Shown here in pieces: positions 1 through 64,000 of a DNA stretch of 64,000 bases. The translations under genes and the position numbers were made by a program. Position 1 is the stretch's first letter. Each line of letters opens with the position of its first letter. The DNA comes from Niastella populi. Its GTDB lineage: Bacteria; Bacteroidota; Bacteroidia; Chitinophagales; Chitinophagaceae. The stretch is taken from the NCBI RefSeq assembly GCF_002078015.1, contig NZ_LWBP01000210.1:310001-374000 (forward strand). The letters run 5' to 3'. The notes under the pieces were generated by a model that was not told where the DNA came from, did not search any database, and saw only the letters and a program-made list of their open reading frames with translations.

Positions 1-495
1 AAGAGCGATCTGGTTGATAAAACCTCGGCCCGTGGCTGGACGGCCAACATAATGTATAACACTACCAAAAAGTTATCGGTAGGTTTGGGTTTTGGATTCC
101 AGGATTTCTACCAAAAATTTCCGCGTGCCGTGTACAAGCTCGAAGAAGGGGGCGAAGTGTCGGCGGTGCTGACCAATTCCATTCAAACCATTCCGGTGCT
201 GGCCCAGGCGCAATACCGTTTTTTGCCGGGCAAAGCGGTTCAACCCTATGTGGGGCTGGGCCTTGGTGGAAATATTATAGTGTACGATCAGTGGCTGGGT
301 GAATTTGAGAACAGCAAGTCGAGCTTCAAATTTGCCGCAAGGCCCGAAGCCGGCCTCTTCATTCCATTCAGACCCCAGGGACCCGCAGGGATCCACCTTT
401 TTGGCGCCTATAACTACATGCCTTATAACCAGGACGGGGTTGATAATTTGAATAACTGGGGAGCAGGTATTGGGGTGAAATTTCCGATCCGGTAA
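1..495 (+). CDS. Outer-membrane beta-barrel protein, C-terminal part (gene starts before the window)
   Basis: The reading frame is open from base 1 (KSDLVDKTSARGWTANI precedes the first Met at 52), so the gene most likely begins upstream of the window. The visible protein alternates hydrophobic and polar residues in short strands (LSVGLGFGF, AQAQYRFLP, QPYVGLGLGG, GIHLFGAYNY) and ends in a strand with a terminal aromatic (GVKFPIR), as in small 8-strand outer-membrane barrels of the OmpA/OmpW-like beta-barrel domain family common in Bacteroidota. It would sit in the outer membrane. The ligand or role cannot be told from this fragment. It is followed by an intrinsic terminator at 546-575. Barrel assignment is fairly safe; the family is not. 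Confidence 0.7.
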   Translation, partial: KSDLVDKTSARGWTANIMYNTTKKLSVGLGFGFQDFYQKFPRAVYKLEEGGEVSAVLTNSIQTIPVLAQAQYRFLPGKAVQPYVGLGLGGNIIVYDQWLGEFENSKSSFKFAARPEAGLFIPFRPQGPAGIHLFGAYNYMPYNQDGVDNLNNWGAGIGVKFPIR

Positions 496-498
496 TTT

Positions 499-530
499 AG
501 GTCAATGGTGAATGGTCAATGGTTAATGGG
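499..530. repeat. Word repeat of the CCATTCACCATTGA family
   Basis: The sequence repeats GGTCAATGGTGAATGG-type words straight after the stop codon of the barrel gene. The same words recur at 745-762, 7341-7371, 38383-38411, 57183-57240 and 57303-57335 in either orientation. Confidence 0.7.
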
Positions 531-545
531 CCATCTAAATATTGT

Positions 546-575
546 AGCCCGCCTTATGTTTGGCGGGCTTTTTTA
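546..575 (+). terminator. Intrinsic terminator of the beta-barrel gene
   Basis: AGCCCGCC (546-553) pairs with GGCGGGCT (562-569) over an 8-nt loop and is followed by a T-run (569-574). It lies 50 nt after the stop codon at 495. Confidence 0.9.
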
Positions 576-760
576 TAGGCATAAGCCTTCAGTATCCAGA
601 AAGTTATGCTTAATGGTAAATGGCAAAGTAGATTACTAATGGAGATAGTTCAAAAAAATCGATCGCAGGCGCTATCGGCAATTAAAGACTTTGCCAGAGT
701 GAGGCATAAATTACGTGGGAATTCAGAATTTCGGGAACCAATTCCCCATTTACCATTCAC

Positions 761-1312
761 CTAATTCAGCTGCGGGTCAACGGGGAAATTGGCCATCATT
801 TCATAGTCGCCGCCAAGATGTTTGAGCGATTCTTTCCATATTTCATCGGCCTTGCGGTGGAATACCAGCTTGCGCGTCGCCTGGGCGGTAAGCCATGATT
901 TTTCTTTCAGTTCATCATTAAGCTGACCGCTGCCCCAGCCGGAGTAGCCAATAAAAAAGCGGATCTTTGTGGTATCGATAGAACCGGCTTTTATGAGGGT
1001 AATGGCGGTTTCAAAATCGCCGCCCCAGTATATACCATCCAGCACTTCGTAGCTGCCTGGGATCAGATCGGGGTATTGATGCAGAAAATGTATGGTATCC
1101 ATTTGAACCGGTCCGCCATAGAAAACAGGAAGTTTAAGCTCGTCCAGGTCGTTCATCAGCTCATTGAGGGTGTGGCCAAAAACCCGGTTTATAACAAAAC
1201 CAAAGCTGCCCTCGTCCTGGTGATCACATAAGAAAACTACTGTTCGGCTGAAATTCGGGTCCTTTAAAAAAGGCTCAGCTATAAGTAATATGCCTGGTCC
1301 TGGATTTACCAT
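761..1312 (-). CDS. YqgE/AlgH family protein
   Basis: The 183-residue protein matches the UPF0301/YqgE/AlgH family along its whole length. It begins with PGILLIAEPFLKDPNF, followed by RTVVFLCDHQDEGSFGFVINR, close to the family's GSxGxVINRP region, then the YxGGPV motif (FYGGPV). A later FFIGYSGWGSGQLNDEL matches the conserved GYAGWGxGQLexEl motif. The start at 1312 places this conserved beginning directly at the N-terminus. The protein is cytoplasmic with no signal peptide. AlgH was linked to alginate regulation in Pseudomonas, but the biochemical function is not settled and nothing here adds to it. It is monocistronic, facing away from the histidine kinase. Confidence 0.92.
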   Translation of the reverse strand: MVNPGPGILLIAEPFLKDPNFSRTVVFLCDHQDEGSFGFVINRVFGHTLNELMNDLDELKLPVFYGGPVQMDTIHFLHQYPDLIPGSYEVLDGIYWGGDFETAITLIKAGSIDTTKIRFFIGYSGWGSGQLNDELKEKSWLTAQATRKLVFHRKADEIWKESLKHLGGDYEMMANFPVDPQLN

Positions 1313-1492
1313 ATTTCTAAATTAGTACATAAAACGACTAACCAAAATGATTGTTCAAAAAAATTAGCGATTCAATAAAAGTTTTCTAAGTTAGCGTCCC
1401 GCTTTGCCGGTGCAACTTGGTAAATCTAAGTTAAAGGATCGCATATGAATTCGGTACCATAGGGGGGACTAATTTCGTTTATTAAATTTGCC

Positions 1493-1500
1493 GGTTAAAA
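1493..1500 (+). promoter_or_regulatory. Putative -7 element of the histidine kinase gene
   Basis: TAAATTTG matches the Bacteroidota -7 consensus TAnnTTTG and lies 72 nt upstream of the ATG at 1573. No clear -33 TTTG is seen at the usual spacing. Confidence 0.4.
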
Positions 1501-1572
1501 TTATCTGCTATGAGGATGTTGTTCTTTCCCACAACAGGAAGGAGTGTAGCAGTAAACGGTAACCGGTAGATA

Positions 1573-2997
1573 ATGACAACAGCGGCGTTAATAAAACCAT
1601 ATAAATTGCAGTTAAGGAAAATTTTTCCTGTTATTATTGTGCTGATCAGCTTATCGCTGGTGGGGACCATATATGTACAGTACAGCTGGTTACGAACCAT
1701 GCTGTTGAACAAGAATGAAGAATTGAAAGGTAAGATCGAACGTGGTATGCACATCGTAGGCACGGCCCTGATGGAGCAGAAAGGTTCGCTGCCTTCTCTT
1801 AAACGTTACCGTACGCGACCCGATTTCAGCTGGCCGGCAGAACAGTTCAAGATGGAACTGATGAACCCGCCTACCATTGCCCAAAAGTTTACCGAACAGG
1901 AGGTGGCGGAAAAGCTGAACAAAGCTTTTGAAGAACAGGGTTTGCACAATGTGAAATTTGAATTTGCCATTACTTCCAACCTGAATTTGCTTTCTTACGA
2001 AATTAAATCAAGAGGTTTTTTAACACAGGTTGAAGATACCGTGGGCGATCGTAACCTTGGGTTTTACTACCTGTTGCAACCGCCCAGCGGCAGCGACCTC
2101 GAGAACATTGTACCCGAAGAAATAATGACGGTGATTGTGCCCAATGTGAAAAGAATAGTGCTTAGCGATATGCGCTGGATGATCATTGGCGCCATTTTCT
2201 TCACCCTTATGATCATTACCGCTTTTTATATTACTGTAAATGCATTGTTGCGTCAGAAGAAGCTGAGTGAAATAAAGAACGACTTCATCAATAATATGAC
2301 GCATGAGTTCAAAACGCCGCTTGCTACCATTTCGCTGGCAGTTGATGCCCTGCGTAACGATAAAGTGGCGCAGGACCGCGAGAAAATGAATTACTTCAGC
2401 AGTATTATCAAGGAAGAGAACAAACGGATGAACAAGCATGTGGAAACCATTCTGCAGGCTGCTGTTATGGACCGTCAGGAAATTACGCTCAACCGGGTGC
2501 CGTTGCATGTACATAATCTCATTCATGAGATCATGGATAATTATCAACTGCAGTTGCAGGAGAAAGGCGCACGTGCCGAATTAAGCCTGGATGCCAGGTT
2601 CGATTTCATTGAGGCCGACCAGGTGCACTTCCGCAACCTGATCTCGAACCTGGTTGATAATGCCGTTAAATATTCGAAAGAGAACCTGTTGATAAAAATT
2701 GCCACGTATAATACCAGTCATGCAATAGGAATACGTATTGAAGATAATGGTATTGGTATGAGCAAGGAAACGGTTCGGCGCATCTTCGAAAAATTCTATC
2801 GCGCCCATACGGGTAATATTCACAATGTAAAAGGGTTTGGTCTTGGCTTGAGTTATGTAAAAACCGTAGTTGATGCCCATGACGGCAAGATCAAGGTTGA
2901 TAGCATGCTTGGCAAAGGATCGGCCTTCACCCTCGAAATTCCATTGTTTAAAGAAAAGGTTAGTGCCGAAACAGCAGGCAGCCATCGCCATAACTAA
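1573..2997 (+). CDS. Membrane-bound sensor histidine kinase (orphan)
   Basis: A 474-residue two-component sensor kinase of the inner membrane. Residues 17-40 and 203-225 are membrane segments flanking a periplasmic sensor region of about 160 residues. The HisKA domain carries His244 in NMTHEFKTP. The ATPase domain shows the N box (NLISNLVDNAVKYS, 356-369), G1 (DNGIGMS, 391-397), F box (FEKFYRAHTG) and G2 (GFGLGLSYV, 421-429). There is no visible HAMP, PAS or receiver domain. No response regulator lies next to it: the downstream neighbour queA is convergent and its 3' end overlaps this gene by 38 nt. The partner and the signal are unknown. The start was chosen because it precedes the first membrane helix with a short basic stretch. 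Confidence 0.93.
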   Translation: MTTAALIKPYKLQLRKIFPVIIVLISLSLVGTIYVQYSWLRTMLLNKNEELKGKIERGMHIVGTALMEQKGSLPSLKRYRTRPDFSWPAEQFKMELMNPPTIAQKFTEQEVAEKLNKAFEEQGLHNVKFEFAITSNLNLLSYEIKSRGFLTQVEDTVGDRNLGFYYLLQPPSGSDLENIVPEEIMTVIVPNVKRIVLSDMRWMIIGAIFFTLMIITAFYITVNALLRQKKLSEIKNDFINNMTHEFKTPLATISLAVDALRNDKVAQDREKMNYFSSIIKEENKRMNKHVETILQAAVMDRQEITLNRVPLHVHNLIHEIMDNYQLQLQEKGARAELSLDARFDFIEADQVHFRNLISNLVDNAVKYSKENLLIKIATYNTSHAIGIRIEDNGIGMSKETVRRIFEKFYRAHTGNIHNVKGFGLGLSYVKTVVDAHDGKIKVDSMLGKGSAFTLEIPLFKEKVSAETAGSHRHN

Positions 2998-4189
2998 GAA
3001 AGCGAAAATCATTCTCTAACGCATACGTATATAGTTTTCGCCAGTCGGCCCCAATGAATGCGGCTACCAGTAAGAGCAGCGTTGATTGCGGCTGGTGAAA
3101 ATTTGTCACCAGCGCATTGGGTATGCGAAACGTATAACCCGGCGCAATCAGCAGCGATGTTTTGGTTATAATGCGATCGAGCTGATGTTGCTGTAAGTAA
3201 TTCAGTAAATTTTCGAGCGCGGTTTTAGCCGGAACCGGATCGCCGTTCAATTCATACGGGTCCCACTGGTGTACTACCAGTTCTTCCGGCGGGCAGTCGG
3301 GTTGCCGCGTTGCTTTTACTCCCAGCCAGTACAGGCTTTCCACCGTTCTTAATGAAGTGGTGCCTACCACAGTGATCTGTTTATCGAGGTAATTCAATAG
3401 GCAGTTGATGGTGTCGATAGAAACATCGATGAACTCCGCATGCATAGGATGCCCACTCATGGTTTCGCTTTTCACCGGTTTGAAAGTGCCGGCGCCAACA
3501 TGCAGGGTTACATATTCGAGGTGGACCTGTTTTTGATCGAATGCTTTAAAAACCGCATCGGTAAAATGCAAACCGGCCGTGGGAGCGGCTACCGATCCTT
3601 CAGCATTGGCATAAATGGTTTGATAGCGTTCGCTATCGGTTTGTTCAACTGTGCGTTTTATATAAGGAGGAAGCGGAATATTACCCGCTACCTGCAAAAC
3701 TTCGGCAAAGGTGAGCGAAGCAGGTGTCCATGATAGTTCAATGGAAAAGCTGTCTTTCTCCTTGCCAAGGTAGCGGGCCTGCAAAACAATTTCATCGTCA
3801 TTCCAGGCCATTCGTTTTTCAAGAATTTGTCCGGGTTTCCATTTGGAGGCGCCGCCGATAAGGCATATCCAGGTAACCTGGCCTTTTTGGGTCATGGCTG
3901 TGGTCATGTCGGCGTATTGCGGGGGCGGTTCCAGGCAAAAGATCTCCACTACCGCGCCGGTTGGTTTTTGAAAAAGCAGGCGGGCGGCAACTACCCTGGT
4001 ATTATTGAAGAGAAGGAGGGAACCGGCGGCAACATATTGAGGAATATTCCGGTAAATGTCTTCCTGAATGGCCCCTTCTTTATAAATAAGAAGCCGGGAA
4101 CTGTCTCTTTCGGGAAGTGGATACCGGGCAATTTTTTGCTCCGGCAGCTCATACGTAAAATCGTGAACTGATAAGTCTTTTGGATGCAT
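2960..4189 (-). CDS. queA: S-adenosylmethionine:tRNA ribosyltransferase-isomerase QueA
   Basis: QueA transfers and isomerises the ribosyl moiety of AdoMet onto preQ1 in tRNA, giving epoxyqueuosine, in the queuosine pathway. The 409-residue protein shows the family's signature blocks in order: LLFNNTRVVAARL, PTAGLHFT, LHVGAGTFKPV, GTTSLRTVES and TNFHQPQSTLLLLVAAF. The frame stays open upstream to 4372, but the start at 4189 (MHPKDLSVHDFTYELP) is chosen because family similarity begins there. It is longer than E. coli QueA (about 356 residues), as usual in Bacteroidota. Its stop lies inside the 3' end of the convergent histidine kinase gene. No other queuosine gene is in the window. Confidence 0.95.
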   Translation of the reverse strand: MHPKDLSVHDFTYELPEQKIARYPLPERDSSRLLIYKEGAIQEDIYRNIPQYVAAGSLLLFNNTRVVAARLLFQKPTGAVVEIFCLEPPPQYADMTTAMTQKGQVTWICLIGGASKWKPGQILEKRMAWNDDEIVLQARYLGKEKDSFSIELSWTPASLTFAEVLQVAGNIPLPPYIKRTVEQTDSERYQTIYANAEGSVAAPTAGLHFTDAVFKAFDQKQVHLEYVTLHVGAGTFKPVKSETMSGHPMHAEFIDVSIDTINCLLNYLDKQITVVGTTSLRTVESLYWLGVKATRQPDCPPEELVVHQWDPYELNGDPVPAKTALENLLNYLQQHQLDRIITKTSLLIAPGYTFRIPNALVTNFHQPQSTLLLLVAAFIGADWRKLYTYALENDFRFLSYGDGCLLFRH

Positions 4190-4226
4190 CGGGCATACGG
4201 CCAACTGCCGCTGTTTTGATGAGGGG

Positions 4227-4234
4227 CAAAGGTA
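4227..4234 (-). promoter_or_regulatory. Putative -7 element of queA
   Basis: On the minus strand the sequence reads TACCTTTG, matching TAnnTTTG, 37 nt upstream of the queA ATG. It supports the start at 4189 over the longer open frame, since the longer version would begin upstream of the promoter. Confidence 0.5.
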
Positions 4235-4430
4235 AGGGAATCGATTGGCAATAGTGAAAGGGCGATAGGTAATCCCTGTTGATGGGCGCTGAAATCCCTG
4301 ATCATATACCCGGAAACGAAAGATACCCAGAAACAATGAGCGGCTGTGATGACCGGTAAGCCGCAGAATCATGCAAGGTTCGCTGAAAGTGAGTTGTGAC
4401 GGCCATTTAATAGCGCTGATCTGATGTTGA

Positions 4431-4474
4431 TTTGACTAAAAGAATTAGACAAAATCTTTCAACAATTAGTCAAA
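4431..4474. repeat. 9-bp inverted repeat upstream of orphan terminator
   Basis: TTTGACTAA (4431-4439) and TTAGTCAAA (4466-4474) are perfect inverted copies 26 nt apart in AT-rich DNA. This could be an operator or an RNA stem; nothing decides between them. Confidence 0.5.
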
Positions 4475-4590
4475 ACTTGACGTGGATTTAGTTTTTAATT
4501 AATTCTAATAAAATATTGACGCGTATTCAATTATTTCTTAACTTAGAGGCATAGGATAAGGTTTAATGGTTAATGGTATTTGATTAGTGC

Positions 4591-4618
4591 AGCCTCCCCT
4601 CCGGGAGGCTTTTTTATT
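4591..4618 (+). terminator. Orphan intrinsic terminator
   Basis: AGCCTCCC (4591-4598) pairs with GGGAGGCT (4603-4610) over the loop CTCC and runs into TTTTTTATTT. There is no + strand gene between the histidine kinase (ends 2997, with queA convergent) and this site, so it either ends an unrecognised short RNA or is a decayed copy of a GC-rich palindrome. Confidence 0.75.
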
Positions 4619-5055
4619 TATATCCATCGATGGCAGTTGCAATTGGTTGCAATGCTTGTCGGCCGGGCAATTGGTGTGATGAGTGGTAAGGCTAATTGCA
4701 CAAACTTACTTCAACAAGATCATGCTGCAGGGCATAGTGGCGAATGGTGGCTTCCTTCGGTAACCATGCCGCCGCTTTTCTTAAAATCCAAAACCTGGAG
4801 GCCCTGGTACCCGGCCACGGGTAACCGGTAATCTGGTTTTCCCCTTTTTTACCACCGGCCTGCCGGTTCAACCGATCTTCTACCACATTTTCCCACCAAT
4901 TACAGCTTTCCTGGAGGCAATAACCACCCCCGAATCCCATTTTCAGGCAGCCCGGATAAATTTTCCCGCCACAAAATGACCCGCTTTTAGTTGAGGCCAT
5001 GCCAGTTTTTTGCCGCTGCCACGAAAAAACATCCACCGGACCGTTCAATTTTGCT

Positions 5056-5107
5056 TAATCCACAGCTTATGCACAGTTATGCACATCAATTCACATGATT
5101 ATGCACA
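5056..5107. promoter_or_regulatory. Cluster of DnaA-box-like nonamers
   Basis: Three exact TTATGCACA nonamers (5067-5075, 5077-5085, 5099-5107) and TAATCCACA (5056-5064) lie within 52 bp, all in the same orientation. TTATGCACA fits the general DnaA-box consensus TTATNCACA and the fourth site has one mismatch. AT-rich DNA follows. DnaA binding, as an origin or as control of the division cluster, is inference. Confidence 0.6.
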
Positions 5108-5207
5108 TGTTTGAAGGGAAATAAAGTAGAAAAATTCACGGAAAGCCTTGTTGATCACTTATATACAAATAATAATCCTTGTGGAAAAAATATTCTTTCC
5201 AAATTCG

Positions 5208-5242
5208 GGTAAGAAAGTGGGAAAAAGTGTTATTTTGTGTAA
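5208..5242 (+). promoter_or_regulatory. Putative MraZ operator and mraZ promoter
   Basis: TGGGA (5218-5222), TGTTA (5228-5232) and TGTAA (5238-5242) are separated by exactly 5 nt each, preceded by GGTAA at 5208-5212, so the unit repeats every 10 bp. Known MraZ operators consist of TGGGN repeats with 5-nt spacers. A near-consensus -7 element (TTATTTTG, 5230-5237) overlaps it. This fits autoregulation of the dcw operon by MraZ. Confidence 0.5.
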
Positions 5243-5273
5243 GTGTTAGACAAATAGGTGCAACTCATTGTAA

Positions 5274-5738
5274 ATGATACAATTTCTCGGAGAATACGAA
5301 GCAACCCTCGACGCAAAAGGGCGTTTTCTCCTACCGGCAGGCATTAAAAAGCAAATGCCGGAGGATGCTGGAGACCAATTTGTCATAGCTCGTGGTTTTG
5401 AAAAATGTTTGACTTTATATCCCAAAAAAAATTGGGACCCAATACTGGCCGAACTGAGTAAAGTTAGCGAATACAAGGCCGAAAATAGGGAGTTCTTACG
5501 ATATTTTACAATGGGCGCTTCACTGTGCGATCTGGATTCAGCGGGAAGGATGTTGGTGCCTCCAAATTTAAAAGCCCATGCAGGGCTCGAAAAAGATATA
5601 GTACTGGTTTCTGTTATCAATAAAATTGAGATCTGGGATAAAGTTAAGTACCAACAGTTCTTTGAGTCTTTTACACCGGAAAAGTACAGCGATCTGGCAG
5701 AGCGGGTAATGGGTGGTCAAAATACTTCACAATTGTAA
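5274..5738 (+). CDS. mraZ: Transcriptional regulator MraZ
   Basis: MraZ is a DNA-binding ring-forming regulator that in enterobacteria represses its own dcw operon. The 154-residue protein has the two repeated MraZ domains with the DxxxR signature twice: DAKGRFLLP near residue 13 and DSAGRMLVP near residue 88. The start at 5274 (MIQFLGEYEATLDAKGR) places the first domain at the N-terminus as in the family. It is the first gene of the cluster; its stop is 4 nt before the rsmH start. Candidate operator repeats lie 32-66 nt upstream of the start. Confidence 0.95.
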   Translation: MIQFLGEYEATLDAKGRFLLPAGIKKQMPEDAGDQFVIARGFEKCLTLYPKKNWDPILAELSKVSEYKAENREFLRYFTMGASLCDLDSAGRMLVPPNLKAHAGLEKDIVLVSVINKIEIWDKVKYQQFFESFTPEKYSDLAERVMGGQNTSQL

Positions 5739-5742
5739 TGTT

Positions 5743-6666
5743 ATGAGTGAGCCTGTTTACCATGTACCGGTTTTATTGCAGGAGGTGATCGACGGTTTGA
5801 GCATTCGCCCTGATGGGGTGTATGTTGATTGTACCTTTGGCGGCGGTGGCCATTCCCTGGAAATTCTTAAACTACTTAACGCTGAAGGGCGTATGGTTGT
5901 TTTCGACCAGGATGCAGATGCCCGGAAAAATGTGCCCGATGATGATCGTATCATTTTTGTTCCGCACAATTTCAGGCACCTGCAGCGGTTTTGCCGGCTG
6001 CATAAAATAACGCAGGTAAATGGCATTTTAGCCGACCTCGGCGTTAGCAGCCACCAGTTCGATACCGCCGATCGCGGGTTTAGCACCCGCTTCGAAGGCG
6101 ACCTCGATATGCGAATGGACCAGCGGCAGGAACTGACGGCCTTTGAAGTGGTTAACACTTATGACGAACAGCAATTGCACAAATTGTTTGAACAGTATGG
6201 TGAGGTTACCAACTCAAAAACACTGGCCCGCACCATTGTTCAGGTTCGAAAAACGGTATCGCTTAAAACCATCTCTAACTTCAAGCAGGCGCTGCACGCG
6301 GTAGTAAAAGGAAATCCTAATAAATACTTTGCCCAGGTATTTCAGGCTTTGCGAATTGAGGTGAATGATGAATTAGGCGCATTGAAAGAAATGCTGCAAC
6401 AGGTTCCCCCCCTGTTAAAACCCGCCGGCCGTGTAGCCATCATAACTTTTCATTCTTTGGAAGACCGGATCGTGAAGAATTTCTTTCGCAAAGGAAATTT
6501 TGAAGAAGAAGAAGTGGATGTTGACCCGTTCGGAACAAAAACCTCCACACCACCACTCAAAGCAATAACAAAAAAGCCGATCGTTCCAACCGAAGCCGAG
6601 ATGAAGCGAAACCCGCGCGCAAGAAGCGCCCGGTTAAGAGTAGCAGAGAAGGTAGAAGGAAATTAG
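5743..6666 (+). CDS. rsmH: 16S rRNA (cytosine(1402)-N(4))-methyltransferase RsmH
   Basis: RsmH (MraW) methylates N4 of C1402 in the ribosomal P-site using AdoMet. The 307-residue protein shows the AdoMet site VDCTFGGGGHSLEIL near the N-terminus, LADLGVSSHQFD, and the C-terminal ITFHSLEDRIVKNFF block, with RNPRARSARLR near the end. The frame is open from 5713, inside mraZ, but the ATG at 5743 (MSEPVYHVPVLLQEV) matches the family start. It follows mraZ by 4 nt. After it comes a 280-nt gap of A/G-rich word repeats before ftsL. Confidence 0.96.
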   Translation: MSEPVYHVPVLLQEVIDGLSIRPDGVYVDCTFGGGGHSLEILKLLNAEGRMVVFDQDADARKNVPDDDRIIFVPHNFRHLQRFCRLHKITQVNGILADLGVSSHQFDTADRGFSTRFEGDLDMRMDQRQELTAFEVVNTYDEQQLHKLFEQYGEVTNSKTLARTIVQVRKTVSLKTISNFKQALHAVVKGNPNKYFAQVFQALRIEVNDELGALKEMLQQVPPLLKPAGRVAIITFHSLEDRIVKNFFRKGNFEEEEVDVDPFGTKTSTPPLKAITKKPIVPTEAEMKRNPRARSARLRVAEKVEGN

Positions 6667-6740
6667 AAATTAAAAATGAGAAACAGAGAAATGAAGAAGG
6701 AAGTACAGAAGCAGAAGGCAGGAAATAAAAATGAAAGAGA
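6664..6740. repeat. A/G-rich word repeat
   Basis: Words such as GAAATTAGAAATTAAAAATG and GAGAAACAGAGAAATGA follow the rsmH stop. A near copy (ATGAGGAACAGAGAAATGAG) lies after the ftsZ terminator at about 22655-22700, and the complementary words occur at 39918-39956 and 60715-60745. Confidence 0.6.
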
Positions 6741-6896
6741 GATAGGGAAATTGAACAATGAAAGTGAAGCTGTATGCGTCGTGCTGGTGTTTCATTAGCA
6801 AATTATCACATTCACCGTCGAGTTCTTGTTCTCATAATAAAGGGTAATTAAAAATTGCAATTTCTATTTGATTTAAGCCTCGTGAATTAAGCATTC

Positions 6897-6933
6897 ATAG
6901 CGGTTAGACGGATAGCACCTGTCTGACCGCTAT
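6897..6933 (+). promoter_or_regulatory. Hairpin immediately upstream of ftsL
   Basis: ATAGCGGTTAGAC (6897-6909) pairs with GTCTGACCGCTAT (6921-6933), 13 bp with one G-U pair and an 11-nt loop. It ends 13 nt before the ftsL ATG and is followed by TTGATTAAG, a weak U-tract. It may attenuate transcription, block or protect mRNA, or mark a processing site inside the dcw operon. Confidence 0.6.
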
Positions 6934-6946
6934 TTGATTAAGTAAA

Positions 6947-7276
6947 ATGAGTGAAGAAAAAGAAATATCACGCAGGAGACGGCAACGCAAAAGGTTGTTT
7001 GGGTACAGGTGGATCGTAAAGAACATTCCTTTCTTCCTGTTCCTGTCGGTACTGGCAATCGTGTACATCTACAATGGTCACTACGCCGACAACACCGTGC
7101 GCAACATTAACAAAGTAAATCGCGAGCTGAAGGAACTGCAATTCGAATACAAAACATTGAAAAGCGAAGTGATGTTCCGCAGCAAACAGAGCGAACTGGC
7201 CAAATCGGTAGAAACGCTTGGATTGAAAGAACTGGTTGTTCCACCGGCGATACTGGTAGACACATTAAAAAATTAG
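6947..7276 (+). CDS. ftsL: FtsL-like cell division protein
   Basis: A 109-residue bitopic inner-membrane protein in the ftsL position of the cluster. It has a very basic cytoplasmic N-terminus (RRRRQRKR), one membrane segment at about residues 29-46 (IPFFLFLSVLAIVYIYN) and a periplasmic coiled-coil stretch (NKVNRELKELQFEYKTLKSEV). Small size, topology and location between rsmH and ftsI identify it as the Bacteroidota FtsL-like protein, which in other bacteria bridges FtsQ/FtsB with FtsW/FtsI. Sequence identity in this family is always low, so the call rests mainly on context. Confidence 0.85.
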   Translation: MSEEKEISRRRRQRKRLFGYRWIVKNIPFFLFLSVLAIVYIYNGHYADNTVRNINKVNRELKELQFEYKTLKSEVMFRSKQSELAKSVETLGLKELVVPPAILVDTLKN

Positions 7277-7340
7277 AAGGTTTAAAATATAAAAGTGAGG
7301 ATGCTGGCAGGTGAAGGGCGTTTGGATGTAGGAAACTCGT

Positions 7341-7371
7341 CATTGACCATTCACCGTTGACCATTCACCAT
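7341..7371. repeat. CCATTCACCATTGA word repeat running into the ftsI start
   Basis: CATTGACCATTCACC and GTTGACCATTCACCATGG run directly into the ATG of ftsI at 7370. The repeat therefore forms the translation initiation region; there is no purine-rich Shine-Dalgarno sequence. Confidence 0.7.
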
Positions 7372-9499
7372 GGAGGTTAAAAAGGACATATTATGGCGGG
7401 TTTACCTGTGCTACATAGGCATAGTTGTATTCAGTATTGCCATTCTGGGGCGGGCGATTTACATTCAACAGGTGCAGGGCAAATTCTGGCGCGGGCAGGC
7501 AAAAGACCAGCAGCAGAAGTTTGTAGAGATCGATGCGCAACGCGGTACCATTTATAGTGAAGATGGCCGAATGCTCAGTACCTCAACACCGTATTTTGAC
7601 ATTTATGTTGATTTTGCAGCAGAGGGATTACGTCAGAAGAACGGCGCGCGGTTCCACAATAACCTTGATTCACTGTCACTTGGCCTGGCCACCATGTTCC
7701 CTGAGAAAAGTAAGGCATCGTGGCGCCGTGAATTAAAGAATGGTTATCAAAGAAAGAACCGCTATTATTTGTTGAAAAAGAACCTGACATTTCAGCAATA
7801 CAAACAGTTACGCAGTTTGCCATTGGTGCGGTTGGGAAAAGATAAAAGCGGTTTCATTGCGGAAGTAAAAGATAAGCGTTTAAACCCTTTCGGGTTGCTG
7901 GCAAACAGAACCATCGGGTTATCACGCGAATACATAGATAGCGGCGGAAATATGCGCAGTATGAATGTGGGGTTGGAAAAAACGTATGACGATCAGTTGC
8001 GGGGCGAAAGTGGAAAACGTTTGATGCGAAAAATTGCAGCCGGTGTATTTGTACCTGTCGACGGATCGGAGATAGAACCGCAGAACGGAAAAGACATCAT
8101 CACCACGCTGGATGTGAACATTCAGGATATCGCTGAAAATGCATTGCTGAATGTTTTAACCACAAATGAGTGTGAATATGGTACTTGCATCGTAATGGAA
8201 GTGGCAACAGGGAAAATTAAAGCCATCGCTAACCTGAGCCGAAGGGAAGACGGCAGTTACTGGGAGAATTACAATTACGCCGTACAGGCATCTGAGCCCG
8301 GTTCTACTTTTAAATTGGCTACGATGTTGGCGTTGCTCGAAGATCAATTAATAACTTTGCAGCAACACATAAACCTCGAAGGCGGAAGCTGGAACGTAAA
8401 TGGAAGAACCGTATATGACACCGAAGATCATGGCACGGATGCAACAGTAAAAGAGGCGTTTGAACACAGCTCGAATGTTGGAATGGCAAAGTTGACCACC
8501 ACCTACTATGGTAAGAATCCGACTCGTTTTATAAATCACCTTAAGAAACTGCGATTCGATCAGCTAACGGGCATCGATCTGTTGGGCGAAGGAAAACCGC
8601 TGGTGAAAACACCTAAATCAAGGTCATGGAGCGCAACATCGCTGCCATGGATGAGTTTCGGGTACGAAGTAATGGTAAGCCCTTTGCAAACATTGATGTT
8701 ATATAATGCGGTAGCGAATGATGGAAAAATGATGAAGCCTTACCTGGTGAACGCAGTAACCGAAAACGGCGTGACGATACAGGAGAACCAGCCGCAGATA
8801 GTGGAAGAAACGATCTGCAGTACAAAAACATTAAAACAGTTACGCCAGTGTCTTGAAGGTGTTTGTTCAGATGGAACGGCAAAGGAATTGTTCAGGGGAG
8901 CGCCCTACCGCACAGCAGGTAAAACCGGCACAGCTTTGATGGCCAACGGCAATAAAGGATACAGTGAGAAAATTTATCAGTCGTCGTTTGCAGGTTATTT
9001 TCCGGCCGAACATCCGCAATACAGCTGCATAGTTGTGATCCGTAACAAACCGTTTGCACCTGTTTACTACGGAGCAAAAATTGCAGGACCGGTATTTAAA
9101 GAGATCGCCGATAAATTATATGCGTTGAATGCCGATCGAAGCAGGGGATTGAAGCAGCTGGCATTGAGAAAAGACAGCAGCTTCCATTTATACGCCGGTT
9201 CAACGGAAGATATAAAAGAGGTGGTTGAGAAGTTACGAATGAAATACCGCGATTCGGCAAAAGCAGATGAATGGGGTCATTTGTATACAGTAAATAACCA
9301 ACAGGTGTTGAACAACAGGAAAGTGTCGAATAAGATCATGCCCGATATACGGGGAATGGGTTTAAAAGATGCACTGTTCCTGTTGGAAAACAGAAAAATG
9401 AAAGTAGTGTTCCGGGGCAGGGGGAAAGTGGTTAGTCAGAGCATAGAACCCGGGGCATATGTAAGTAATCATCAAACGGTGAGTTTAGAACTGAATTAA
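7370..9499 (+). CDS. ftsI: Septal peptidoglycan transpeptidase (penicillin-binding protein) with PASTA domain
   Basis: FtsI (PBP3/PbpB) crosslinks septal peptidoglycan in the periplasm. The 709-residue protein has a short cytoplasmic end, a membrane anchor at about residues 11-30, a PBP dimerisation region, then the transpeptidase motifs: nucleophile Ser312 in STFK, SSN at 367-369 and KTG at 518-520. A PASTA-like domain (MPDIRGMGLKDALFLLE to the end, about 655-709) closes the protein. Family and position next to ftsL, murE and ftsW agree. The start lies in an intergenic word repeat (CACCATGG). Confidence 0.96.
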   Translation: MEVKKDILWRVYLCYIGIVVFSIAILGRAIYIQQVQGKFWRGQAKDQQQKFVEIDAQRGTIYSEDGRMLSTSTPYFDIYVDFAAEGLRQKNGARFHNNLDSLSLGLATMFPEKSKASWRRELKNGYQRKNRYYLLKKNLTFQQYKQLRSLPLVRLGKDKSGFIAEVKDKRLNPFGLLANRTIGLSREYIDSGGNMRSMNVGLEKTYDDQLRGESGKRLMRKIAAGVFVPVDGSEIEPQNGKDIITTLDVNIQDIAENALLNVLTTNECEYGTCIVMEVATGKIKAIANLSRREDGSYWENYNYAVQASEPGSTFKLATMLALLEDQLITLQQHINLEGGSWNVNGRTVYDTEDHGTDATVKEAFEHSSNVGMAKLTTTYYGKNPTRFINHLKKLRFDQLTGIDLLGEGKPLVKTPKSRSWSATSLPWMSFGYEVMVSPLQTLMLYNAVANDGKMMKPYLVNAVTENGVTIQENQPQIVEETICSTKTLKQLRQCLEGVCSDGTAKELFRGAPYRTAGKTGTALMANGNKGYSEKIYQSSFAGYFPAEHPQYSCIVVIRNKPFAPVYYGAKIAGPVFKEIADKLYALNADRSRGLKQLALRKDSSFHLYAGSTEDIKEVVEKLRMKYRDSAKADEWGHLYTVNNQQVLNNRKVSNKIMPDIRGMGLKDALFLLENRKMKVVFRGRGKVVSQSIEPGAYVSNHQTVSLELN

Positions 9500-9511
9500 T
9501 AAATATATAGC

Positions 9512-10975
9512 GTGACACTGCAGGATATACTATATAAGGTAAGTATTCGCTCGGTACATGGTAACACCAGCATACCGGTGCATGACCTGCAGTTGGATTC
9601 ACGGAAGGTAAGCGCAGGATCGGTTTTTATTGCCGTAAAAGGTTCTGCGGTAGATGGCCACCGGTTTATTGATCAGGTGTTACAACAGGGCGCCGTTGCG
9701 GTCATCTGTGAAACAATGCCCGCCGAATTGAAAGAGGGAGTGGTGTATGTTCAGGTGGAGAGCAGCGCGGCTGCCGCGGGTTACATGGCACATAACTTTT
9801 ACGAACAGCCATCTGAAAAAGTAAAGCTGATAGGAGTAACCGGCACCAACGGTAAAACAACCATCGCTACCTTATTATTCAAGCTCTTTACCAACCTGGG
9901 ATATAAATGTGGCCTGCTGAGCACGGTGCAGAATCATATTGGAAATGAAGTAGTGCCGGCAACACATACCACACCCGACGCCATCAGCCTGAATGCCATG
10001 CTGCAACAAATGGTGAACAGCGGCTGTACCCATGTTTTCATGGAAACCAGTTCGCATGCCATACACCAGCATCGTATAACCGGTTTGAAGTATGCCGGCG
10101 GGTTATTCAGCAACATTACCCATGATCACCTCGATTATCATAAAACATTCGATGAATATATCAGGGTAAAGAAATCGTTCTTCGATCTGCTGCCATCAGA
10201 AGCATTTGCCATATCAAATGCCGATGACAAACGCGGTCAGGTGATGTTGCAAAATACACACGCGCGCAAATACCTGTACAGCCTGCGAACGATGGCGGAG
10301 TTCAAAGGCAAGATCCTGGAGAACAGGTTAACCGGTTTGGTAATGACCATCAACGACCAGGAAGTGCATTTCCGCCTTATTGGTGAATTCAATGCCTACA
10401 ACCTGTTGGCCGTATATGGTGCTGCCATTTGTTTGGGTGAAGATAAACTGGAAGTGTTGCGGGTGTTGAGCGAGATCACCGGGGCGGAAGGACGATTTGA
10501 TTATATCATTTCACCCAACCAGAAAATAATAGGGATTGTAGATTATGCCCACACGCCGGATGCATTGCTGAACGTGTTGGCCACTATAAAAAAATTGCGC
10601 GAAGGACATGAGCAGGTTATTACGGTAGTTGGTTGTGGCGGCGATCGCGATAAAACCAAACGTCCGGTAATGGCGGAAGTTACCTGCGAGCACAGTGACA
10701 AAGTGGTATTCACTTCCGATAATCCGCGCAGTGAAGATCCATTACAGATCCTGGCCGACATGGAAACCGGTTTAAATACCGCGGCCAAAAGAAAATATGT
10801 ATCAGTGCCCGATCGCAAAGAAGCCATAAAACTGGCAGTGAGCATGGCAAAGCCGGGAGATATTGTGTTGATTGCCGGTAAGGGCCATGAGAAGTATCAG
10901 GAAATAAAAGGAGTAAAACATCCTTTTGACGATAAGCAGGTGATGCGTGAAATGTTTGAGCTGTATGAAAAATGA
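9512..10975 (+). CDS. murE: UDP-MurNAc-L-Ala-D-Glu--2,6-diaminopimelate ligase MurE
   Basis: MurE adds the third stem residue to the cytoplasmic peptidoglycan precursor, using ATP. The 487-residue protein has the Mur ligase P-loop GVTGTNGKTT (108-117), the ETSSHAIHQHR block, FSNITHDHLDYH, and the C-terminal DYAHTPDAL and FTSDNPRSEDP. The DNPR motif is the known signature for meso-diaminopimelate rather than lysine. Translation seems to begin at GTG 9512, 12 nt after ftsI, since no ATG precedes the conserved N-terminal domain. murF does not follow it, as is usual in this phylum. Confidence 0.95.
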   Translation: MTLQDILYKVSIRSVHGNTSIPVHDLQLDSRKVSAGSVFIAVKGSAVDGHRFIDQVLQQGAVAVICETMPAELKEGVVYVQVESSAAAAGYMAHNFYEQPSEKVKLIGVTGTNGKTTIATLLFKLFTNLGYKCGLLSTVQNHIGNEVVPATHTTPDAISLNAMLQQMVNSGCTHVFMETSSHAIHQHRITGLKYAGGLFSNITHDHLDYHKTFDEYIRVKKSFFDLLPSEAFAISNADDKRGQVMLQNTHARKYLYSLRTMAEFKGKILENRLTGLVMTINDQEVHFRLIGEFNAYNLLAVYGAAICLGEDKLEVLRVLSEITGAEGRFDYIISPNQKIIGIVDYAHTPDALLNVLATIKKLREGHEQVITVVGCGGDRDKTKRPVMAEVTCEHSDKVVFTSDNPRSEDPLQILADMETGLNTAAKRKYVSVPDRKEAIKLAVSMAKPGDIVLIAGKGHEKYQEIKGVKHPFDDKQVMREMFELYEK

Positions 10976-11009
10976 GGAACAAGAGCTCGTACACCTAAAA
11001 TAAACCAAC

Positions 11010-12290
11010 ATGTTGTACCATTTAATCGATTGGTTAAAGGAATTGGGGGTTAAGATGCCTGGTAATGCACTGTTTCAGTTCATTACATCCAGGGTATTGC
11101 TGGCAGTGATCCTGTCGCTGGTAATATCGGCCGTGTTCGGGAAAAAGTTCATCAATTACCTGCGTAAAAAACAGGTAGGCGAAACCGTACGCGATCTGGG
11201 CCTGGCCGGTGAACAGCAAAAGAAGGGAACGCCAACCATGGGCGGTTTTATAATCATCCTGGCAATTCTGGTTCCAACGCTCTTGCTGGCCGATTTAACA
11301 AAGGCTTACATCCGCCTCATGTTGTTTGCGACCGTATGGCTGGGGATGATAGGTTTTATAGATGATTACCTGAAACTGCGCGCCAAAAAGCTGGCCCAGC
11401 AACAAGGCATCGCTTATAAAAAAGGTGATAAGGATGGTTTGGCCGGGTGGTTCAAAATATTAGGACAGGTTGTGTTGGGTTTTGTAGTGGCTGCCACATT
11501 GTTATTCAATAACAATACAAAGGCATGGCGGGAATTTACCGGAACAACGCCACCGGCCGAATCCGCCAACTACAGGGAAATAACTTTTGACGGTAAGGTT
11601 AAAAAGTTTGTGGTAGCCGATGAGCCTATTACAACCATCCCGTTTGTAAAATCGCACGAGTTCAACTATTCAAAACTGTTGCCTGAAGGTTTACGCTCTT
11701 TGACCTGGATCCTGTATGTGATCATCGTTATTATTATTGTAACGGCAGTTTCCAATGGCGCCAACATAACCGATGGTATCGATGGGTTGGCAACAGGAAC
11801 AAGCGCCATTATAGGAGCATGTTTGGGCATCTTTGCGTACGCGAGCGGTAACCTGCGGTTTGCCGAATACCTGAACATTATGTATATACCCAACCTCGGT
11901 GAGCTGAGTATATTCATCGGCGCCATGATCGGGGCCTGCGTAGGGTTCCTGTGGTATAATTCATATCCGGCGCAGGTATTTATGGGTGATACGGGAAGTT
12001 TGACGCTGGGCGGGATCATTGCTGCACTGGCGATCATTGTAAGAAAAGAATTACTGATCCCTATTTTCTGCGGTGTGTTCCTGGTTGAGAACCTGAGTGT
12101 GATCTTGCAGGTGTCGTATTTCAAATACACGAAGCGGAAATATGGTGAAGGGAAAAGAATATTCCTTATGAGCCCGCTGCACCACCACTACCAAAAGCTG
12201 GGTTACCATGAATCGAAGATCGTAACGAGGTTCTGGATAGTGACCATCCTGTGTATAGTGTTTGCGATAGTAACACTGAAAATAAGATAA
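11010..12290 (+). CDS. mraY: Phospho-N-acetylmuramoyl-pentapeptide-transferase MraY
   Basis: MraY makes lipid I by transferring phospho-MurNAc-pentapeptide to undecaprenyl phosphate in the inner membrane. The 426-residue polytopic protein has the family motifs GTPTMGG, the DDYLKLR aspartate pair, [20 protein letters not shown] and the [11 protein letters not shown] histidine motif. About 60 residues between membrane helices (from [10 protein letters not shown] to SHEFNYS) form an extra loop compared with E. coli MraY (360 residues); such insertions are common in Bacteroidota. It lies 34 nt after murE. Confidence 0.97.
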
Positions 12291-12514
12291 TAAAAAGCCT
12301 CACCGGTTAGCCGGAAGCTTGAATAGCAATAAACTGATTACTGAAAAACCAACACTCTGAATTTCCACTTAAGGAAAACCAATCATAGTAGTAGGTAGAG
12401 TGTGGTAGAGCAGTACAAATTCAAACTAAGGAAGAACCCCCTTTAATCCGGATAACACCCGATTAATAATATAAGTACCCGGTATAACCGGCACGTAATG
12501 GAGTTAGTATTTAC

Positions 12515-13855
12515 ATGAGTAAGCGATTGGTAATACTTGGAGCCGGCGAAAGCGGCGTTGGCACTGCCATCCTTGGCAGGCAGAAGGGGTATGATGTGTT
12601 TGTATCGGACGGTGGAGCGGTAAAAGAGAAATATAAAGAGGAGCTGAATAAATACGGGATCGAATGGGAAGCAGATCAGCATACCGAAGAGAAGATCTTG
12701 AACGCGGATGAAGTGATGAAAAGTCCGGGCATTCCTGAGAAGAGCGAACTGGTGAAAAAGATCAGGAAAAAAGGAATACCGGTTATCAGTGAAATAGAAT
12801 TTGCATACCGCTACAAAGGCAACAGTAAGATCATTGGCATTACGGGCAGTAACGGAAAAACGACAACGACGTCGTTGATGTATCATATTTGTAAAACCGC
12901 CGGACTGGATTGTGCGCTTGTAGGCAATATCGGTTATTCATTCGCCAAACAGATAGCTGAAGACCCGAAGGAATTGTATGTGGCGGAGATCAGCAGTTTT
13001 CAATTGGATGATATTGAAACGTTCAGGCCCGATGTAGCGATACTTACCAATATTTCGGAAGACCATTTGGACAGATATGATTACCGGTTCGAAAACTATA
13101 TACACAGTAAGTTCAGGATAGCTGAGAACCAAACAGCGCAGGACTATTTTATTTACTGTGCCGATGATCCGGTAACCATGCAGTACTTAGAGAAATATAC
13201 TATCAAATCTAACCCATTACCATTCAGTATGAGTAAAGAATTACCCCAGGGCGGTTTTATCAGGAACGGACAGATGACTGTTACAGTTGATGATGAGAAG
13301 ATGCAGATGAATGTGAGTGATTTTACTTTAAAAGGAAAACACAACCAGAATAACACGATGGCAGCAAGTTTAGGTGGTGTAACGATGGGGATTCGCAAGG
13401 AGAAGATCCGCGTAGCCGTTCAAACATTCGAATCGCTGGCCCACAGGATGGAACCCGTTAGCACTGTACGTGGTGTTGAGTTCATCAACGACAGCAAGGC
13501 CACGAATGTGAACAGTACCTGGTATGCCCTCGAGAGCATGGAGCGGCCTACTATTCTCATACTGGGTGGGGTAGATAAAGGAAATGATTATTCTATCCTT
13601 ACCGACCTCGTTCGCGAAAAAGTGAAAGCGATCGTGTGTTTAGGTACGGATAACCTTAAAATACATGAAGCATTTAAAAATGATGTACAGTTGATGGTGA
13701 ACACCGCTTCGGCAGAAGAAGCCGTAAAAGCTGCATTTCATTTTGCCACACCGGGCGATACGGTTTTGTTAAGCCCGGCCTGCGCCAGCTTCGATCTGTT
13801 CAAGAATTATGAAGATCGCGGCGACCAGTTCAAGCAGGCAGTGCGCGAATTGTAA
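12515..13855 (+). CDS. murD: UDP-N-acetylmuramoylalanine--D-glutamate ligase MurD
   Basis: MurD adds D-glutamate to UDP-MurNAc-L-Ala. The 446-residue protein begins with a Rossmann-like GAGESGVGTAILG, carries the P-loop GITGSNGKTTTTS, the LAHRMEPV and NDSKATN motifs and the C-terminal LLSPACASFDLFKNYEDRG signature. The start at 12515 fits the family (MSKRLVILGAGESG). A 224-nt gap separates it from mraY; I see no clear promoter or terminator in that gap, only a short CCGGTTAGCCGG palindrome near 12303. Confidence 0.96.
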   Translation: MSKRLVILGAGESGVGTAILGRQKGYDVFVSDGGAVKEKYKEELNKYGIEWEADQHTEEKILNADEVMKSPGIPEKSELVKKIRKKGIPVISEIEFAYRYKGNSKIIGITGSNGKTTTTSLMYHICKTAGLDCALVGNIGYSFAKQIAEDPKELYVAEISSFQLDDIETFRPDVAILTNISEDHLDRYDYRFENYIHSKFRIAENQTAQDYFIYCADDPVTMQYLEKYTIKSNPLPFSMSKELPQGGFIRNGQMTVTVDDEKMQMNVSDFTLKGKHNQNNTMAASLGGVTMGIRKEKIRVAVQTFESLAHRMEPVSTVRGVEFINDSKATNVNSTWYALESMERPTILILGGVDKGNDYSILTDLVREKVKAIVCLGTDNLKIHEAFKNDVQLMVNTASAEEAVKAAFHFATPGDTVLLSPACASFDLFKNYEDRGDQFKQAVREL

Positions 13856-13916
13856 CCGGTTTGCAGTTTTCAACTGCCAACTGGTAGCCAGGCTAAAAGA
13901 GTGTTAATGAAAAGGA

Positions 13917-15368
13917 ATGACGAATGTTAACGATATAGGTTTGTTAAACAAAACCCGGGGTGATAAGGTCATCTGGGCTATTGTGGTCGTATTGGCCCTG
14001 GTGTCAATGCTGGCGGTGTATAGTTCTACCGGATTACTTGCATATAAGCATAACCGCGGAAACACCGAGGTGTACCTGTTCAAACAGGTAGTTACTACCA
14101 TCATGGGCCTGGCGATCATCTATTTTTCACACCGGGTGAATTATACCTTGTACTCAAGGGTAGCGCGGATCTTATTCATGATCTCGATACCCTTGTTGGT
14201 ATATACCTTGTTCTTTGGCGTTGAATTAAACCAGGGTAGCCGCTGGATCCGGTTACCTATCATTAATCTCACGTTTCAAACTTCCGATCTCGCCAAGCTG
14301 GCGCTCTTCATGTTCCTGAGCCGCCTGCTGAGCAAAAAACAGGAAGTGATCAAGGATTTCAAAAAGGGATATATCCCTGTGATCATACCCATAGCTGTCG
14401 TTTGTATTTTGATAGCCCCGGCCAACCTGTCAACCGCATTGCTGATAGCTGCTACCAGCATGTTGTTATTATTTATAGGCAGGGCAAGCACCAAACACCT
14501 GTTACTGACGATTGGGATAGCCGCCATTCCGGTAGCGATACTGGTAATGATAGCTGTAGCTTTTTATGATAAGAAAGAAGAGAAATGCGCAGAGCTGCCT
14601 TTCTTTTTGCAAACCGCACGTATCCCAACCTGGATAAGCCGCGTGCAAAACTTTATTTACGACAGCAAACAGGTTGATAAAGATGAGAACTATCAGATCA
14701 ATCAGGCAAAGATCGCCATTGCAAAAGGCGGTTTGCTGGGGTTAGGTCCGGGTAATAGTGAAACGCGGAACTTTTTACCGCACCCGTATTCAGATTTCAT
14801 TTTTGCCATCATCATTGAAGAGTATGGACTGGCGGGAGGCTGTTTTCTCTTATTTGTATACCTGCTGTTCCTGTTGAGGAGTATCAGGATCTTTAAAAAA
14901 TGCCCTTATGCTTTTGGGGCATTTCTGGCGTTGGGGTTAAGCTTCACGCTGGTGATACAGGCCCTCATCAACATGGCGGTAACGGTTAACCTGTTTCCGG
15001 TAACGGGCGTTACATTGCCGCTGGTAAGTATGGGTGGCAGCTCGTTCATGTTCACCTGCCTGGCCATTGGCATCATCTTAAGTGTGGCCCGTAATGTAGA
15101 ACAGCTCGAAGCGCCGGCCACACCAAAAGCAACCGGTGAAGCAAAAGAGAAAAAGAAAGCTGCTGCTGATGAGGAAGAAGCCGGGATGGAGGAAGAAGAA
15201 ACACCGGTGAAAGCCAAAAAGGAAAAAGCGGTGAAGAAAGTAAAAGCCACCGAGGCAGAAAAAGCAGAAATGGCCGGGAAAGCGGAGAAAGCAGACAAAG
15301 CGGAAAGAAGTAAGGCATTGAAACCGTTGACCGATATAGCGATGAATGATCTGGAGCAAGGCAAGTAA
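13917..15368 (+). CDS. ftsW: SEDS peptidoglycan glycosyltransferase FtsW with a charged C-terminal tail
   Basis: FtsW polymerises septal glycan strands from lipid II together with FtsI. The first 392 residues are a typical polytopic SEDS protein: QGSRWIRLP, the SDLAKLALFMFLSR block, AIAKGGLLGLGPGNS, LPHPYSDFIFAII and the closing GVTLPLVSMGGSS. Residues from about 397 to 483 form a cytoplasmic tail made almost only of Lys, Ala and Glu (TGEAKEKKKAAADEEEAG and similar). Usual FtsW proteins end soon after the last helix, so this tail is an addition. It lies 61 nt after murD. Confidence 0.95.
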   Translation: MTNVNDIGLLNKTRGDKVIWAIVVVLALVSMLAVYSSTGLLAYKHNRGNTEVYLFKQVVTTIMGLAIIYFSHRVNYTLYSRVARILFMISIPLLVYTLFFGVELNQGSRWIRLPIINLTFQTSDLAKLALFMFLSRLLSKKQEVIKDFKKGYIPVIIPIAVVCILIAPANLSTALLIAATSMLLLFIGRASTKHLLLTIGIAAIPVAILVMIAVAFYDKKEEKCAELPFFLQTARIPTWISRVQNFIYDSKQVDKDENYQINQAKIAIAKGGLLGLGPGNSETRNFLPHPYSDFIFAIIIEEYGLAGGCFLLFVYLLFLLRSIRIFKKCPYAFGAFLALGLSFTLVIQALINMAVTVNLFPVTGVTLPLVSMGGSSFMFTCLAIGIILSVARNVEQLEAPATPKATGEAKEKKKAAADEEEAGMEEEETPVKAKKEKAVKKVKATEAEKAEMAGKAEKADKAERSKALKPLTDIAMNDLEQGK

Positions 15369-15388
15369 GCTTTCAAAAAAAATGCACA

Positions 15389-16537
15389 ATGAGCGAGTCA
15401 CCAAATATATCAACAGGCTCACATTACCCCCCCACCGGGGTGGCCAGGGGTGGCCGGATAATCATAGCAGGAGGAGGAACGGGCGGACATATTTTTCCGG
15501 CGGTGGCCATTGCACATGCATTGCGTAAACTGGAACCATCTGTTGAGATCCTGTTTGTAGGGGCCAAAGGAAAAATGGAAATGGAAAAAGTGCCGCAGGC
15601 AGGATATAATATTATAGGGTTAGACATCGCCGGTTTTAACAGAAGTTCTTTGATAAAGAATATCGGTTTGCCATTTAAACTCATAAAAAGTTTCTGGCAG
15701 GTTCGAAGCATTCTTAAAACATTTCAACCCGATGCGGTGATAGGTGTGGGTGGTTATTCAACCTATCCGGTATTGCGCTCGGCGCAGGCAAAGGGAATAC
15801 CCACATTTATACACGAGGCCAATTCATTTGCCGGTAAAGCAAACATGATGCTGGGTAGAAATGCCACCAGGATCTTTGTGGCAACCGATGGCATGGAAAA
15901 GTTTTTTCCGGCCGGCAAGATCATGATCACCGGCAACCCGGTACGGCAGAACATTGTAAACAATACCATCAGCCGTTCAGAAGGCATTCAGTTCTTTGGG
16001 TTGGATGCATCTAAGAAAACGGTATTTGTTACCGGCGGTAGTTTGGGCGCGAAAGGAATAAACGAAGCGATAGATGCCAACATAAATGCATTCATACAGA
16101 ATGACGTGCAGCTGATATGGCAAACCGGTAAACTGTATGCTGAAAAAGCCAGCGCAAGGGCGGCGGAGAACCGGAACATCTGGGCCAACAGTTTCATTAC
16201 ACAAATGGAATATGCTTATGCGGCCGCAGACATTGTGATCTCGAGAGCAGGCGCCATGTCGGTAGCTGAATTATGTGTAGCGAAAAAACCTGTAGTGTTT
16301 GTGCCCTTTCCGTTTGCCGCAGAAGATCATCAGACTGCCAATGCACAAAACCTGGTGAACAAACAGGCCGGCTTATTGATAAAAGACAGCGAGGCAAGGG
16401 AAAAACTGGTTCCAACCGTAATTGCCCTAGCCCGTGATGAGGACCAGCAAAAGATGCTGCGGGAGAATATTGGGGAATTAGCGGTTACCGATGCAGATGA
16501 AGTGGTTGCGAGGGAAGTGTTGAGATTGATTAGTTAA
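15389..16537 (+). CDS. murG: UDP-GlcNAc--lipid I N-acetylglucosamine transferase MurG
   Basis: MurG converts lipid I to lipid II on the cytoplasmic membrane face. The 382-residue protein has the GT28 motifs IIIAGGGTGGHIFPA (24-38), GVGGYSTYP, TGGSLGAKGIN and the C-terminal SRAGAMSVAELC with FPFAAEDHQTANA. About 20 residues (MSESPNISTGSHYPPTGVAR) precede the first strand, more than usual. They are encoded by a GC-rich repeat-like stretch (15413-15455), so the true start is uncertain; an in-frame GTG at 15440 is an alternative. It follows ftsW by 20 nt. Confidence 0.95.
   Translation: MSESPNISTGSHYPPTGVARGGRIIIAGGGTGGHIFPAVAIAHALRKLEPSVEILFVGAKGKMEMEKVPQAGYNIIGLDIAGFNRSSLIKNIGLPFKLIKSFWQVRSILKTFQPDAVIGVGGYSTYPVLRSAQAKGIPTFIHEANSFAGKANMMLGRNATRIFVATDGMEKFFPAGKIMITGNPVRQNIVNNTISRSEGIQFFGLDASKKTVFVTGGSLGAKGINEAIDANINAFIQNDVQLIWQTGKLYAEKASARAAENRNIWANSFITQMEYAYAAADIVISRAGAMSVAELCVAKKPVVFVPFPFAAEDHQTANAQNLVNKQAGLLIKDSEAREKLVPTVIALARDEDQQKMLRENIGELAVTDADEVVAREVLRLIS
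15413..15455 (+). repeat. GC-rich palindromic repeat at the 5' end of murG
   Basis: CCCCCCACCGGGG is followed by TGGCCAGGGGTGGCCGG. The core resembles the copies in murC (17586-17624), in the FadN-type gene (28026-28079) and between ftsA and ftsZ (20375-20423), all of the form CTCCNCC...GGGGAGGCCGGGAGG. Confidence 0.5.
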
Positions 16538-16625
16538 CGAGTTGACTGGTTAACGAGTTAACAAGTTAAGGCTGGTTGAAAAGTTGATATTGTTGCCGTT
16601 TGCCGTTTCACGATTCACGAATAAA
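16533..16625. repeat. GTTAACGAGTTAACAAG and CACGATTCACGA word repeats
   Basis: The gap between murG and murC consists of GTTGACTGGTTAACGAG words followed by GCCGTTTGCCGTTTCACGATTCACGA. Related words appear at 22738-22805, 36216-36260, 54567-54580 (first type) and 62484-62520 (second type). Confidence 0.6.
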
Positions 16626-16629
16626 GAAA

Positions 16630-18036
16630 ATGATCGATATAAAAGACATACAAAGAGTTTATTTCATAGGGATCGGTGGTATAGGAATGAGTGCACTGGC
16701 CCGCTACTTCAAATTTCATGGAAAGGAAGTGAGCGGTTACGACAAAACCGAAACCCCGCTTACAAAACAGTTGGTAAACGAAGGTATTCCGGTACACTAT
16801 GAAGACGATCTGGCATTGGCGCCGAAAGATGCACAATTGATAGTGTATACGCCGGCAGTGCCGAAGGGACATACCGGGCTGGCCTTTTACCAGCAAAACA
16901 ACTACCCGTTGTTGAAACGAAGTGAAGTGCTGGGGGCTATAACAAGAAGTTCTTTTAATATCTGTGTGGCCGGAACGCATGGCAAAACAACCATCACTAC
17001 CATGGTAGCGCACATTTTGCGCCACAGCGAATATGGTTGTAATGCTTTCCTCGGTGGCATTGCTGTGAACTATAACAGTAATTACTGGAGCCATGAGAAC
17101 GATACCTGTGTGGTAGAAGCCGACGAATACGATCGCAGCTTTTTACGGTTAACCCCTGATGTGGCAGTGATCAGTGCAATGGATCCCGATCATCTGGACA
17201 TTTACGGAACACCCGGCGCTATGGAAGACGCGTTCATTGAGTTTGCCGGTAAAATAAAACCAGGCGGAACGTTGATCAGCAAGTTTGGTTTGCCAAGAGG
17301 GAAGGAACTGAAAGCACCGAACCATTTTACCTACCATTTGCAAAATACCCAGGCTGATATTTATGCCTGTAATATTCAGATGCAGCATGGTACATATGTA
17401 TTCGATGTGCAGGTGAAAGAGTGGAAGCTGGCAAACGTGGTGTTGAACATGGGCGGCTTACACAATATAGAAAACGTAATAGCTGCTATAGCTATTGCCC
17501 ACCGCCTTGGAATTGATGATGAAAAAATTAAAGCGGCGGTAGAAGCATTCAGGGGAGTGAGACGCCGGTTCGAATATGTTATAAAAACTCCTCCCACAGC
17601 AGGGGAGGCCGGGAAGGGGCTTACGTTTGTTGATGATTACGCCCATCACCCCGAAGAGTTGCGCGCTTTGATAACCGGGGCCAGAGGATTGTTCGGAAGC
17701 ATGAAGTGTACCGTGGTATTTCAGCCACACCTTTTCACCCGGACAAGAGACCTGGCAGATGAGTTCGCCGAAGTGCTCGATATGGCCGATGAGGTAGTGC
17801 TGTTGCCCATATATCCGGCAAGGGAATTACCGATAGAAGGTGTCACCAGCAGCATCATACTCGACAAAATGAAGAACCCGAACAAACAGGTATTGACTAA
17901 AGAGCAGTTGGTGCAATGGATTAAGGAGGTGAAAGACCCATCAACAAAAAGCGGCAATGGCTGGTTATTGATCACAGCCGGCGCCGGTGATATCGATACG
18001 CTGGTTTTACCGGTTAAACAGATCATTGAGAAATAG
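16630..18036 (+). CDS. murC: UDP-N-acetylmuramate--L-alanine ligase MurC
   Basis: MurC adds L-alanine to UDP-MurNAc, the first committed peptide step. The 468-residue protein shows IGIGGIGMSALA (13-24), the P-loop VAGTHGKTTITT, VVEADEYDRSF and the VDDYAHHPEEL motif. A stretch of about 13 residues just before VDDYAHHP (TPPTAGEAGKGL, 320-331) is encoded by a GC-rich repeat and looks like an in-frame insertion into a surface loop. The frame is open from 16600 but ATG 16630 (MIDIKDIQRVYFIGIGG) matches the family. ddl, often next in other phyla, is absent. Confidence 0.95.
   Translation: MIDIKDIQRVYFIGIGGIGMSALARYFKFHGKEVSGYDKTETPLTKQLVNEGIPVHYEDDLALAPKDAQLIVYTPAVPKGHTGLAFYQQNNYPLLKRSEVLGAITRSSFNICVAGTHGKTTITTMVAHILRHSEYGCNAFLGGIAVNYNSNYWSHENDTCVVEADEYDRSFLRLTPDVAVISAMDPDHLDIYGTPGAMEDAFIEFAGKIKPGGTLISKFGLPRGKELKAPNHFTYHLQNTQADIYACNIQMQHGTYVFDVQVKEWKLANVVLNMGGLHNIENVIAAIAIAHRLGIDDEKIKAAVEAFRGVRRRFEYVIKTPPTAGEAGKGLTFVDDYAHHPEELRALITGARGLFGSMKCTVVFQPHLFTRTRDLADEFAEVLDMADEVVLLPIYPARELPIEGVTSSIILDKMKNPNKQVLTKEQLVQWIKEVKDPSTKSGNGWLLITAGAGDIDTLVLPVKQIIEK
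17586..17624 (+). repeat. GC-rich palindromic repeat inside murC
   Basis: CTCCTCCCACAGCAGGGGAG and GGCCGGGAAGGGG form an imperfect palindrome in frame with murC. GGGGAGGCCGGGAAGG closely matches the GGAGGGGGCCGGGAAGG core on the minus strand at about 28027-28043. Confidence 0.6.
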
Positions 18037-18121
18037 AATAAGTGCAGAATAAGTGCAGGCACCTGCAGGTGCTACGTAAAAGTAGTTGTACCCATAGGTG
18101 CCGGCAGGAACATAAGATCAC

Positions 18122-18889
18122 ATGAAAAAGAAAAGCGCTGTCAGAAGATTGATACTGGTGACTTTCTGGTTGTGTATAGCAGCCGGCACTATGGTATTGC
18201 TGGTAGCGGCGATGAATTCACAAAGCAACAAAACCTGTAAAGGGTATGCGATAAGGATAAAAGGCAAGGTTGACCAGTGGTTCCTTGATAAAAAAGATAT
18301 CGCATCGTTGCTGGTAGTACAGGGAGGGGTGCAGGGAAAACCCATAAAAAGTTTCGACCTGCGCACAATGGAAAACCAGCTCAGGAACAATGTGTGGGTG
18401 AAAGATGCGGAACTGTACTTCGATAACAGCCGCATATTACAGGTGCAGGTTGAAGAGCGAATGCCCGTGGCCCGGTTATTTACGGTAACAGGCAACAGCT
18501 TTTACATCGATAGCAGTGGCGAAAAATTACCGTTGTCAGATAAGTTCTCGGCCCGTTTGCCCGTGTTTACCGGTTTTCGTTCGGAGAAGGATAAACTAAA
18601 CGGAGCAGATAGTGTGTTGATGCGGGATATAATAAATATCAGCGATTACCTGGTACACGATGATTTCTGGATGGCACAGGTTTCGCAAATAGATATCCAG
18701 CCCGATCGTTCATTTGAGATTATCCCCGTGGTAGGCAACCATATAATACAGTTTGGTGACGGTACCGATTACGAGAAGAAGTTCAAAAGGTTGCTGTTGT
18801 TTTATCAGCAGGTGTTGAGCAGGACCGGAATGGATGTATACCAGAAGCTGAACGTACGATACGCACGACAGGTAATAGCGGTGAAGTAA
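18122..18889 (+). CDS. ftsQ: Cell division protein FtsQ/DivIB
   Basis: A 255-residue bitopic division protein. A basic N-terminus (KKKSAVRR) precedes one membrane segment at about residues 12-31 (LVTFWLCIAAGTMVLLVAAM). A POTRA-like domain follows (YAIRIKGKVDQWFLDKKDI to residue 115, including NNVWVKDAELYFDNSRILQ and VEERMPVARLF), then the FtsQ beta domain. It scaffolds the FtsL/B complex in the periplasm. Its position between murC and ftsA is the classical one; family similarity is moderate, as normal in this phylum. Confidence 0.93.
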   Translation: MKKKSAVRRLILVTFWLCIAAGTMVLLVAAMNSQSNKTCKGYAIRIKGKVDQWFLDKKDIASLLVVQGGVQGKPIKSFDLRTMENQLRNNVWVKDAELYFDNSRILQVQVEERMPVARLFTVTGNSFYIDSSGEKLPLSDKFSARLPVFTGFRSEKDKLNGADSVLMRDIINISDYLVHDDFWMAQVSQIDIQPDRSFEIIPVVGNHIIQFGDGTDYEKKFKRLLLFYQQVLSRTGMDVYQKLNVRYARQVIAVK

Positions 18890-18969
18890 GAACATTGTAA
18901 GAGCAGAAAAAATGATTGAATAATATAGAGCAACGCCCCCTCAATACAACAACTAAAAACAGGATAGTT

Positions 18970-20349
18970 ATGCAACACGAACAACAACCCATTATTGTCG
19001 GACTGGATATCGGTACGACAAAAATTGCCGCGATTGCCGGCCGAAAGAATGAATTCGGCAAGCTGGAGATCATTGGCTTTGGCCGGGCCAACTCCAACGG
19101 TGTTAAGCACGGGCAGGTGCTTAATATCGATGAAACCATCAAGGCCATTAACATGGCGCTTGAGAACTGCTTCGCATCAAATCCGGGTTTGGAGATAAAT
19201 GAAGTTTATGTAGGTATTGCAGGCCATCATATAAAAAGCCTGCAAACCCGTGGCGACATCGTGCGTCAGCAAACCGACGATGAGATCTCGCAACGTGAGA
19301 TCGATCAGTTGATCTCTGATCAGTATAAAACATACATTCCTGCAGGTGATCAGATCATCGATGTGATACCCCAGGAGTTTACAGTTGATAATTTTCAAAA
19401 TATTCCTAACCCAATTGGCTATGGTGGCGTGAAAATTGGTGCTAATTTCCACATCATCACCGGCGACAAGAATGCCATCCGGAATATAACCCGTGCAGTA
19501 GAAAAAAGCGGTTTGAAAACAAAGGACCTGGTATTACAACCACTCGCCTCTGCTTCAGCCGTAATGGGAACAGAAGACCTGGAAGCAGGTGTAGCCATTG
19601 TTGACATTGGTGGTGGTACTACCGACCTCGCTGTATTTTATGAAGGTATCTTAAAACATACCGCTGTTATACCTTTCGGTGGTGAGAATATAACCAACGA
19701 TATCAAAACCGGTTTGGGTGTTTTGAAAACACAGGCTGAGCAAATGAAAGTGCAGTTCGGAAGCGCACTGGCAAATGAAGCCCGCAGCAATGCCTTCATT
19801 ACCATTCCGGGTTTGCGCGGTATGCCGGCCAAAGAGATCAGTGTAAAGAACCTGGCCAACATCATACAGGCACGTATGAGTGAGATCATGGATTTTGTTA
19901 CCTATCACCTGAAGCAGGTAGGTTTGGATAGCCGGATGCTCAATGGTGGTATCGTATTGACTGGCGGCGGTTCTCAATTAAAACACCTCATTCAGTTGAC
20001 AGAATATGTAACCGGACTGAACGCCCGCATTGGTTACCCTACCGAGCACCTGGCAGCAGGGCATATTGAAGAATTGGCCCGCCCAACTTATTCAACCTGT
20101 ATCGGTCTTATTTTAAAAGGCTACAGCGATTACGAACATCAACGCAAGCAGTTCGAGAATCAGTTCAGGAAATTCGAGATCCCCGAAAATCTGCGTAAAA
20201 ATGCAGCCATCGAAGAAGAAGAAATGATCGACGAAGATGAACTGCAGGCAGAAAAAGTAAGGAACCGCAAAGGCATCAAGGATTTCTGGGGCAAGTTCAA
20301 AGATGGTATCATCGAACTGTTCAAGGAAGAAGAAGACCACGCATTATAA
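18970..20349 (+). CDS. ftsA: Cell division protein FtsA
   Basis: FtsA is the actin-like ATPase that tethers FtsZ to the membrane. The 459-residue protein has the phosphate-1 motif GLDIGTTKIAAI, phosphate-2 VDIGGGTTDLAVF and adenosine motif GGGSQLKHL. A C-terminal amphipathic helix (IKDFWGKFKDGIIELFKEE) fits the membrane-targeting sequence, after a very acidic linker (EEEEMIDEDE). The frame is open from a TTG at 18916, but ATG 18970 (MQHEQQPIIVGLDIGTTK) is preferred because the conserved domain begins right after it. Confidence 0.96.
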   Translation: MQHEQQPIIVGLDIGTTKIAAIAGRKNEFGKLEIIGFGRANSNGVKHGQVLNIDETIKAINMALENCFASNPGLEINEVYVGIAGHHIKSLQTRGDIVRQQTDDEISQREIDQLISDQYKTYIPAGDQIIDVIPQEFTVDNFQNIPNPIGYGGVKIGANFHIITGDKNAIRNITRAVEKSGLKTKDLVLQPLASASAVMGTEDLEAGVAIVDIGGGTTDLAVFYEGILKHTAVIPFGGENITNDIKTGLGVLKTQAEQMKVQFGSALANEARSNAFITIPGLRGMPAKEISVKNLANIIQARMSEIMDFVTYHLKQVGLDSRMLNGGIVLTGGGSQLKHLIQLTEYVTGLNARIGYPTEHLAAGHIEELARPTYSTCIGLILKGYSDYEHQRKQFENQFRKFEIPENLRKNAAIEEEEMIDEDELQAEKVRNRKGIKDFWGKFKDGIIELFKEEEDHAL

Positions 20350-20374
20350 AAACACAAGGCCCTGAACTCCCCCT

Positions 20375-20423
20375 CCAACGGGAGCGCTTGTCCCGACTTG
20401 TGGGGAGGACAGGGGAGGCCACA
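20375..20423. repeat. Intergenic GC-rich palindromic repeat between ftsA and ftsZ
   Basis: CTCCCCCTCCAACGGGAG is followed by TCCCGACTTGTGGGGA and GGACAGGGGAGGCC. This is the intergenic form of the element seen inside murC, murG and the FadN-type gene. The TCCCGACTTG hairpin recurs at 58940-58955. Confidence 0.6.
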
Positions 20424-20628
20424 AGTAACAGGAATTGATAACAGACCGCGTACATTCAACCTATTGAAAAAGAAAATCCGGGGAATATGAAAAATGCCGG
20501 CATGGCATTGACGCTGTTGCGCAGTAACATAAATCGATACCATGCAAATTTGTAAACTAACCCGTTATTCTTAATCTGGTCTCAACAGCGAGTGAGGGTA
20601 GGCTGGTGGGGCTGTTAAACAGTAAGCT

Positions 20629-22482
20629 ATGATTCATTTTGATTTACCGAAGGAGAAATCATCTATCATCAAAGTAATTGGTGTGGGTGGCGGCGGTAGC
20701 AATGCGGTTAACCACATGTATAGCCAGCAAATTGAGGGTGTTAACTTTATTATTTGTAATACCGATGCCCAGGCTATTTCACAAAGCCAGGTGCCTAATA
20801 AAGTGCAGTTGGGACCCCACCTTACACAGGGATTGGGAGCAGGAGCAAATCCTGAAATAGGTAAACAGGCTACGGAAGAAAGCCTTGAAGAAATTAAGCG
20901 CATTTTGGAAGTGAATACCAAAATGGCATTTATCACTGCAGGCATGGGCGGCGGAACCGGAACCGGTGGCGCCCCAATTATTGCCAAAATATGTAAAGAT
21001 CTTGACATACTTACTGTTGGTATCGTAACTACACCATTTTCATACGAGGGTAAGAAACGTCAGTTGCAGGCTGAATATGGAATAAAAGAACTGAAACAGT
21101 CTGTTGATACATTGCTGGTGATCAGCAACGATAAACTGCGTCACCAGTTTGGTAACCTGAAAATGAAGGAAGCTTTCTCGAAAGCTGATAATGTGTTGGC
21201 TACGGCTGCCAAATGTATTACAGATGTAATTAATAGTACCGGCCAGATCAACGTTGACTTTGCCGATGTGTGCACCGTTATGCGTAACGGCGGCGTGGCT
21301 ATCCTTGGCAGCGCAGCCTGCAACGGGGAAGACCGTGCATTGCGTACGATCGAAGAAGCGTTGAACTCGCCATTGCTGAATGATAACGATATCCGTGGCG
21401 CAAAATGGATCTTAATTAATATCAATTCAGCCGAAGGGGAATATGAGTTCACAATGGATGAAGTAGAGATCATTCAGAACTACCTGTTAGATCAGGCCGG
21501 TGAAGGTACCGATGTAATTCTCGGTATGGGCTACGATGATTCGCTGGGCGACAAACTGGGTATTACCCTTATTGCCACCGGCTTTGAACATAAAGACCCT
21601 TTCAAGAAAGCGGCGGCGCCAAAAGCCGAACCAAAGAAAGACGATAAGATCATTCTTACTTTGGGAGCCAACGATAAAGCTAAAAAGGAACAACCGGTTG
21701 CTGAGAAAAAAGAGGAAAAAAACGAACCGGACATCAAGCCGGAACTGGCGCCCAAGCTGGTTGATAATGAGAACACGGCAGGACCGGTAGCGCTCGAACT
21801 TTTTACGAATGAGGATGCTGGTAAAAATACTGTGGATAAAAACGGCGCGCCGGAAAAAATTGAATGGGTACTTTCGCAGCCATCCGACCCCATCCAAAAT
21901 TCCTCTATAAAACAGCAGCAGCAACAACAACATCCACAAAAGAATCAAAATAATTCTTCGGTGTCTGCAGCATCCGGAGGATACTTGGCCAAGCCCGCCA
22001 ATATTTATGCAGAACCAAAAAAAGAGGAATCCAAACCAGAAAATTCGCCTATGAAGGAACCAGTTAAAAATACCAATGCAAACCCACTCCAGGAAGATGA
22101 TCCTTCCAATGAGTTGCATCTGGTATTCAAAGATGATATTCCAGCGGCGGATGAGCCTGGGGCCCATCATTCTCAACCCCCTGTTAGTAACGGCAACATT
22201 TCTGTTGAGGACCTGGCTATGCTAGACGAAGCAGAAGAACAAAAACGCCGTGCAGCTGAACGAATTCAGAAATTGCGCAACCTTTCGTTCAATATTAACG
22301 GAGCTGACCCTAACAACGAGTTTGAAACTGTGCCGGCATACATCCGCCGCAATTTGGAACTGTACAATACGATTTCAAGCGTCGAGAACTTCTACAGCAA
22401 GTATGAAGTGAAGGCCGACGAAAATAATAATGGTCAGATTTCCACGCTGAACACGTTTTTAGATGGAAAAAAACCTGATTGA
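20629..22482 (+). CDS. ftsZ: Cell division GTPase FtsZ with long C-terminal linker
   Basis: FtsZ polymerises into the Z ring. The GTPase core (about residues 10-325) has GVGGGGSNAVNHM, the tubulin signature GGGTGTGGAP and NVDFADV. It is 617 residues long, much more than the usual 380-420: a Lys/Glu/Pro/Asn/Gln-rich linker (with a Gln run at about 428-433) of about 200 residues follows. VPAYIRRNLEL near residue 565 resembles the conserved C-terminal peptide that binds FtsA, and another about 40 residues end in STLNTFLDGKKPD. It is the last gene of the cluster, before a strong terminator. Confidence 0.96.
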   Translation: MIHFDLPKEKSSIIKVIGVGGGGSNAVNHMYSQQIEGVNFIICNTDAQAISQSQVPNKVQLGPHLTQGLGAGANPEIGKQATEESLEEIKRILEVNTKMAFITAGMGGGTGTGGAPIIAKICKDLDILTVGIVTTPFSYEGKKRQLQAEYGIKELKQSVDTLLVISNDKLRHQFGNLKMKEAFSKADNVLATAAKCITDVINSTGQINVDFADVCTVMRNGGVAILGSAACNGEDRALRTIEEALNSPLLNDNDIRGAKWILININSAEGEYEFTMDEVEIIQNYLLDQAGEGTDVILGMGYDDSLGDKLGITLIATGFEHKDPFKKAAAPKAEPKKDDKIILTLGANDKAKKEQPVAEKKEEKNEPDIKPELAPKLVDNENTAGPVALELFTNEDAGKNTVDKNGAPEKIEWVLSQPSDPIQNSSIKQQQQQQHPQKNQNNSSVSAASGGYLAKPANIYAEPKKEESKPENSPMKEPVKNTNANPLQEDDPSNELHLVFKDDIPAADEPGAHHSQPPVSNGNISVEDLAMLDEAEEQKRRAAERIQKLRNLSFNINGADPNNEFETVPAYIRRNLELYNTISSVENFYSKYEVKADENNNGQISTLNTFLDGKKPD

Positions 22483-22610
22483 TAATTGTTGTTTAGATCC
22501 TGTCCCACCCAGTGTGCTACCTGTTTGTATTGAGAGTAAAGGTTCATTGAACAGGAGTTCCGGGTTAAATCGATTGTTTTAACACAGCGATTGTTGTTTT
22601 TAGTTGTAGT

Positions 22611-22640
22611 CCCCCCGACTAATCGGGGGGATTTTCTTTT
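22611..22640 (+). terminator. Intrinsic terminator of the dcw cluster
   Basis: CCCCCCGA (22611-22618) and TCGGGGGG (22623-22630) form a perfect 8-bp stem with a CTAA loop, followed by ATTTTCTTTT. It lies 128 nt after the ftsZ stop. Confidence 0.92.
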
Positions 22641-22845
22641 AATGAAAAATGCTAAATGAGGAACAGAGAAATGAGAAAGGAAATACAGAAATATTGAATG
22701 TCGAATGTTGAATAATAAATGTAGAAGTAGAGAAAGACGGTTGATAAGTTAACAGGATAACAGGTTGACAAGGTTGATAGAGGTGATGGAGTTAATAAGG
22801 TTGATAGTGGTTTAAAACCAGCAATTTGTAGTGTTGTATTCGATT

Positions 22846-22946
22846 TCAGCTGTATTCGCTTGCAGCTTGCGGCTTGAAGCTTGAAGCGTGCAGCTGTATT
22901 TGTATTCGCTTGCAGCTTGCGGCTTGAAGCTTGCAGCTGTATTTCT
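22846..22946. repeat. GCTTGCAGCTTGCGGCTTGA word repeat
   Basis: Two tandem copies of CAGCTGTATT(TGTATT)CGCTTGCAGCTTGCGGCTTGAAGCTTG. The words contain many self-complementary stretches (CAGCTG, AAGCTT). The same family occurs at 36405-36535, 47057-47093 and 60636-60704. Confidence 0.8.
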
Positions 22947-22948
22947 CC

Positions 22949-22956
22949 TACCTTTG
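22949..22956 (+). promoter_or_regulatory. -7 element abutting the epimerase start codon
   Basis: TACCTTTG matches TAnnTTTG and lies only 4 nt before the ATG at 22961. Transcription from it would start at or very near the start codon, implying a leaderless or nearly leaderless mRNA. The 12-mer TACCTTTGTACC recurs exactly in the kup promoter. Confidence 0.5.
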
Positions 22957-22960
22957 TACC

Positions 22961-23896
22961 ATGGCAACCATACTAATCACCGGCGGTACAGGTACCATCG
23001 GCAAAGCTTTGAGCAAATTCCTTACCGGTCAGCAGCACCAGGTAATCATTCTTACGCGCAGCCTTCAACGCAGCGGAACAGGTACACCCGGTGTATCATA
23101 TGCCGCCTGGGATCCGGCCCAAAAGTCCATCGACATCGATGCATTGCAAAAAGCCGATTATATCATTAATCTCGCAGGCGCCGGCGTGGCCGATAAACGC
23201 TGGACGAAAAAACGCAAAAAGGAAATTGTTGACAGCCGGGTGCAAAGCGGTGAGTTGCTGGTAAAAGCGTTGCAGGAAAACACCAATAAAGTTAAAGCGG
23301 TGATAAGTAGTTCGGGTATCGGCTTTTATGGCGATGATAAAAAGCGAAGCACTTCACAACCTTATTTTAAAGAAAGCGATCCCCCCAGTGATGATTTTTT
23401 AGGCGATACCTGTGTAAAATGGGAGAATGCCATAAAACCTGTAACTGCATTGAACAAACGCCTGGTGATTTTCCGTACTGGTATAGTATTAAGCAACGAT
23501 GGCGGTGCTTTTACTGAATTTAAAAAACCAATACGTGCCGGCATAGCGCCTATTTTCGGCAGCGGCGACCAGGTAACCAGCTGGATCCATATCGACGATG
23601 TTTGCCGCATGTTCCTGTATGCCATCGCCAATGAAAGTATAAAGGGCGAATACAACGTGGTAGCCCCTCAACCCGTCACCAACAGGAACCTTATGCTTAC
23701 GCTGGCCAAAAAAATAAAAGGCCGCTTTCACATTCCCATCTATGTTCCTTCATTTATGCTCAAACTGATCCTCGGCGAACTCAGCATCGAGATCCTGAAA
23801 AGCGCAAAGGTCAGTTGCCACAAGATCACCGACAGCGGGTTCCAGTTTGTATTTCCTACGCTGGAAGTGGCAGTGGATGATCTGCTGAAAAAATAA
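22961..23896 (+). CDS. TIGR01777 family epimerase (SDR39U1/YfcH type, DUF1731)
   Basis: A 311-residue extended short-chain dehydrogenase. It begins with the nucleotide-binding ILITGGTGTIGKAL, contains the NLAGAGVADKRWTKKRKKEI block typical of the YfcH group, SSSGIGFYGDD with the tyrosine of the active site, WIHIDDVCRMFLYA, and a C-terminal DUF1731-like part (VPSFMLKLILGELSIEILKSAKV). The physiological substrate of this family is unknown. The start at 22961 removes ten residues encoded by repeat DNA. It is monocistronic and converges on the ABC genes, one nucleotide from the permease's stop codon. Confidence 0.9.
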   Translation: MATILITGGTGTIGKALSKFLTGQQHQVIILTRSLQRSGTGTPGVSYAAWDPAQKSIDIDALQKADYIINLAGAGVADKRWTKKRKKEIVDSRVQSGELLVKALQENTNKVKAVISSSGIGFYGDDKKRSTSQPYFKESDPPSDDFLGDTCVKWENAIKPVTALNKRLVIFRTGIVLSNDGGAFTEFKKPIRAGIAPIFGSGDQVTSWIHIDDVCRMFLYAIANESIKGEYNVVAPQPVTNRNLMLTLAKKIKGRFHIPIYVPSFMLKLILGELSIEILKSAKVSCHKITDSGFQFVFPTLEVAVDDLLKK

Positions 23897-24697
23897 TTAC
23901 AGATCGTCGGTCGTGAATTTTTTAACGGAAAAAAACAAATACGCAGCCAGGTAGATCAGCGCCATAATGAATATGGCCGTATAGTTAGGCGGCGTGGCAA
24001 TCAGTTTATTCATTATCTGTTGAATTCTCGGAAAAGGTACCAGCATATCGGTTGTTTCGAGCGGTAAGTACCGGCCGGAATAATTGGCGTACTTGTTCAA
24101 TAGCAATACAATGATCTGTTCCAGCACCAGCGCATAGGAAAAGAAAACGCCAATGGCCAATCCCCCCCTTTTAAACAATACGGCCATCACTACGGCAACC
24201 ATTATATAGCTCATAGCCTGCAGCAGGTATAACCAGATATAGGAAAAGCCATCGAAGCTGAACGAATTGGTGCCTTCCATAAAACCATACAGCGTGGCGG
24301 CCATAAACACGACTACTGTCGATAGCAATGACAACAACGCCGCCATCATGATCTTGGCTACGATAAATTGTTGCCGCGTCCAACCATCGATAACATTCTG
24401 CCGATGGGTTTTAAAACTATACTCGTTGGTAATGGTAATGATCATGATGAGGCCGGGAATAAACAACAGGAAACTACTGATATTGGCCGTTGTTTGCCAT
24501 ACCGTAGGAAAAGAGTAGGGCGTGCCCAACACCATTTCTGCAATGCCTTTGGCCTGTTTCGACTGGTAGATAGATTCCTGGATGCGAAAGGCAATGTAAT
24601 TGGCGCCGAAAATAGTGGCTACATAAAGGCATAACAGGATCCAGAACGCACGGTAGTTCTTTACCTTCATCCATTCTATTGCTAATAGCTGGCCCAT
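23897..24697 (-). CDS. ABC-2 type transporter permease
   Basis: The 266-residue integral membrane protein has about six hydrophobic helices (for example FWILLCLYVATIFGANYIAF, ISSFLLFIPGLIMIITITN, LLSTVVVFMAATLYGF and AIFIMALIYLAAYLFF). A cytoplasmic stretch NEYSFKTHRQNVIDGWTRQQFIVAK matches the ABC-2 permease coupling region (YS..T.RQ.l.dG.sR..f...K). It forms an operon with the ATPase upstream: the ATPase stop and this ATG are separated by one nucleotide, so they are likely translationally coupled. The substrate is unknown. The earlier in-frame Met at 24739 lies inside the ATPase gene and is less likely. Confidence 0.9.
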   Translation of the reverse strand: MGQLLAIEWMKVKNYRAFWILLCLYVATIFGANYIAFRIQESIYQSKQAKGIAEMVLGTPYSFPTVWQTTANISSFLLFIPGLIMIITITNEYSFKTHRQNVIDGWTRQQFIVAKIMMAALLSLLSTVVVFMAATLYGFMEGTNSFSFDGFSYIWLYLLQAMSYIMVAVVMAVLFKRGGLAIGVFFSYALVLEQIIVLLLNKYANYSGRYLPLETTDMLVPFPRIQQIMNKLIATPPNYTAIFIMALIYLAAYLFFSVKKFTTDDL

Positions 24698-24698
24698 A

Positions 24699-25595
24699 CT
24701 AGTTATTGTTTTGAGTAAGTTCAAAGAATTTGGTTTCAAGGCTTTTTTTCCTGAGCCGCAGGTGATTAAGCGTAATGCCTTTGTCGAAACAAAAGCGGTT
24801 CAACGCTTCAAGGTGGGCGGTACCTGCAGAAAACGCAACATCTACATGTTGCCCTTTCATGTGTACCCCTTTTACACCGGGATATTGTTCAAGAATGGTA
24901 TGCAGTTGCTGCAGATCGGTGGCGCCCGTTTCAACAATATCTTCCGTAACCAGTATTTCATCTACATGACCGTGGGTGAGCAGGGTGCCCTTTTGCAGAA
25001 CGGCCACATGCGTACAAACTTTCTCCACTTCATCGAGCAGGTGGCTGGCCATGATAATGGTTTTGCCTTCTTTGCTTAATTTTTTTATCAGTTCCCTGAT
25101 CTCCACAATACCCACGGGATCGAGGCCATTGGTTGGTTCGTCGAAAACGAGTACATCAGGATCGCCAAGGAGGCTGCTGGCAATGGCCAGCCGTTGTTTC
25201 ATTCCCAATGAATAGGTACTGAATTTCGAGAACCTGCGTTGCTCGAGATTCACCAGTTGCAATACTTTATCGATATCGGCTTTCCCGCGCTGTTTTATGG
25301 CGGCTGCTATCGTAAGGTTCTGCACCGCATTGAGGTAATGATAGAAATTGGGAGTTTCAAGCAAGGTGCCTATCTGCTGCCGCTGCACATGGGTAGGCGC
25401 CTGATCGAATAATTTATAGGAACCCGAAGTGGCGCGTAATACATCGAGGATAATGCCCAGCAGGGTCGTTTTGCCACTGCCGTTAGGGCCTAAGATACCG
25501 AAAACCGATCCTTTGGGAACGGAAAATGAAACGCCTTTTAACGCCTCGATGGGGCCGTAATTCTTGTACAGATTTTCAACGGTAAGAATAGCCAT
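24699..25595 (-). CDS. ABC transporter ATP-binding protein
   Basis: The 298-residue cytoplasmic ATPase has Walker A GPNGSGKTT, the signature YSLGMKQRLAIA, Walker B VLVFDEPTNGLDP and the H-loop IMASHLL. It belongs to the CcmA/NatA-type group that pairs with ABC-2 permeases. A C-terminal domain of about 80 residues follows the ATPase fold. The start at 25595 (MAILTVENLYKNYG) matches the family better than the Met 17 codons upstream. It is the first gene of a two-gene operon with the permease; no substrate can be inferred. Confidence 0.95.
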   Translation of the reverse strand: MAILTVENLYKNYGPIEALKGVSFSVPKGSVFGILGPNGSGKTTLLGIILDVLRATSGSYKLFDQAPTHVQRQQIGTLLETPNFYHYLNAVQNLTIAAAIKQRGKADIDKVLQLVNLEQRRFSKFSTYSLGMKQRLAIASSLLGDPDVLVFDEPTNGLDPVGIVEIRELIKKLSKEGKTIIMASHLLDEVEKVCTHVAVLQKGTLLTHGHVDEILVTEDIVETGATDLQQLHTILEQYPGVKGVHMKGQHVDVAFSAGTAHLEALNRFCFDKGITLNHLRLRKKSLETKFFELTQNNN

Positions 25596-25710
25596 GTTTA
25601 CCCGGTTTAGCTGGTGATTGAGCAACAAAAAAATAAAATACAACAAGTTTGTCGCTGCGGTGAGCCAAATATTACCAGCGGCAGGCAGGAAAAATAAACA
25701 AAGGAGTTTA

Positions 25711-26370
25711 TCAGGTAACCGGTGGGCGGTGTTTTTGGTGGTACAGGCTGCTGAATTCGCCTACAACCGCCTTTCCATTAGTAAAGAACAGCTTATGCAG
25801 CTTTAATGCTTCAATTTCACTGGCCATCACTTTGCGGTGAACCGGGTTCATGGTGCCGCCGGCACCGCCTGCTTTGGCATTGGGATCGTATTGAAAGGGC
25901 GGGTCAACAATGGTACCGCGGGGATACATGATACCCGGCGTAGACTTTCCTCTTATATCAAGTACCTCGGGGTGAAGCAGCCCTAGGGTATGCCCATACT
26001 CATGGGCGGCGGTGGTGGAAGTTTGTATGAGATTGTCGAGTTTGAAGTAACCGGTATTACAGCCGATACCATCTACAAAAGAAATATTGCCGGCCGCAAA
26101 GGCTTCAATGCGAAAGAAATTATATCGCGGGTTATCGTTGTACCATACTTTTTCGGGGTCGAGGCTGGGTTCGTAAATACCATCAATTTCAAAGTGCACG
26201 TTGTACATTTCGCCGTTGATCTTTATACTGGCTTTGGGTTCGTTCCAGTGTTTGCCGATATCATTGGCTATTTGAATGGAAAGTTCTTTGGTAGCCGCAT
26301 CACCGTAAATGACGATCACTGAATGGATGACCAGTTGATTGGTGATGGTATGTAATTCGGCTTCCCCCAT
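25711..26370 (-). CDS. Metzincin-like zinc metalloprotease without signal peptide
   Basis: A 219-residue protein with HEYGHTLGLLHP (His123, Glu124, His127, His133), the full metzincin zinc-binding and catalytic motif HExxHxxGxxH. A likely Met-turn follows at Met148 (PGIMYP), which supports an active fold. There is no signal peptide or lipobox: the protein opens MGEAELHTITNQLV. It therefore looks cytoplasmic, or is exported by an unrecognised route. It resembles M10-like hypothetical proteases of Bacteroidota; the substrate is unknown. It stands alone between the ABC operon and the FadN-type gene, with word repeats upstream. Confidence 0.75.
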   Translation of the reverse strand: MGEAELHTITNQLVIHSVIVIYGDAATKELSIQIANDIGKHWNEPKASIKINGEMYNVHFEIDGIYEPSLDPEKVWYNDNPRYNFFRIEAFAAGNISFVDGIGCNTGYFKLDNLIQTSTTAAHEYGHTLGLLHPEVLDIRGKSTPGIMYPRGTIVDPPFQYDPNAKAGGAGGTMNPVHRKVMASEIEALKLHKLFFTNGKAVVGEFSSLYHQKHRPPVT

Positions 26371-26383
26371 TTTGAATACCGCT

Positions 26384-26505
26384 TAAGGCTGAACGCTCAA
26401 CGCTTAACGCTGCCTCGCGTAATGGATGCTGACCAACTAAATGCGAACATCCCGAAGTTCGGGGGTAAGCCTTTAGCATTCAGCCTTCAGCGTTTTGCAT
26501 ATTGT
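26384..26505. repeat. GCTGAACGCTCAACGCTTAACGCT word repeat
   Basis: Words of the form TTAAGCGTT/TTCAGCGTT recur in both orientations around a short CCCGAAGTTCGGG palindrome (about 26451-26463). Related words appear at 48387-48560, 61796-61845 and 63836-63950. Confidence 0.6.
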
Positions 26506-26510
26506 AATTT

Positions 26511-26543
26511 AAAGAAAAAGGCGCCCCGATGGTCCGGAGCGCC
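26511..26543 (-). terminator. Intrinsic terminator of the FadN-type gene
   Basis: On the minus strand GGCGCTCCGG pairs with CGGGGCGCC across a short loop (26520-26543) and is followed by TTTTTCTTT. It lies 28 nt after the gene's stop. Confidence 0.85.
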
Positions 26544-26570
26544 ATAGTTTTCTCATGTGACGCCTGATTA

Positions 26571-28982
26571 TCAATTGCGGACAGGCTTTCCGCCTTTCAA
26601 AACACTTTGGATCCTTTCCAGGGTTTTCTTCTCACCACACAGTGATAAGAATGCCTCCCGCTCGAGGTCCAGTAAATATTGTTCAGATACCAGCGTAGGT
26701 TCGCTCAAATCGCCGCCGCACATAACGTAGGCTAACTTTTTAGCAACTACTACATCATGATCGGTAGCATAAGCTGCGCGCCACATGCCATTGATACCGG
26801 CATATAAAGCGCCCAGTGCCGAACGGCCCAATACTTTGATATCGGTTCGTTGTACGGGTGTAACATAACCGCTGTCAAAAAGTTCGATCACGCTCTTTTT
26901 GGCTTCAGCAATACGGCGGCCCTGGTTCAGCACTATTTCATCTTTCCCTTTGCGGAAGATGCCCAGTTCAAAACCTTCATGGGCTGAAGTAGCGACTTTG
27001 GCCGTGGCTATGGTAAGAAATCGGTTTTTAAGTGTAATAGTATCCGGTTCGTCCTCATGCATTTCATCTGCGGCGCGTAAAACAAATTCTTTTGTGCCGC
27101 CGCCACCGGGTATAAGTCCAACCCCCAGTTCAACCAAACCAATATAGGTTTCTGCAGCAGAACAAACTTTATCGGAATGCAGGCTTAATTCGCAGGCACC
27201 GCCCAGCGTAAGGGCATGTGGTGCAACTACTACAGGAATGGCAGAATAGCGCGCACGCATCATGGTGTTCTGGAACATGCGAATGGCCATGTCGAGCTCA
27301 TCATATTCCTGTTCTATTGCAAGCATAAAGATCATGCCTACATTGGCGCCAGCGCTAAAATTTGCGCTATCATTTGCAATTACTACACCTTTATAATTAT
27401 CTTCTGCTTTTGCAACAGCTGTTTGTATGCCTTCCAGTACTTCGCCGCCAATGCTTCCCATTTTCGTATACCACTCCAGGCCCAGTACATCATCGCCCAA
27501 ATGATAGAGCCGGCAGGCGCTGTTTTTCCATACGGTCTGGTTCTCAAAATTCTTCATCACAATAAATGCATCGCCGCCCGGCAATGATTTATATGATCTG
27601 GAAGCTACATCATAATATAAACGTTTGCCATTCTCAACCTTGTAGAATGTTTTTGCACCGGCTTCCAGCATCTCGTTTATCCAGGGGGCAACGGCATAAC
27701 CGGCAGCTTTCATTTTTTGCACCGTACTTTCCACGCCCAGTACATCCCAGCTTTCAAAGGCGCCGATCTCCCAGCCAAAGCCGGCCATCATGGCATCGTC
27801 TACCCGGTATATTTCATCAGAGATCTCGGGAATACGGTGTGAGATATACGAAAACAGGCCGTAGTGAAAATGACGGTAAAAATCTCCTGCTTTATCAGTG
27901 CCGCTGCACAAAGCTTTCAACCTTGTTTTAAGATCATCGATGGGTTTGGCAGCTTCCACTGTCGCAAACTTTGCTTTGGCGCGCGGTTTATATTCAAAGG
28001 TTTTGAAGTCAAGGGAATAAATTTCCTTCCCGGCCCCCTCCAAACCTCCTCCGCCAGCTGGCGGAGAGGCTTTCAAAGTCTTTTTGAAAAAGCCTTGTTT
28101 TGTTTTATCGCCCAACTGGTTGTTGGCTACCATTTTTTCAAGCCAGGCCGGTATTACAAATATATCGCGTTGCTCGTCGTTAGGGCAATTATCATAAACG
28201 CCCTTCGCCACTTTCACCAGCGTATCGATCCCTACCACATCGGCAGTTCTGAAGGTGGCCGATTTCGGGCGGCCGATGATCGGGCCTGTCAATGCATCTA
28301 TTTCATCAACAGTGAGGCCCATTTTATCAACCAGGCCAAAAATGGCCATGATGCCATAAACACCAATACGGTTGGCAATAAATGCCGGGGTGTCTTTACA
28401 CAACACAGTGGTTTTACCCAAGTACAGGTCACCATATTGCATCAGGAAATCAACCACCGCCGCATCGGTATGTGGTGTTGGAATAATTTCAAGTAATCGT
28501 AAGTAACGGGGTGGATTGAAAAAGTGCGTTCCGCAGAAGTGTTTTTTAAAATCATCGCTTCTGCCTTCCGCCATCAGGTGAATAGGAATGCCCGATGTAT
28601 TTGAGGTAATAAGCGTACCGGGTTTGCGGTACTTTTCTACTTCTGTAAAAATTTGTTGTTTTATGTCAAGCCGTTCAACAACTACCTCTATGATCCAGTC
28701 GTAACCGGAGATCTCTTTCAGGTTATCGGTAAAGTTGCCGGTGGTGATCTTCTTCACCACATCTTTAGTGTAAACAGGAGAAGGATTACTTTTTAAAGCA
28801 GCCTGGAGGGCGTCATTGACCAGCTTATTGCGGGCAGCTTTGTTATCACTTTCCACTGCCTCCTTAGGCACCATGTCTAATAACAACACCTGAACCCCAA
28901 TACCGGCAAAATGGCATGCAATACGGGAGCCCATAACTCCACTGCCCAAAACAGCTACTTTTTTAATGATTCGTTTACTCAT
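26571..28982 (-). CDS. 3-hydroxyacyl-CoA dehydrogenase / enoyl-CoA hydratase fusion (FadN type)
   Basis: A bifunctional beta-oxidation enzyme of 803 residues. The N-terminal half is an NAD-dependent 3-hydroxyacyl-CoA dehydrogenase: GSGVMGSRIACHFA (13-26), the SNTSGIPI catalytic region and GTHFFNPPRYLRLLEII. The C-terminal half has crotonase-like elements (SANFSAGANVGM, GACELSLHSDKVCSAAETYIGLVELGVGLIPGGGGTKE). This order matches Bacillus FadN rather than E. coli FadB. Residues 302-319 (TLKASPPAGGGGLEGAGK) are encoded by a GC-rich repeat and look inserted between the two domains. No thiolase or acyl-CoA dehydrogenase gene is adjacent. Confidence 0.92.
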   Translation of the reverse strand: MSKRIIKKVAVLGSGVMGSRIACHFAGIGVQVLLLDMVPKEAVESDNKAARNKLVNDALQAALKSNPSPVYTKDVVKKITTGNFTDNLKEISGYDWIIEVVVERLDIKQQIFTEVEKYRKPGTLITSNTSGIPIHLMAEGRSDDFKKHFCGTHFFNPPRYLRLLEIIPTPHTDAAVVDFLMQYGDLYLGKTTVLCKDTPAFIANRIGVYGIMAIFGLVDKMGLTVDEIDALTGPIIGRPKSATFRTADVVGIDTLVKVAKGVYDNCPNDEQRDIFVIPAWLEKMVANNQLGDKTKQGFFKKTLKASPPAGGGGLEGAGKEIYSLDFKTFEYKPRAKAKFATVEAAKPIDDLKTRLKALCSGTDKAGDFYRHFHYGLFSYISHRIPEISDEIYRVDDAMMAGFGWEIGAFESWDVLGVESTVQKMKAAGYAVAPWINEMLEAGAKTFYKVENGKRLYYDVASRSYKSLPGGDAFIVMKNFENQTVWKNSACRLYHLGDDVLGLEWYTKMGSIGGEVLEGIQTAVAKAEDNYKGVVIANDSANFSAGANVGMIFMLAIEQEYDELDMAIRMFQNTMMRARYSAIPVVVAPHALTLGGACELSLHSDKVCSAAETYIGLVELGVGLIPGGGGTKEFVLRAADEMHEDEPDTITLKNRFLTIATAKVATSAHEGFELGIFRKGKDEIVLNQGRRIAEAKKSVIELFDSGYVTPVQRTDIKVLGRSALGALYAGINGMWRAAYATDHDVVVAKKLAYVMCGGDLSEPTLVSEQYLLDLEREAFLSLCGEKKTLERIQSVLKGGKPVRN
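28026..28079 (-). repeat. GC-rich palindromic repeat inside the FadN-type gene
   Basis: On the minus strand CTCTCCGCCAGCTGGCGGAG is followed by GAGGTTTGGAGGGGGCCGGG and AAGG. The palindrome CTCCGCCAGCTGGCGGAG is perfect. It is in frame and encodes the low-complexity PPAGGGGLEGAG. Confidence 0.7.
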
Positions 28983-28986
28983 AAAA

Positions 28987-29010
28987 AAATAGTTAGCTAA
29001 ACAACTATTT
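28987..29010. promoter_or_regulatory. Inverted repeat in the leader of the FadN-type gene
   Basis: AAATAGTT (28987-28994) and AACTATTT (29003-29010) are perfect inverted copies with an 8-nt spacer. A second palindrome TTAGCTAA overlaps the left arm. It lies between the -7 element and the start codon, a position suited to an operator or a leader hairpin. Confidence 0.5.
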
Positions 29011-29011
29011 T

Positions 29012-29019
29012 CAAAGATA
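29012..29019 (-). promoter_or_regulatory. Putative -7 element of the FadN-type gene
   Basis: TATCTTTG on the minus strand matches TAnnTTTG, 29 nt upstream of the ATG at 28982. Confidence 0.5.
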
Positions 29020-29134
29020 GGATAAAATCCGCACCTGCCAAGAGCTTTTTATAAATTAGCTTGTTAATGAGCCTCCGGGTTTATACCGATATTTATATAA
29101 GTTGCTGGCTCTCCGTTAAAAACTGTTATAAAGT

Positions 29135-30454
29135 ATGCGTAACAGCGCCATTCAAATATTTTCCGCGGCTGTGCGGGCAGTACAACCGCAGTATCTTTTG
29201 CGCAAGTATATGCGCCGGGAGCCTGGCGGACTGCGCTTAGGCGAACAGTTTTTCAACCAGCAGGATATTAACAAAGTATATATTATAGGTGCGGGCAAGG
29301 CCAGTGCCGCCATGGCACGCGAAGCGGAGCTCATTCTGGGCAACCGTATCGATGCCGGTATCATTGTTACCAAATACGAACATGCTTTTCCGCTCAAAAC
29401 CATCGAATGTATTGAGGCGGGCCACCCGGTGCCCGATGAAAATAGCCTGCTGGGCGGCCGGGAAATTATCAGGCTGCTAAAAAATGCGGGTGAGAAGGAT
29501 GTAGTGATCGCCCTCATCAGCGGCGGTGCTTCGGCATTGATGATCGATTGTCCGCCCGGCATATTGCTGCCCGAACTGCAAATTGTTTTCAACCGGTTAC
29601 TCGAATGCGGGGCTACCATTGAAGAAATGAATATTGTGCGTAAACATTTATCGGCCGGTATCAAAGGCGGGCAGTTGTTGCGTACGGCTGCACCGGCAAC
29701 CGTCATCAGTTTTATTTTAAGCGATGTTATTGGCGACCCGCTCGATATTATTGCCAGTGGGCCCACCGTGGCCGACCCTTCTACATTTGCCGGTGCCTGG
29801 GAAATTCTGCGCAAATATCAATTGCCCGATAAACTACCGGTAAGTATCATTCGATGGCTGCAGCTGGGCATGAATAAACAGATTACCGAAACCCCAAAAC
29901 CCGGCGACCCGCTTTTTGATAAAAGTTTTAATTACCTCATTGGCTCCAATCGCATCGCACTCGGGGCGGCGGCTTCCATGGCGCGGGGCCTGCAATACCA
30001 ACCAGTTATTATTACCAATGTGCTGAAAGGTGAAGCGCGCGATAAGGCAAAGGAACTGGTATCGCAGATCCAACAATACGATGGTATAAGACCGGCCTGT
30101 TTGTTATTGGGCGGCGAAACAACCGTAACCATCAGGGGTACGGGTAAAGGGGGCCGTAACCAGGAGTTTGCCCTTGCAGCACTGGTGGAATTACAAAAAC
30201 TGTATTCAATAGACGAAGAAAATAGGCCGGTCATCCTTTGCGCCGGAACCGATGGTACCGACGGACCAACGGATGCCGCCGGTGCGGTGGCCGATGGCCT
30301 GGTGGCAGCACTCGCTGCCAAACGGAAACTAACACCTGAAAACTATCTTGCACAAAACGATTCCTGGAACTTCTTTCATCAAACGGGCGGACTGGTGATA
30401 ACCGGTCCCACGCATACGAATGTGATGGATATTATTGTAGTGTTGATACCATAA
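29135..30454 (+). CDS. Glycerate kinase, type-2 (MOFRL/DUF4147 family)
   Basis: This family phosphorylates D-glycerate, usually to 2-phosphoglycerate. The 439-residue protein has the N-terminal DUF4147 blocks VYIIGAGKASAAMA, GHPVPDENSL, LISGGASALM and NIVRKHLSAGIKGGQL, and the C-terminal MOFRL part with LLLGGETTVTIRG, GKGGRNQEFALAAL and AGTDGTDGPTDAAGA. The start at 29135 is an ATG before SAIQIFSAAVRAVQP, the usual family beginning. The convergent neighbour resembles tartronate semialdehyde reductase, the enzyme that makes glycerate, so both may serve glyoxylate or glycerate use. Confidence 0.93.
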   Translation: MRNSAIQIFSAAVRAVQPQYLLRKYMRREPGGLRLGEQFFNQQDINKVYIIGAGKASAAMAREAELILGNRIDAGIIVTKYEHAFPLKTIECIEAGHPVPDENSLLGGREIIRLLKNAGEKDVVIALISGGASALMIDCPPGILLPELQIVFNRLLECGATIEEMNIVRKHLSAGIKGGQLLRTAAPATVISFILSDVIGDPLDIIASGPTVADPSTFAGAWEILRKYQLPDKLPVSIIRWLQLGMNKQITETPKPGDPLFDKSFNYLIGSNRIALGAAASMARGLQYQPVIITNVLKGEARDKAKELVSQIQQYDGIRPACLLLGGETTVTIRGTGKGGRNQEFALAALVELQKLYSIDEENRPVILCAGTDGTDGPTDAAGAVADGLVAALAAKRKLTPENYLAQNDSWNFFHQTGGLVITGPTHTNVMDIIVVLIP

Positions 30455-30457
30455 GAA

Positions 30458-30519
30458 GACCTGTAAGGCCCGCCATTTGAGCCTGCCCTTGCAGTTGACC
30501 TTAGCGCACCTTACAGGTC
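30458..30519. repeat. 11-bp inverted repeat between convergent genes
   Basis: GACCTGTAAGG (30458-30468) and CCTTACAGGTC (30509-30519) are perfect inverted copies spaced by 40 nt. Lying between two gene ends, the structure may serve as a bidirectional end of transcription, although it has no T-run. Confidence 0.5.
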
Positions 30520-30530
30520 TGGCCAGTTAA

Positions 30531-31403
30531 TTATTTAAGGTCAGCGGCTAACGAAACGGCGCTCCAGTCGAGCTCAGGGCCTTTCTTTTCAATCAATTGT
30601 TGCATATGCTGCTGCAGCAGGCTGGCCAGCGGCATATTTTGTTGCACCTGTTGCGCCTGTGATAAAACCAGGTTAACATCTTTCAATCCTAATTGCATAT
30701 TGAATGCAGGCGGCGTAAACTGTTTGTTTACGATGATGTTGCCGTAATTGGTATAAATAGGGGAGTTGAAAATGGTTTGCGTAAAGAACGACCACATTTT
30801 TTGTGTATCTATATTGCTTTTGGCAGCCATGGATACGCTTTCGCCAATGGCTTCCATGGCGGCGGCTATCATAAAATTACCACAGAGTTTAACCGTATTG
30901 GCAGCGGTAATGTCGTCGCCAAATTCCCAAACGCCGGCGCCGCCCGCATCTTTCAACAGTTGTTCGAACCGCTGGCGGTGTGCCGCATCACCCGATATTA
31001 CAAAGTTCAGCTTACTGGCACGGGCAGCCTCAGGGCGGCCAAATACCGGGGCCGACAGGTAATGTGAACCTTTTTGTGTATGTTGTTTTGAAAGTTCTTC
31101 AGCGGTAAGCGGCAGAATGGTGCTCATTGAAATATGAACGCTGCCGGGTTGCATGTTCTGGATCAACCCATCGGGGCCTTCGCTGATACTTTTTAATGCC
31201 TTGTCGTCAGATACCATGGTAATGATGACATCACAGGCTTCGGTTAATTCCTTTACATTGGCACAGGCCGTGGCGCCCTTATCGGTCAATGCTTTTGTTT
31301 TGGCGGCGGTGCGGTTGTAAACGAATAGCGGGTTTCCTTTTTCAAGAATGTTTTCGGCTATGGGTGTGCCGAGGTTACCTAGTCCAATGAATCCTATTTT
31401 CAT
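30531..31403 (-). CDS. NAD(P)-dependent beta-hydroxyacid dehydrogenase (tartronate semialdehyde reductase-like)
   Basis: A 290-residue member of the 3-hydroxyisobutyrate dehydrogenase family. It shows the Rossmann motif IGFIGLGNLGTPIAENIL (3-20), NRTAAKTKAL, VITMVSDDKAL, a substrate-binding-like block HISMSTILP, and the catalytic lysine region NTVKLCGNFMIAAAMEAIGES (in place of the usual GxxGxGxxxKxxN). Substrates in this family include 3-hydroxyisobutyrate, tartronate semialdehyde, gamma-hydroxybutyrate and others; the call leans on the nearby glycerate kinase. The terminator of metG separates it from the gene upstream. Confidence 0.85.
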   Translation of the reverse strand: MKIGFIGLGNLGTPIAENILEKGNPLFVYNRTAAKTKALTDKGATACANVKELTEACDVIITMVSDDKALKSISEGPDGLIQNMQPGSVHISMSTILPLTAEELSKQHTQKGSHYLSAPVFGRPEAARASKLNFVISGDAAHRQRFEQLLKDAGGAGVWEFGDDITAANTVKLCGNFMIAAAMEAIGESVSMAAKSNIDTQKMWSFFTQTIFNSPIYTNYGNIIVNKQFTPPAFNMQLGLKDVNLVLSQAQQVQQNMPLASLLQQHMQQLIEKKGPELDWSAVSLAADLK

Positions 31404-31420
31404 ATATTATGTTTTAAAAC

Positions 31421-31461
31421 GCAAAAAGGTGAGCCGCTTTGGAAGGCGGCCCACCTTTTGC
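31421..31461 (-). terminator. Intrinsic terminator of metG
   Basis: On the minus strand GCAAAAGGTGGGCCGC pairs with GCGGCTCACCTTTTTGC, and the descending arm ends in a T-run followed by GTTTT. It lies 18 nt after the metG stop at 31479. Confidence 0.85.
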
Positions 31462-31478
31462 ACCTTCGTAAAAATATA

Positions 31479-33590
31479 TTAACTCACTGAAGAGCCATTG
31501 TCAATAGCATCGACGGGATTGATAAAATGCAGTTTGCCTGCTTTATCGTCTGCCATCAGGATCATTCCATTGCTTTCAATACCGCGCATTTTTCGGGGCG
31601 CCAGGTTGGCTACCACCACTACCTGTTTGCCGGTAATGTCTTCCGGTTTAAAATGTTCGGCAATGCCCGAAACAATAGTGCGCGTTTCAAAACCCAGGTC
31701 AACCTGCAACTTCAACAATTTATCGGCTTTTGGCACTTTTTCGGCAGCAACGATAGTTCCAACCCGCAGATCGAGTTTGGCAAAATCATCGTACTGAATG
31801 GTTTCTTTTACCGCTTTAGGTTCAGCATGGGCAACAGCGGCTGCTTCGCCCGATTTGCTCTCTGCCTCGGGCTTCGCTGCTTCAGCTGGTTTAACCAATC
31901 CGGCTTTTAATTTGGCTACCTGCGCTGCTACCACGTCATTCTCAATTTTTGTGAACAACAATTCAGGCGCCCGTAAACTATAACCAACGCTTAGCAATTT
32001 TGTTTTACCGGCGTTCTCCCATTCAAGCATTTTTTCTACCACCTTCATCTTATGCAACATTTTTTTTGCAGTTTCAGGCAGGAAGGGATGCATTAATATC
32101 GCCAGGTTGGCGGTCAGCTGTAAGCAAATATGCAAACAGTTATCGATCAGTTTCTGATTATCGGGGTTCTCGGCTAATGTTTTGGCAACGATCCACGGTT
32201 CTTTCTTCTGCATGTACTTATTTCCTTTATCGGAAAGTTGCATAACCTCGAACAGGGCATCTCTGAATTTGAATTCCTCAAGCGCTGTTTCCACTTTCTG
32301 TTTTGCTACTGCAAATTCTTCCAGCATAGCTTTATCGGCTTCATCCATTACCTCGGCATGTAACGGCGGTACTTTACCACCGCATAATTTGTGCATGAGC
32401 ACAAAAGCCCGGTTTTCGAAGTTGCCGAAATTATTAACCAGTTCGCTATTGATCCTGGTTTGAAAATCAGCCCAGGTAAAATCATTGTCCTTTGTCTCAG
32501 GGGCGTTTGCACACAACACATAGCGCAACATATCGGCCCCACCCGGAAAATCCTTTATGTATTCATGTACCCATACGGCCCAGTTACGGCTGGTACTTAC
32601 TTTATCGCCTTCAATATTCAGGAACTCATTGGCCGGCACATTTTCGGGCAATACAAAACCGCCGTGCGCTTTTAACATCGCCGGGAAAATGATACAGTGG
32701 AAAACGATATTATCCTTACCAATAAAGTGCACCAGTTTGGTGTCGTCCTTGCACCAGTAATCGTCCCATTGTTCGGTAAGTTCTTTGGTAGCGGAAATAT
32801 AACCGATAGGGGCATCGAACCAAACGTACAGCACTTTGCCTTCGGTATCGGGCAGGGGAACTTTTACGCCCCAACTGCTGTCGCGGGTCATGGCGCGACT
32901 TTGCAAACCGCTGTCGAGCCAGCTTTTACACTGTCCATATACGTTGTTCTTCCATTCGGTATGGCCTTCGAGGATCCAGCCTTTCAGCCATTCTTCGTAG
33001 TTCTGCAGCGGAAAATACCAGTGTTTGGTTTTGCGTTTAACCGGCACCGCATCGCTGAGCGTGCTGCGCGGGTTTATCAGTTGCTCGGGGCTTAATGTAG
33101 AACCGCATCGCTCGCACTGATCGCCGTAGGCATTTGGGTTGCTGCACACCGGGCAGGTACCGGTAATGTACCTGTCGGCCAGAAACGTATTGGTTTTTTC
33201 ATCATAGAACTGTTCCGTTTCTTTTTCCTCGAACAGGCCATCGTCGTACAGCTTTTTGAAAAAGGCGGCGGCAGTTTCATGATGCACCTGGTTGCTGGTG
33301 CGGGAATAGATATCGAAAGAAATACCCATTTGATCGAAGCTTTCTTTGATCAGGGCATGGTATTTATCTACAATTTGTTGCGGACTAACGCCTTCTTTCA
33401 TGGCGCGGATGGTAATGGGAACGCCATGCTCATCACTGCCGCCAATAAATTTGATATCTCTTTTTTGCGCCCGTTGGTAACGCACATAAATATCAGCCGG
33501 TAAATAGCAGCCTGCCAGGTGACCGATATGCACCGGACCATTGGCGTACGGCAGGGCCGCTGTAACTAAATAGCGCTTAAAATTGCTCAT
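31479..33590 (-). CDS. metG: Methionine--tRNA ligase MetG
   Basis: MetG charges tRNA-Met. The 703-residue protein has the HIGH-class motif [14 protein letters not shown] near residue 13, a zinc knuckle with four cysteines ([18 protein letters not shown]), [16 protein letters not shown] and a KMSKS variant (KVSTS). An Ala/Glu/Lys-rich linker ([20 protein letters not shown]) leads to a C-terminal EMAP/Trbp111-like tRNA-binding domain ([18 protein letters not shown]). The frame stays open 71 codons upstream, but ATG 33590 ([18 protein letters not shown]) is the family start; the extension is proline-rich and repeat-like. Confidence 0.96.
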
Positions 33591-33684
33591 TTGATCGTCT
33601 TTTGTATTTCTTATCGTCGTCCCTTGCGACACTTCCTTGTGCAGCATATCGCTACGCAGCCCAAAGGGTTGAAAGGATGGATTG

Positions 33685-33692
33685 CAAAAATA
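33685..33692 (-). promoter_or_regulatory. Putative -7 element of metG
   Basis: TATTTTTG on the minus strand matches TAnnTTTG, 94 nt upstream of the metG ATG. No convincing -33 element. Confidence 0.3.
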
Positions 33693-33971
33693 ACTATTCT
33701 GGGGGAGGGGATGAAATCGGGTAATTGACGGGGCAAAGTGTGTGGAAATGCAAAAAGTCCCGTCCGGGATCTCTGGCAAAGATGGAGGACCGGGGAGCGG
33801 CAATCGACTTATTCCAAAATTGTAATGCGCCTGTTGTTACAAATGGAAAACCGGTTTATAAACCAGTGATAAATCAATTGGCATAAGCAACCGTATAGGT
33901 TATCGTTGCCTCTATACTATTGACGTATGGGAAGTTTAAAAAGGTTGGGGGAAAGAGGAGATTTATAAGGT

Positions 33972-34140
33972 TCACCACAATAAGACACTGATAATGACCC
34001 GGACAGCCGCAAAAAAAGCAACGAACATCACTTCATTGTTGATTTCAGCACCGGTCTTTTTGCGAACGAGTAACTGGTATCCGGTCCAGCCGCCACAGCG
34101 CAATGACCATAAACAATGCCTGCATTACGCGAACTGCCAT
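33972..34140 (-). pseudogene. Possible frameshifted small membrane protein
   Basis: From ATG 34140 the minus strand encodes MAVRVMQALFMVIALWRL, a hydrophobic segment, then meets a stop 31 codons on. One frame over, after the CTGTGGCGG stretch, it continues WTGYQLLVRKKTGAEINNE and VMFVAFFAAVRVIISVLLW before a stop at 33972. Joining the frames gives about 55 residues with two hydrophobic segments flanking a basic loop. This suggests either a small two-helix membrane protein with a 1-nt frameshift, or chance. It is not recognised as any family. Confidence 0.3.
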
Positions 34141-34211
34141 GTAATAAAAGTAATTTTTTTATGTTTTGGCGGAATAAACTTTACGGTATATTTAAAAATC
34201 ATATTTAATAC

Positions 34212-35234
34212 ATGAACCGTAAGCATTTTTTGTCCTCGTTCCTGTTGCCCGGTTTGCCTTTTCCTGGTTTTAGCGCGCTCGCTAATGAAGGGGAGAACGA
34301 ATCGCCGGCGCCTGTGCTGCCGCGCTATCTTAAACCCGGTGATACTATTGGCATTACCTGTCCGGCCGGTTTTATCACCCTGCCCGAAATACAACCCGCC
34401 ATGGTGCAAATGGTGGAGTGGGGATTCAATATCAGGGTGGGCGATACCGTAGGAATGAGGGATTGTACTTTTGGGGGAACCGATGAGGAGCGCGCGAAAG
34501 ATCTTCAGCAAATGATCGACGACCCTAAGGTAAAAGCCATTATGTGCGCCCGCGGCGGGTATGGGTTTGTGCGCATTATCGATAAACTGAATTTCACCAA
34601 ACTGGCCGCCCATCCCAAATGGATCATCGGCTTTAGCGATATCACGGTATTACACTGCCACCTGAACCGGAATTTCGGTATCGCTTCCATTCATTCAAAA
34701 ATGTGCAATAGTTTCCCGGATGACTGGAACAAAGCCGAGCCCATTCAAATAGAAACCATTCTTTCGATAAAACAGGCATTGACCGGTGAAAAAATGAAAT
34801 ATACGGTGCCCGTTAACCCGCTGAATAAACCGGGTAAGGCCGAAGGCGTACTTATCGGTGGTAACCTTAAAATTATAGAAACGCTGGCCGGAACAAGATC
34901 AGAGCTGCGCACCACCAACAAAATACTGTTTGTTGAGGATACGGGTGAATACCTGTATAGTATCGACCGCATGTTCTGGAACCTGAAAAGGACCGGAAAG
35001 CTGGAGAAACTGGCCGCACTGATCGTTGGCGGCTTTAAGGTAAAACCCGATGACCCCGGAGAAGAGTTCGGCCGTTCGGTACAGGATATTGTGCTGGAAA
35101 AGGTAAAAGACTATAACTATCCCGTTTGTTTCGATTTTCCTATTGGTCATCAACGGAACAATTTTGCATTAAAATGCGGGGTAGTGCACCGGCTCACCGT
35201 TACAGGTGAACAAGTAATGCTTCGGGAAATTTGA
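34212..35234 (+). CDS. LD-carboxypeptidase (S66/MccF-like), exported form
   Basis: S66 serine peptidases cleave the L-D bond of murein tetrapeptides during recycling, or related peptide conjugates. The 340-residue protein begins with a basic, hydrophobic stretch (MNRKHFLSSFLLPGLPFPGF, then SALANEGE) that looks like a signal peptide. The catalytic elements are visible: ARGGYG, nucleophile Ser142 in GFSDIT, Glu242 in VEDTGE and His313 in FPIGHQRN. It is followed by a shorter paralogue on the same strand, 72 nt downstream, so the pair arose by tandem duplication. Confidence 0.88.
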   Translation: MNRKHFLSSFLLPGLPFPGFSALANEGENESPAPVLPRYLKPGDTIGITCPAGFITLPEIQPAMVQMVEWGFNIRVGDTVGMRDCTFGGTDEERAKDLQQMIDDPKVKAIMCARGGYGFVRIIDKLNFTKLAAHPKWIIGFSDITVLHCHLNRNFGIASIHSKMCNSFPDDWNKAEPIQIETILSIKQALTGEKMKYTVPVNPLNKPGKAEGVLIGGNLKIIETLAGTRSELRTTNKILFVEDTGEYLYSIDRMFWNLKRTGKLEKLAALIVGGFKVKPDDPGEEFGRSVQDIVLEKVKDYNYPVCFDFPIGHQRNNFALKCGVVHRLTVTGEQVMLREI

Positions 35235-35259
35235 CGGTTTTATGGTTTACTTAAATTTG
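35230..35259 (+). promoter_or_regulatory. Promoter of the second LD-carboxypeptidase
   Basis: TTTG (35230-35233) and TAAATTTG (35252-35259) are 18 nt apart, close to the Bacteroidota -33/-7 consensus. The -33 element overlaps the stop codon of the first gene. The second paralogue can thus be expressed on its own. Confidence 0.5.
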
Positions 35260-35306
35260 CGTCATCGTTTTAATAATTTGGCATTGGGTCTTACAAATAA
35301 TCAATA

Positions 35307-36215
35307 ATGGTAAAAATTCCTCCCTATTTACAGCCTGGTAACACCATTGCATTGGTTTGTCCATCGGGATATATGGCAATAGAGAAAGCGCAAACATGTA
35401 TCGATGTATTACAGCAATGGGGCTATAAGGTAAAGGTGGGCACTACGGTAGGCAGCCATTCTGCCACGTATTTTTCAGGTACCGATGAAGAACGCCTGAT
35501 CAATTTTCAGCAGATCCTCGATGATGAGGAAGTGCATGCGGTTTTGTGCGCCCGCGGAGGATACGGGTTAAGCCGCATCATCGATCATATCAGTTTCAAA
35601 AAATTTAAAAAGCAACCCAAATGGGTGATCGGCTTTAGCGATATAACGGTGCTGCATTCACATATTTATTCCAATTATGGCATAGCCACTTTACATTCAC
35701 CTATGGCCGGTGCGTTTAATGATGGCGGTTTCAATAACGAATATGTGCTGTCACTTAAAAATGCGCTCGAAGGAAAACGAATAAAATATGAATGCGCCGC
35801 CCATGAGTTCAATAAAAAAGGAGAAGCCGTTGGCGAACTGGTGGGCGGTAACCTCGCCCTGCTGGCGCACATGGTAGGTACACCTTCCGACATTAAAACA
35901 AAAGGCCGGATCCTGTTCCTCGAAGATGTGGGGGAATACCTGTATAATATCGACCGCATGATGCGGCAGTTGCAGCGAAGCGGTAAACTCAGTAAACTGG
36001 CCGGACTGATCATTGGTGGTTTCAGCGATACAAAAGATACCGAGCGGCCATTTGGACAAACCGCCTATGAAATAATTCATGATATAGTGAAGGAATACGA
36101 TTACCCCGTTTGTTTTGGTTTCCCGGTAAGTCATGAAAAAGAGAATTATGCCTTGAAGGTGGGGGAAGGGTATAAGTTGAAGGTGGGGAAGGGGAAGGTG
36201 ATGCTGGAGGAGTAG
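35307..36215 (+). CDS. LD-carboxypeptidase (S66/MccF-like), cytosolic form
   Basis: A 302-residue paralogue of the preceding gene without signal peptide (MVKIPPYLQPGNTIALVCPS). Catalytic residues are Ser111 in GFSDIT, Glu206 in LEDVGE and His276 in FPVSHEKEN. It has the size and cytosolic location typical of LdcA, which trims recycled tetrapeptides to tripeptides. The two paralogues keep near-identical blocks (CARGGYG, PKWxIGFSDITVLH, GEYLYxIDRM). Confidence 0.92.
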   Translation: MVKIPPYLQPGNTIALVCPSGYMAIEKAQTCIDVLQQWGYKVKVGTTVGSHSATYFSGTDEERLINFQQILDDEEVHAVLCARGGYGLSRIIDHISFKKFKKQPKWVIGFSDITVLHSHIYSNYGIATLHSPMAGAFNDGGFNNEYVLSLKNALEGKRIKYECAAHEFNKKGEAVGELVGGNLALLAHMVGTPSDIKTKGRILFLEDVGEYLYNIDRMMRQLQRSGKLSKLAGLIIGGFSDTKDTERPFGQTAYEIIHDIVKEYDYPVCFGFPVSHEKENYALKVGEGYKLKVGKGKVMLEE

Positions 36216-36404
36216 GTTGGAGTTGACTGGGAGTTGACTGGGAGTTGAAAGGTTGATAGAGTTGATACAGGTGATAAAGGGTTCCTGCGCGGCAGGCTTA
36301 TTAATTGCCGGCCCGTTCTCTGATATAAAGCCAATCCTGTTATATGAATCTTTTTGGACACTGTATTTGCTTGCGTTTAGCGCGTATATTGCTTTAGGCT
36401 TACA

Positions 36405-36535
36405 GCTGTATTTGTATTCGCTTGCAGCTTATTGCTGTATTTGTATTCGCTTGCAGCTTACAGCTGTATTTGTATTCGCTTGCAGCTTGTAGCTTGCAGC
36501 TTGCAGCTGTATTTGTATTCGCTTGTAGCTGTATT
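36405..36535. repeat. TTTGTATTCGCTTGCAGCTT word repeat
   Basis: Four degenerate copies of CAGCTGTATTTGTATTCGCTTG stand in tandem with spacing of about 28-40 nt. They match the block before the epimerase gene (22846-22946). Confidence 0.8.
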
Positions 36536-36697
36536 TATTTCCTCGTTCCACGCCGCTTGTTCAGGTATGATAATCAAAGCAGCACTTGTTCCACATGCCG
36601 GTTTCACGTTAGCTGAAACCCGCTTCCAGACTGAGGTTTCACGTCTGTTAACAATTTGGTAATATGCCTTTTCTTGTACGTATGATTGCTTCCGTTA

Positions 36698-36705
36698 TAA
36701 CTTTG
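36698..36705 (+). promoter_or_regulatory. Putative -7 element of the TIGR04222-type gene
   Basis: TAACTTTG matches TAnnTTTG, 19 nt before the ATG at 36725. Confidence 0.5.
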
Positions 36706-36724
36706 GGTAACCAAAGAAAGAAAT

Positions 36725-38179
36725 ATGAAAGTAGAAGAACACAGTAGCCTTTGGAGTGCCATTCAACAGTTTCCCCTCGATGACCCGAACGCAGAAATTA
36801 ACTTCTCCCGGAAATTATCTGCAAAGCAACGCTGGTCACCTTCCTACACAGCACAGGTCATTGAGGAATACCGGAAATTTCTCTTCTTATGTTGTATCTC
36901 TCCAAACGGCGCATCACCATCACAGGCTGTAGACGAAGCCTGGCATTTACACCTCACTTACACACAATCCTACTGGACCGATCTGTGTAAGAATACACTC
37001 AAAAAAGACGTTCACCACCATCCATCGCGGGGAGGGGATGAGGAAGATCACAAACACCGCGATTGGTATGCCGAAACGCTTTCGCTTTACCAGTCGGTTT
37101 TTGAATCGCCGCCACCCGAAGACATCTGGCCCCCACCTTTACAACCAAAATCTCCAATAGAAGAACCGGTTCCGATCATCCGAAACACTGTTATCGCGCT
37201 CATTGTAGTATTGCTGTTGTTTCCCTTCCTCCTCATTTATTATCAACACGGCGTTTTCTTTCCTTTCTCACTCACCGGCAAACAGTTTATAGGTTTTCTT
37301 CCGCTCCTCGCAGTAAGCAGTATCCTCTGTCATATGCTCATCCAGAACGAAAAGTTCAAACATTTTCCTGCACTGGCAGATTCCTGGTTTCCCGAAGAGG
37401 CCACGGCTTTTGAAATCGCCCGGTTCCTGTATGGTAGAAAAAGGGCAATGCAAACCGCGATCGTCGATCTCATCCGCAGGAACTTACTGGTGCTAACAAC
37501 CGATAAGCTGTTCTTACTGTACCCCCACAGGTATGTAAAACCAGAAAATGAGCGGAACCCGCTGATCCCGGCGCTTCTTAAAGACGATCGAAGCAGCGTT
37601 ACATATGATAGTATCATAGAGCAGTGGGGTAAGGATGTACCGGAAGAACATTCCACTTTGCAACAGTTGCATGAGCTCGCTAATCGCAAGGAATCGTTCT
37701 TTAAGAAGTACAACTTCCTGATCATCCCGTTTGCGATAGGAATAGCACGTTTCATACAGGGAGTGGCTAATTACAAACCCGTGAGCTACCTTTTCGTGGA
37801 AATAATGGTGCTGCTGCTGGTTACTTCACTGGTAGTGAAAGCGTTCTCAGGAAAAACAGCGATGTTCAAAAGAATAAGTGAAAAAGCAAAAACGAGGAAT
37901 GAATTCGGGTGGTTGTATGACGACAAGGTGGTGGCAGACTTTGCGATGAAGGGCAATGATGCAATAAGCGGGTTTTCTGACGGAATTGTGTTGATAGGCC
38001 TTTTCGGAATGCTTCCGTTCTTTGACCGGACGGCGAACACTTTAACAAATTTCTGGGAAGACCTCGGCTATGGTGCTACATCAGATGGAGGTGAATGCGG
38101 AAGCAGTGGCGGAGGATGTAGCGGTGGCGGAAGTTGTGGCGGAAGTTGTGGCGGGGGATGTGGTGGATGTGGTTCGTAG
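36725..38179 (+). CDS. TIGR04222-type membrane protein with Gly/Cys-rich tail
   Basis: A 484-residue protein of unknown function. The N-terminal soluble part contains VDEAWHLHLTYTQSYW, like the motif of glycine-rich-domain-containing proteins. Two membrane segments follow near residues 156-175 and 183-200, then a cytoplasmic-looking domain beginning ATAFEIARFLYGRKRAMQTAI, which I recognise as the TIGR04222 conserved region, and another pair of helices. The last about 30 residues are only Gly, Cys and Ser (GSCGGSCGGGCGGCGS), with at least eight cysteines. Such tails recur in the family; their role is not known. It stands alone. Confidence 0.75.
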   Translation: MKVEEHSSLWSAIQQFPLDDPNAEINFSRKLSAKQRWSPSYTAQVIEEYRKFLFLCCISPNGASPSQAVDEAWHLHLTYTQSYWTDLCKNTLKKDVHHHPSRGGDEEDHKHRDWYAETLSLYQSVFESPPPEDIWPPPLQPKSPIEEPVPIIRNTVIALIVVLLLFPFLLIYYQHGVFFPFSLTGKQFIGFLPLLAVSSILCHMLIQNEKFKHFPALADSWFPEEATAFEIARFLYGRKRAMQTAIVDLIRRNLLVLTTDKLFLLYPHRYVKPENERNPLIPALLKDDRSSVTYDSIIEQWGKDVPEEHSTLQQLHELANRKESFFKKYNFLIIPFAIGIARFIQGVANYKPVSYLFVEIMVLLLVTSLVVKAFSGKTAMFKRISEKAKTRNEFGWLYDDKVVADFAMKGNDAISGFSDGIVLIGLFGMLPFFDRTANTLTNFWEDLGYGATSDGGECGSSGGGCSGGGSCGGSCGGGCGGCGS

Positions 38180-38408
38180 TTTACAGTTCACAGTTCATTG
38201 TTCATAGTTCACTGTTCATAGTTCAGATTTTTTATGTTGCCAGAAGCCGTTGGTTTCTGGTTTGTCGTTTATAGAGGTATAAGGATCAGGTGATCAGATT
38301 TTTATTTTCATGAAAAATGAAGAACTCTTTAAACGAAAGGGTATCTGCTAACGGTAGTAAGGTAGGAAAATCGCGAGTCCACTCACCATTCACCATTGAC
38401 CATTCACC

Positions 38409-38442
38409 AAAAAGCCACCGTCCTTCATTAAGGAACAGTGGC
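38409..38442 (-). terminator. Orphan intrinsic terminator on the minus strand
   Basis: On the minus strand GCCACTGTTC pairs with GGACGGTGGC (10 bp with two G-U pairs) and runs into TTTTT. No recognised minus-strand gene precedes it for over 1 kb, so it may end a small RNA or a short gene. Confidence 0.75.
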
Positions 38443-38488
38443 ATACTTTAACCTAAACTTATAATTTACTCCTGTGACCTGTTTATAG

Positions 38489-38548
38489 TTAGAACTCCTG
38501 TTTTTGTTTTTGCAAATCGGCAATTGCCAGTAAATTCGGGCGGCGCAT
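38489..38548 (-). CDS. Possible 19-residue peptide before the orphan terminator
   Basis: ATG at 38548 encodes MRRPNLLAIADLQKQKQEF and stops 47 nt before the orphan terminator. The sequence has a charged, helix-like end but no known family. It could equally be chance. Confidence 0.15.
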   Translation of the reverse strand: MRRPNLLAIADLQKQKQEF

Positions 38549-38557
38549 GACCAATTA

Positions 38558-38731
38558 TTATCTCTGAAGTTGAGCGCCTTTCACGTTTGCCGTTTCAGGC
38601 TCACCCCAGCCACCCAGGCGGTAACGATGTGCATCAGAATAGGAAAGAATACAGCCTGTATTTTTACAAGGCGGGTAACTGATACCATCTACCACATGAG
38701 CGGGTGCAAAACGCATTATCCGTTGTTGCAT
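38558..38731 (-). CDS. Possible 57-residue protein before the orphan terminator
   Basis: ATG at 38731 opens a 57-residue frame containing HVVDGISYPPCKNTGC and YRLGGWGEPE, ending 116 nt before the terminator. It has two cysteines in CKNTGC. Part of its 3' end is made of GTTTCACG-type repeat words, which weakens the case. No family is recognised. Confidence 0.2.
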   Translation of the reverse strand: MQQRIMRFAPAHVVDGISYPPCKNTGCILSYSDAHRYRLGGWGEPETANVKGAQLQR

Positions 38732-38888
38732 AATTATATACAGGGTACCTCCTTCACTACTATTTCAGGGCCTGTCGCAGACTCCCTCAACACCGATCAT
38801 GTTTAATTCCCGATCGCTATACAAAACTTCAATAATTTTTGCTATAAATCAAATTGATTAATTTTATGTAAGCATAGATAAAACCTAT

Positions 38889-39824
38889 ATGACATTTGTA
38901 CAACTAGAATATGTGGTGGCAGTAGATACATACCGCCATTTTGCTTCCGCCGCAGAACACTGTTTTGTTACCCAGCCTACATTGAGTATGCAGGTGCAGA
39001 AACTGGAGGAGGAATTGGGCGTCAAACTTTTCGACCGCAGCAAACAACCGGTGGTGCCAACGGAAATAGGGGTGGAGATCATCGAGCAGGCCCGCCGCAT
39101 TTTGTCGGAAAAAAATGTGATCAATGAACTGGTGCAAACAAAAAAGGGTATTCTCACCGGCGAATTGCGCATTGGCATCATTCCTACGCTGGCGCCTTAT
39201 TTATTGCCGCTTTTCATTCAAAGTTTTTACAAGAAATACCCGCACATAAAACTGGTGGTGCAGGAATTGATGACCGAGTACATCATTACCCGGTTACGTG
39301 AAGGGCGGATCGATGTGGGTATTCTGGTAACGCCCCTGCAGGAGAATGGGATAAAAGAACATGTGCTGTTCTATGAGGAGTTGCTGGCCTATGTGTCGCG
39401 GAAAAATGCGGCGTATAAGAAAACATATGTGCTTGCCCAGGATATCGATCCCGAAAAATTATGGCTGATGGAAGAAGGGCATTGCTTCCGCTCGCAGATC
39501 GTAAATCTTTGCGAACTGCGCCGCGCCAGTGAAATGAGTACCCACTTCGAATACGAGGCCGGAAGCATTGAAACGCTGCGCCGCATGGTAGAACTGAACG
39601 ATGGCATTACCATTCTGCCCGAATTGACCACCCTCGATATGAGCGCCCGCCAGTTACAGCTCATCAGGCATTTTAAAAAACCGGCTCCCATGCGTGAAGT
39701 GAGTATTGTGGTTCACCGCGATTTTGTAAAGAAAAGGCTGATAGAAGCGCTGAAGGAAGAGATCATTTCGGCAATACCCGATAAGATCAGGATGAATAGG
39801 GATCTGAATGTGGTGCCAATATAG
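38889..39824 (+). CDS. oxyR: Hydrogen-peroxide-sensing LysR regulator OxyR
   Basis: The 311-residue LysR-type regulator has an N-terminal winged helix (MTFVQLEYVVAVDTYRHFASAA, QPTLSMQVQKLEEELGVKLFDR) and the periplasmic-binding-like effector domain. The peroxide-sensing motif GHCFRSQIVNLC places cysteines at residues 199 and 208, the same spacing and numbering as the redox pair of E. coli OxyR. It should therefore activate catalase, Ahp and Dps-type genes when oxidised. No such target is adjacent. It converges with the alpha/beta hydrolase gene across an inverted block of A/T-rich word repeats. Confidence 0.92.
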   Translation: MTFVQLEYVVAVDTYRHFASAAEHCFVTQPTLSMQVQKLEEELGVKLFDRSKQPVVPTEIGVEIIEQARRILSEKNVINELVQTKKGILTGELRIGIIPTLAPYLLPLFIQSFYKKYPHIKLVVQELMTEYIITRLREGRIDVGILVTPLQENGIKEHVLFYEELLAYVSRKNAAYKKTYVLAQDIDPEKLWLMEEGHCFRSQIVNLCELRRASEMSTHFEYEAGSIETLRRMVELNDGITILPELTTLDMSARQLQLIRHFKKPAPMREVSIVVHRDFVKKRLIEALKEEIISAIPDKIRMNRDLNVVPI

Positions 39825-39956
39825 AAATGAAAAATTAGAAATTAAGAATGAAAAATAAAAAAGTAAAGGCAGAATTGCAATCTCATACAAGCTTTAAACC
39901 GGGAAGTTGGCTTAAACTTTTTCATTTCTAATTTCTCATTCTTCATTTTTCATTTC
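39824..39956. repeat. Inverted A/T-rich word repeats between convergent genes
   Basis: GAAATGAAAAATTAGAAATT words (39824-39856) face their complement TTTCTAATTTCTCATTCTTC (39918-39956) across about 60 nt. The gene ends lie at both borders, so the structure could end transcription from both sides. Confidence 0.65.
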
Positions 39957-40756
39957 AACAATGAATCAAGTTTATTTTGATATTCCGGAAACCCCGTCAA
40001 ATCATTGTGTTTCCCGCCTTCGATCGTAATATACTCATCCGTTGGTTTCAGCAACGGCTTTAGTTTTTTCGAGTTACGATACGGAATGGTATTGTCGCTG
40101 GTGCCATGAAAAATAATAACCGGGTTGGTAACTTCCTGCAGGTATCGATACGTGGGCAATTTAAACTTTATCATGTTATTGAGCGGGTATACCGGCAGCC
40201 AGCTTCCGATTATTGACGGAAAGCTATAATAGGGCGCTTCCAGCACCAATGCTTTGCAGTCGCGGATGGTGGCCAGTTGCGATGCTATTCCGGTACCCAT
40301 CGATTTTCCGTAAATGATAATGCTGTCCTTCGAATAATGCGCCTGCGCCAGTTTGTAAAACACGAGCGCCCAGTCGTACAACCGTTGTTCGGTAAAATCA
40401 CCCGTGCTTTTGCCAAAACCGGGATAATCGATCATCCACACGTCGTAACCACGGTTGATAAAATCCGGCGCCGCCTTTGCGTAGTGCGAAATGTTCTGTT
40501 TATTGCCATGAAAATACAACACCACGCCTTTGGGTTGGGGCTGTTTGGCGGCAAACTGAATGATATTGATATTCGATGTTTTCGTATAGGGAATATTCAC
40601 CTCTTTAAATGCCCAGGGAAAATTGTACGGCGATGCAGCCGGAACCGGTTGCGGATGAAACATTATTTTATCCTGACCGTAATAAATAACAATGCCAATT
40701 AAACAATATACCAGTATCAGCACTTTCAGCCAGCGAAAGAGGATCTTCTTTTTCAT
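39950..40756 (-). CDS. Membrane-anchored alpha/beta hydrolase (first of a tandem pair)
   Basis: A 268-residue serine hydrolase with an N-terminal anchor (ILVYCLIGIVIYYG, about 13-26), so the catalytic domain is probably periplasmic. The oxyanion stretch VVLYFHGN, nucleophile Ser152 in YGKSMGTG, Asp221 in GTSDNTIP and His250 in GGKHNDL form the triad. It belongs to the BEM46/ABHD13-like group whose substrate is not known. It is a paralogue of the gene just upstream (40935-41723); both end alike (GGKHNxLxxFPEYxN). Intergenic CAAACCA words separate them. Confidence 0.88.
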   Translation of the reverse strand: MKKKILFRWLKVLILVYCLIGIVIYYGQDKIMFHPQPVPAASPYNFPWAFKEVNIPYTKTSNINIIQFAAKQPQPKGVVLYFHGNKQNISHYAKAAPDFINRGYDVWMIDYPGFGKSTGDFTEQRLYDWALVFYKLAQAHYSKDSIIIYGKSMGTGIASQLATIRDCKALVLEAPYYSFPSIIGSWLPVYPLNNMIKFKLPTYRYLQEVTNPVIIFHGTSDNTIPYRNSKKLKPLLKPTDEYITIEGGKHNDLTGFPEYQNKLDSLLK

Positions 40757-40934
40757 AGAAAATGCAAGATAGTTGTTTGTGGTTTATGGTTTGTAGTTTG
40801 TTATTATCCTAATTTCATAGCCGCCTCATTATTGGCTGACGACTTAAATGACAGGTAAGGTAAGCTAAAGTATTACAGACGGCCTGATAGTTGTCAGCAG
40901 TTTGCAGAGAAAGAACCACAAACCACAAACAGCT

Positions 40935-41723
40935 TCAATATTTAAGAATGTCTCTCACAAAATTGTGATATTCCGGAAAGGAAGGTAAATTATTGTGTTT
41001 GCCGCCTGCAATGCGAATAAGCGTGATCTTATGGGGATTGATCCGCTGCAGTTTTTCACTGTGCCTTATCGGTATCAACCGGTCACGGGTGCCGTGAATG
41101 ATATACGTATGGCAATTCACATGGCGGATCCATTTATCGGTGCGCAGGTGATAACGCAGCACCCATCGTACGGGTAATATGGGCAGGAACCGTTCTACCA
41201 CGATGCGAAAATTATAATAGGGCGAATCCAGGATCAGGTACCGGGGTTTGTTGTCGGAAGCGATCTTCGCCGCAAAACCGCTGCCGATGCTTCGTCCGTA
41301 TACAATGATGTGATGCTCGGGGTATTTTCCGGTGAGGACATTATAAACGAATTGCATGTCGTTCAGCATGTCCTTTTCGCTGCGTTTGCCGGTGCTTTTG
41401 CCAAATCCCCGGTAATCGACCAGCACCACATCGTAATCGTAGCGGTAAAAATCACGGGCATATTTAGCCCAGCCTTTTATGCTTCTTGTATTACCATGAA
41501 AATAAAGGATCAGCCCCTTGGGATCGGGCCGGTAAAAGTGCAGTCCGTTGATGCGTACGCCCGGCGAAATATCGAAAAATAATTCAGTGAATGGGATGTC
41601 GTACCTGAACTGAAAATCGGCCGGCAGCTTTTCTGGTTTGAAAATAAACCGGTCCTGTATGAGGTAAATGAGAATAAATAGTAATAACAGGCTTCCGATA
41701 ATATAATAAACGAGAATGGGCAA
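40935..41723 (-). CDS. Membrane-anchored alpha/beta hydrolase (second of a tandem pair)
   Basis: A 262-residue paralogue of the neighbouring hydrolase. One membrane segment opens the protein (VYYIIGSLLLLFILIYLI, 5-22). The triad is Ser145 (YGRSIGSG), Asp214 (GTRDRLIP) and His243 (GGKHNNL), with LILYFHGN as the oxyanion region and VDYRGFGKSTG between. Same BEM46-like group. Preceded by a long block of GTTTATGGTTTGTGG words and by the 76-bp tandem repeat. Both genes could be co-transcribed, but 178 nt of repeat DNA lies between them. Confidence 0.88.
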   Translation of the reverse strand: MPILVYYIIGSLLLLFILIYLIQDRFIFKPEKLPADFQFRYDIPFTELFFDISPGVRINGLHFYRPDPKGLILYFHGNTRSIKGWAKYARDFYRYDYDVVLVDYRGFGKSTGKRSEKDMLNDMQFVYNVLTGKYPEHHIIVYGRSIGSGFAAKIASDNKPRYLILDSPYYNFRIVVERFLPILPVRWVLRYHLRTDKWIRHVNCHTYIIHGTRDRLIPIRHSEKLQRINPHKITLIRIAGGKHNNLPSFPEYHNFVRDILKY

Positions 41724-42144
41724 GTGATCAGTTTATGGTTTGTAGTTTATGGTTTGTGGTTCTTTCACTTCAAACCACTAATAAATAGCAGGCAGATTGT
41801 TATGCGATAGTTGAAGTTACTGAACTTTCAGGGAGTATGCCAATTATCGGCGAGCCCGGATTTCGGGTCAACCATAAACAAAAAACAATAAACTATAAAC
41901 TTTTAGAAAGCAGGCCAATAATCAGGTGACTATAAATTTAGGACAACCACAAACAACAAACCATAAACCACAAACTCTTCAGCGTGCATGCCAACAATCA
42001 GCCGGCTATAAGTTTAGGATAACCACAAACAACAAACCATAAACCACAAACTCCTCTGCGTGCATGCCAATAATCCGTCAGCTATTAATTTAGGACAACC
42101 ACAAACCACAAACCATAAACCACAAACAGCCTGCGTTCCGCAGG
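41724..42144. other. Intergenic region with 76-bp tandem repeats
   Basis: No gene is seen. GTTTATGGTTTGTAG words (41728-41762) are followed by four 76-bp tandem copies (41834-42137) that end at the kup stop codon. No clear promoter for the hydrolase or terminator for kup stands out. Confidence 0.8.
41834..42137. repeat. Four tandem copies of a 76-bp repeat
   Basis: Copies begin at 41834, 41910, 41986 and 42062, exactly 76 bp apart. The last three are highly similar: a GCATGCCAATAATC start, CTATAAATTTAGGACAACC in the middle, and CAAACCATAAACCACAAAC words near the end. The first copy has diverged. Confidence 0.9.
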
Positions 42145-44139
42145 CTAATATCCCGTTATGTTTTCTTCACTGTCGAACACCCGTTTCAAATTAAGATTTG
42201 GTACCGGCGCCACAATGAGCGGGAATTTTTCAATGGTCACGTTGCTCACATCCAGGCCGAAGCCGCGTTCTTCCGACAAACTGTATTCCTTCACATTGAA
42301 ATACAGGCGCATGATCATTTTTTCGAAGAAAGGAAGTTCGATATCCTGGCTCAGGTATTTTTCCATTACAATGAACTGGAAATCGCCCACCACATTGTTA
42401 CGTTCAAGGCTTTCGTAGCGGCTGGTAATGTTCACCTCTTTATTGGCAACCAGGTCGGCCACCACTTTCCTGAACATGAGGTTGATCTTGGGCTCCATTC
42501 TGAAACCTAATCTGAACTCTACCCTGATGATGTCATTGGGAATGATATGCTCAACCGTGTACTCGCAGGTATACGGGTCGTCGAGCGTATCAACGTGAAC
42601 AAACCAGTAGATATCGGCCCGTTTGGGCTTTTTATTGAGGATGGAATAAATGATCTTATGCTCAATTTCCTTGGGGTTATTGGCGCTGGTAAGGTATACC
42701 AGGTGGGTAGCGTACTTGGGTACGGTTTTGTCGTTGCTCAATTCCTGTATTTGCGGAATATAATGTTCGAGCCTTACAAACTCCACATACCGGTTTTTGA
42801 TCTTGCGGCTGCGGTACCAGATATACATTACAAAGAACAGGGCGCCACCTACCAGCAGGGTAACGAAACCACCGTGCGGGAATTTCTCGAGGTTGGCAAA
42901 CAGGAACGACATTTCTATGGTAAGGTAAACGATCAGGAATAGATAGATCCAGATGGGTTTGGCCCTGCGCGAAACCAGGAAGTTGGCGAACAAAATGGTA
43001 GTGGCTATCATACACATGGTGATGGCCAACCCATAGGCAGCCTCCATTTGTGACGATTTCTTAAAATATAATACCATGGACACACAACCTACAAATAACA
43101 GCATGTTAATACCCGGTATGTACAATTGACCTCTTTCCTCGGTAGGGTAATTGATCTTCAGCTTGGGCCACAGGTTCAGCCGCATTGCTTCACTGATAAG
43201 CGTAAACGAGCCGCTGATCAACGCCTGGCTGGCGATGATGGCTGCTGCGGTGGCTATAAGAATGCCCGGGATCACAAACCAGTCGGGCATTATTTTATAA
43301 AATGGGTTGAAACCGGCGCTGATCATGGCGGGGGTTACCTGTTTGCCCGAATAATTTGCAAGCAGGTAAGCGCCCTGGCCCAGGTAATTCACGATGAGAC
43401 AGCTTTTTACAAATACCCATGAATACCGGATGTTTTCCCGTCCGCAATGGCCCAGGTCGCTGTACAGGGCTTCGGCCCCTGTGGTGCAAAGGAATACGCC
43501 GCCCAGGATCCAGAACCCATTAGGGTAATTCGATAACAGGTCTATAGCGTAATACGGGTTGAACGCTTTAAAAATGTGCAGGTCATCTAACAGGTGCGAA
43601 GCCCCCAGCACGGCCAGCATACAGAACCAGCAGGCCATGATGGGACCGAACATTTTTCCAATGGAGGCCGTTCCAAACTGCTGCAGGAAGAAGAGCACAC
43701 TTATGATGGCGAGAACGATATAAACGATGGTGGAATCTTCAATACGGCCAAGCCCCTGAATATTTCGCAAACCTTCTACGGCCGAAGTAACCGAGATTGG
43801 CGGGGTGATCATGCCATCGGCCAACAGGGCCGCACCCCCCAGCATGGCGGGTAATACGAGCCATCTTCGTTGCCGGCGCACCAATGCATACAACGAAAAA
43901 ATGCCTCCCTCACCCCGGTTATCGGCTTTTAGCGTAAGTACAACGTATTTCAGGGTAGTTTGCAGGGTGAGAGTCCAGATTACGCAGGACAAAGAGCCCA
44001 CAATCAATCTTTCATCTATCGTCCGGCCGCTGGTGATTGCATTTAGAACGTATAATGGAGATGTTCCGATATCGCCATAGATAATTCCTAACGCAATGAG
44101 TAAGGTGGCAACGGTAACTTTATTAATTTGTTTGCCCAC
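42145..44139 (-). CDS. kup: Low-affinity potassium transporter Kup
   Basis: Kup imports K+ with protons across the inner membrane. The 664-residue protein has about 12 membrane helices and the family motifs: GIIYGDIGTSPLYV, LKADNRGEGGIFSLYAL and MLGGAALLADGMITPPISVTSAVEGL. A cytoplasmic C-terminal domain of about 200 residues follows. GTG at 44139 is the likely start: an in-frame stop lies about 30 nt upstream with no ATG between. A hairpin in the 5' leader and a promoter 79 nt upstream suggest control at the RNA level. Confidence 0.95.
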   Translation of the reverse strand: MGKQINKVTVATLLIALGIIYGDIGTSPLYVLNAITSGRTIDERLIVGSLSCVIWTLTLQTTLKYVVLTLKADNRGEGGIFSLYALVRRQRRWLVLPAMLGGAALLADGMITPPISVTSAVEGLRNIQGLGRIEDSTIVYIVLAIISVLFFLQQFGTASIGKMFGPIMACWFCMLAVLGASHLLDDLHIFKAFNPYYAIDLLSNYPNGFWILGGVFLCTTGAEALYSDLGHCGRENIRYSWVFVKSCLIVNYLGQGAYLLANYSGKQVTPAMISAGFNPFYKIMPDWFVIPGILIATAAAIIASQALISGSFTLISEAMRLNLWPKLKINYPTEERGQLYIPGINMLLFVGCVSMVLYFKKSSQMEAAYGLAITMCMIATTILFANFLVSRRAKPIWIYLFLIVYLTIEMSFLFANLEKFPHGGFVTLLVGGALFFVMYIWYRSRKIKNRYVEFVRLEHYIPQIQELSNDKTVPKYATHLVYLTSANNPKEIEHKIIYSILNKKPKRADIYWFVHVDTLDDPYTCEYTVEHIIPNDIIRVEFRLGFRMEPKINLMFRKVVADLVANKEVNITSRYESLERNNVVGDFQFIVMEKYLSQDIELPFFEKMIMRLYFNVKEYSLSEERGFGLDVSNVTIEKFPLIVAPVPNLNLKRVFDSEENITGY

Positions 44140-44190
44140 GGTAGTGTCGCTTATCCCGTTATCAAAGGGTTTTTAATAAAAATGGTAGCA

Positions 44191-44212
44191 CCCCGGGTGA
44201 TAGTTCCCGGGG
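44191..44212 (-). promoter_or_regulatory. Leader hairpin of kup
   Basis: CCCCGGG (44191-44197) and CCCGGGG (44206-44212) form a strong stem with an 8-nt loop, extended by two more pairs across a mismatch. On the minus strand TGCTACCATTTTTATT follows, so it resembles an attenuator in the leader. I could not match it to a known riboswitch. Confidence 0.55.
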
Positions 44213-44221
44213 CGCCCGGTA

Positions 44222-44229
44222 CAAAGGTA
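44222..44229 (-). promoter_or_regulatory. Putative -7 element of kup
   Basis: TACCTTTG on the minus strand matches TAnnTTTG. The 12-mer TACCTTTGTACC is identical to that at 22949-22960. The leader to the GTG would be about 80 nt and include the hairpin. Confidence 0.5.
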
Positions 44230-44404
44230 TACGTAAAAATATTAATTCTGAGCCATTTTATGAATCGAACCTGAAATGCCGACGGATTTTATGCACTTTC
44301 GGTTGCCTGCGAATCAATAAAAAATGAAAGCTTAAATTTATTGCGAAAGTTTGGGCAGCCGTTTAACAATCAGTAATTTGGCATATAACATGCATTGCAG
44401 CACC

Positions 44405-45955
44405 ATGATGAATTCAGGCAAAAAAACAGGGCGACAATTGCTGCTGGTAGCATTGTTGCTGGTAGCTTTTTCATATATCAGTTCCGCACAGCGGATCACC
44501 TATTCCCTGGCTGAACGGGAAGACAGCCGGCGTACCGATTTTGAAATAATCGGCAAGATCGGTGCCAACGTTCTTGTGTTCAAAAACAACCGTAACGAAA
44601 ATGCCATCAGCGTTTACAATAACGATATGAAGCTGCTCGAACGGGTAAAGCTGGAGTATGTTGACGACCGCTGGATCAACGTCGACTTCATTCCCTATTC
44701 AGATCACGTGTGGATGATCTACCAGTTCCAGCGCAGAAGTATCGTGTATTGCATGGGGGTAAAGCTCGATGCCAACGCCAAACGCATGTCGGAGCCCATC
44801 GAGCTCGATACAACCCGCATAGGCTGGGCCGCCAGTAACAAACTCTACAGCACCATTTACAGCGACGACAAGCAAAAGATCATGGTGTTCAAGATCAATA
44901 ACAAGAATCCCAAGAGTTTCCTGTTCACCACGATGCTGTTCAATAACAGCTTCGAGTTGCAGAATAAACATCATATGAACATGGCCATGGAAGAGCGGAA
45001 CGACTATTTTACCGACTTCCTGCTTGATAACGACGGAGACATGGTTTTTGGCAAATTCGTTCGAAAGAATGGCAGCGATTATATCAGCAAACTGCAGCTC
45101 ATTACCAAAAAAGCGGGGGAGGAGCGGTTTACGGTCCGTGACCTGAACAAAAAAGAAGACCGGGTGCTCGACGAAGTAAAAGTAAAGGTCGACAACACCA
45201 ACCGGCGCTACCTGTTCTCGGCCCTCTATTACAAACAAAAACGGGGCAATGTGGAAGGATTGTACTCCGTGATCTGGGACAAGGCCGCCGATTCTGTCAT
45301 GAAAGAATCGATGCTGGCTTTCAATGAAGATCTGCGTAAACAGGCCAAGGGGCCCGATGCCAACCTGCGGATAGCCTTTAATGACTACTTTATCAGCGAT
45401 ATTATCATAAAAAGGGATGGCGGGTATATACTTACAGCCGAATCGATGTATACTACATCCCGCGGCGGTACGTTTAATAGATGGGATTATCTGTATTGGA
45501 ACAATCCCTGGTCGTCGCCGCTCGATTATAGTTACTGGTCGCCCTACTATAGTCCCTGGCGCTCGCCCTGGAACCGGTACGGTGGCTCTTCCGCAACCCG
45601 CTATCATGCCGAGAACATTATGGTGCTTTCATTCGATAAGGACGAAACGCTGCAATGGAGCAACGTGATCTCGAAAACGCAGTTCGACGACGAAACGGAT
45701 GCGCTGGTGTCGCACTCGCTGATGATAACCGGGGGTGAATTGCATTTTTTGTTTAATGTGTATGAGCGCAGAACCCTGTTACTGAACGACCATAGCATTG
45801 CTGCCGATGGTAAGGTTACCCGGCACCCAACACTGAAAAACCTGGATAGGGGAGTGGAATTCATGCCCCGGCTGGGTAAACAGGTAAGTGCCGGCTCCAT
45901 GATCGTTCCCTGTCAATACAGAAACTATCTTACTTTCGCCAAAATTGAATTTTAA
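44405..45955 (+). CDS. Secreted protein of unknown function with a Trp/Tyr/Pro-rich insert
   Basis: A 516-residue protein with a clear signal peptide (KKTGRQLLLVALLLVAFSYISSAQ). The mature part has repeated beta-like segments (ISVYNNDMKLLERVKLEY, SYISKLQLITKKAGEE, ENIMVLSFDKDETLQWSNVI) that suggest a propeller-like fold. A stretch encoded at about 45490-45590 is full of Trp, Tyr, Pro and Ser (YWNNPWSSPLDYSYWSPYYS). I do not recognise a family. The frame is open from a TTG at 44351; ATG 44405 is chosen as it starts the signal peptide (44408 is equally possible). The DUF6427 gene follows after 13 nt. Confidence 0.8.
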   Translation: MMNSGKKTGRQLLLVALLLVAFSYISSAQRITYSLAEREDSRRTDFEIIGKIGANVLVFKNNRNENAISVYNNDMKLLERVKLEYVDDRWINVDFIPYSDHVWMIYQFQRRSIVYCMGVKLDANAKRMSEPIELDTTRIGWAASNKLYSTIYSDDKQKIMVFKINNKNPKSFLFTTMLFNNSFELQNKHHMNMAMEERNDYFTDFLLDNDGDMVFGKFVRKNGSDYISKLQLITKKAGEERFTVRDLNKKEDRVLDEVKVKVDNTNRRYLFSALYYKQKRGNVEGLYSVIWDKAADSVMKESMLAFNEDLRKQAKGPDANLRIAFNDYFISDIIIKRDGGYILTAESMYTTSRGGTFNRWDYLYWNNPWSSPLDYSYWSPYYSPWRSPWNRYGGSSATRYHAENIMVLSFDKDETLQWSNVISKTQFDDETDALVSHSLMITGGELHFLFNVYERRTLLLNDHSIAADGKVTRHPTLKNLDRGVEFMPRLGKQVSAGSMIVPCQYRNYLTFAKIEF

Positions 45956-45968
45956 AATATCTGTTTGA

Positions 45969-46955
45969 GTGACAGGAATATTCAAGCAAAAAACCTCCAG
46001 TAATATCATCGTATTGCTGGTATATGGTTTAATTCTGAAATTTAATCGTTTTCTGAACCCTGCCGGCGGTCCCCTGCAACAACCGGAAGACCATTTCCTG
46101 TATAACTGGCTGATCAGTTTGTTAAAGCCGCTGAATATTCACCCGGTCCTGTATGTATTGTTCACTTTCCTGCTGTTGTTCAGCCAGGCATTGTTGTTCA
46201 ACCGTATTTGTAACGACCAGAAGCTGCTGCCGCGGCCCAATTACCTGCCGGCAATGGCCTACATGCTTACCACCTCGCTGTTTGCCGAGTGGAACTATTT
46301 TTCGGCGCCCCTGCTGGCCAATACCTTCCTGATCTGGATCTTTTACCGCATGACCACCCTGCCCAATATTCAAAAACCGGCTGCGGCCATTTTCAGTATT
46401 GGCGTTCAAATAGGCATTGTTACCCTCTTATACCGCCCCGCCGTTGTTTTTGTGGCGCTGGTGTTGCTGGCCCTGTTCATCATGCGGCCATTCAGGCTGA
46501 AGGAGTGGGCCATCAATCTGCTGGGTATTACCATGCCGTACTATTTTCTGGCCCTCGTGCTGTACCTCGGCGATCAGTGGGACTGGAATAAGATAAAGCC
46601 GGTGTTCACTATCAGTTTACCTGCCATTCCTTCTTCAGTATACAATACAATAAGCATTACGTTACTGGTTGTGCCCTTTATGATCGGCGGCTACTTTGTA
46701 CAGTCCAATCTCAACAAAATGTACATTCATGTGCGTAAAAGCTGGAGCCTGCTGCTGCTGTACCTGATCATGGCCATGCTCATCATTATGGCCGACGGGG
46801 GCAGCAATTATGTGAGCTGGATGCTGTGCGCAGTGCCCATTACCGCCTTTCATGCCGCTATGTACTTTTATATCGGTTCCCGCCGTCTGCCCATGATCCT
46901 TCACTGGGTTATTTTTGGCTATGCCATTTATCTTAATTATGTGATTAAAAATTAA
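45969..46955 (+). CDS. DUF6427-type integral membrane protein
   Basis: A 328-residue polytopic protein with about nine hydrophobic segments (for example VLYVLFTFLLLFSQALLF, TLLYRPAVVFVALVLLALFI, LLLLYLIMAMLIIMADGG). The opening MTGIFKQKTSSNIIVLLVYG with KFNRFLNP resembles the Bacteroidota DUF6427 family. Function unknown. A GTG at 45969 is the likely start, 13 nt after the preceding stop, so the two genes are probably one operon. A short gap of repeats separates it from purQ. Confidence 0.75.
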   Translation: MTGIFKQKTSSNIIVLLVYGLILKFNRFLNPAGGPLQQPEDHFLYNWLISLLKPLNIHPVLYVLFTFLLLFSQALLFNRICNDQKLLPRPNYLPAMAYMLTTSLFAEWNYFSAPLLANTFLIWIFYRMTTLPNIQKPAAAIFSIGVQIGIVTLLYRPAVVFVALVLLALFIMRPFRLKEWAINLLGITMPYYFLALVLYLGDQWDWNKIKPVFTISLPAIPSSVYNTISITLLVVPFMIGGYFVQSNLNKMYIHVRKSWSLLLLYLIMAMLIIMADGGSNYVSWMLCAVPITAFHAAMYFYIGSRRLPMILHWVIFGYAIYLNYVIKN

Positions 46956-47056
46956 GACTGCAACTGATTGATAATTAAAATGCTATGTTGGTTTAAAACA
47001 GCAGGCTTAAAGCTTTAAGCCCTACGCTGTTGGCTAAAGGGAACAGCGGAAACCGT

Positions 47057-47093
47057 ATTTGCTTACGGCTTGCAGCTTACGGCTTACAGCTGC
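47057..47093. repeat. GCTTACGGCTTGCAGCTTAC word repeat upstream of purQ
   Basis: TTTGCTTACGGCTTGCAGCT and CTTACGGCTTACAGCTG belong to the same family as 22846-22946 and 36405-36535 and again lie directly before a -7 element. Confidence 0.7.
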
Positions 47094-47104
47094 GGGAAAC
47101 ATAT

Positions 47105-47112
47105 TATCTTTG
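47105..47112 (+). promoter_or_regulatory. Putative -7 element of purQ
   Basis: TATCTTTG matches TAnnTTTG, 51 nt upstream of the ATG at 47164. Confidence 0.5.
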
Positions 47113-47163
47113 CATTTCAATTTAAAGAACGCCATCTGGCTAAAAACAAATAAACATTTTCAG

Positions 47164-47865
47164 ATGAAATTTGGTGTTGTAGTTTTTCCCGGCTCCAATT
47201 GCGATCGCGATATGCAGGATGCCTTGCAAGATGATCTGAATCAGGAAGTAATAATGCTTTGGCATAAAGATAAGGACCTCAGTATGTTCTCAACTGAAGA
47301 CTGCATTGTGCTGCCCGGCGGTTTCTCCTACGGCGATTATATGCGCTGCGGGGCCATTGCCCGGTTCAGCCCAATGATGCAAAGTGTGATCGAATTTGCC
47401 CAAAAAGGCGGTAAAGTGCTTGGCGTTTGTAATGGTTTCCAGATCCTTTGCGAATCGCATTTATTACCCGGTGTTTTATTACGTAATGCCAATCAGCAGT
47501 TTATTTGCAGGAACGTATACCTCAAAGGCATAGGTTCCGATAAAGCGCTGAAAATACCTATTGCGCATGGCGAAGGCAGGTTCTATGCCGATGACGCAAC
47601 ACTCAACAAACTGGAAGCCAATAACCAGGTTATATATCGTTATTGCAACGAGAACGGCGAAATAACCGCCGAAGCCAACCCCAATGGCGCCACCCGTAAT
47701 ATTGCGGGAATCTGTAATGAACAACGCAATGTGTTTGGTATGATGCCGCACCCCGAGCGGGCTACCTCAGCCGCATTGGGCAATACCGACGGCCGAATCG
47801 TATTACAATCGCTGATCATGGGCGTAACCGCTGTCACGGAAAAAGCGGCGCTGGTCAATTTTTAG
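47164..47865 (+). CDS. purQ: Phosphoribosylformylglycinamidine synthase subunit PurQ
   Basis: PurQ is the glutaminase subunit that supplies ammonia to PurL in purine synthesis. The 233-residue class I glutamine amidotransferase has FPGSNCDRDM at the start, PGGFSYGDYMRCGAIA, nucleophile Cys89 in GVCNGFQIL, and the His196/Glu198 pair in MPHPER. The frame is open from 47059, but ATG 47164 (MKFGVVVFPGSNCDRD) is the family start. Neither purL nor purS is adjacent; the separate subunit implies that they are encoded elsewhere. Confidence 0.96.
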   Translation: MKFGVVVFPGSNCDRDMQDALQDDLNQEVIMLWHKDKDLSMFSTEDCIVLPGGFSYGDYMRCGAIARFSPMMQSVIEFAQKGGKVLGVCNGFQILCESHLLPGVLLRNANQQFICRNVYLKGIGSDKALKIPIAHGEGRFYADDATLNKLEANNQVIYRYCNENGEITAEANPNGATRNIAGICNEQRNVFGMMPHPERATSAALGNTDGRIVLQSLIMGVTAVTEKAALVNF

Positions 47866-47933
47866 ATAATTATTAAGTTTTTTTCTTAGACTTTTGAGGC
47901 AGATAAACTGTTTTAATAAGTAAACAATACAAC

Positions 47934-48386
47934 ATGAAGGTAACGCTGCTCTCCCTTTTGGTAACGATGATCGGTGCTGTTTCGATGGCGCAGTCGAGTA
48001 AAGAAGTAAAATGGGCTTTTACATCAAAAAAGATAGCCGACAAAACATATGAGGTTCGCATGACAGCCACCGTAAATAACGGCTGGCATATCTACTCCCA
48101 GAAAGTGGGCGTTGACGGACCGATACCAACGGCATTTACTTTTACCAAAAACCCATTGGTAGTGCTGGAAGGCGCACCCAACGAAGTTGGAAAGGTGATC
48201 AGTAAAAATGAAGAAGTTTGGGGTGGCGTGGTACGCTACTTTGAAGATAAAGTTGAATTTATACAAAAAGTTAAGATCAAAGGCGGTAAAACAAACCTCG
48301 CAGGTAAAGTAGAGTATATGGTTTGTAATGAAGAAAAATGCCTGCCGCCTGCTGAAACAACTTTCTCTGTAGCAATAGGCGGATAA
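47934..48386 (+). CDS. Stand-alone DsbD alpha-domain protein
   Basis: A 150-residue exported protein (signal peptide VTLLSLLVTMIGAVSMAQ) consisting only of the DsbD N-terminal (alpha, DsbD_N) domain. NNGWHIYSQ and YMVCNEEKCLPPAE are family blocks; the cysteines are residues 131 and 136. In full DsbD this domain hands electrons from the membrane domain to periplasmic thiols. The next gene encodes a full DsbD whose own alpha domain lacks these cysteines, so this protein may provide the redox-active alpha domain in trans. Confidence 0.85.
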   Translation: MKVTLLSLLVTMIGAVSMAQSSKEVKWAFTSKKIADKTYEVRMTATVNNGWHIYSQKVGVDGPIPTAFTFTKNPLVVLEGAPNEVGKVISKNEEVWGGVVRYFEDKVEFIQKVKIKGGKTNLAGKVEYMVCNEEKCLPPAETTFSVAIGG

Positions 48387-48560
48387 GGCTGAAAGCTAAA
48401 GGCACAAGGCTGAAGGCGAAAACCGAAGATAAGAGGGAATGCCGAACAACCGGAGACAAGCGTTCAGCCTTAATCGTTCAGCGTTTAGCATATTCCGGGT
48501 TTTTCGGAAATAATCGGGTTGAACGAATTTCGGAGGCTGGCATTCAGCGTTAAGCATATT
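48387..48560. repeat. TTCAGCGTTTAGCA word repeat between the DsbD genes
   Basis: GGCTGAAAGCTAAAGGCACA words at the left and CGTTCAGCGTTTAGCATATT words at the right form a loose inverted structure around CGAACAACCGG. The same words lie at 26384-26505 and 63836-63950. Confidence 0.6.
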
Positions 48561-48648
48561 AAACGGGTTCTTGTTAAAAGAACTCGTTTGTTTTTTTGCA
48601 AAGTCAGTATCGCATTTATTTAATTGTGAATTGCTTTCAAATAATTGT

Positions 48649-50613
48649 ATGAAACATTTTCTATGGAGTTTAATAGCGCTTTGCTGCATCAACTCCACCG
48701 TGGTTAAGGGCCAGGATGCAACTGCTTACAAATGGGAGGTCACCGGTAAAAAAGTACAGGATAAAGTATACGAATTAACCTTTACTACTCCCGGAAACAA
48801 CAAATGGCAGTTATATGGCGCCAATGAATCGATAAGCGATGTGCCATCAGTAGAAATGGAGTTCGCCGATTCTTCCATTGAAGTAAAAAAGCCGTTCAAA
48901 GAAAGCGGGAACAGCGTTGCATTTAAAAATCCCATTTTCGATAACACTTCATTTAAAGTATACGAGGGGCCCGCTTCATTTACGGTAACGGTTCAGTTCA
49001 GCGGAGCCGTACCGGCCAACCTGTTAGGTACTTTTCGTTATACATATGGCAAAGGCGAAGAGTTCTACCCGTTGAACGCCTATGCTTTTTCCGTTCCGTT
49101 AGAAGGCGGTGTGGCGTCCACAACAAAGATCAGGGTAGCCTCTTTTGACCTGAAAAATCCCGTAAATGCCTGTGGCGATGAAGATACCGGTGGTAAAAGC
49201 CTGGCCGGTATATTTCTGATCGGTATGCTGGGCGGTTTTATTGCATTGTTCACGCCCTGCGTATTCCCGCTGATCCCGTTGACGGTTTCGTTCTTTACAA
49301 AAAAGAGTGAGGATAAAAAGAAAGGTATTGGCAATGCTACCATATACGGCCTGTTTATTTTTCTGATCTATATTTTATTGAGCATTCCGTTTCATCTTGT
49401 TGATAATGTACAACCGGAGATCCTCAATAATATCTCCACCAATATGTGGTTGAACATTCTCTTCTTTTTCATTTTTGTATTCTTTGCCATTTCTTTCTTT
49501 GGCTTTTTCGAAATAGGCCTGCCCAGCGGGCTCGCCAATAAGATCGACTCCCGCTCAGGCATGAGTAGTTTGGGCGGCATCTTTTTTATGGCGCTTACGC
49601 TGGCCATTGTTTCGTTCTCCTGTACCGGGCCTATTTTGGGTTCACTGCTGGCAGGCGTAGCATCAGAGGGCGCCTGGCCATTGACAGTGGGTTTGGCTGG
49701 TTTTGGTTTGGCGCTTGCCTTACCGTTTGCCCTGTTTGCCATGTTCCCCGGCTGGTTACAATCATTACCAAAATCGGGTGGCTGGCTAACCAACGTAAAA
49801 GTGGTGCTGGGTTTCCTCGAGCTGGCCATGGCGGTAAAATTCCTGTCGAATGCCGATCTGGTAAAACAATGGGGATTTTTAAAACGGGAAGTGTTCTTTG
49901 CCATCTGGGTAGTGATTGGTATCCTCATCGTGTTGTACCTGTTGGGCAAGATCAGGTTCCCGCATGATGGTCCGGTTAAAAAGTTCAGCAAAACCCGCAT
50001 CGCATTCATCGCCATTTTTGCGGCAGCCACTATATACCTGATACCCGGACTAACCAATACCCACAGCGCGAACCTGGGGCTTATCAGTGGCTTTCCGCCG
50101 CCGCTTTGTTATAGCCTGTATAGTAACCCGGTGAATTGTGAAAAGGGTAAGTCGATAGAACCTTTGCGGAATGATTATGAAGAAGCGCTGGCGCGCGCCA
50201 AAAAGGAGAACAAACCGGTGCTGATAGATTTTACCGGCTGGGCCTGTGTAAACTGCCGTCGCATGGAAGAGAATGTATGGCCCAATGAACAGGTGAATGC
50301 GTTGATAAGGGATAAATTCATTATCGTGTCGCTGTATGTAGATGAAAAAAGGGCATTGCCGGCCACCCAGCAGGTTGATTTTGTAACAAAGACCGGCGCA
50401 CAAAAGAAGATCATTACGGTAGGTGACAAGTGGGCAACTTTTCAGTCGGAGAACTTCGATGCGGTGGCGCAACCACAATATGCCATCATAAGCCCCGATG
50501 AAAAAGTACTTACAAAAACCAAAGGATATACACCCAGTGCGAAAGAATTTGCCCAGTGGCTTGAGTGTGGAATAGATGCCTATAAGAAAGACAGGCAAAC
50601 GGCAGCGAAGTAA
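48649..50613 (+). CDS. dsbD: Thiol:disulfide interchange protein DsbD
   Basis: DsbD carries electrons from cytoplasmic thioredoxin across the inner membrane to periplasmic thiols. The 654-residue protein has a signal peptide, an alpha-like domain (about 22-150) lacking cysteines where the redox pair should be (YGKGEEFYPL), the eight-helix beta domain with Cys204 (FTPCVFPLIPL) and Cys325 (FSCTGPILG), and a C-terminal thioredoxin domain with Cys533/Cys536 (WACVNC). The ATG at 48649 begins the signal peptide; upstream codons are intergenic. Three hairpins follow the stop. Confidence 0.93.
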   Translation: MKHFLWSLIALCCINSTVVKGQDATAYKWEVTGKKVQDKVYELTFTTPGNNKWQLYGANESISDVPSVEMEFADSSIEVKKPFKESGNSVAFKNPIFDNTSFKVYEGPASFTVTVQFSGAVPANLLGTFRYTYGKGEEFYPLNAYAFSVPLEGGVASTTKIRVASFDLKNPVNACGDEDTGGKSLAGIFLIGMLGGFIALFTPCVFPLIPLTVSFFTKKSEDKKKGIGNATIYGLFIFLIYILLSIPFHLVDNVQPEILNNISTNMWLNILFFFIFVFFAISFFGFFEIGLPSGLANKIDSRSGMSSLGGIFFMALTLAIVSFSCTGPILGSLLAGVASEGAWPLTVGLAGFGLALALPFALFAMFPGWLQSLPKSGGWLTNVKVVLGFLELAMAVKFLSNADLVKQWGFLKREVFFAIWVVIGILIVLYLLGKIRFPHDGPVKKFSKTRIAFIAIFAAATIYLIPGLTNTHSANLGLISGFPPPLCYSLYSNPVNCEKGKSIEPLRNDYEEALARAKKENKPVLIDFTGWACVNCRRMEENVWPNEQVNALIRDKFIIVSLYVDEKRALPATQQVDFVTKTGAQKKIITVGDKWATFQSENFDAVAQPQYAIISPDEKVLTKTKGYTPSAKEFAQWLECGIDAYKKDRQTAAK

Positions 50614-50615
50614 AC

Positions 50616-50672
50616 AAGTGTGCCACACCTCCAGGGTGTGGCACACTTACAATCCCGAAGTTCAGCTTCGGG
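50616..50672. repeat. Two perfect hairpins after dsbD
   Basis: AAGTGTGCCACACC (50616-50629) and GGTGTGGCACACTT (50635-50648) are a perfect 14-bp inverted repeat with a 5-nt loop, 3 nt after the dsbD stop. CCCGAAG and CTTCGGG (50654-50672) form a second hairpin. They may stabilise the mRNA 3' end. Confidence 0.8.
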
Positions 50673-50674
50673 AC

Positions 50675-50714
50675 TAAAAAAGAAAACACCCCGCTCAGCC
50701 TGAGTGGGGTGTTT
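50675..50714 (-). terminator. Terminator of the ECF sigma gene (possibly bidirectional)
   Basis: AAACACCCCGCTCA and TGAGTGGGGTGTTT pair over GCC (50684-50714). On the minus strand TTTTCTTTTTT follows (50675-50686), which marks it as the end of the sigma gene; toward dsbD the tail TTTAATTA is weaker but usable. Confidence 0.85.
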
Positions 50715-50907
50715 AATTAGGCGTCATTCTGTTCCAGCCTTCCGGCAAGCAAGCAATTCAGGAAAATGGGCCCGGATGGAGGGCCAGAATGACAATATTT
50801 TTTACTTTCTCAAATCTTTATCTCTCGTCAAAATTAAGCAGCTTATTCCGTTCCCTTTTCAGAAATGCTGTTAAATTTCTGTGTACCCTTTCTAAAAGTA
50901 AAAAAAC

Positions 50908-51489
50908 TTACAAAGCGATCTTTTTCTGTAACATCATTTTGCGCAGATTGATCAGGCCGTAACGCATTCTGCCTAATGCAGTGTTGATGCTGCAATTGGT
51001 CAGTGCTGCGATCTCTTTAAAGCTCAGATCGGCATAATGACGTAAAATGATCACTTCGCGTTGATCATCCGGTAACAGATCAAGCATTTGACGAACGCGG
51101 TCATAACTCTGACGCTTCATCATTTTTTGATCAGCACCGTCTTCTGTGAAATTGATAACTTCGAATATATCCCTGTCGTCGCTGGTTTTGATAGCAGGGG
51201 TACGTTTTACCTTACGGAAGTGATCAACACACAAGTTGTGAGCAATACGCATTGCCCAGGGAAGGAACTTTCCTTCTTCGGTGTACCTGCCTCCGCGAAT
51301 GGTGTCGATGATCTTGATAAGCACATCCTGGAAAATATCTTCGGCGAGATATTTGTCCTTAACAAGAAATAAGATGGAAGTGTACATTTTTTCCTTGTGG
51401 CGAAGGATGAGTGTTTCAAGAGCGTTCAGATCTCCATCCTGGAAGTCTGTGATTAACTCGTGATCCGTTTTTTTACGTAGTGAACTCAT
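50908..51489 (-). CDS. RNA polymerase ECF-type sigma factor
   Basis: A 193-residue extracytoplasmic-function sigma factor. Region 2 (DLNALETLILRHKEKMYTSI, EDIFQDVLIKI, FLPWAMRIAHNLCVDHFRK) and region 4 (LDLLPDDQREVIILRHYADLSFKEIAALTNCSINTALGRM) are both present. There is no anti-sigma gene next to it and no SusC/FecR genes, so it is not the usual polysaccharide- or iron-linked type. The promoter it reads is unknown. The region upstream contains AT-rich DNA but no TAnnTTTG match. Confidence 0.94.
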   Translation of the reverse strand: MSSLRKKTDHELITDFQDGDLNALETLILRHKEKMYTSILFLVKDKYLAEDIFQDVLIKIIDTIRGGRYTEEGKFLPWAMRIAHNLCVDHFRKVKRTPAIKTSDDRDIFEVINFTEDGADQKMMKRQSYDRVRQMLDLLPDDQREVIILRHYADLSFKEIAALTNCSINTALGRMRYGLINLRKMMLQKKIAL

Positions 51490-51729
51490 AAACTTCTACG
51501 GTTTTTGAAGGTGATAGGATATTAATTAATATGGATTTTTATAATTGAATGGCTTTTCTGAGTAGAAGTGTCTGCGCGATAGGCGGTGTGTTTAGTTTTC
51601 GTTTCGTTGTACAAATTACCAACTAAAGATAGAGACTTTTTCGAAAAAAGCAAACTTTAAGGAACTTTTAGATTTTTTTACCCAATAACCGCTAAAGAAA
51701 CTATTTAAAATTATCCTCCAACAAAACAA

Positions 51730-51737
51730 TAAATTTG
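51730..51737 (+). promoter_or_regulatory. Putative -7 element of uvrA
   Basis: TAAATTTG matches TAnnTTTG, 14 nt before the ATG at 51752. Confidence 0.45.
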
Positions 51738-51751
51738 TTGTCTTTCTAATT

Positions 51752-54568
51752 ATGGCAGTATCAACAAAGGCAAAATCAGTGAATAACCCGGCGCCAAAAC
51801 CATCAGATAACATATATATAAAAGGTGCACGGGTTCATAACCTAAAGAACATATCGGTTGAAATTCCCCGAAACAAATTCATAGTGGTCACGGGTGTGTC
51901 GGGTTCAGGCAAATCTTCTCTTACCATTGATACGTTATTTGCTGAAGGCCAGCGGCGCTACGCAGAAAGCCTTAGCGCCTATGCCCGCCAGTTTATGGCC
52001 CGGATGGTAAAACCCGATGTGGATTTTATCAAGGGTTTATGCCCGGCAATTGCTATTGAACAAAAGGTAATTACCCGTACCCCACGCTCTACCGTGGGTA
52101 GCATGACGGAAATTTACGATTACCTGCGATTGTTATTTGCACGCACCGGCAAAACCATTTCCCCCGTTTCGGGCCGCGAAGTGAAGAAAGACGATACAAA
52201 TGATGTAATACAGGCCATCGCTAACCGGCCTAACGGTGATAAAGTACTTATTCTTATCCCCTTCAGGCAACATAAGAACCGCAAACCGCTCGAAGAACTG
52301 AATATCCTCATGCAAAAAGGTTTTTCCCGGTTGTATAACGGGGAAGTGCTGCGCATTGAAGAGCTCATCGATTCGGCCAATACTAAAAACGGTTCGGTTC
52401 CCAAACTTACCGGCGACGTATATGTGTTGGTCGACCGCCTGGTGGTAAAAGAATTCGACGAAGACGACCGCCATCGCATGGCCGATTCAATTGGCACCGC
52501 TTTTTATGAAGGGGAAGGAGAGTTGATGTTGGAAGTGAATGGCGCCACCAAATTACATTTCAGTAACCGCTTCGAACTCGATGGCATGCAGTTCGAAGAA
52601 CCCGTTCCGAACCTCTTCTCTTTTAATAACCCGTTTGGCGCCTGTCCAACCTGCGAAGGGTTTAGCCAGGTGCTGGGCATCGATGAAGACCTGGTAGTGC
52701 CCGATAAACGGTTAAGTGTATATGATGGCGGAGTTGCCCCGTGGAAGGGTGAAAAACTAGGCGCCTGGAAAGACCAGTTTATCCGCGGCGCCCGCAAATT
52801 CGATTTCCCGGTACATAAACCCATCATCGATCTTACCAAAGCACAATACAAAGTGTTGTGGGAAGGCAATGAGTTTGTGAACGGCATCAACGATTTCTTT
52901 AAAGAAGTTGAGCAGAACCTGTACAAGGTTCAGTATCGCGTATTGTTATCGCGCTACCGCGGAAGAACGCAATGCCCCGATTGCAATGGATACCGGCTGC
53001 GTAAAGAGGCCCTGTATGTGAAAGTGGGTGGTATGCATATTGGCGAACTGTGCGAAATGCCGGTGAAAGACCTGAACCAGTGGTTTGCCGGCCTGCAGCT
53101 AAGCGAATACGATCAACAGGTAGCTAAACGTATATTGATAGAAATAAACCACCGGATAAAGACCCTGCTCGATGTGGGCCTTGGTTATTTGACCCTTAAC
53201 CGCCTTGCCAACTCTTTAAGCGGCGGCGAAAGCCAGCGTATACAGCTCACCCGTTCATTGGGCAGCAACCTCACCAATTCGTTATATATTCTCGACGAGC
53301 CTTCTATTGGCCTGCACTCACGCGATACCGAAAGGCTGATACGGGTGTTGAAAGAACTGCGCGACCTCGGCAATACCGTTGTAGTGGTTGAACACGATGA
53401 AATGATGATGCGCGAAGCGGATTACATCATCGACATGGGGCCGCTGGCTTCGCACCTCGGCGGGGAAGTGGTGGCGCAGGGCGACTATAATACCATTATC
53501 AAAAACGATAAAAGCTTAACCGGGAAGTACCTGCGCGGCGATCTGAAAATTGAAGTGCCCCGCACGGTGAGAAAGTTCACCCGTTCGGTAAGTATCGAAG
53601 GCGCCCGGCAGAACAACCTGAAAAATGTTGATGTAACCTTTCCGCTGAATGTATTATGTGTGGTAAGCGGGGTAAGCGGCAGCGGCAAGACAACACTGGT
53701 TAAACAGATCTTATACCCCGGACTAAAAAAGATCAAGGGCGAACCTGTTGAAAAAACGGGAATGCACAAAGCGATCACCGGCGATACAGATTATATTTCC
53801 CAGATAGAGCTGGTTGATCAGAACCCGATCGGAAAATCATCGCGCAGCAACCCGGTAACCTATATAAAGGCATGGGACGAAGTGCGCGACCTTTTTGCGA
53901 AACAACCATTGAGCAAGATCCGCGGTTTTCAACCCAAACATTTTTCATTCAATGTCGACGGCGGCCGCTGCGATACCTGTAAAGGGGAAGGCGAACAGAT
54001 CGTTGAAATGCAGTTCCTGGCCGATGTGCACCTTACCTGCGAAATATGCGGTGGTAAAAAGTTCAAGGAAGAAGTGCTTGAAGTAACCTACAGGGAAAAG
54101 AATGTATACGAAGTGCTTGAAATGAGTGTTGATGAATCGCTGGAATTCTTCAAAGATGAAAAAGACATCATCAATAAAATAAAACCGTTGAGCGATGTGG
54201 GCCTCGGTTATGTAAAACTGGGACAATCATCCGATACCCTGTCGGGCGGTGAAGCGCAACGCGTAAAGCTGGCTTCATTCCTCGGTAAAGGCCGGGGCCA
54301 GGGGCACATCCTGTTCATCTTTGATGAACCTACTACCGGTTTGCATTTTCATGACATTAAAAAACTGCTTACCTCGTTCAATGCGCTTATCGAGCAGGGG
54401 CATTCTATACTGGTGATAGAACACAATACCGATGTTATCAAAAGCGCCGATTATATAATTGACCTTGGGCCCGAAGCCGGCGACGGCGGCGGTTCAATCG
54501 TATATGCCGGCGTACCCGAAGGGTTGAAGAAAGTGAAGGAGAGTTATACGGGGAAGTTTTTAAGTTGA
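51752..54568 (+). CDS. uvrA: Excinuclease ABC subunit UvrA
   Basis: UvrA is the damage-sensing ATPase of nucleotide excision repair. The 938-residue protein has two ABC ATPase units: Walker [21 protein letters not shown] with [14 protein letters not shown] and signature [11 protein letters not shown] in the first, Walker [16 protein letters not shown] and signature [15 protein letters not shown] in the second. Zinc-binding cysteine pairs appear as [23 protein letters not shown] and CEICGGKKF. Length fits UvrA. No LexA box was looked for beyond the immediate upstream region and none is obvious. A bidirectional terminator follows. Confidence 0.97.
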
Positions 54569-54667
54569 CGGGTTAACAGGGTGTGCCACGTTTGACCTCG
54601 ACGATTACAGGAAACGAGGTACACCTGCTTTGTTGGCGAAGCGATCCACCCATTTGCTATAATAAAC

Positions 54668-54701
54668 AAAAAACCCTCCGGTACAACCGGAGGGTTTTTT
54701 T
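54668..54701. terminator. Bidirectional terminator between uvrA and the T9SS cargo gene
   Basis: AAACCCTCCGG and CCGGAGGGTTT pair over TACAA, with a T-run after it on the + strand and an A-run before it (T-run on the minus strand). It serves both convergent genes. Confidence 0.93.
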
Positions 54702-54788
54702 CATGGAATAATGCTACTCAATGGTAACATAAATCATTTGTAAACTGTATTTTGTCTATAACGGCTTCCAATATCCAAAACTTCAACA

Positions 54789-55688
54789 CTATTTCTTAAG
54801 CGCTTTATGAATGCTTTCGCCAACCTTGATGAAGTACAGGCCTTTGGCTGCTTTTTCATCGAGCGCGATGGCATTGGCGCCTACGATCCGGAAATTTATC
54901 TGTTGACCAGACATGTTGAAGACTTTAACTTTGCCAGGAGTATTCAGGTCGGCAGAAGTAGCGCCGATCAGTTGAATTTCGCTGGCGAAAGGATTGGGGA
55001 ATATTTTGGTAACGATGCTAGAACCTTTTTTGCTGTTTACATAAACAACTTTAGAAAGCTCTGATTTGCCATCGAGGTCAACCATGTTAAGACGATAGTA
55101 ATATGCGCCTGCGCCAGGAAGCGGATCGTTAAAAGTATATTTAACAGCGTCAAAAGACATACCTTTTGCCGTTACTTTACCTACAGTAGTAAAGCTTCTG
55201 CCATCAGCGCTTCTTTGCACTTCGTACTGGTAGCTGTTTTCTTCCATTGAAGAGGTCCAGGCGAGGGTAGCTTCTGTTTCGGTATTCAGGCGGCCGTTGA
55301 AAGCTGATAATTTAACGGGCAGCGGACCACCGGCAATAGGAACTAAAGTACACTCTTTAAGCACACCACCTGAGTAAAAGTTTATTTCTACGCGAACGAT
55401 ACCCTGACATGCGTATTCAATGGTAGCTGAAGTAGATGTAGACGGAAGCGGCTGAGCGGTATTGCCATTTATATCCGGGATAGGTAAACCGTTACCGCCG
55501 ATCAGCGATATGGTACCAACAGTTGATGGATCACCGGCAGGCAAATTGCCAAGAAATAATTTGCAAAAGGTAGGAGAGGCGGGCATATTAAAATATTGTC
55601 CAACAGCCAGCGGACAATCCGGATCGGGTTGTGCCATTGTTGTTACATAACCCGCTAAAACCATGATCAAGAGGTAAAACTTTTTCAT
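54789..55688 (-). CDS. Secreted protein with T9SS C-terminal sorting domain
   Basis: A 299-residue exported protein: signal peptide MKKFYLLIMVLAGYVTTMAQ, a cysteine-containing N-terminal part (PDPDCPLAVGQYF), a fibronectin-like region around EVQRSADGRSFTTVGKV and YYYRLNMVDLDGK, and a type A sorting domain at the end (KIFPNPFASEIQLIGATSAD, VKVFNMSGQQI, KGLYFIKVGES). The sorting domain sends proteins through the type IX secretion system to the cell surface or outside. Function unknown. The Met at 55697 is three codons earlier; MKKFYL is preferred. Confidence 0.9.
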   Translation of the reverse strand: MKKFYLLIMVLAGYVTTMAQPDPDCPLAVGQYFNMPASPTFCKLFLGNLPAGDPSTVGTISLIGGNGLPIPDINGNTAQPLPSTSTSATIEYACQGIVRVEINFYSGGVLKECTLVPIAGGPLPVKLSAFNGRLNTETEATLAWTSSMEENSYQYEVQRSADGRSFTTVGKVTAKGMSFDAVKYTFNDPLPGAGAYYYRLNMVDLDGKSELSKVVYVNSKKGSSIVTKIFPNPFASEIQLIGATSADLNTPGKVKVFNMSGQQINFRIVGANAIALDEKAAKGLYFIKVGESIHKALKK

Positions 55689-56191
55689 TACATACATTTA
55701 TTAGGTTCAGAAATAAAATACGATGTCATTACCGCTGTTTGAAAAAACATGCGGGTTACGGTTAGCACCTTACACGATGTAAGATTGCCCGGGCTTTAGA
55801 CAGGAGTGGAACTGTTCGGGATAATCAGAAAGACTTAAACCGGTGGGATTTAAAAGGATATGGATTAACAAAAAATGTTTTAAACAGGGAAATGCAACAG
55901 GTAGGAAATTCTAACAGATATTGGAATATGGCTACTACGTCAGGGGGAAAAACCAATAGATGGTTCGTGTGAAAATTGATCCTTATTAATTATTCCTTAG
56001 GGGGTGGATATGAAGTCGAAGGTAATAATAAAATTCAAAATTCAAAATCATTTTGGCGGATTAAATTGTGATAGTGAGTGCGTTGGGATTCTACGATTTT
56101 GTTTAACCGAAGATCACCTTCCGCTTATCTTACTTTTTAACACTACCAAAGCATTTGGCTCCCTTACTTTGCAAAAACTATAGCCATATAA
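55689..56191. other. Intergenic region between divergent secreted-protein genes
   Basis: No gene, strong hairpin or terminator is seen. A small TTACACGATGTAA palindrome lies near 55769-55781 and AATTCAAAATTCAAAATC words near 56034-56052. CTTACTTTGCAAAAACTAT (about 56162-56180) may hold the promoter of the downstream gene, as it resembles but does not match TAnnTTTG. Confidence 0.6.
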
Positions 56192-56683
56192 ATGAGAAAA
56201 ATATTAATTTCTTTATTGTTGATAATCATCTCCGTTGGCGCCTTTTCGCAATCGGTTACTGTTCCCCGGCTGATCGACATGCTCGACTGGAGCCCCACGC
56301 AGGTAGATACTACGTTGAAGAAGAATGGTTATCTGCTGATGAAGAAAGATGTAGATTCAACCAGCTCATTGTATGAATATTCATGGTTCGATAAAGACGT
56401 GGATGGGAGAGAGGTGGTACGCGCCCTGGTGCTGATGGATGCCCGGGTAAGGAATATGCAAAGCAGGCTGATAACCTACCGCACTTATAATAGAGATGAA
56501 TACGGGCAAATGGCCTCCTGGCTGCTGGCCAATAATTTCCATTCCACAGCCAAATACGATTTTAAAGAAGCCCAGCACACCGTTTACAGCAATGGCAAAC
56601 TCAACATTACGGTAAAAGTGATCACCACCCGGTTAAAGAACGGGAAGAAGTTTACAGCGTATGAGCTGGAACTGGGAAAATAA
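56192..56683 (+). CDS. Small secreted protein of unknown function
   Basis: A 163-residue protein with a typical signal peptide (MRKILISLLLIIISVGAFSQ). The mature part alternates helices and strands (VPRLIDMLDWSPTQVDTTLK, ALVLMDARVRNMQSRLITYR, KLNITVKVITTRLKNGKKF). I do not recognise a family. It converges with the DUF4293 gene; the two stops are separated by 73 nt of inverted AACTGAATAAC-type words. Confidence 0.75.
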   Translation: MRKILISLLLIIISVGAFSQSVTVPRLIDMLDWSPTQVDTTLKKNGYLLMKKDVDSTSSLYEYSWFDKDVDGREVVRALVLMDARVRNMQSRLITYRTYNRDEYGQMASWLLANNFHSTAKYDFKEAQHTVYSNGKLNITVKVITTRLKNGKKFTAYELELGK

Positions 56684-56756
56684 GTTATTCAGTTCGTAGT
56701 TATTGAGTTCATAAGTTTTGAAAACTAACAAACTGAACAACTGAATAACTGAACAA
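56684..56756. repeat. Inverted GTTATTCAGTT words between convergent genes
   Basis: GTTATTCAGTTCGTAGTTAT faces AACTGAATAACTGAACAAC around GTTTTGAAAAC. The block fills the whole gap between two gene ends and can fold into a long imperfect hairpin. Confidence 0.75.
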
Positions 56757-57182
56757 CTACCTCAACCTGTCCAGGCTCTTCACCAGCTTCTCATCTCTGC
56801 GTATACCCCTGATCGCAAAGAACAGGAACACCGGAACAAAAATGGCGAAGATGGCTGTGAGGTCGAATGCGCCTTCGTTCGGTACAAACTTTCTTGTTTC
56901 AACAAAGAACAGTACCAGGTTGATGATCGATACTAACAGGGCCGCGAGTACGAGCCGCAACTGCATTTTTCTGTCCTTGTATAAGAAGATGGCAATAATG
57001 GAGGTAATGCCTACACCTGCAGTTAAGATCAGCAGCATCAAATTGCTTTGCGCGGTTAAAGAAGCAAAGGTCTTTTGTTGATTTTCCGCGATCATATTGC
57101 CGCTGTAGAACGAAAATTTCAAACTGCAGAAAGCGGCTGCGGCAGCCAGCAGTAACCAAACAGATTGTAGACGTTGGATCAT
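56757..57182 (-). CDS. DUF4293 family membrane protein
   Basis: A 141-residue protein with four hydrophobic segments (VWLLLAAAAAFCSLKFSFYSG, LMLLILTAGVGITSIIAIFL, LVLAALLVSIINLVLFF and LTAIFAIFVPVFLFFAIRG). The start MIQRLQSVWLLLA and the final RGIRRDEKLVKSLDRLR are the hallmarks of DUF4293, a Bacteroidota-specific family without known function. The frame is open upstream to 57233, but those codons are word-repeat DNA; ATG 57182 is the family start. Confidence 0.9.
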   Translation of the reverse strand: MIQRLQSVWLLLAAAAAFCSLKFSFYSGNMIAENQQKTFASLTAQSNLMLLILTAGVGITSIIAIFLYKDRKMQLRLVLAALLVSIINLVLFFVETRKFVPNEGAFDLTAIFAIFVPVFLFFAIRGIRRDEKLVKSLDRLR

Positions 57183-57331
57183 AATGGTGATGGTGAATGG
57201 TGAAAGGTGAATGGGGAAATCGTGAATGGTCAATGGCCAATGGTGAATTGCGATTCCTGATCTTTTGGCCTCGCTATTATTCCGGGAGCTGCATTACCGG
57301 GTTTATTCACCATTGACCATTCACCATTGAC
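57183..57331. repeat. Inverted CCATTCACCATTGA words between DUF4293 and glyA
   Basis: GGTGAATGGTGAAAGGTGAA words on the left face TTCACCATTGACCATTCACC on the right across about 60 nt. The repeat reaches into the start region of one gene and the end of the other. Confidence 0.75.
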
Positions 57332-58612
57332 CTATCCTAATTCAGGATACAGCGGGAACTGTTTCATGAACGCATGCACATCCTGCTTAACAGCGGTGAT
57401 GGTAGCTTCATTATCAGTATCCATCAATACTTTATCGATCATGCTTACCACGGTTTCCATATGGCCTTCATTCATGCCCCTGGTGGTGATGGCAGGAACG
57501 CCAACCCTGATACCGCTGGTAACGAACGGGCTCTTGTCGTCGAAAGGAACCGCGTTCTTATTGAGCGTGATATGTGCTTTGTCGAGTGTTTCCTGTGCTT
57601 TTTTACCGGTGAGGTTCTTGTTACGCAGGTCGATCAGCATCAGGTGGTTGTCGGTACCGTTGCTGATAAGGTTATAACCGCGTTTTACAAAAGAGGCCGC
57701 CATGGCCTGGGCGTTTTTGATGATCTGCTGGCCGTACGTTTTGAACTCATCGGTCAGGATCTCACCAAACGCAACAGCTTTGGCAGCGATCACATGCTCC
57801 AGCGGTCCGCCCTGCATACCGGGGAAAACGGCCAGGTCGAGCAGTGCGCTCATAGAGCGGATGTTGCCCTTGGGGTCTTTAATGCCCAGCGGGTTATCGA
57901 AATCATGACGCATCATGATGATACCGCCGCGGGGACCGCGCAGGGTTTTATGTGTAGTGGAAGTAACTATGTGGCAATGATCGAACGGATCGTTCAGCAG
58001 GCCTTTGGCAATTAAACCGGCGGGGTGGGCGATATCGGCCATCACCAGGGCGCCAATTTGATCGGCAATAGTGCGAATGCGTTTGTAATCCCAGTCGCGG
58101 CTGTAGGCAGAAGCACCGCAAATGATCATTTTAGGTTTTTCCTTTTTGGCAATGGCTTCCATCTGGTCGTAATCAACCAGACCGGTGTCTTTACTCACCC
58201 CGTAATGCAATGCCTGGTAGTTCTTACCGCTGAAGTTGGCGGGGCTGCCGTGGGTAAGGTGGCCACCCATGCTCAGGTCGAGCCCCAGGATCTTGTCGCC
58301 GGGTTTCAGACAGGCTAAAAATACCGCAACGTTGGCCTGGGCGCCGGCATGCGGCTGTACGTTGGCCCAGCTTGCGTTAAATACTTTTTTCAGGCGCTCG
58401 ATGGCCAGTGTTTCAATTTCATCCACCACTTCACAACCACCGTAATAGCGTTTGCCGGGGTAACCTTCCGCATATTTGTTGGTAGGTACAGAGCCCATGG
58501 CCTGCATCACCTGGAAGGAAGTAAAGTTTTCGGAAGCAATAAGTTCTATTCCATTTCTTTGACGTTCAAGTTCTTTTTTAAGAAGGTCAAAAACAAGCGT
58601 GTCTTTTTGCAT
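57332..58612 (-). CDS. glyA: Serine hydroxymethyltransferase GlyA
   Basis: GlyA interconverts serine and glycine with tetrahydrofolate, using PLP. The 426-residue protein has [10 protein letters not shown] at the start, [15 protein letters not shown], the lysine-containing PLP motif [15 protein letters not shown] and [12 protein letters not shown] 58612 ([14 protein letters not shown]) is chosen because the longer frame is made of repeat-encoded residues and would lie upstream of the promoter. The -7 element is only 4 nt from the start codon. Confidence 0.97.
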
Positions 58613-58616
58613 GGCG

Positions 58617-58624
58617 CAAAGATA
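58617..58624 (-). promoter_or_regulatory. -7 element abutting the glyA start codon
   Basis: TATCTTTG on the minus strand, then CGCC and the ATG. The arrangement TAnnTTTG-N4-ATG is the same as at 22949-22961 and suggests a leaderless or nearly leaderless transcript. Confidence 0.5.
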
Positions 58625-58798
58625 AGGCAAGAAGGCAAGGCAACAAGGCCAAAAGGCAAGGCAACTAAGCAACGAGGCAAAAAGGCAACGTGGTAAAAAG
58701 GCAGGAAGGGCATCAGCCAGCCCGGCAAAGCGGCAAATAAGGCATGTTCCCCGCTGCCGCGATGCCCCGTTGCCTTATTGCCTTTTCCAACTAACAAA
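58625..58798. repeat. AAGGCAACAAGGCAAGGCAAC word repeat
   Basis: AAGGCAA words in one orientation (58625-58740) end in the inverted form GTTGCCTTATTGCC (about 58769-58793). The block lies directly upstream of the glyA promoter element. Confidence 0.8.
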
Positions 58799-58976
58799 CG
58801 CTGGTAAAATATTTTTTACTATTTTCACGGCTTTGAAAAAAACAAACCACTTGTTTTTCAAGTAACAACCAGTGCTTAGCGGGTCTTGAAAAAAGAAAGT
58901 AGCGACGATACATAGCCTGGGTGTTTCCCCTGAAGGCGGTCCCGACTTGTCGGGATGAAAAACAAATATTTTTCAA

Positions 58977-59975
58977 ATGAAAGCAATCATTCCCGTAGCT
59001 GGAGCAGGCACAAAACTGCGACCGCATACGTATACGCAACCAAAGGCACTTATACCCCTGGCCGGCAAAACTATCCTTAGTATCATTGTTGACCAGTTAC
59101 GCGATGCAGGTATCGATGAATTCATTTTCATTGTTGGTTACCTCGGCGATAAAATACAGGACTACGTAAAAGAGAAATATCCCGAACTGAAAGCCTGGTT
59201 CGTTACCCAGAGCGAACGCCACGGTATTGGCCATGCCATACAACTTACCAAAGACATAGTGGGTGATGACGAAGTATTCATTGTGCTCGGCGACACCATT
59301 TGCGAGTACGATGTAAAGGAACTGCTCGATATGCCCTGTTCGGCACTTGCCGTAAAGCGGGTCGACGATCCCCGCGATTTCGGGGTGGTGGAAATGGGAG
59401 AAGACGGGTACATCACCCGCGTGGTAGAGAAACCCCAGATCCCCAAATCGAACATGGCGCTCGTAGGCATTTACCGTATCAAGGAAACATCTTTCCTGTT
59501 CAACTGCCTTGAAAGCAATATCCGCAACCAGGTAATGAGCCGGGGCGAGTTCAGTATCACCGACGCCCTGGAATGTATGATCCAGCATGGCGCCCGGTTC
59601 CGGCCATTCAAAGTGCAGAACTGGTTCGATTGCGGAAAAAAAGATACCCTGCTAGAGTCGAACGCCACCCTGCTGAAAAAATTTGGCGGCGTTATTTCTC
59701 CCGATCACAATTTTGAGAATACCATCATCATACCTCCCGTTAGTGTGGCCGAAGGCTGCGATATCAAAAACTCCATAGTAGGCCCCAACGTTACCATCGG
59801 CGAAAAGACCACCATCAGTTATTCAATAATAAAGGATTCTATTATTGGTTCATTTGCAGACCTCTACGATATTGTATTGACAAATTCCCTCATAGGAAGC
59901 GATACCGAAGTAAAAGGGGAGAGCCGGAGCCTGAATATCGGCGACAATACCGAGATCGATCTGGGCGAATCGTGA
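58977..59975 (+). CDS. Sugar-1-phosphate nucleotidyltransferase
   Basis: A 332-residue cytoplasmic enzyme of the nucleotidyltransferase family. IIPVAGAGTKLRPHTYTQPKALIPLAGK carries the GxGTxLRP...PKxL signature, with lysine in place of the usual arginine. VLGDTI marks the metal site and EKPQIPKSN the sugar site. A left-handed beta-helix like part follows (NSIVGPNVTIGEKTTISYSI). The family includes glucose-1-phosphate thymidylyl- and uridylyltransferases, and mannose-1-phosphate guanylyltransferases. Specificity cannot be fixed and no pathway genes are adjacent. Confidence 0.9.
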   Translation: MKAIIPVAGAGTKLRPHTYTQPKALIPLAGKTILSIIVDQLRDAGIDEFIFIVGYLGDKIQDYVKEKYPELKAWFVTQSERHGIGHAIQLTKDIVGDDEVFIVLGDTICEYDVKELLDMPCSALAVKRVDDPRDFGVVEMGEDGYITRVVEKPQIPKSNMALVGIYRIKETSFLFNCLESNIRNQVMSRGEFSITDALECMIQHGARFRPFKVQNWFDCGKKDTLLESNATLLKKFGGVISPDHNFENTIIIPPVSVAEGCDIKNSIVGPNVTIGEKTTISYSIIKDSIIGSFADLYDIVLTNSLIGSDTEVKGESRSLNIGDNTEIDLGES

Positions 59976-60159
59976 GTAAATATTTTCGTTGCCAAATAGT
60001 GCTAAACCGCGACTTAACTGGGTAAATTCTTTAGAATTTGAGTACCTTCAGGCAGAGAATGCAACATTCTGAATGTGCATTGTGTCTTTATGATTGGTCC
60101 CGTATGAAAACTGTGGCAGCTGATGTTTGGGTTTGCCCACCTTTTAAACACTAATTTTT

Positions 60160-60573
60160 ATGAGAGGTAAAAAAAGTTACCTGTTGCTTGCAGCGCTATT
60201 GCCTCTTTCTCTGTTAACCAAAGCTAATGGCGATAACGGTAACCGTAAGTCGACAGAGCCTGCGATTCAGGGATGCGTAGCGGATGCTTCTACCAAAAAG
60301 CCTGTACAGGGCGTAACGATTTCAATTTCCACCACCAAAGGCCAGGAAAAGAAAGAGTTCACCACCGATGCATCAGGCAATTTCAAAATTCCTCAAATGC
60401 CTGTGGGCGAAGTGATCATTGTGTTGGAGAAAAAAGGGTATAAAACCACCCGCCGCGAAGGGATCGTGATCAGGGAAGGCGTTTCTCTCAAAGTGAATTT
60501 TGATATCACCAACATAAAGCTCGAAGAAGAGAACGATGTTTTTCATCCGTTCCTGCGAATGATGGAAGGGTGA
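60160..60573 (+). CDS. Secreted protein with carboxypeptidase-regulatory-like domain
   Basis: A 137-residue exported protein (MRGKKSYLLLAALLPLSLLTKA as signal peptide). The mature part is one CarboxypepD_reg-like beta-sandwich (IQGCVADASTKKPVQGVTIS, TTDASGNFKIPQMPVGE, VILEKKGYKTTRREGIVI). Such domains usually open TonB-dependent receptors; here it stands alone. No receptor is nearby, so the role is unclear. The only cysteine of the mature protein is not in a lipobox. A terminator follows. Confidence 0.8.
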   Translation: MRGKKSYLLLAALLPLSLLTKANGDNGNRKSTEPAIQGCVADASTKKPVQGVTISISTTKGQEKKEFTTDASGNFKIPQMPVGEVIIVLEKKGYKTTRREGIVIREGVSLKVNFDITNIKLEEENDVFHPFLRMMEG

Positions 60574-60600
60574 TTTACTTAAGTATAAAAGAATGATAAG

Positions 60601-60632
60601 AGACCGGCTGAAGAGTTGGTCTTTTTTATTTT
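60601..60632 (+). terminator. Intrinsic terminator of the regulatory-like protein gene
   Basis: AGACC (60601-60605) and GGTCT (60618-60622) with some pairing inside the loop, followed by TTTTTATTT. Confidence 0.6.
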
Positions 60633-60635
60633 ATA

Positions 60636-60704
60636 GCTGCAAGGAAATACAGCTGCAAGGAAATACAGCTGCAAGCTGCAAGCCATAAGCTATAAGCGAA
60701 TACT
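60636..60704. repeat. AGCTGCAAGGAAATAC word repeat
   Basis: AGCTGCAAGGAAATAC is repeated twice in tandem, then AGCTGCAAGCTGCAAGCC. It is the inverted form of the GCTTGCAGCT family. Confidence 0.75.
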
Positions 60705-60862
60705 TCTTCTCTTTTTCTGTATTCAGTTTTTCATTTCTCATTTCCCTCCCTTCAACATGCTACATTGAACATGCCGACGCTTCGGTCGGCAACAATAAAA
60801 GCGGGACTGAGAACAGCCCCGCGAGATGAGAAAATCACTAGTCTAATTTGTGTATCCAACAT

Positions 60863-61765
60863 TTATTGATGGTCGATCTTCACCTCCCCATCCTGTTTTT
60901 TTATGGCTATATTCTTTTTGCGAAAGTTCTTTTTGTATTTGCCGGCTACCTCCTGCGGTTGCTTTTTCCCGTTAACGAACAGGTCACCGTCTTTAAATTC
61001 AATCGTATAATCTTCTTTGGTGTTTAAAAGGCCTTCTTTTTCCATATCGTAGATCACATCCTGGTAACCTTTTACTTCTTCTTTTGCTTTGTCAACTTCA
61101 CCCCTCGCTTTGTCCAGCTCTTTCTTCATGTCGAGTTTTTGCTGCTTCATTTCTTCTTTTACCCGCGCCAGTTCCTTCTTTGTATTCTCCAGCGCTTTCT
61201 TCACTTCTTCCTTACTTATTCGCTGCGCTTCTTTCATGTTCTCTTTCCACTCTTCTTTTTCCATGGCTTCCTTTACCTGCAGCCTGGCCTTTTCAATTTC
61301 CCGTTTTATCTCTTCTTTATCTATTTTCTTTACCTCTTCGAGCGACTGGTCGATAGACTGCTGAATTTTATCGAAGTCTATTTTCCGTAACGATTCCTGG
61401 ATCTGCCGGTTTATCTTTTCAAAATCGATATTTTTGATCGCTTCATTCACCTGTTGCTGTATCTTCTCCACATCGATTTTGCTTACCGATTCTTCTATCT
61501 TACGTTGAACTTCTTCCCAGTCTTTTTCTTTCAAGCGTTCGAGTTGTTCACTGGCTTTATCGAGCGATCGCAGTTCTTTATCGAGGTCGCGGTCACTGGC
61601 GTCTTCGCGGGTAACCTTGTTTCTTTTTTGTGGAACGGTGTCCTGGTAGTGGGCAGCAGTGGCCGGTTTGGGACCGGGGCCGCCGGTGAAGGATTCAAAC
61701 GTTATTACAGCGGTGAGGGCAAGGATCGACAGGGAACCCCAGATAAAAGGTTTATGCAATTTCAT
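60863..61765 (-). CDS. Membrane-anchored coiled-coil protein with 16-residue repeats
   Basis: A 300-residue protein with an N-terminal hydrophobic segment (FIWGSLSILALTAVITF, 7-23), so it is anchored in the inner membrane or exported. Residues 81-161 contain about five units of 16 residues of the form IDxEKIxxQIxESLxK (for example IDFEKINRQIQESLRK, 113-128). A long Lys/Glu-rich helix follows to about residue 235, then a small beta-rich end (DYTIEFKDGDLFVNGKKQP). I do not recognise a family. Such proteins often lie near M56/BlaR-type genes in this phylum, but none is here. Confidence 0.75.
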   Translation of the reverse strand: MKLHKPFIWGSLSILALTAVITFESFTGGPGPKPATAAHYQDTVPQKRNKVTREDASDRDLDKELRSLDKASEQLERLKEKDWEEVQRKIEESVSKIDVEKIQQQVNEAIKNIDFEKINRQIQESLRKIDFDKIQQSIDQSLEEVKKIDKEEIKREIEKARLQVKEAMEKEEWKENMKEAQRISKEEVKKALENTKKELARVKEEMKQQKLDMKKELDKARGEVDKAKEEVKGYQDVIYDMEKEGLLNTKEDYTIEFKDGDLFVNGKKQPQEVAGKYKKNFRKKNIAIKKQDGEVKIDHQ

Positions 61766-61929
61766 GGTTGTTGTGTTTTAAAATTAACTATTTCCGCATA
61801 AGGCATTTTGCGTACCGCGTTTAGCGTTCTGCATGCTGCCTTTACGATGCTCTTCGTATAAAAGTACGATACATTTCGTAAAATGTTGCATGGAGCGTAC
61901 ATCTTTTTTAATGAAATGTTTTTTAACGG

Positions 61930-62463
61930 TTAGTTGCCAAGCGGGAAGGAATTGGCCACTTCCCAGGTTTGACCGTTATGCCGGAGCAGGGAAATTGCAT
62001 GGGCCACAAAAGATGCTTCATAGGGGCGCTGCTGAAAGTGTTGCCAGGCGATGGGGAAATCGGCTGCCTGCAGATCGCGGTTGGCAATGGTAACGTGCGG
62101 ATGATAAGGGCGGTCTTCTTTTTTAATGGGAAAGTCTGTTTGAATGAGGTAAGCTTCCAGGCGGGCCTGTAAACCGCTTAAATGGGTATTGGGTTGAACA
62201 TGTACATATATTACCCGCGGTTTAAAGGCGGCAAAGTTCTTTAACTGTATAGGAAAGCGTGGCTGTCTGGCAGCAAACTCCGGCAATACTTCCTCCAATT
62301 CATGGTGCTTGGTGCCGGGTAGCTGAAATGGCGGAATAAGCGTTATATGCGCCGGTGATTTCAACGCCACCCTGCAATGAAAGGTCTGCAGCATATACTG
62401 TTTCCATTCCAGTACCTGGTTGTTGATGGCTTCAGGTGCTACTATGGCTATGAAGTACAACAT
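61930..62463 (-). CDS. 2'-5' RNA ligase family protein (2H phosphoesterase)
   Basis: A 177-residue member of the 2H phosphoesterase superfamily with both HxT motifs: His39-Thr41 in HITLIPPF and His123-Thr125 in HPHVTIANRD. These proteins act on 2',3'-cyclic or 2'-5' phosphodiester bonds; the substrate of the bacterial YjcG/LigT-like members is not settled. The start MLYFIAIVAPE at 62463 begins the first strand. It stands between the coiled-coil gene and the ABC permease, with a CACGATTCACGA word repeat upstream. Confidence 0.88.
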   Translation of the reverse strand: MLYFIAIVAPEAINNQVLEWKQYMLQTFHCRVALKSPAHITLIPPFQLPGTKHHELEEVLPEFAARQPRFPIQLKNFAAFKPRVIYVHVQPNTHLSGLQARLEAYLIQTDFPIKKEDRPYHPHVTIANRDLQAADFPIAWQHFQQRPYEASFVAHAISLLRHNGQTWEVANSFPLGN

Positions 62464-62514
62464 TATTTATATGGGTTGTATTGCCGTTTCACGTTTCGCG
62501 AGGCCATTCACGAT

Positions 62515-63813
62515 TCACGATTTTCTAATCGCCCAACGCATCATTTCCTTCCACGTAACCTTCTTACCATATAACAAAATGCCGGTACGGTAGATCTTCG
62601 CGGTTAGCCAGGCAAAGAACAATATCGAAAGTACCAATGATACCATGGAGAAGATCAGCTGGCTAATGGGAACATCATACATAATGCGCCCCACCATTAC
62701 CACAGGCGATGTAAGCGGAAAAATGCTGCCGAAAACCACGAGCGGGCTGCCGGGTTCCGAAATAGCCTTTGTCATGATCACAAAACCCAGCACTATAGGC
62801 ATCATCACGGGGAAGATCATCGACTGCGCTTCGTTCTGATCTTCGCTAACCACACTGCCGATAGCGGCAAACATGGAAGCGTACAAAAGGTAGCCGCCGA
62901 TAAAATAAAATATAAAACAGAACAGGATCATACCCCAGGGCAGGGTTTTCAGTCCCAGTAAAACCGTATCGAACTTGCTCACGTTCTCTTCCATTCCTGC
63001 CTGCCCGGCTTGCGCAATGGCCGACGGGTCAATCGACGGGAAGGGCAGAATGAGACCAATAAGCGCAATCAGAATGATCCAGATGGCAAATTGCGTTAGT
63101 CCAACCGCACCAATGCCAATGATCTTTCCCATCATCAGTTGAAAAGGCTTAACCGAACTAACCATCACCTCGGCAATCCGGCTTATTTTTTCTTCCATAA
63201 CCCCGCGCATAACCATGGTGCCGTAAATAAGCATGATCATATAAATGAGCAGGCCGCAGGCAAAGGATACAATAGTGGCAACCATAGCTACCCCTTTCTT
63301 TTGTTCCTTGCCGGTTATATTGTCGATAGACACATCCGATCTAATGGCGCTGTATTGCTCGCGGCTTAAATTGGCCGATTGCAAACGCCTCAGCTCGATG
63401 GCATTGTTGATGGCTTTTTCAATTCTTCCTTTCTGGCTAACCGCTACCGGCGAATTACTGTACAGTTGAATGTTGCTCACTTTTTCCTGGGAGATATCGA
63501 CCGGTGGAATGTAAAGGAAATAATCGTAGCCCAGTTTCTTATAATTCACTTTTAGCGAATCGGCCGGTTGGTTATCGATAAATACATATTCCGATGCGTC
63601 GCTTTTCGCTTTTTCCATGCCGTTTGAAAGCAGTCTGGCTTCATCGATAACGGCTATCCGGTGCTTTTCATGCCCGCCGCTGGCGCCGATGGCGATCATA
63701 ATGGCATAAAATGCTATAATGATAATAGGTACGCCGATCGTAGTAAATAAAAATGATTTTTTCTTTACTCTCACCAGGTATTCACGTTGTATAACGAGTA
63801 ATATTTTGTTCAT
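62515..63813 (-). CDS. ABC-2 type permease (NatB-like)
   Basis: A 432-residue inner-membrane protein. An N-terminal helix (FLFTTIGVPIIIIAFYAIMIAIG) follows the opening MNKILLVIQREYLVRVKKKS, typical of NatB-type permeases. A large extracytoplasmic domain (about 50-180) precedes about five helices, with VMRGVMEEKISRIAEVMVSSVKPFQLMMGKIIG as the coupling signature (mE.rt.r..E.l..sv.p..l..GKi.g). Such systems export sodium or drugs. The ATPase gene is directly upstream and is only partly in the window. Confidence 0.93.
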   Translation of the reverse strand: MNKILLVIQREYLVRVKKKSFLFTTIGVPIIIIAFYAIMIAIGASGGHEKHRIAVIDEARLLSNGMEKAKSDASEYVFIDNQPADSLKVNYKKLGYDYFLYIPPVDISQEKVSNIQLYSNSPVAVSQKGRIEKAINNAIELRRLQSANLSREQYSAIRSDVSIDNITGKEQKKGVAMVATIVSFACGLLIYMIMLIYGTMVMRGVMEEKISRIAEVMVSSVKPFQLMMGKIIGIGAVGLTQFAIWIILIALIGLILPFPSIDPSAIAQAGQAGMEENVSKFDTVLLGLKTLPWGMILFCFIFYFIGGYLLYASMFAAIGSVVSEDQNEAQSMIFPVMMPIVLGFVIMTKAISEPGSPLVVFGSIFPLTSPVVMVGRIMYDVPISQLIFSMVSLVLSILFFAWLTAKIYRTGILLYGKKVTWKEMMRWAIRKS

Positions 63814-63835
63814 TGCAGTATCGTATTAAGCGGTT

Positions 63836-63932
63836 TATAAATGCAGAACGCCAATTCCCGGAATACGTTCTGCCTGAATAATTTCGAAAAGCCCGGATTC
63901 GGGATTTTGCCTTTAGCCTTCGGCGTTAAGTC
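63836..63932. repeat. CAGAACGCC and GCGTTAAGTCTTAAGCG words
   Basis: TGCAGAACGCC and its inverse ACGTTCTGCC flank CCCGGAA, then CCCGGATTCGGG and CTTCGGCGTTAAGTCTTAAG follow. Same family as 26384-26505 and 48387-48560. It lies between the ATPase and the permease. Confidence 0.6.
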
Positions 63933-64000
63933 TTAAGCGTTTTGCGTTGTTTGAAATTGCCGGGTGAGCGGCGTGCCCTCAACCAGTTTAATGAATATAT
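63933..64000 (-). CDS. ABC transporter ATP-binding protein, C-terminal end only
   Basis: The last 21 codons of a minus-strand gene enter the window: IFIKLVEGTPLTRQFQTTQNA and a stop at 63933. The IFIKLVEG stretch matches the conserved C-terminal end of NatA-type ATPases (NDIFIxxV), which fits the NatB-like permease 119 nt downstream. The stop codon and last residues lie in word-repeat DNA (CGTTAAGTCTTAAGCG), so the original end may have been altered. The rest lies outside the window. Confidence 0.6.
   Translation of the reverse strand, partial: IFIKLVEGTPLTRQFQTTQNA

Follow-up and report, generated by a model that had tools for sequence, protein, structure and literature searches.

The 64,000-nucleotide stretch of Niastella populi DNA analysed here (the window) carries the head of a dcw cluster, which begins with mraZ and continues with rsmH (mraW), an ftsL-like gene and a gene for a penicillin-binding transpeptidase (Table 1). 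As a preliminary description of this DNA had noted, the roughly 1.1 kb between the inferred start of the divergent queA gene and mraZ contain no gene. Within this region, an array of five DnaA-type boxes, a spacer of 72 bp, an inverted TTTTCCACA box, the element AAAGTGGGAAAAAGTGTTATTTTGTG and mraZ follow one another in the 5' to 3' direction. The AT-rich DNA before mraZ, described earlier as well, recurs in relatives, where the mean G+C content of 70 Chitinophagaceae regions is 0.25 to 0.32 over positions -100 to 0. GC skew across the dcw operon (window positions 5000 to 20000) is 0.11 to 0.135 per 5 kb, well above most neighbouring bins.

Table 1. Features at the mraZ promoter and in the adjoining genes (positions in the window)
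Feature	Position	Strand	Basis or remark
queA, divergent, upstream of the array	2960..4189	-	NF001140, 330.2 bits, cut-off 324; start inferred
DnaA-box array, five boxes	5056..5107	+	sequence reading; kept upstream of mraZ across the family
Array box 1, TAATCCACA	5056-5064	+	
Array boxes 2 and 3, TTATGCACA	5067-5075, 5077-5085	+	
Array box 4, CAATTCACA	5087-5095	+	absent from the preliminary description; in register
Array box 5, TTATGCACA	5099-5107	+	
Spacer, 72 bp	5108..5179	.	length or helical phase kept, sequence not
Single DnaA-like opposite-strand box, TTTTCCACA (TGTGGAAAA on the + strand)	5180-5188	-	
MraZ operator and probable core promoter (the latter presumed by us), AAAGTGGGAAAAAGTGTTATTTTGTG	5214..5239	+	GTG repeats 10 bp apart
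mraZ, first dcw gene	5274..5738	+	TIGR00242, 134.6 bits, cut-off 98.35
rsmH (mraW)	5743..6666	+	TIGR00006, 321.5 bits, cut-off 154.3
ftsL-like protein	6947..7276	+	TIGR02209, E 0.00062, below cut-off
Penicillin-binding transpeptidase, FtsI by position after the ftsL-like gene	7370..9499	+	several penicillin-binding models, all below curated cut-offs

Three identical nonamers and one variant in a single orientation had been described at this place, and all four are present on the forward strand. The cluster is nevertheless larger than a count of four, with a fifth box (box 4 in Table 1) and the inverted box nearer to mraZ. Box starts within the array are separated by 11, 10, 10 and 12 bp, leaving gaps of 2, 1, 1 and 3 bp between the boxes. 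Single matches to the pattern TTATNCACA are ordinary, since the whole genome (8.61 Mb) contains 296 of them against 204 for a reversed-pattern control, about 1.45-fold, and the window as a whole shows no enrichment (4 matches against 2.72 expected). A solitary TTATCCACA lies on the reverse strand at window positions 21831-21839. Same-strand pairs of TTATNCACA with a gap of 1 to 20 bp occur at this array only (2 overlapping matches in the whole genome; 1 for the reversed control), and it is also the sole triple phased array found in the genome. Equal density of the nonamers elsewhere, named earlier as an argument against the cluster, was thus not observed: single boxes are common and close same-strand pairs are unique to the array. 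A phased two-box pattern (TGTGNAWW, gap 2-4) gave 11 matches in the whole genome, 4 of them at the array, 1 beside nadA and 6 elsewhere, compared with 4 for the reversed control. As the 6 leftover matches are not clearly above this control, we rejected the idea of a wider DnaA-array regulon in this genome.

Conservation upstream of mraZ in other Chitinophagaceae, which had been proposed as a check, was assessed by counting relaxed boxes (WWTNCACA) between -260 and -120 of mraZ, with expectations from shuffled sequences and the stretch from -600 to -460 as a control. The 30 nearest loci, that is, the best MraZ matches including the window, hold 80 relaxed boxes where 4.6 were expected; each has at least one, and 24 have at least two (0.3 expected). 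Very similar numbers were obtained for 40 further family regions, taken from the matches listed, one per genus outside the 30: 89 boxes (6.4 expected), at least one in 38 regions and at least two in 31 (0.5 expected). Together, 55 of 70 family regions retain two or more boxes, 15 have fewer than two, and 2 have none; the control stretch contained 1 relaxed box per set. The inverted TGTGGAWA box was detected between -130 and -60 in 61 of 70 family regions (29 of the 30 nearest and 32 of the 40 further ones). A set of 80 named loci, partly the same as the 30 and spanning Niastella, Longitalea, Chitinophaga, Ferruginibacter, Puia, unnamed Chitinophagaceae and others, showed at least one box in 78, at least two in 57 and the inverted box in 74.

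Outside the family, we sampled 60 regions from the matches listed (4 and 20 from the order, 12 from the class and 24 from the phylum). None of them contained two or more relaxed boxes (order 0/24, class 0/12, phylum 0/24); exactly one was present in 6 regions, and the inverted box likewise in 6, of which 4 belong to the order. Judged from these promoter sequences, the array is family-restricted within the sampled regions. The MraZ repeats at 5214-5239 are near-invariant across the 70 family promoters, and the pattern GTGG[GT]N5GTG precedes mraZ in 68 of 70 family regions. Beyond the family it was present in 4/4 and 17/20 regions of the order, 11/12 of the class and 22/24 of the phylum, 54 of 60 in total. 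The best explanation is that the MraZ operator is older than the array at the mraZ promoter. GTGG[GT]-type repeats with 10-bp spacing were sought in the array and are not there; it carries TTATNCACA on the coding strand. An assignment of the array to queA was rejected: among 110 loci whose fetched flanks were searched for this gene, the two locus sets overlapping in part, 56 gave a queA match; 55 of these have at least one box, as do 53 of the other 54.

Spacing is a further conserved trait. In the family regions, the separation of TNCAC cores has maxima at 10-11, 21, 32, 42-43 and 53 bp. Where an exact TGTGGAWA box is preceded by an array box (61 regions), the gap from the nearest array box to the inverted box measures 61-65, 69-73 or 82-84 bp in 48 cases, 72 bp being the commonest value (14 regions). 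Gaps of 52-60, 66-68, 74-81 or 85-91 bp were absent from all 61 regions; of the remainder, 11 fall between 20 and 51 bp, and two regions have gaps of 92 and 102 bp. The inverted box in turn lies 28-37 bp, mostly 34-35 bp, upstream of the MraZ repeats in the 61 of 70 regions having both parts. Over the 62 bp preceding the inverted box, median pairwise identity between genomes is 31%, and a palindrome visible by eye between array and inverted box in some genera is not conserved. Retention of spacer length and phase without retention of sequence points to a geometric constraint.

For the nearest-box gaps, the Rayleigh R was 0.71 at a period of 10.5 bp, 0.67-0.71 over periods of 10 to 11 bp and 0.62 at 12 bp, a broad optimum explained by the fact that most gaps are near 72 bp. 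Including all 192 boxes, R peaked at 0.72-0.73 near 10.5-10.75 bp, which is sharper partly because boxes within arrays are already 10-11 bp apart. Phase probabilities presume independence, which related genomes do not have, and are therefore not to be taken at face value. The view that the array is a chance or neutral repeat could appeal to the modest genome-wide excess of single boxes and the lack of enrichment in the window; it is already refuted by the family-wide conservation, orientation and phase, and we regard its probability as negligible.

The exact three-box phased pattern was searched in 195 whole genomes of the family and matched in 40 of them, with 1 match for the reversed control. 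In 34 of these 40 genomes the array is located upstream of mraZ, invariably in one orientation, and in 33 of the 34 no triple array was found elsewhere; the other 6 have three-box arrays away from mraZ only. The exact pattern at mraZ was thus found in 34 of 195 genomes, a small share that counts against a strict array as a family-wide trait. The 155 genomes lacking an exact three-box match have two boxes or imperfect ones in the regions read. A strict pair pattern matched in 61 of 195 genomes, in at least 18 of them upstream of mraZ by coordinate comparison.

Arrays located away from mraZ have various neighbours. At two loci (L338 and L342), three-box arrays lie among phage-like genes (repressor-like, recombination or AAA open reading frames, by reading), and from this context some three-box arrays may be phage-borne. 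In genome G156, a three-box array (L343:1501-1530) is located upstream of dnaB, encoding the replicative helicase (TIGR00665, over the cut-off), and also adjoins a pheT-like open reading frame identified by reading. No evident gene theme emerged at L350 and L352. One genome (G029) has its three-box array away from mraZ only, and another (G079) has 7 further off-mraZ matches, mostly low-complexity repeats.

Several same-strand DnaA boxes beside AT-rich DNA, on a contig that also carries dnaA at a distance of 64 kb, would be compatible with a chromosomal origin or a second origin, and the preliminary description had offered a replication origin as one of two readings. GC skew speaks against it. 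Along the 382,711-base contig bearing the array (C209), cumulative skew rises from end to end; single 5-kb bins dip, one of them to -0.23, and there is neither a lasting sign change nor a minimum near the array at about 315 kb. The cumulative skew minimum of another contig of the same genome (C134, 156,957 bases) is at 126,734, inside nadA as identified by profile, and five TTWTCCACR boxes at 125,310-125,790 constitute the densest such cluster of the two contigs. Sampling of a single-contig genome, G018, places the skew switch between 2.22 and 2.45 Mb. This interval holds a box cluster (2.376 Mb) flanked by nadA and a NuoA-like gene whose match is below cut-off; mraZ lies outside it, at 2.763 Mb, about 0.39 Mb from the cluster. 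In G022, a sign change of the skew falls inside the 20 kb surrounding nadA, and the 20 kb surrounding mraZ contain none. Coarse sampling of G116 does not separate the two places: followed round the circle, the skew is lowest in the sample at 0-20 kb, which nadA (4.05 Mb) precedes by about 55 kb, and nearly the same depth is reached at 3.69 Mb, close to mraZ (3.63 Mb), which the origin reading has in its favour. Across 12 single-contig genomes, the distance between mraZ and nadA varies from 0.39 to 2.98 Mb and is thus no constant position. We therefore consider it very improbable that the array is an origin.

The flank of nadA, by contrast with the array, is probably the chromosomal origin of the family, as suggested by the density of DnaA-like sites there (see below) and by skew in three genomes (that of the window, G018 and G022), on which the use of nadA as an origin marker rests. 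Candidate origin segments beside nadA are L058:1288-1760 in G018 and L113:900-1450 in the genome of the window, the latter corresponding to C134 positions of about 125,300-125,860. A skew minimum far from the array had been named beforehand as a finding that would tell against the description; the minimum does lie far away, which removes the origin half of the description and leaves its promoter half standing.

An off-origin array might also titrate or switch DnaA, as a sink or a datA- or DARS-like site, its place before mraZ being incidental. Its singularity as a triple phased array in this genome would suit such a role, and DnaA titration has been reported for E. coli (PMC12371093). However, the approximate distance of the array from mraZ and its orientation are constant although mraZ moves relative to nadA by megabases, and a sink would have no need for helical phase to a promoter-proximal box. 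This explanation appears improbable to us.

The question of which protein reads the array was approached through its motif. Array boxes selected by their TNCAC core and the presence of a neighbour at 10-12 bp correspond to TTATNCACA with a free fifth base, the commonest 9-mer being TTATCCACA (24 of 190). Pattern-selected boxes from the nadA side include TTTTCCACA and TTATCCACA at equal frequency, 15 each of 81. A weight matrix was built from 173 array boxes, with the genus of the window and G116 left out, and scanned in 600-bp windows. On C209, the best such window is the mraZ array itself, with 7 sites. On C134, the best one adjoins nadA and contains 11 sites against an average of about 0.6. 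Of 17 further loci scanned one by one, 14 have 7-12 sites per 600 bp upstream of nadA, the other 3 reaching 3-4. Two of the loci (L107 and L117) have a second matrix window with 6 sites, and windows with 6 sites also occurred in sampled DNA of G116 and G018. Since a motif derived from the array alone finds the nadA region, its reader is most likely DnaA.

The genome of the window encodes one full-length DnaA, besides two weak partial matches. Its C-terminal signature GGRDHTTVIH is shared with a DnaA chain that we take to be that of B. subtilis; this signature contacts the DnaA box. Short frames of 136-152 amino acids whose match to DnaA is confined to its C-terminal DNA-binding part were noticed in G114, G116 and G018, the last with a stop; in the genome of the window, no such C-terminal-only match is among the matches listed. 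Autoregulation of dnaA by similar boxes was rejected, as no relaxed box occurs in the 1.5 kb upstream of this gene, an absence that also counts against the DnaA reading of the array. Proximity to dnaA does not account for the array either: dnaA and mraZ are more than 250 kb apart in 8 of 12 single-contig genomes (up to 2.5 Mb) and less than 100 kb apart in 4 (about 20 kb in the closest case).

Alternatively, the array could be read by another protein, either MraZ or a family-specific regulator with a DnaA-box-like site. MraZ binds direct repeats with a GTG core, according to passages of PMC8475190 that describe MraZ boxes as AAAGTG[T/G] repeats; such repeats are 10 bp apart here, and the complement of the array box contains TGTG. 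On the other hand, 54 of the 60 non-family regions carry MraZ-type repeats, and two or more array boxes were found in none of the 60; hence the array is not simply an MraZ operator. The array box also differs from GTGGG/T in that its fifth base is free, with an A beside it on the complement (TGTGNA). In the window, the inverted box is 36 bp from the MraZ repeats, GTG to GTG, and thereby out of the 10-bp register, and recognition of the nadA region by the array-trained matrix also argues against such a reader. We judge this alternative unlikely, though somewhat less so than a DnaA sink.

DnaA-consensus boxes are thus found upstream of mraZ, are conserved in relatives and share their motif with the boxes beside nadA. 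The second reading of the preliminary description, a DnaA-controlled promoter of the dcw cluster, is supported by this conservation, the position, the phasing and the common motif, and only the origin it had offered as an alternative falls away. Probably, then, the array serves the mraZ (dcw) promoter as a DnaA-box array, on which a phased complex would control dcw transcription, and does not act as an origin. Sequence, conservation, orientation, spacing, phase, the motif common with the nadA cluster and the location off the skew switch were observed directly, and from them we infer DnaA binding, looping, direction of regulation and cell-cycle timing in the following way. DnaA, probably in its ATP-bound form, would fill the five same-strand boxes cooperatively, and the 10-12 bp box spacing would place the bound subunits on about one face of the helix. 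The resulting complex would keep its helical phase relative to the opposite-strand box, which lies about seven turns away and closely precedes the promoter; the two could then meet by bending of the spacer or through contact with RNA polymerase. Shifts in active DnaA during the cell cycle might in this manner determine when, or how strongly, division and cell wall genes are transcribed, in addition to MraZ autorepression at the downstream repeats. Activation is slightly favoured over repression as the putative outcome.

It is tempting to speculate further that a single recruitment event at the root of the Chitinophagaceae turned an origin-like DnaA filament module into a helically phased switch for the whole division operon, acting at a distance, whose DnaA polymer would meet the opposite box over seven turns and might open the AT-rich promoter in the manner of an origin. 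We put this forward as a tentative possibility; if true, expression of the division genes would be a direct read-out of the initiation cycle. How the start of replication is coupled to division in bacteria is a long-standing open question, and the array has the look of a conserved connection leading from replication to division. Located at the head of the dcw cluster, a DnaA-type array makes this coupling testable by a few point mutations in genera that are culturable and harmless. Our work also points to the nadA flank as the replication origin of the family.

Neither the array nor an origin beside nadA is reported among the matches listed for the open-access literature (titles and beginnings of abstracts, with subscription papers largely outside). 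Several known systems are related. Passages of PMC8475190 place GTG-core direct repeats of the MraZ operator immediately before mraZ, a layout that recurs in the window and in the majority of phylum members sampled, whereas the DnaA array forms a separate upstream layer confined to the family. According to passages of PMC11317965, the DnaA of E. coli favours, in vivo, paired boxes with a gap of 2-3 bp; these pairs, and the low-affinity pairs at oriC, are tandem boxes with about one helical turn between them, for which cooperative binding is expected, as in our array. Differing from these pairs, the array is off the origin, and steps of 10-11 bp dominate instead of 11-12 bp. Its typical gaps are 1-2 bp; gaps of 2 and 3 bp are reported as working in the E. 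coli passages of that paper, and 1 bp is outside them.

DnaA has been connected with division genes in other bacteria. The review PMC8203912 mentions DnaA boxes in E. coli ftsQA that have no role in ftsZ transcription, which counts against our reading. It also lists the Bacillus subtilis ftsL promoter as bound by DnaA, a parallel in that DnaA is at a promoter of the dcw cluster; this binding concerns one species, and no conserved array is part of the passages in question. The words ftsL, ylxA and yllB are absent from the main text of an in vitro genome-wide study (PMC4447404). A further counterpart is Caulobacter crescentus, where DnaA activates the ftsZ, gcrA and mipZ promoters according to passages of PMC8203912, and where DnaA boxes upstream of a division gene likewise link the initiator to division. 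The gene concerned is ftsZ in that bacterium; here it is mraZ, at the dcw head, with a phased five-box array and a promoter-proximal box in opposite orientation, and the array is kept across a family of another phylum. As far as these passages go, DnaA control of a division gene is already known from Caulobacter ftsZ, and what appears new, within the open-access literature searched, is the conserved array at mraZ.
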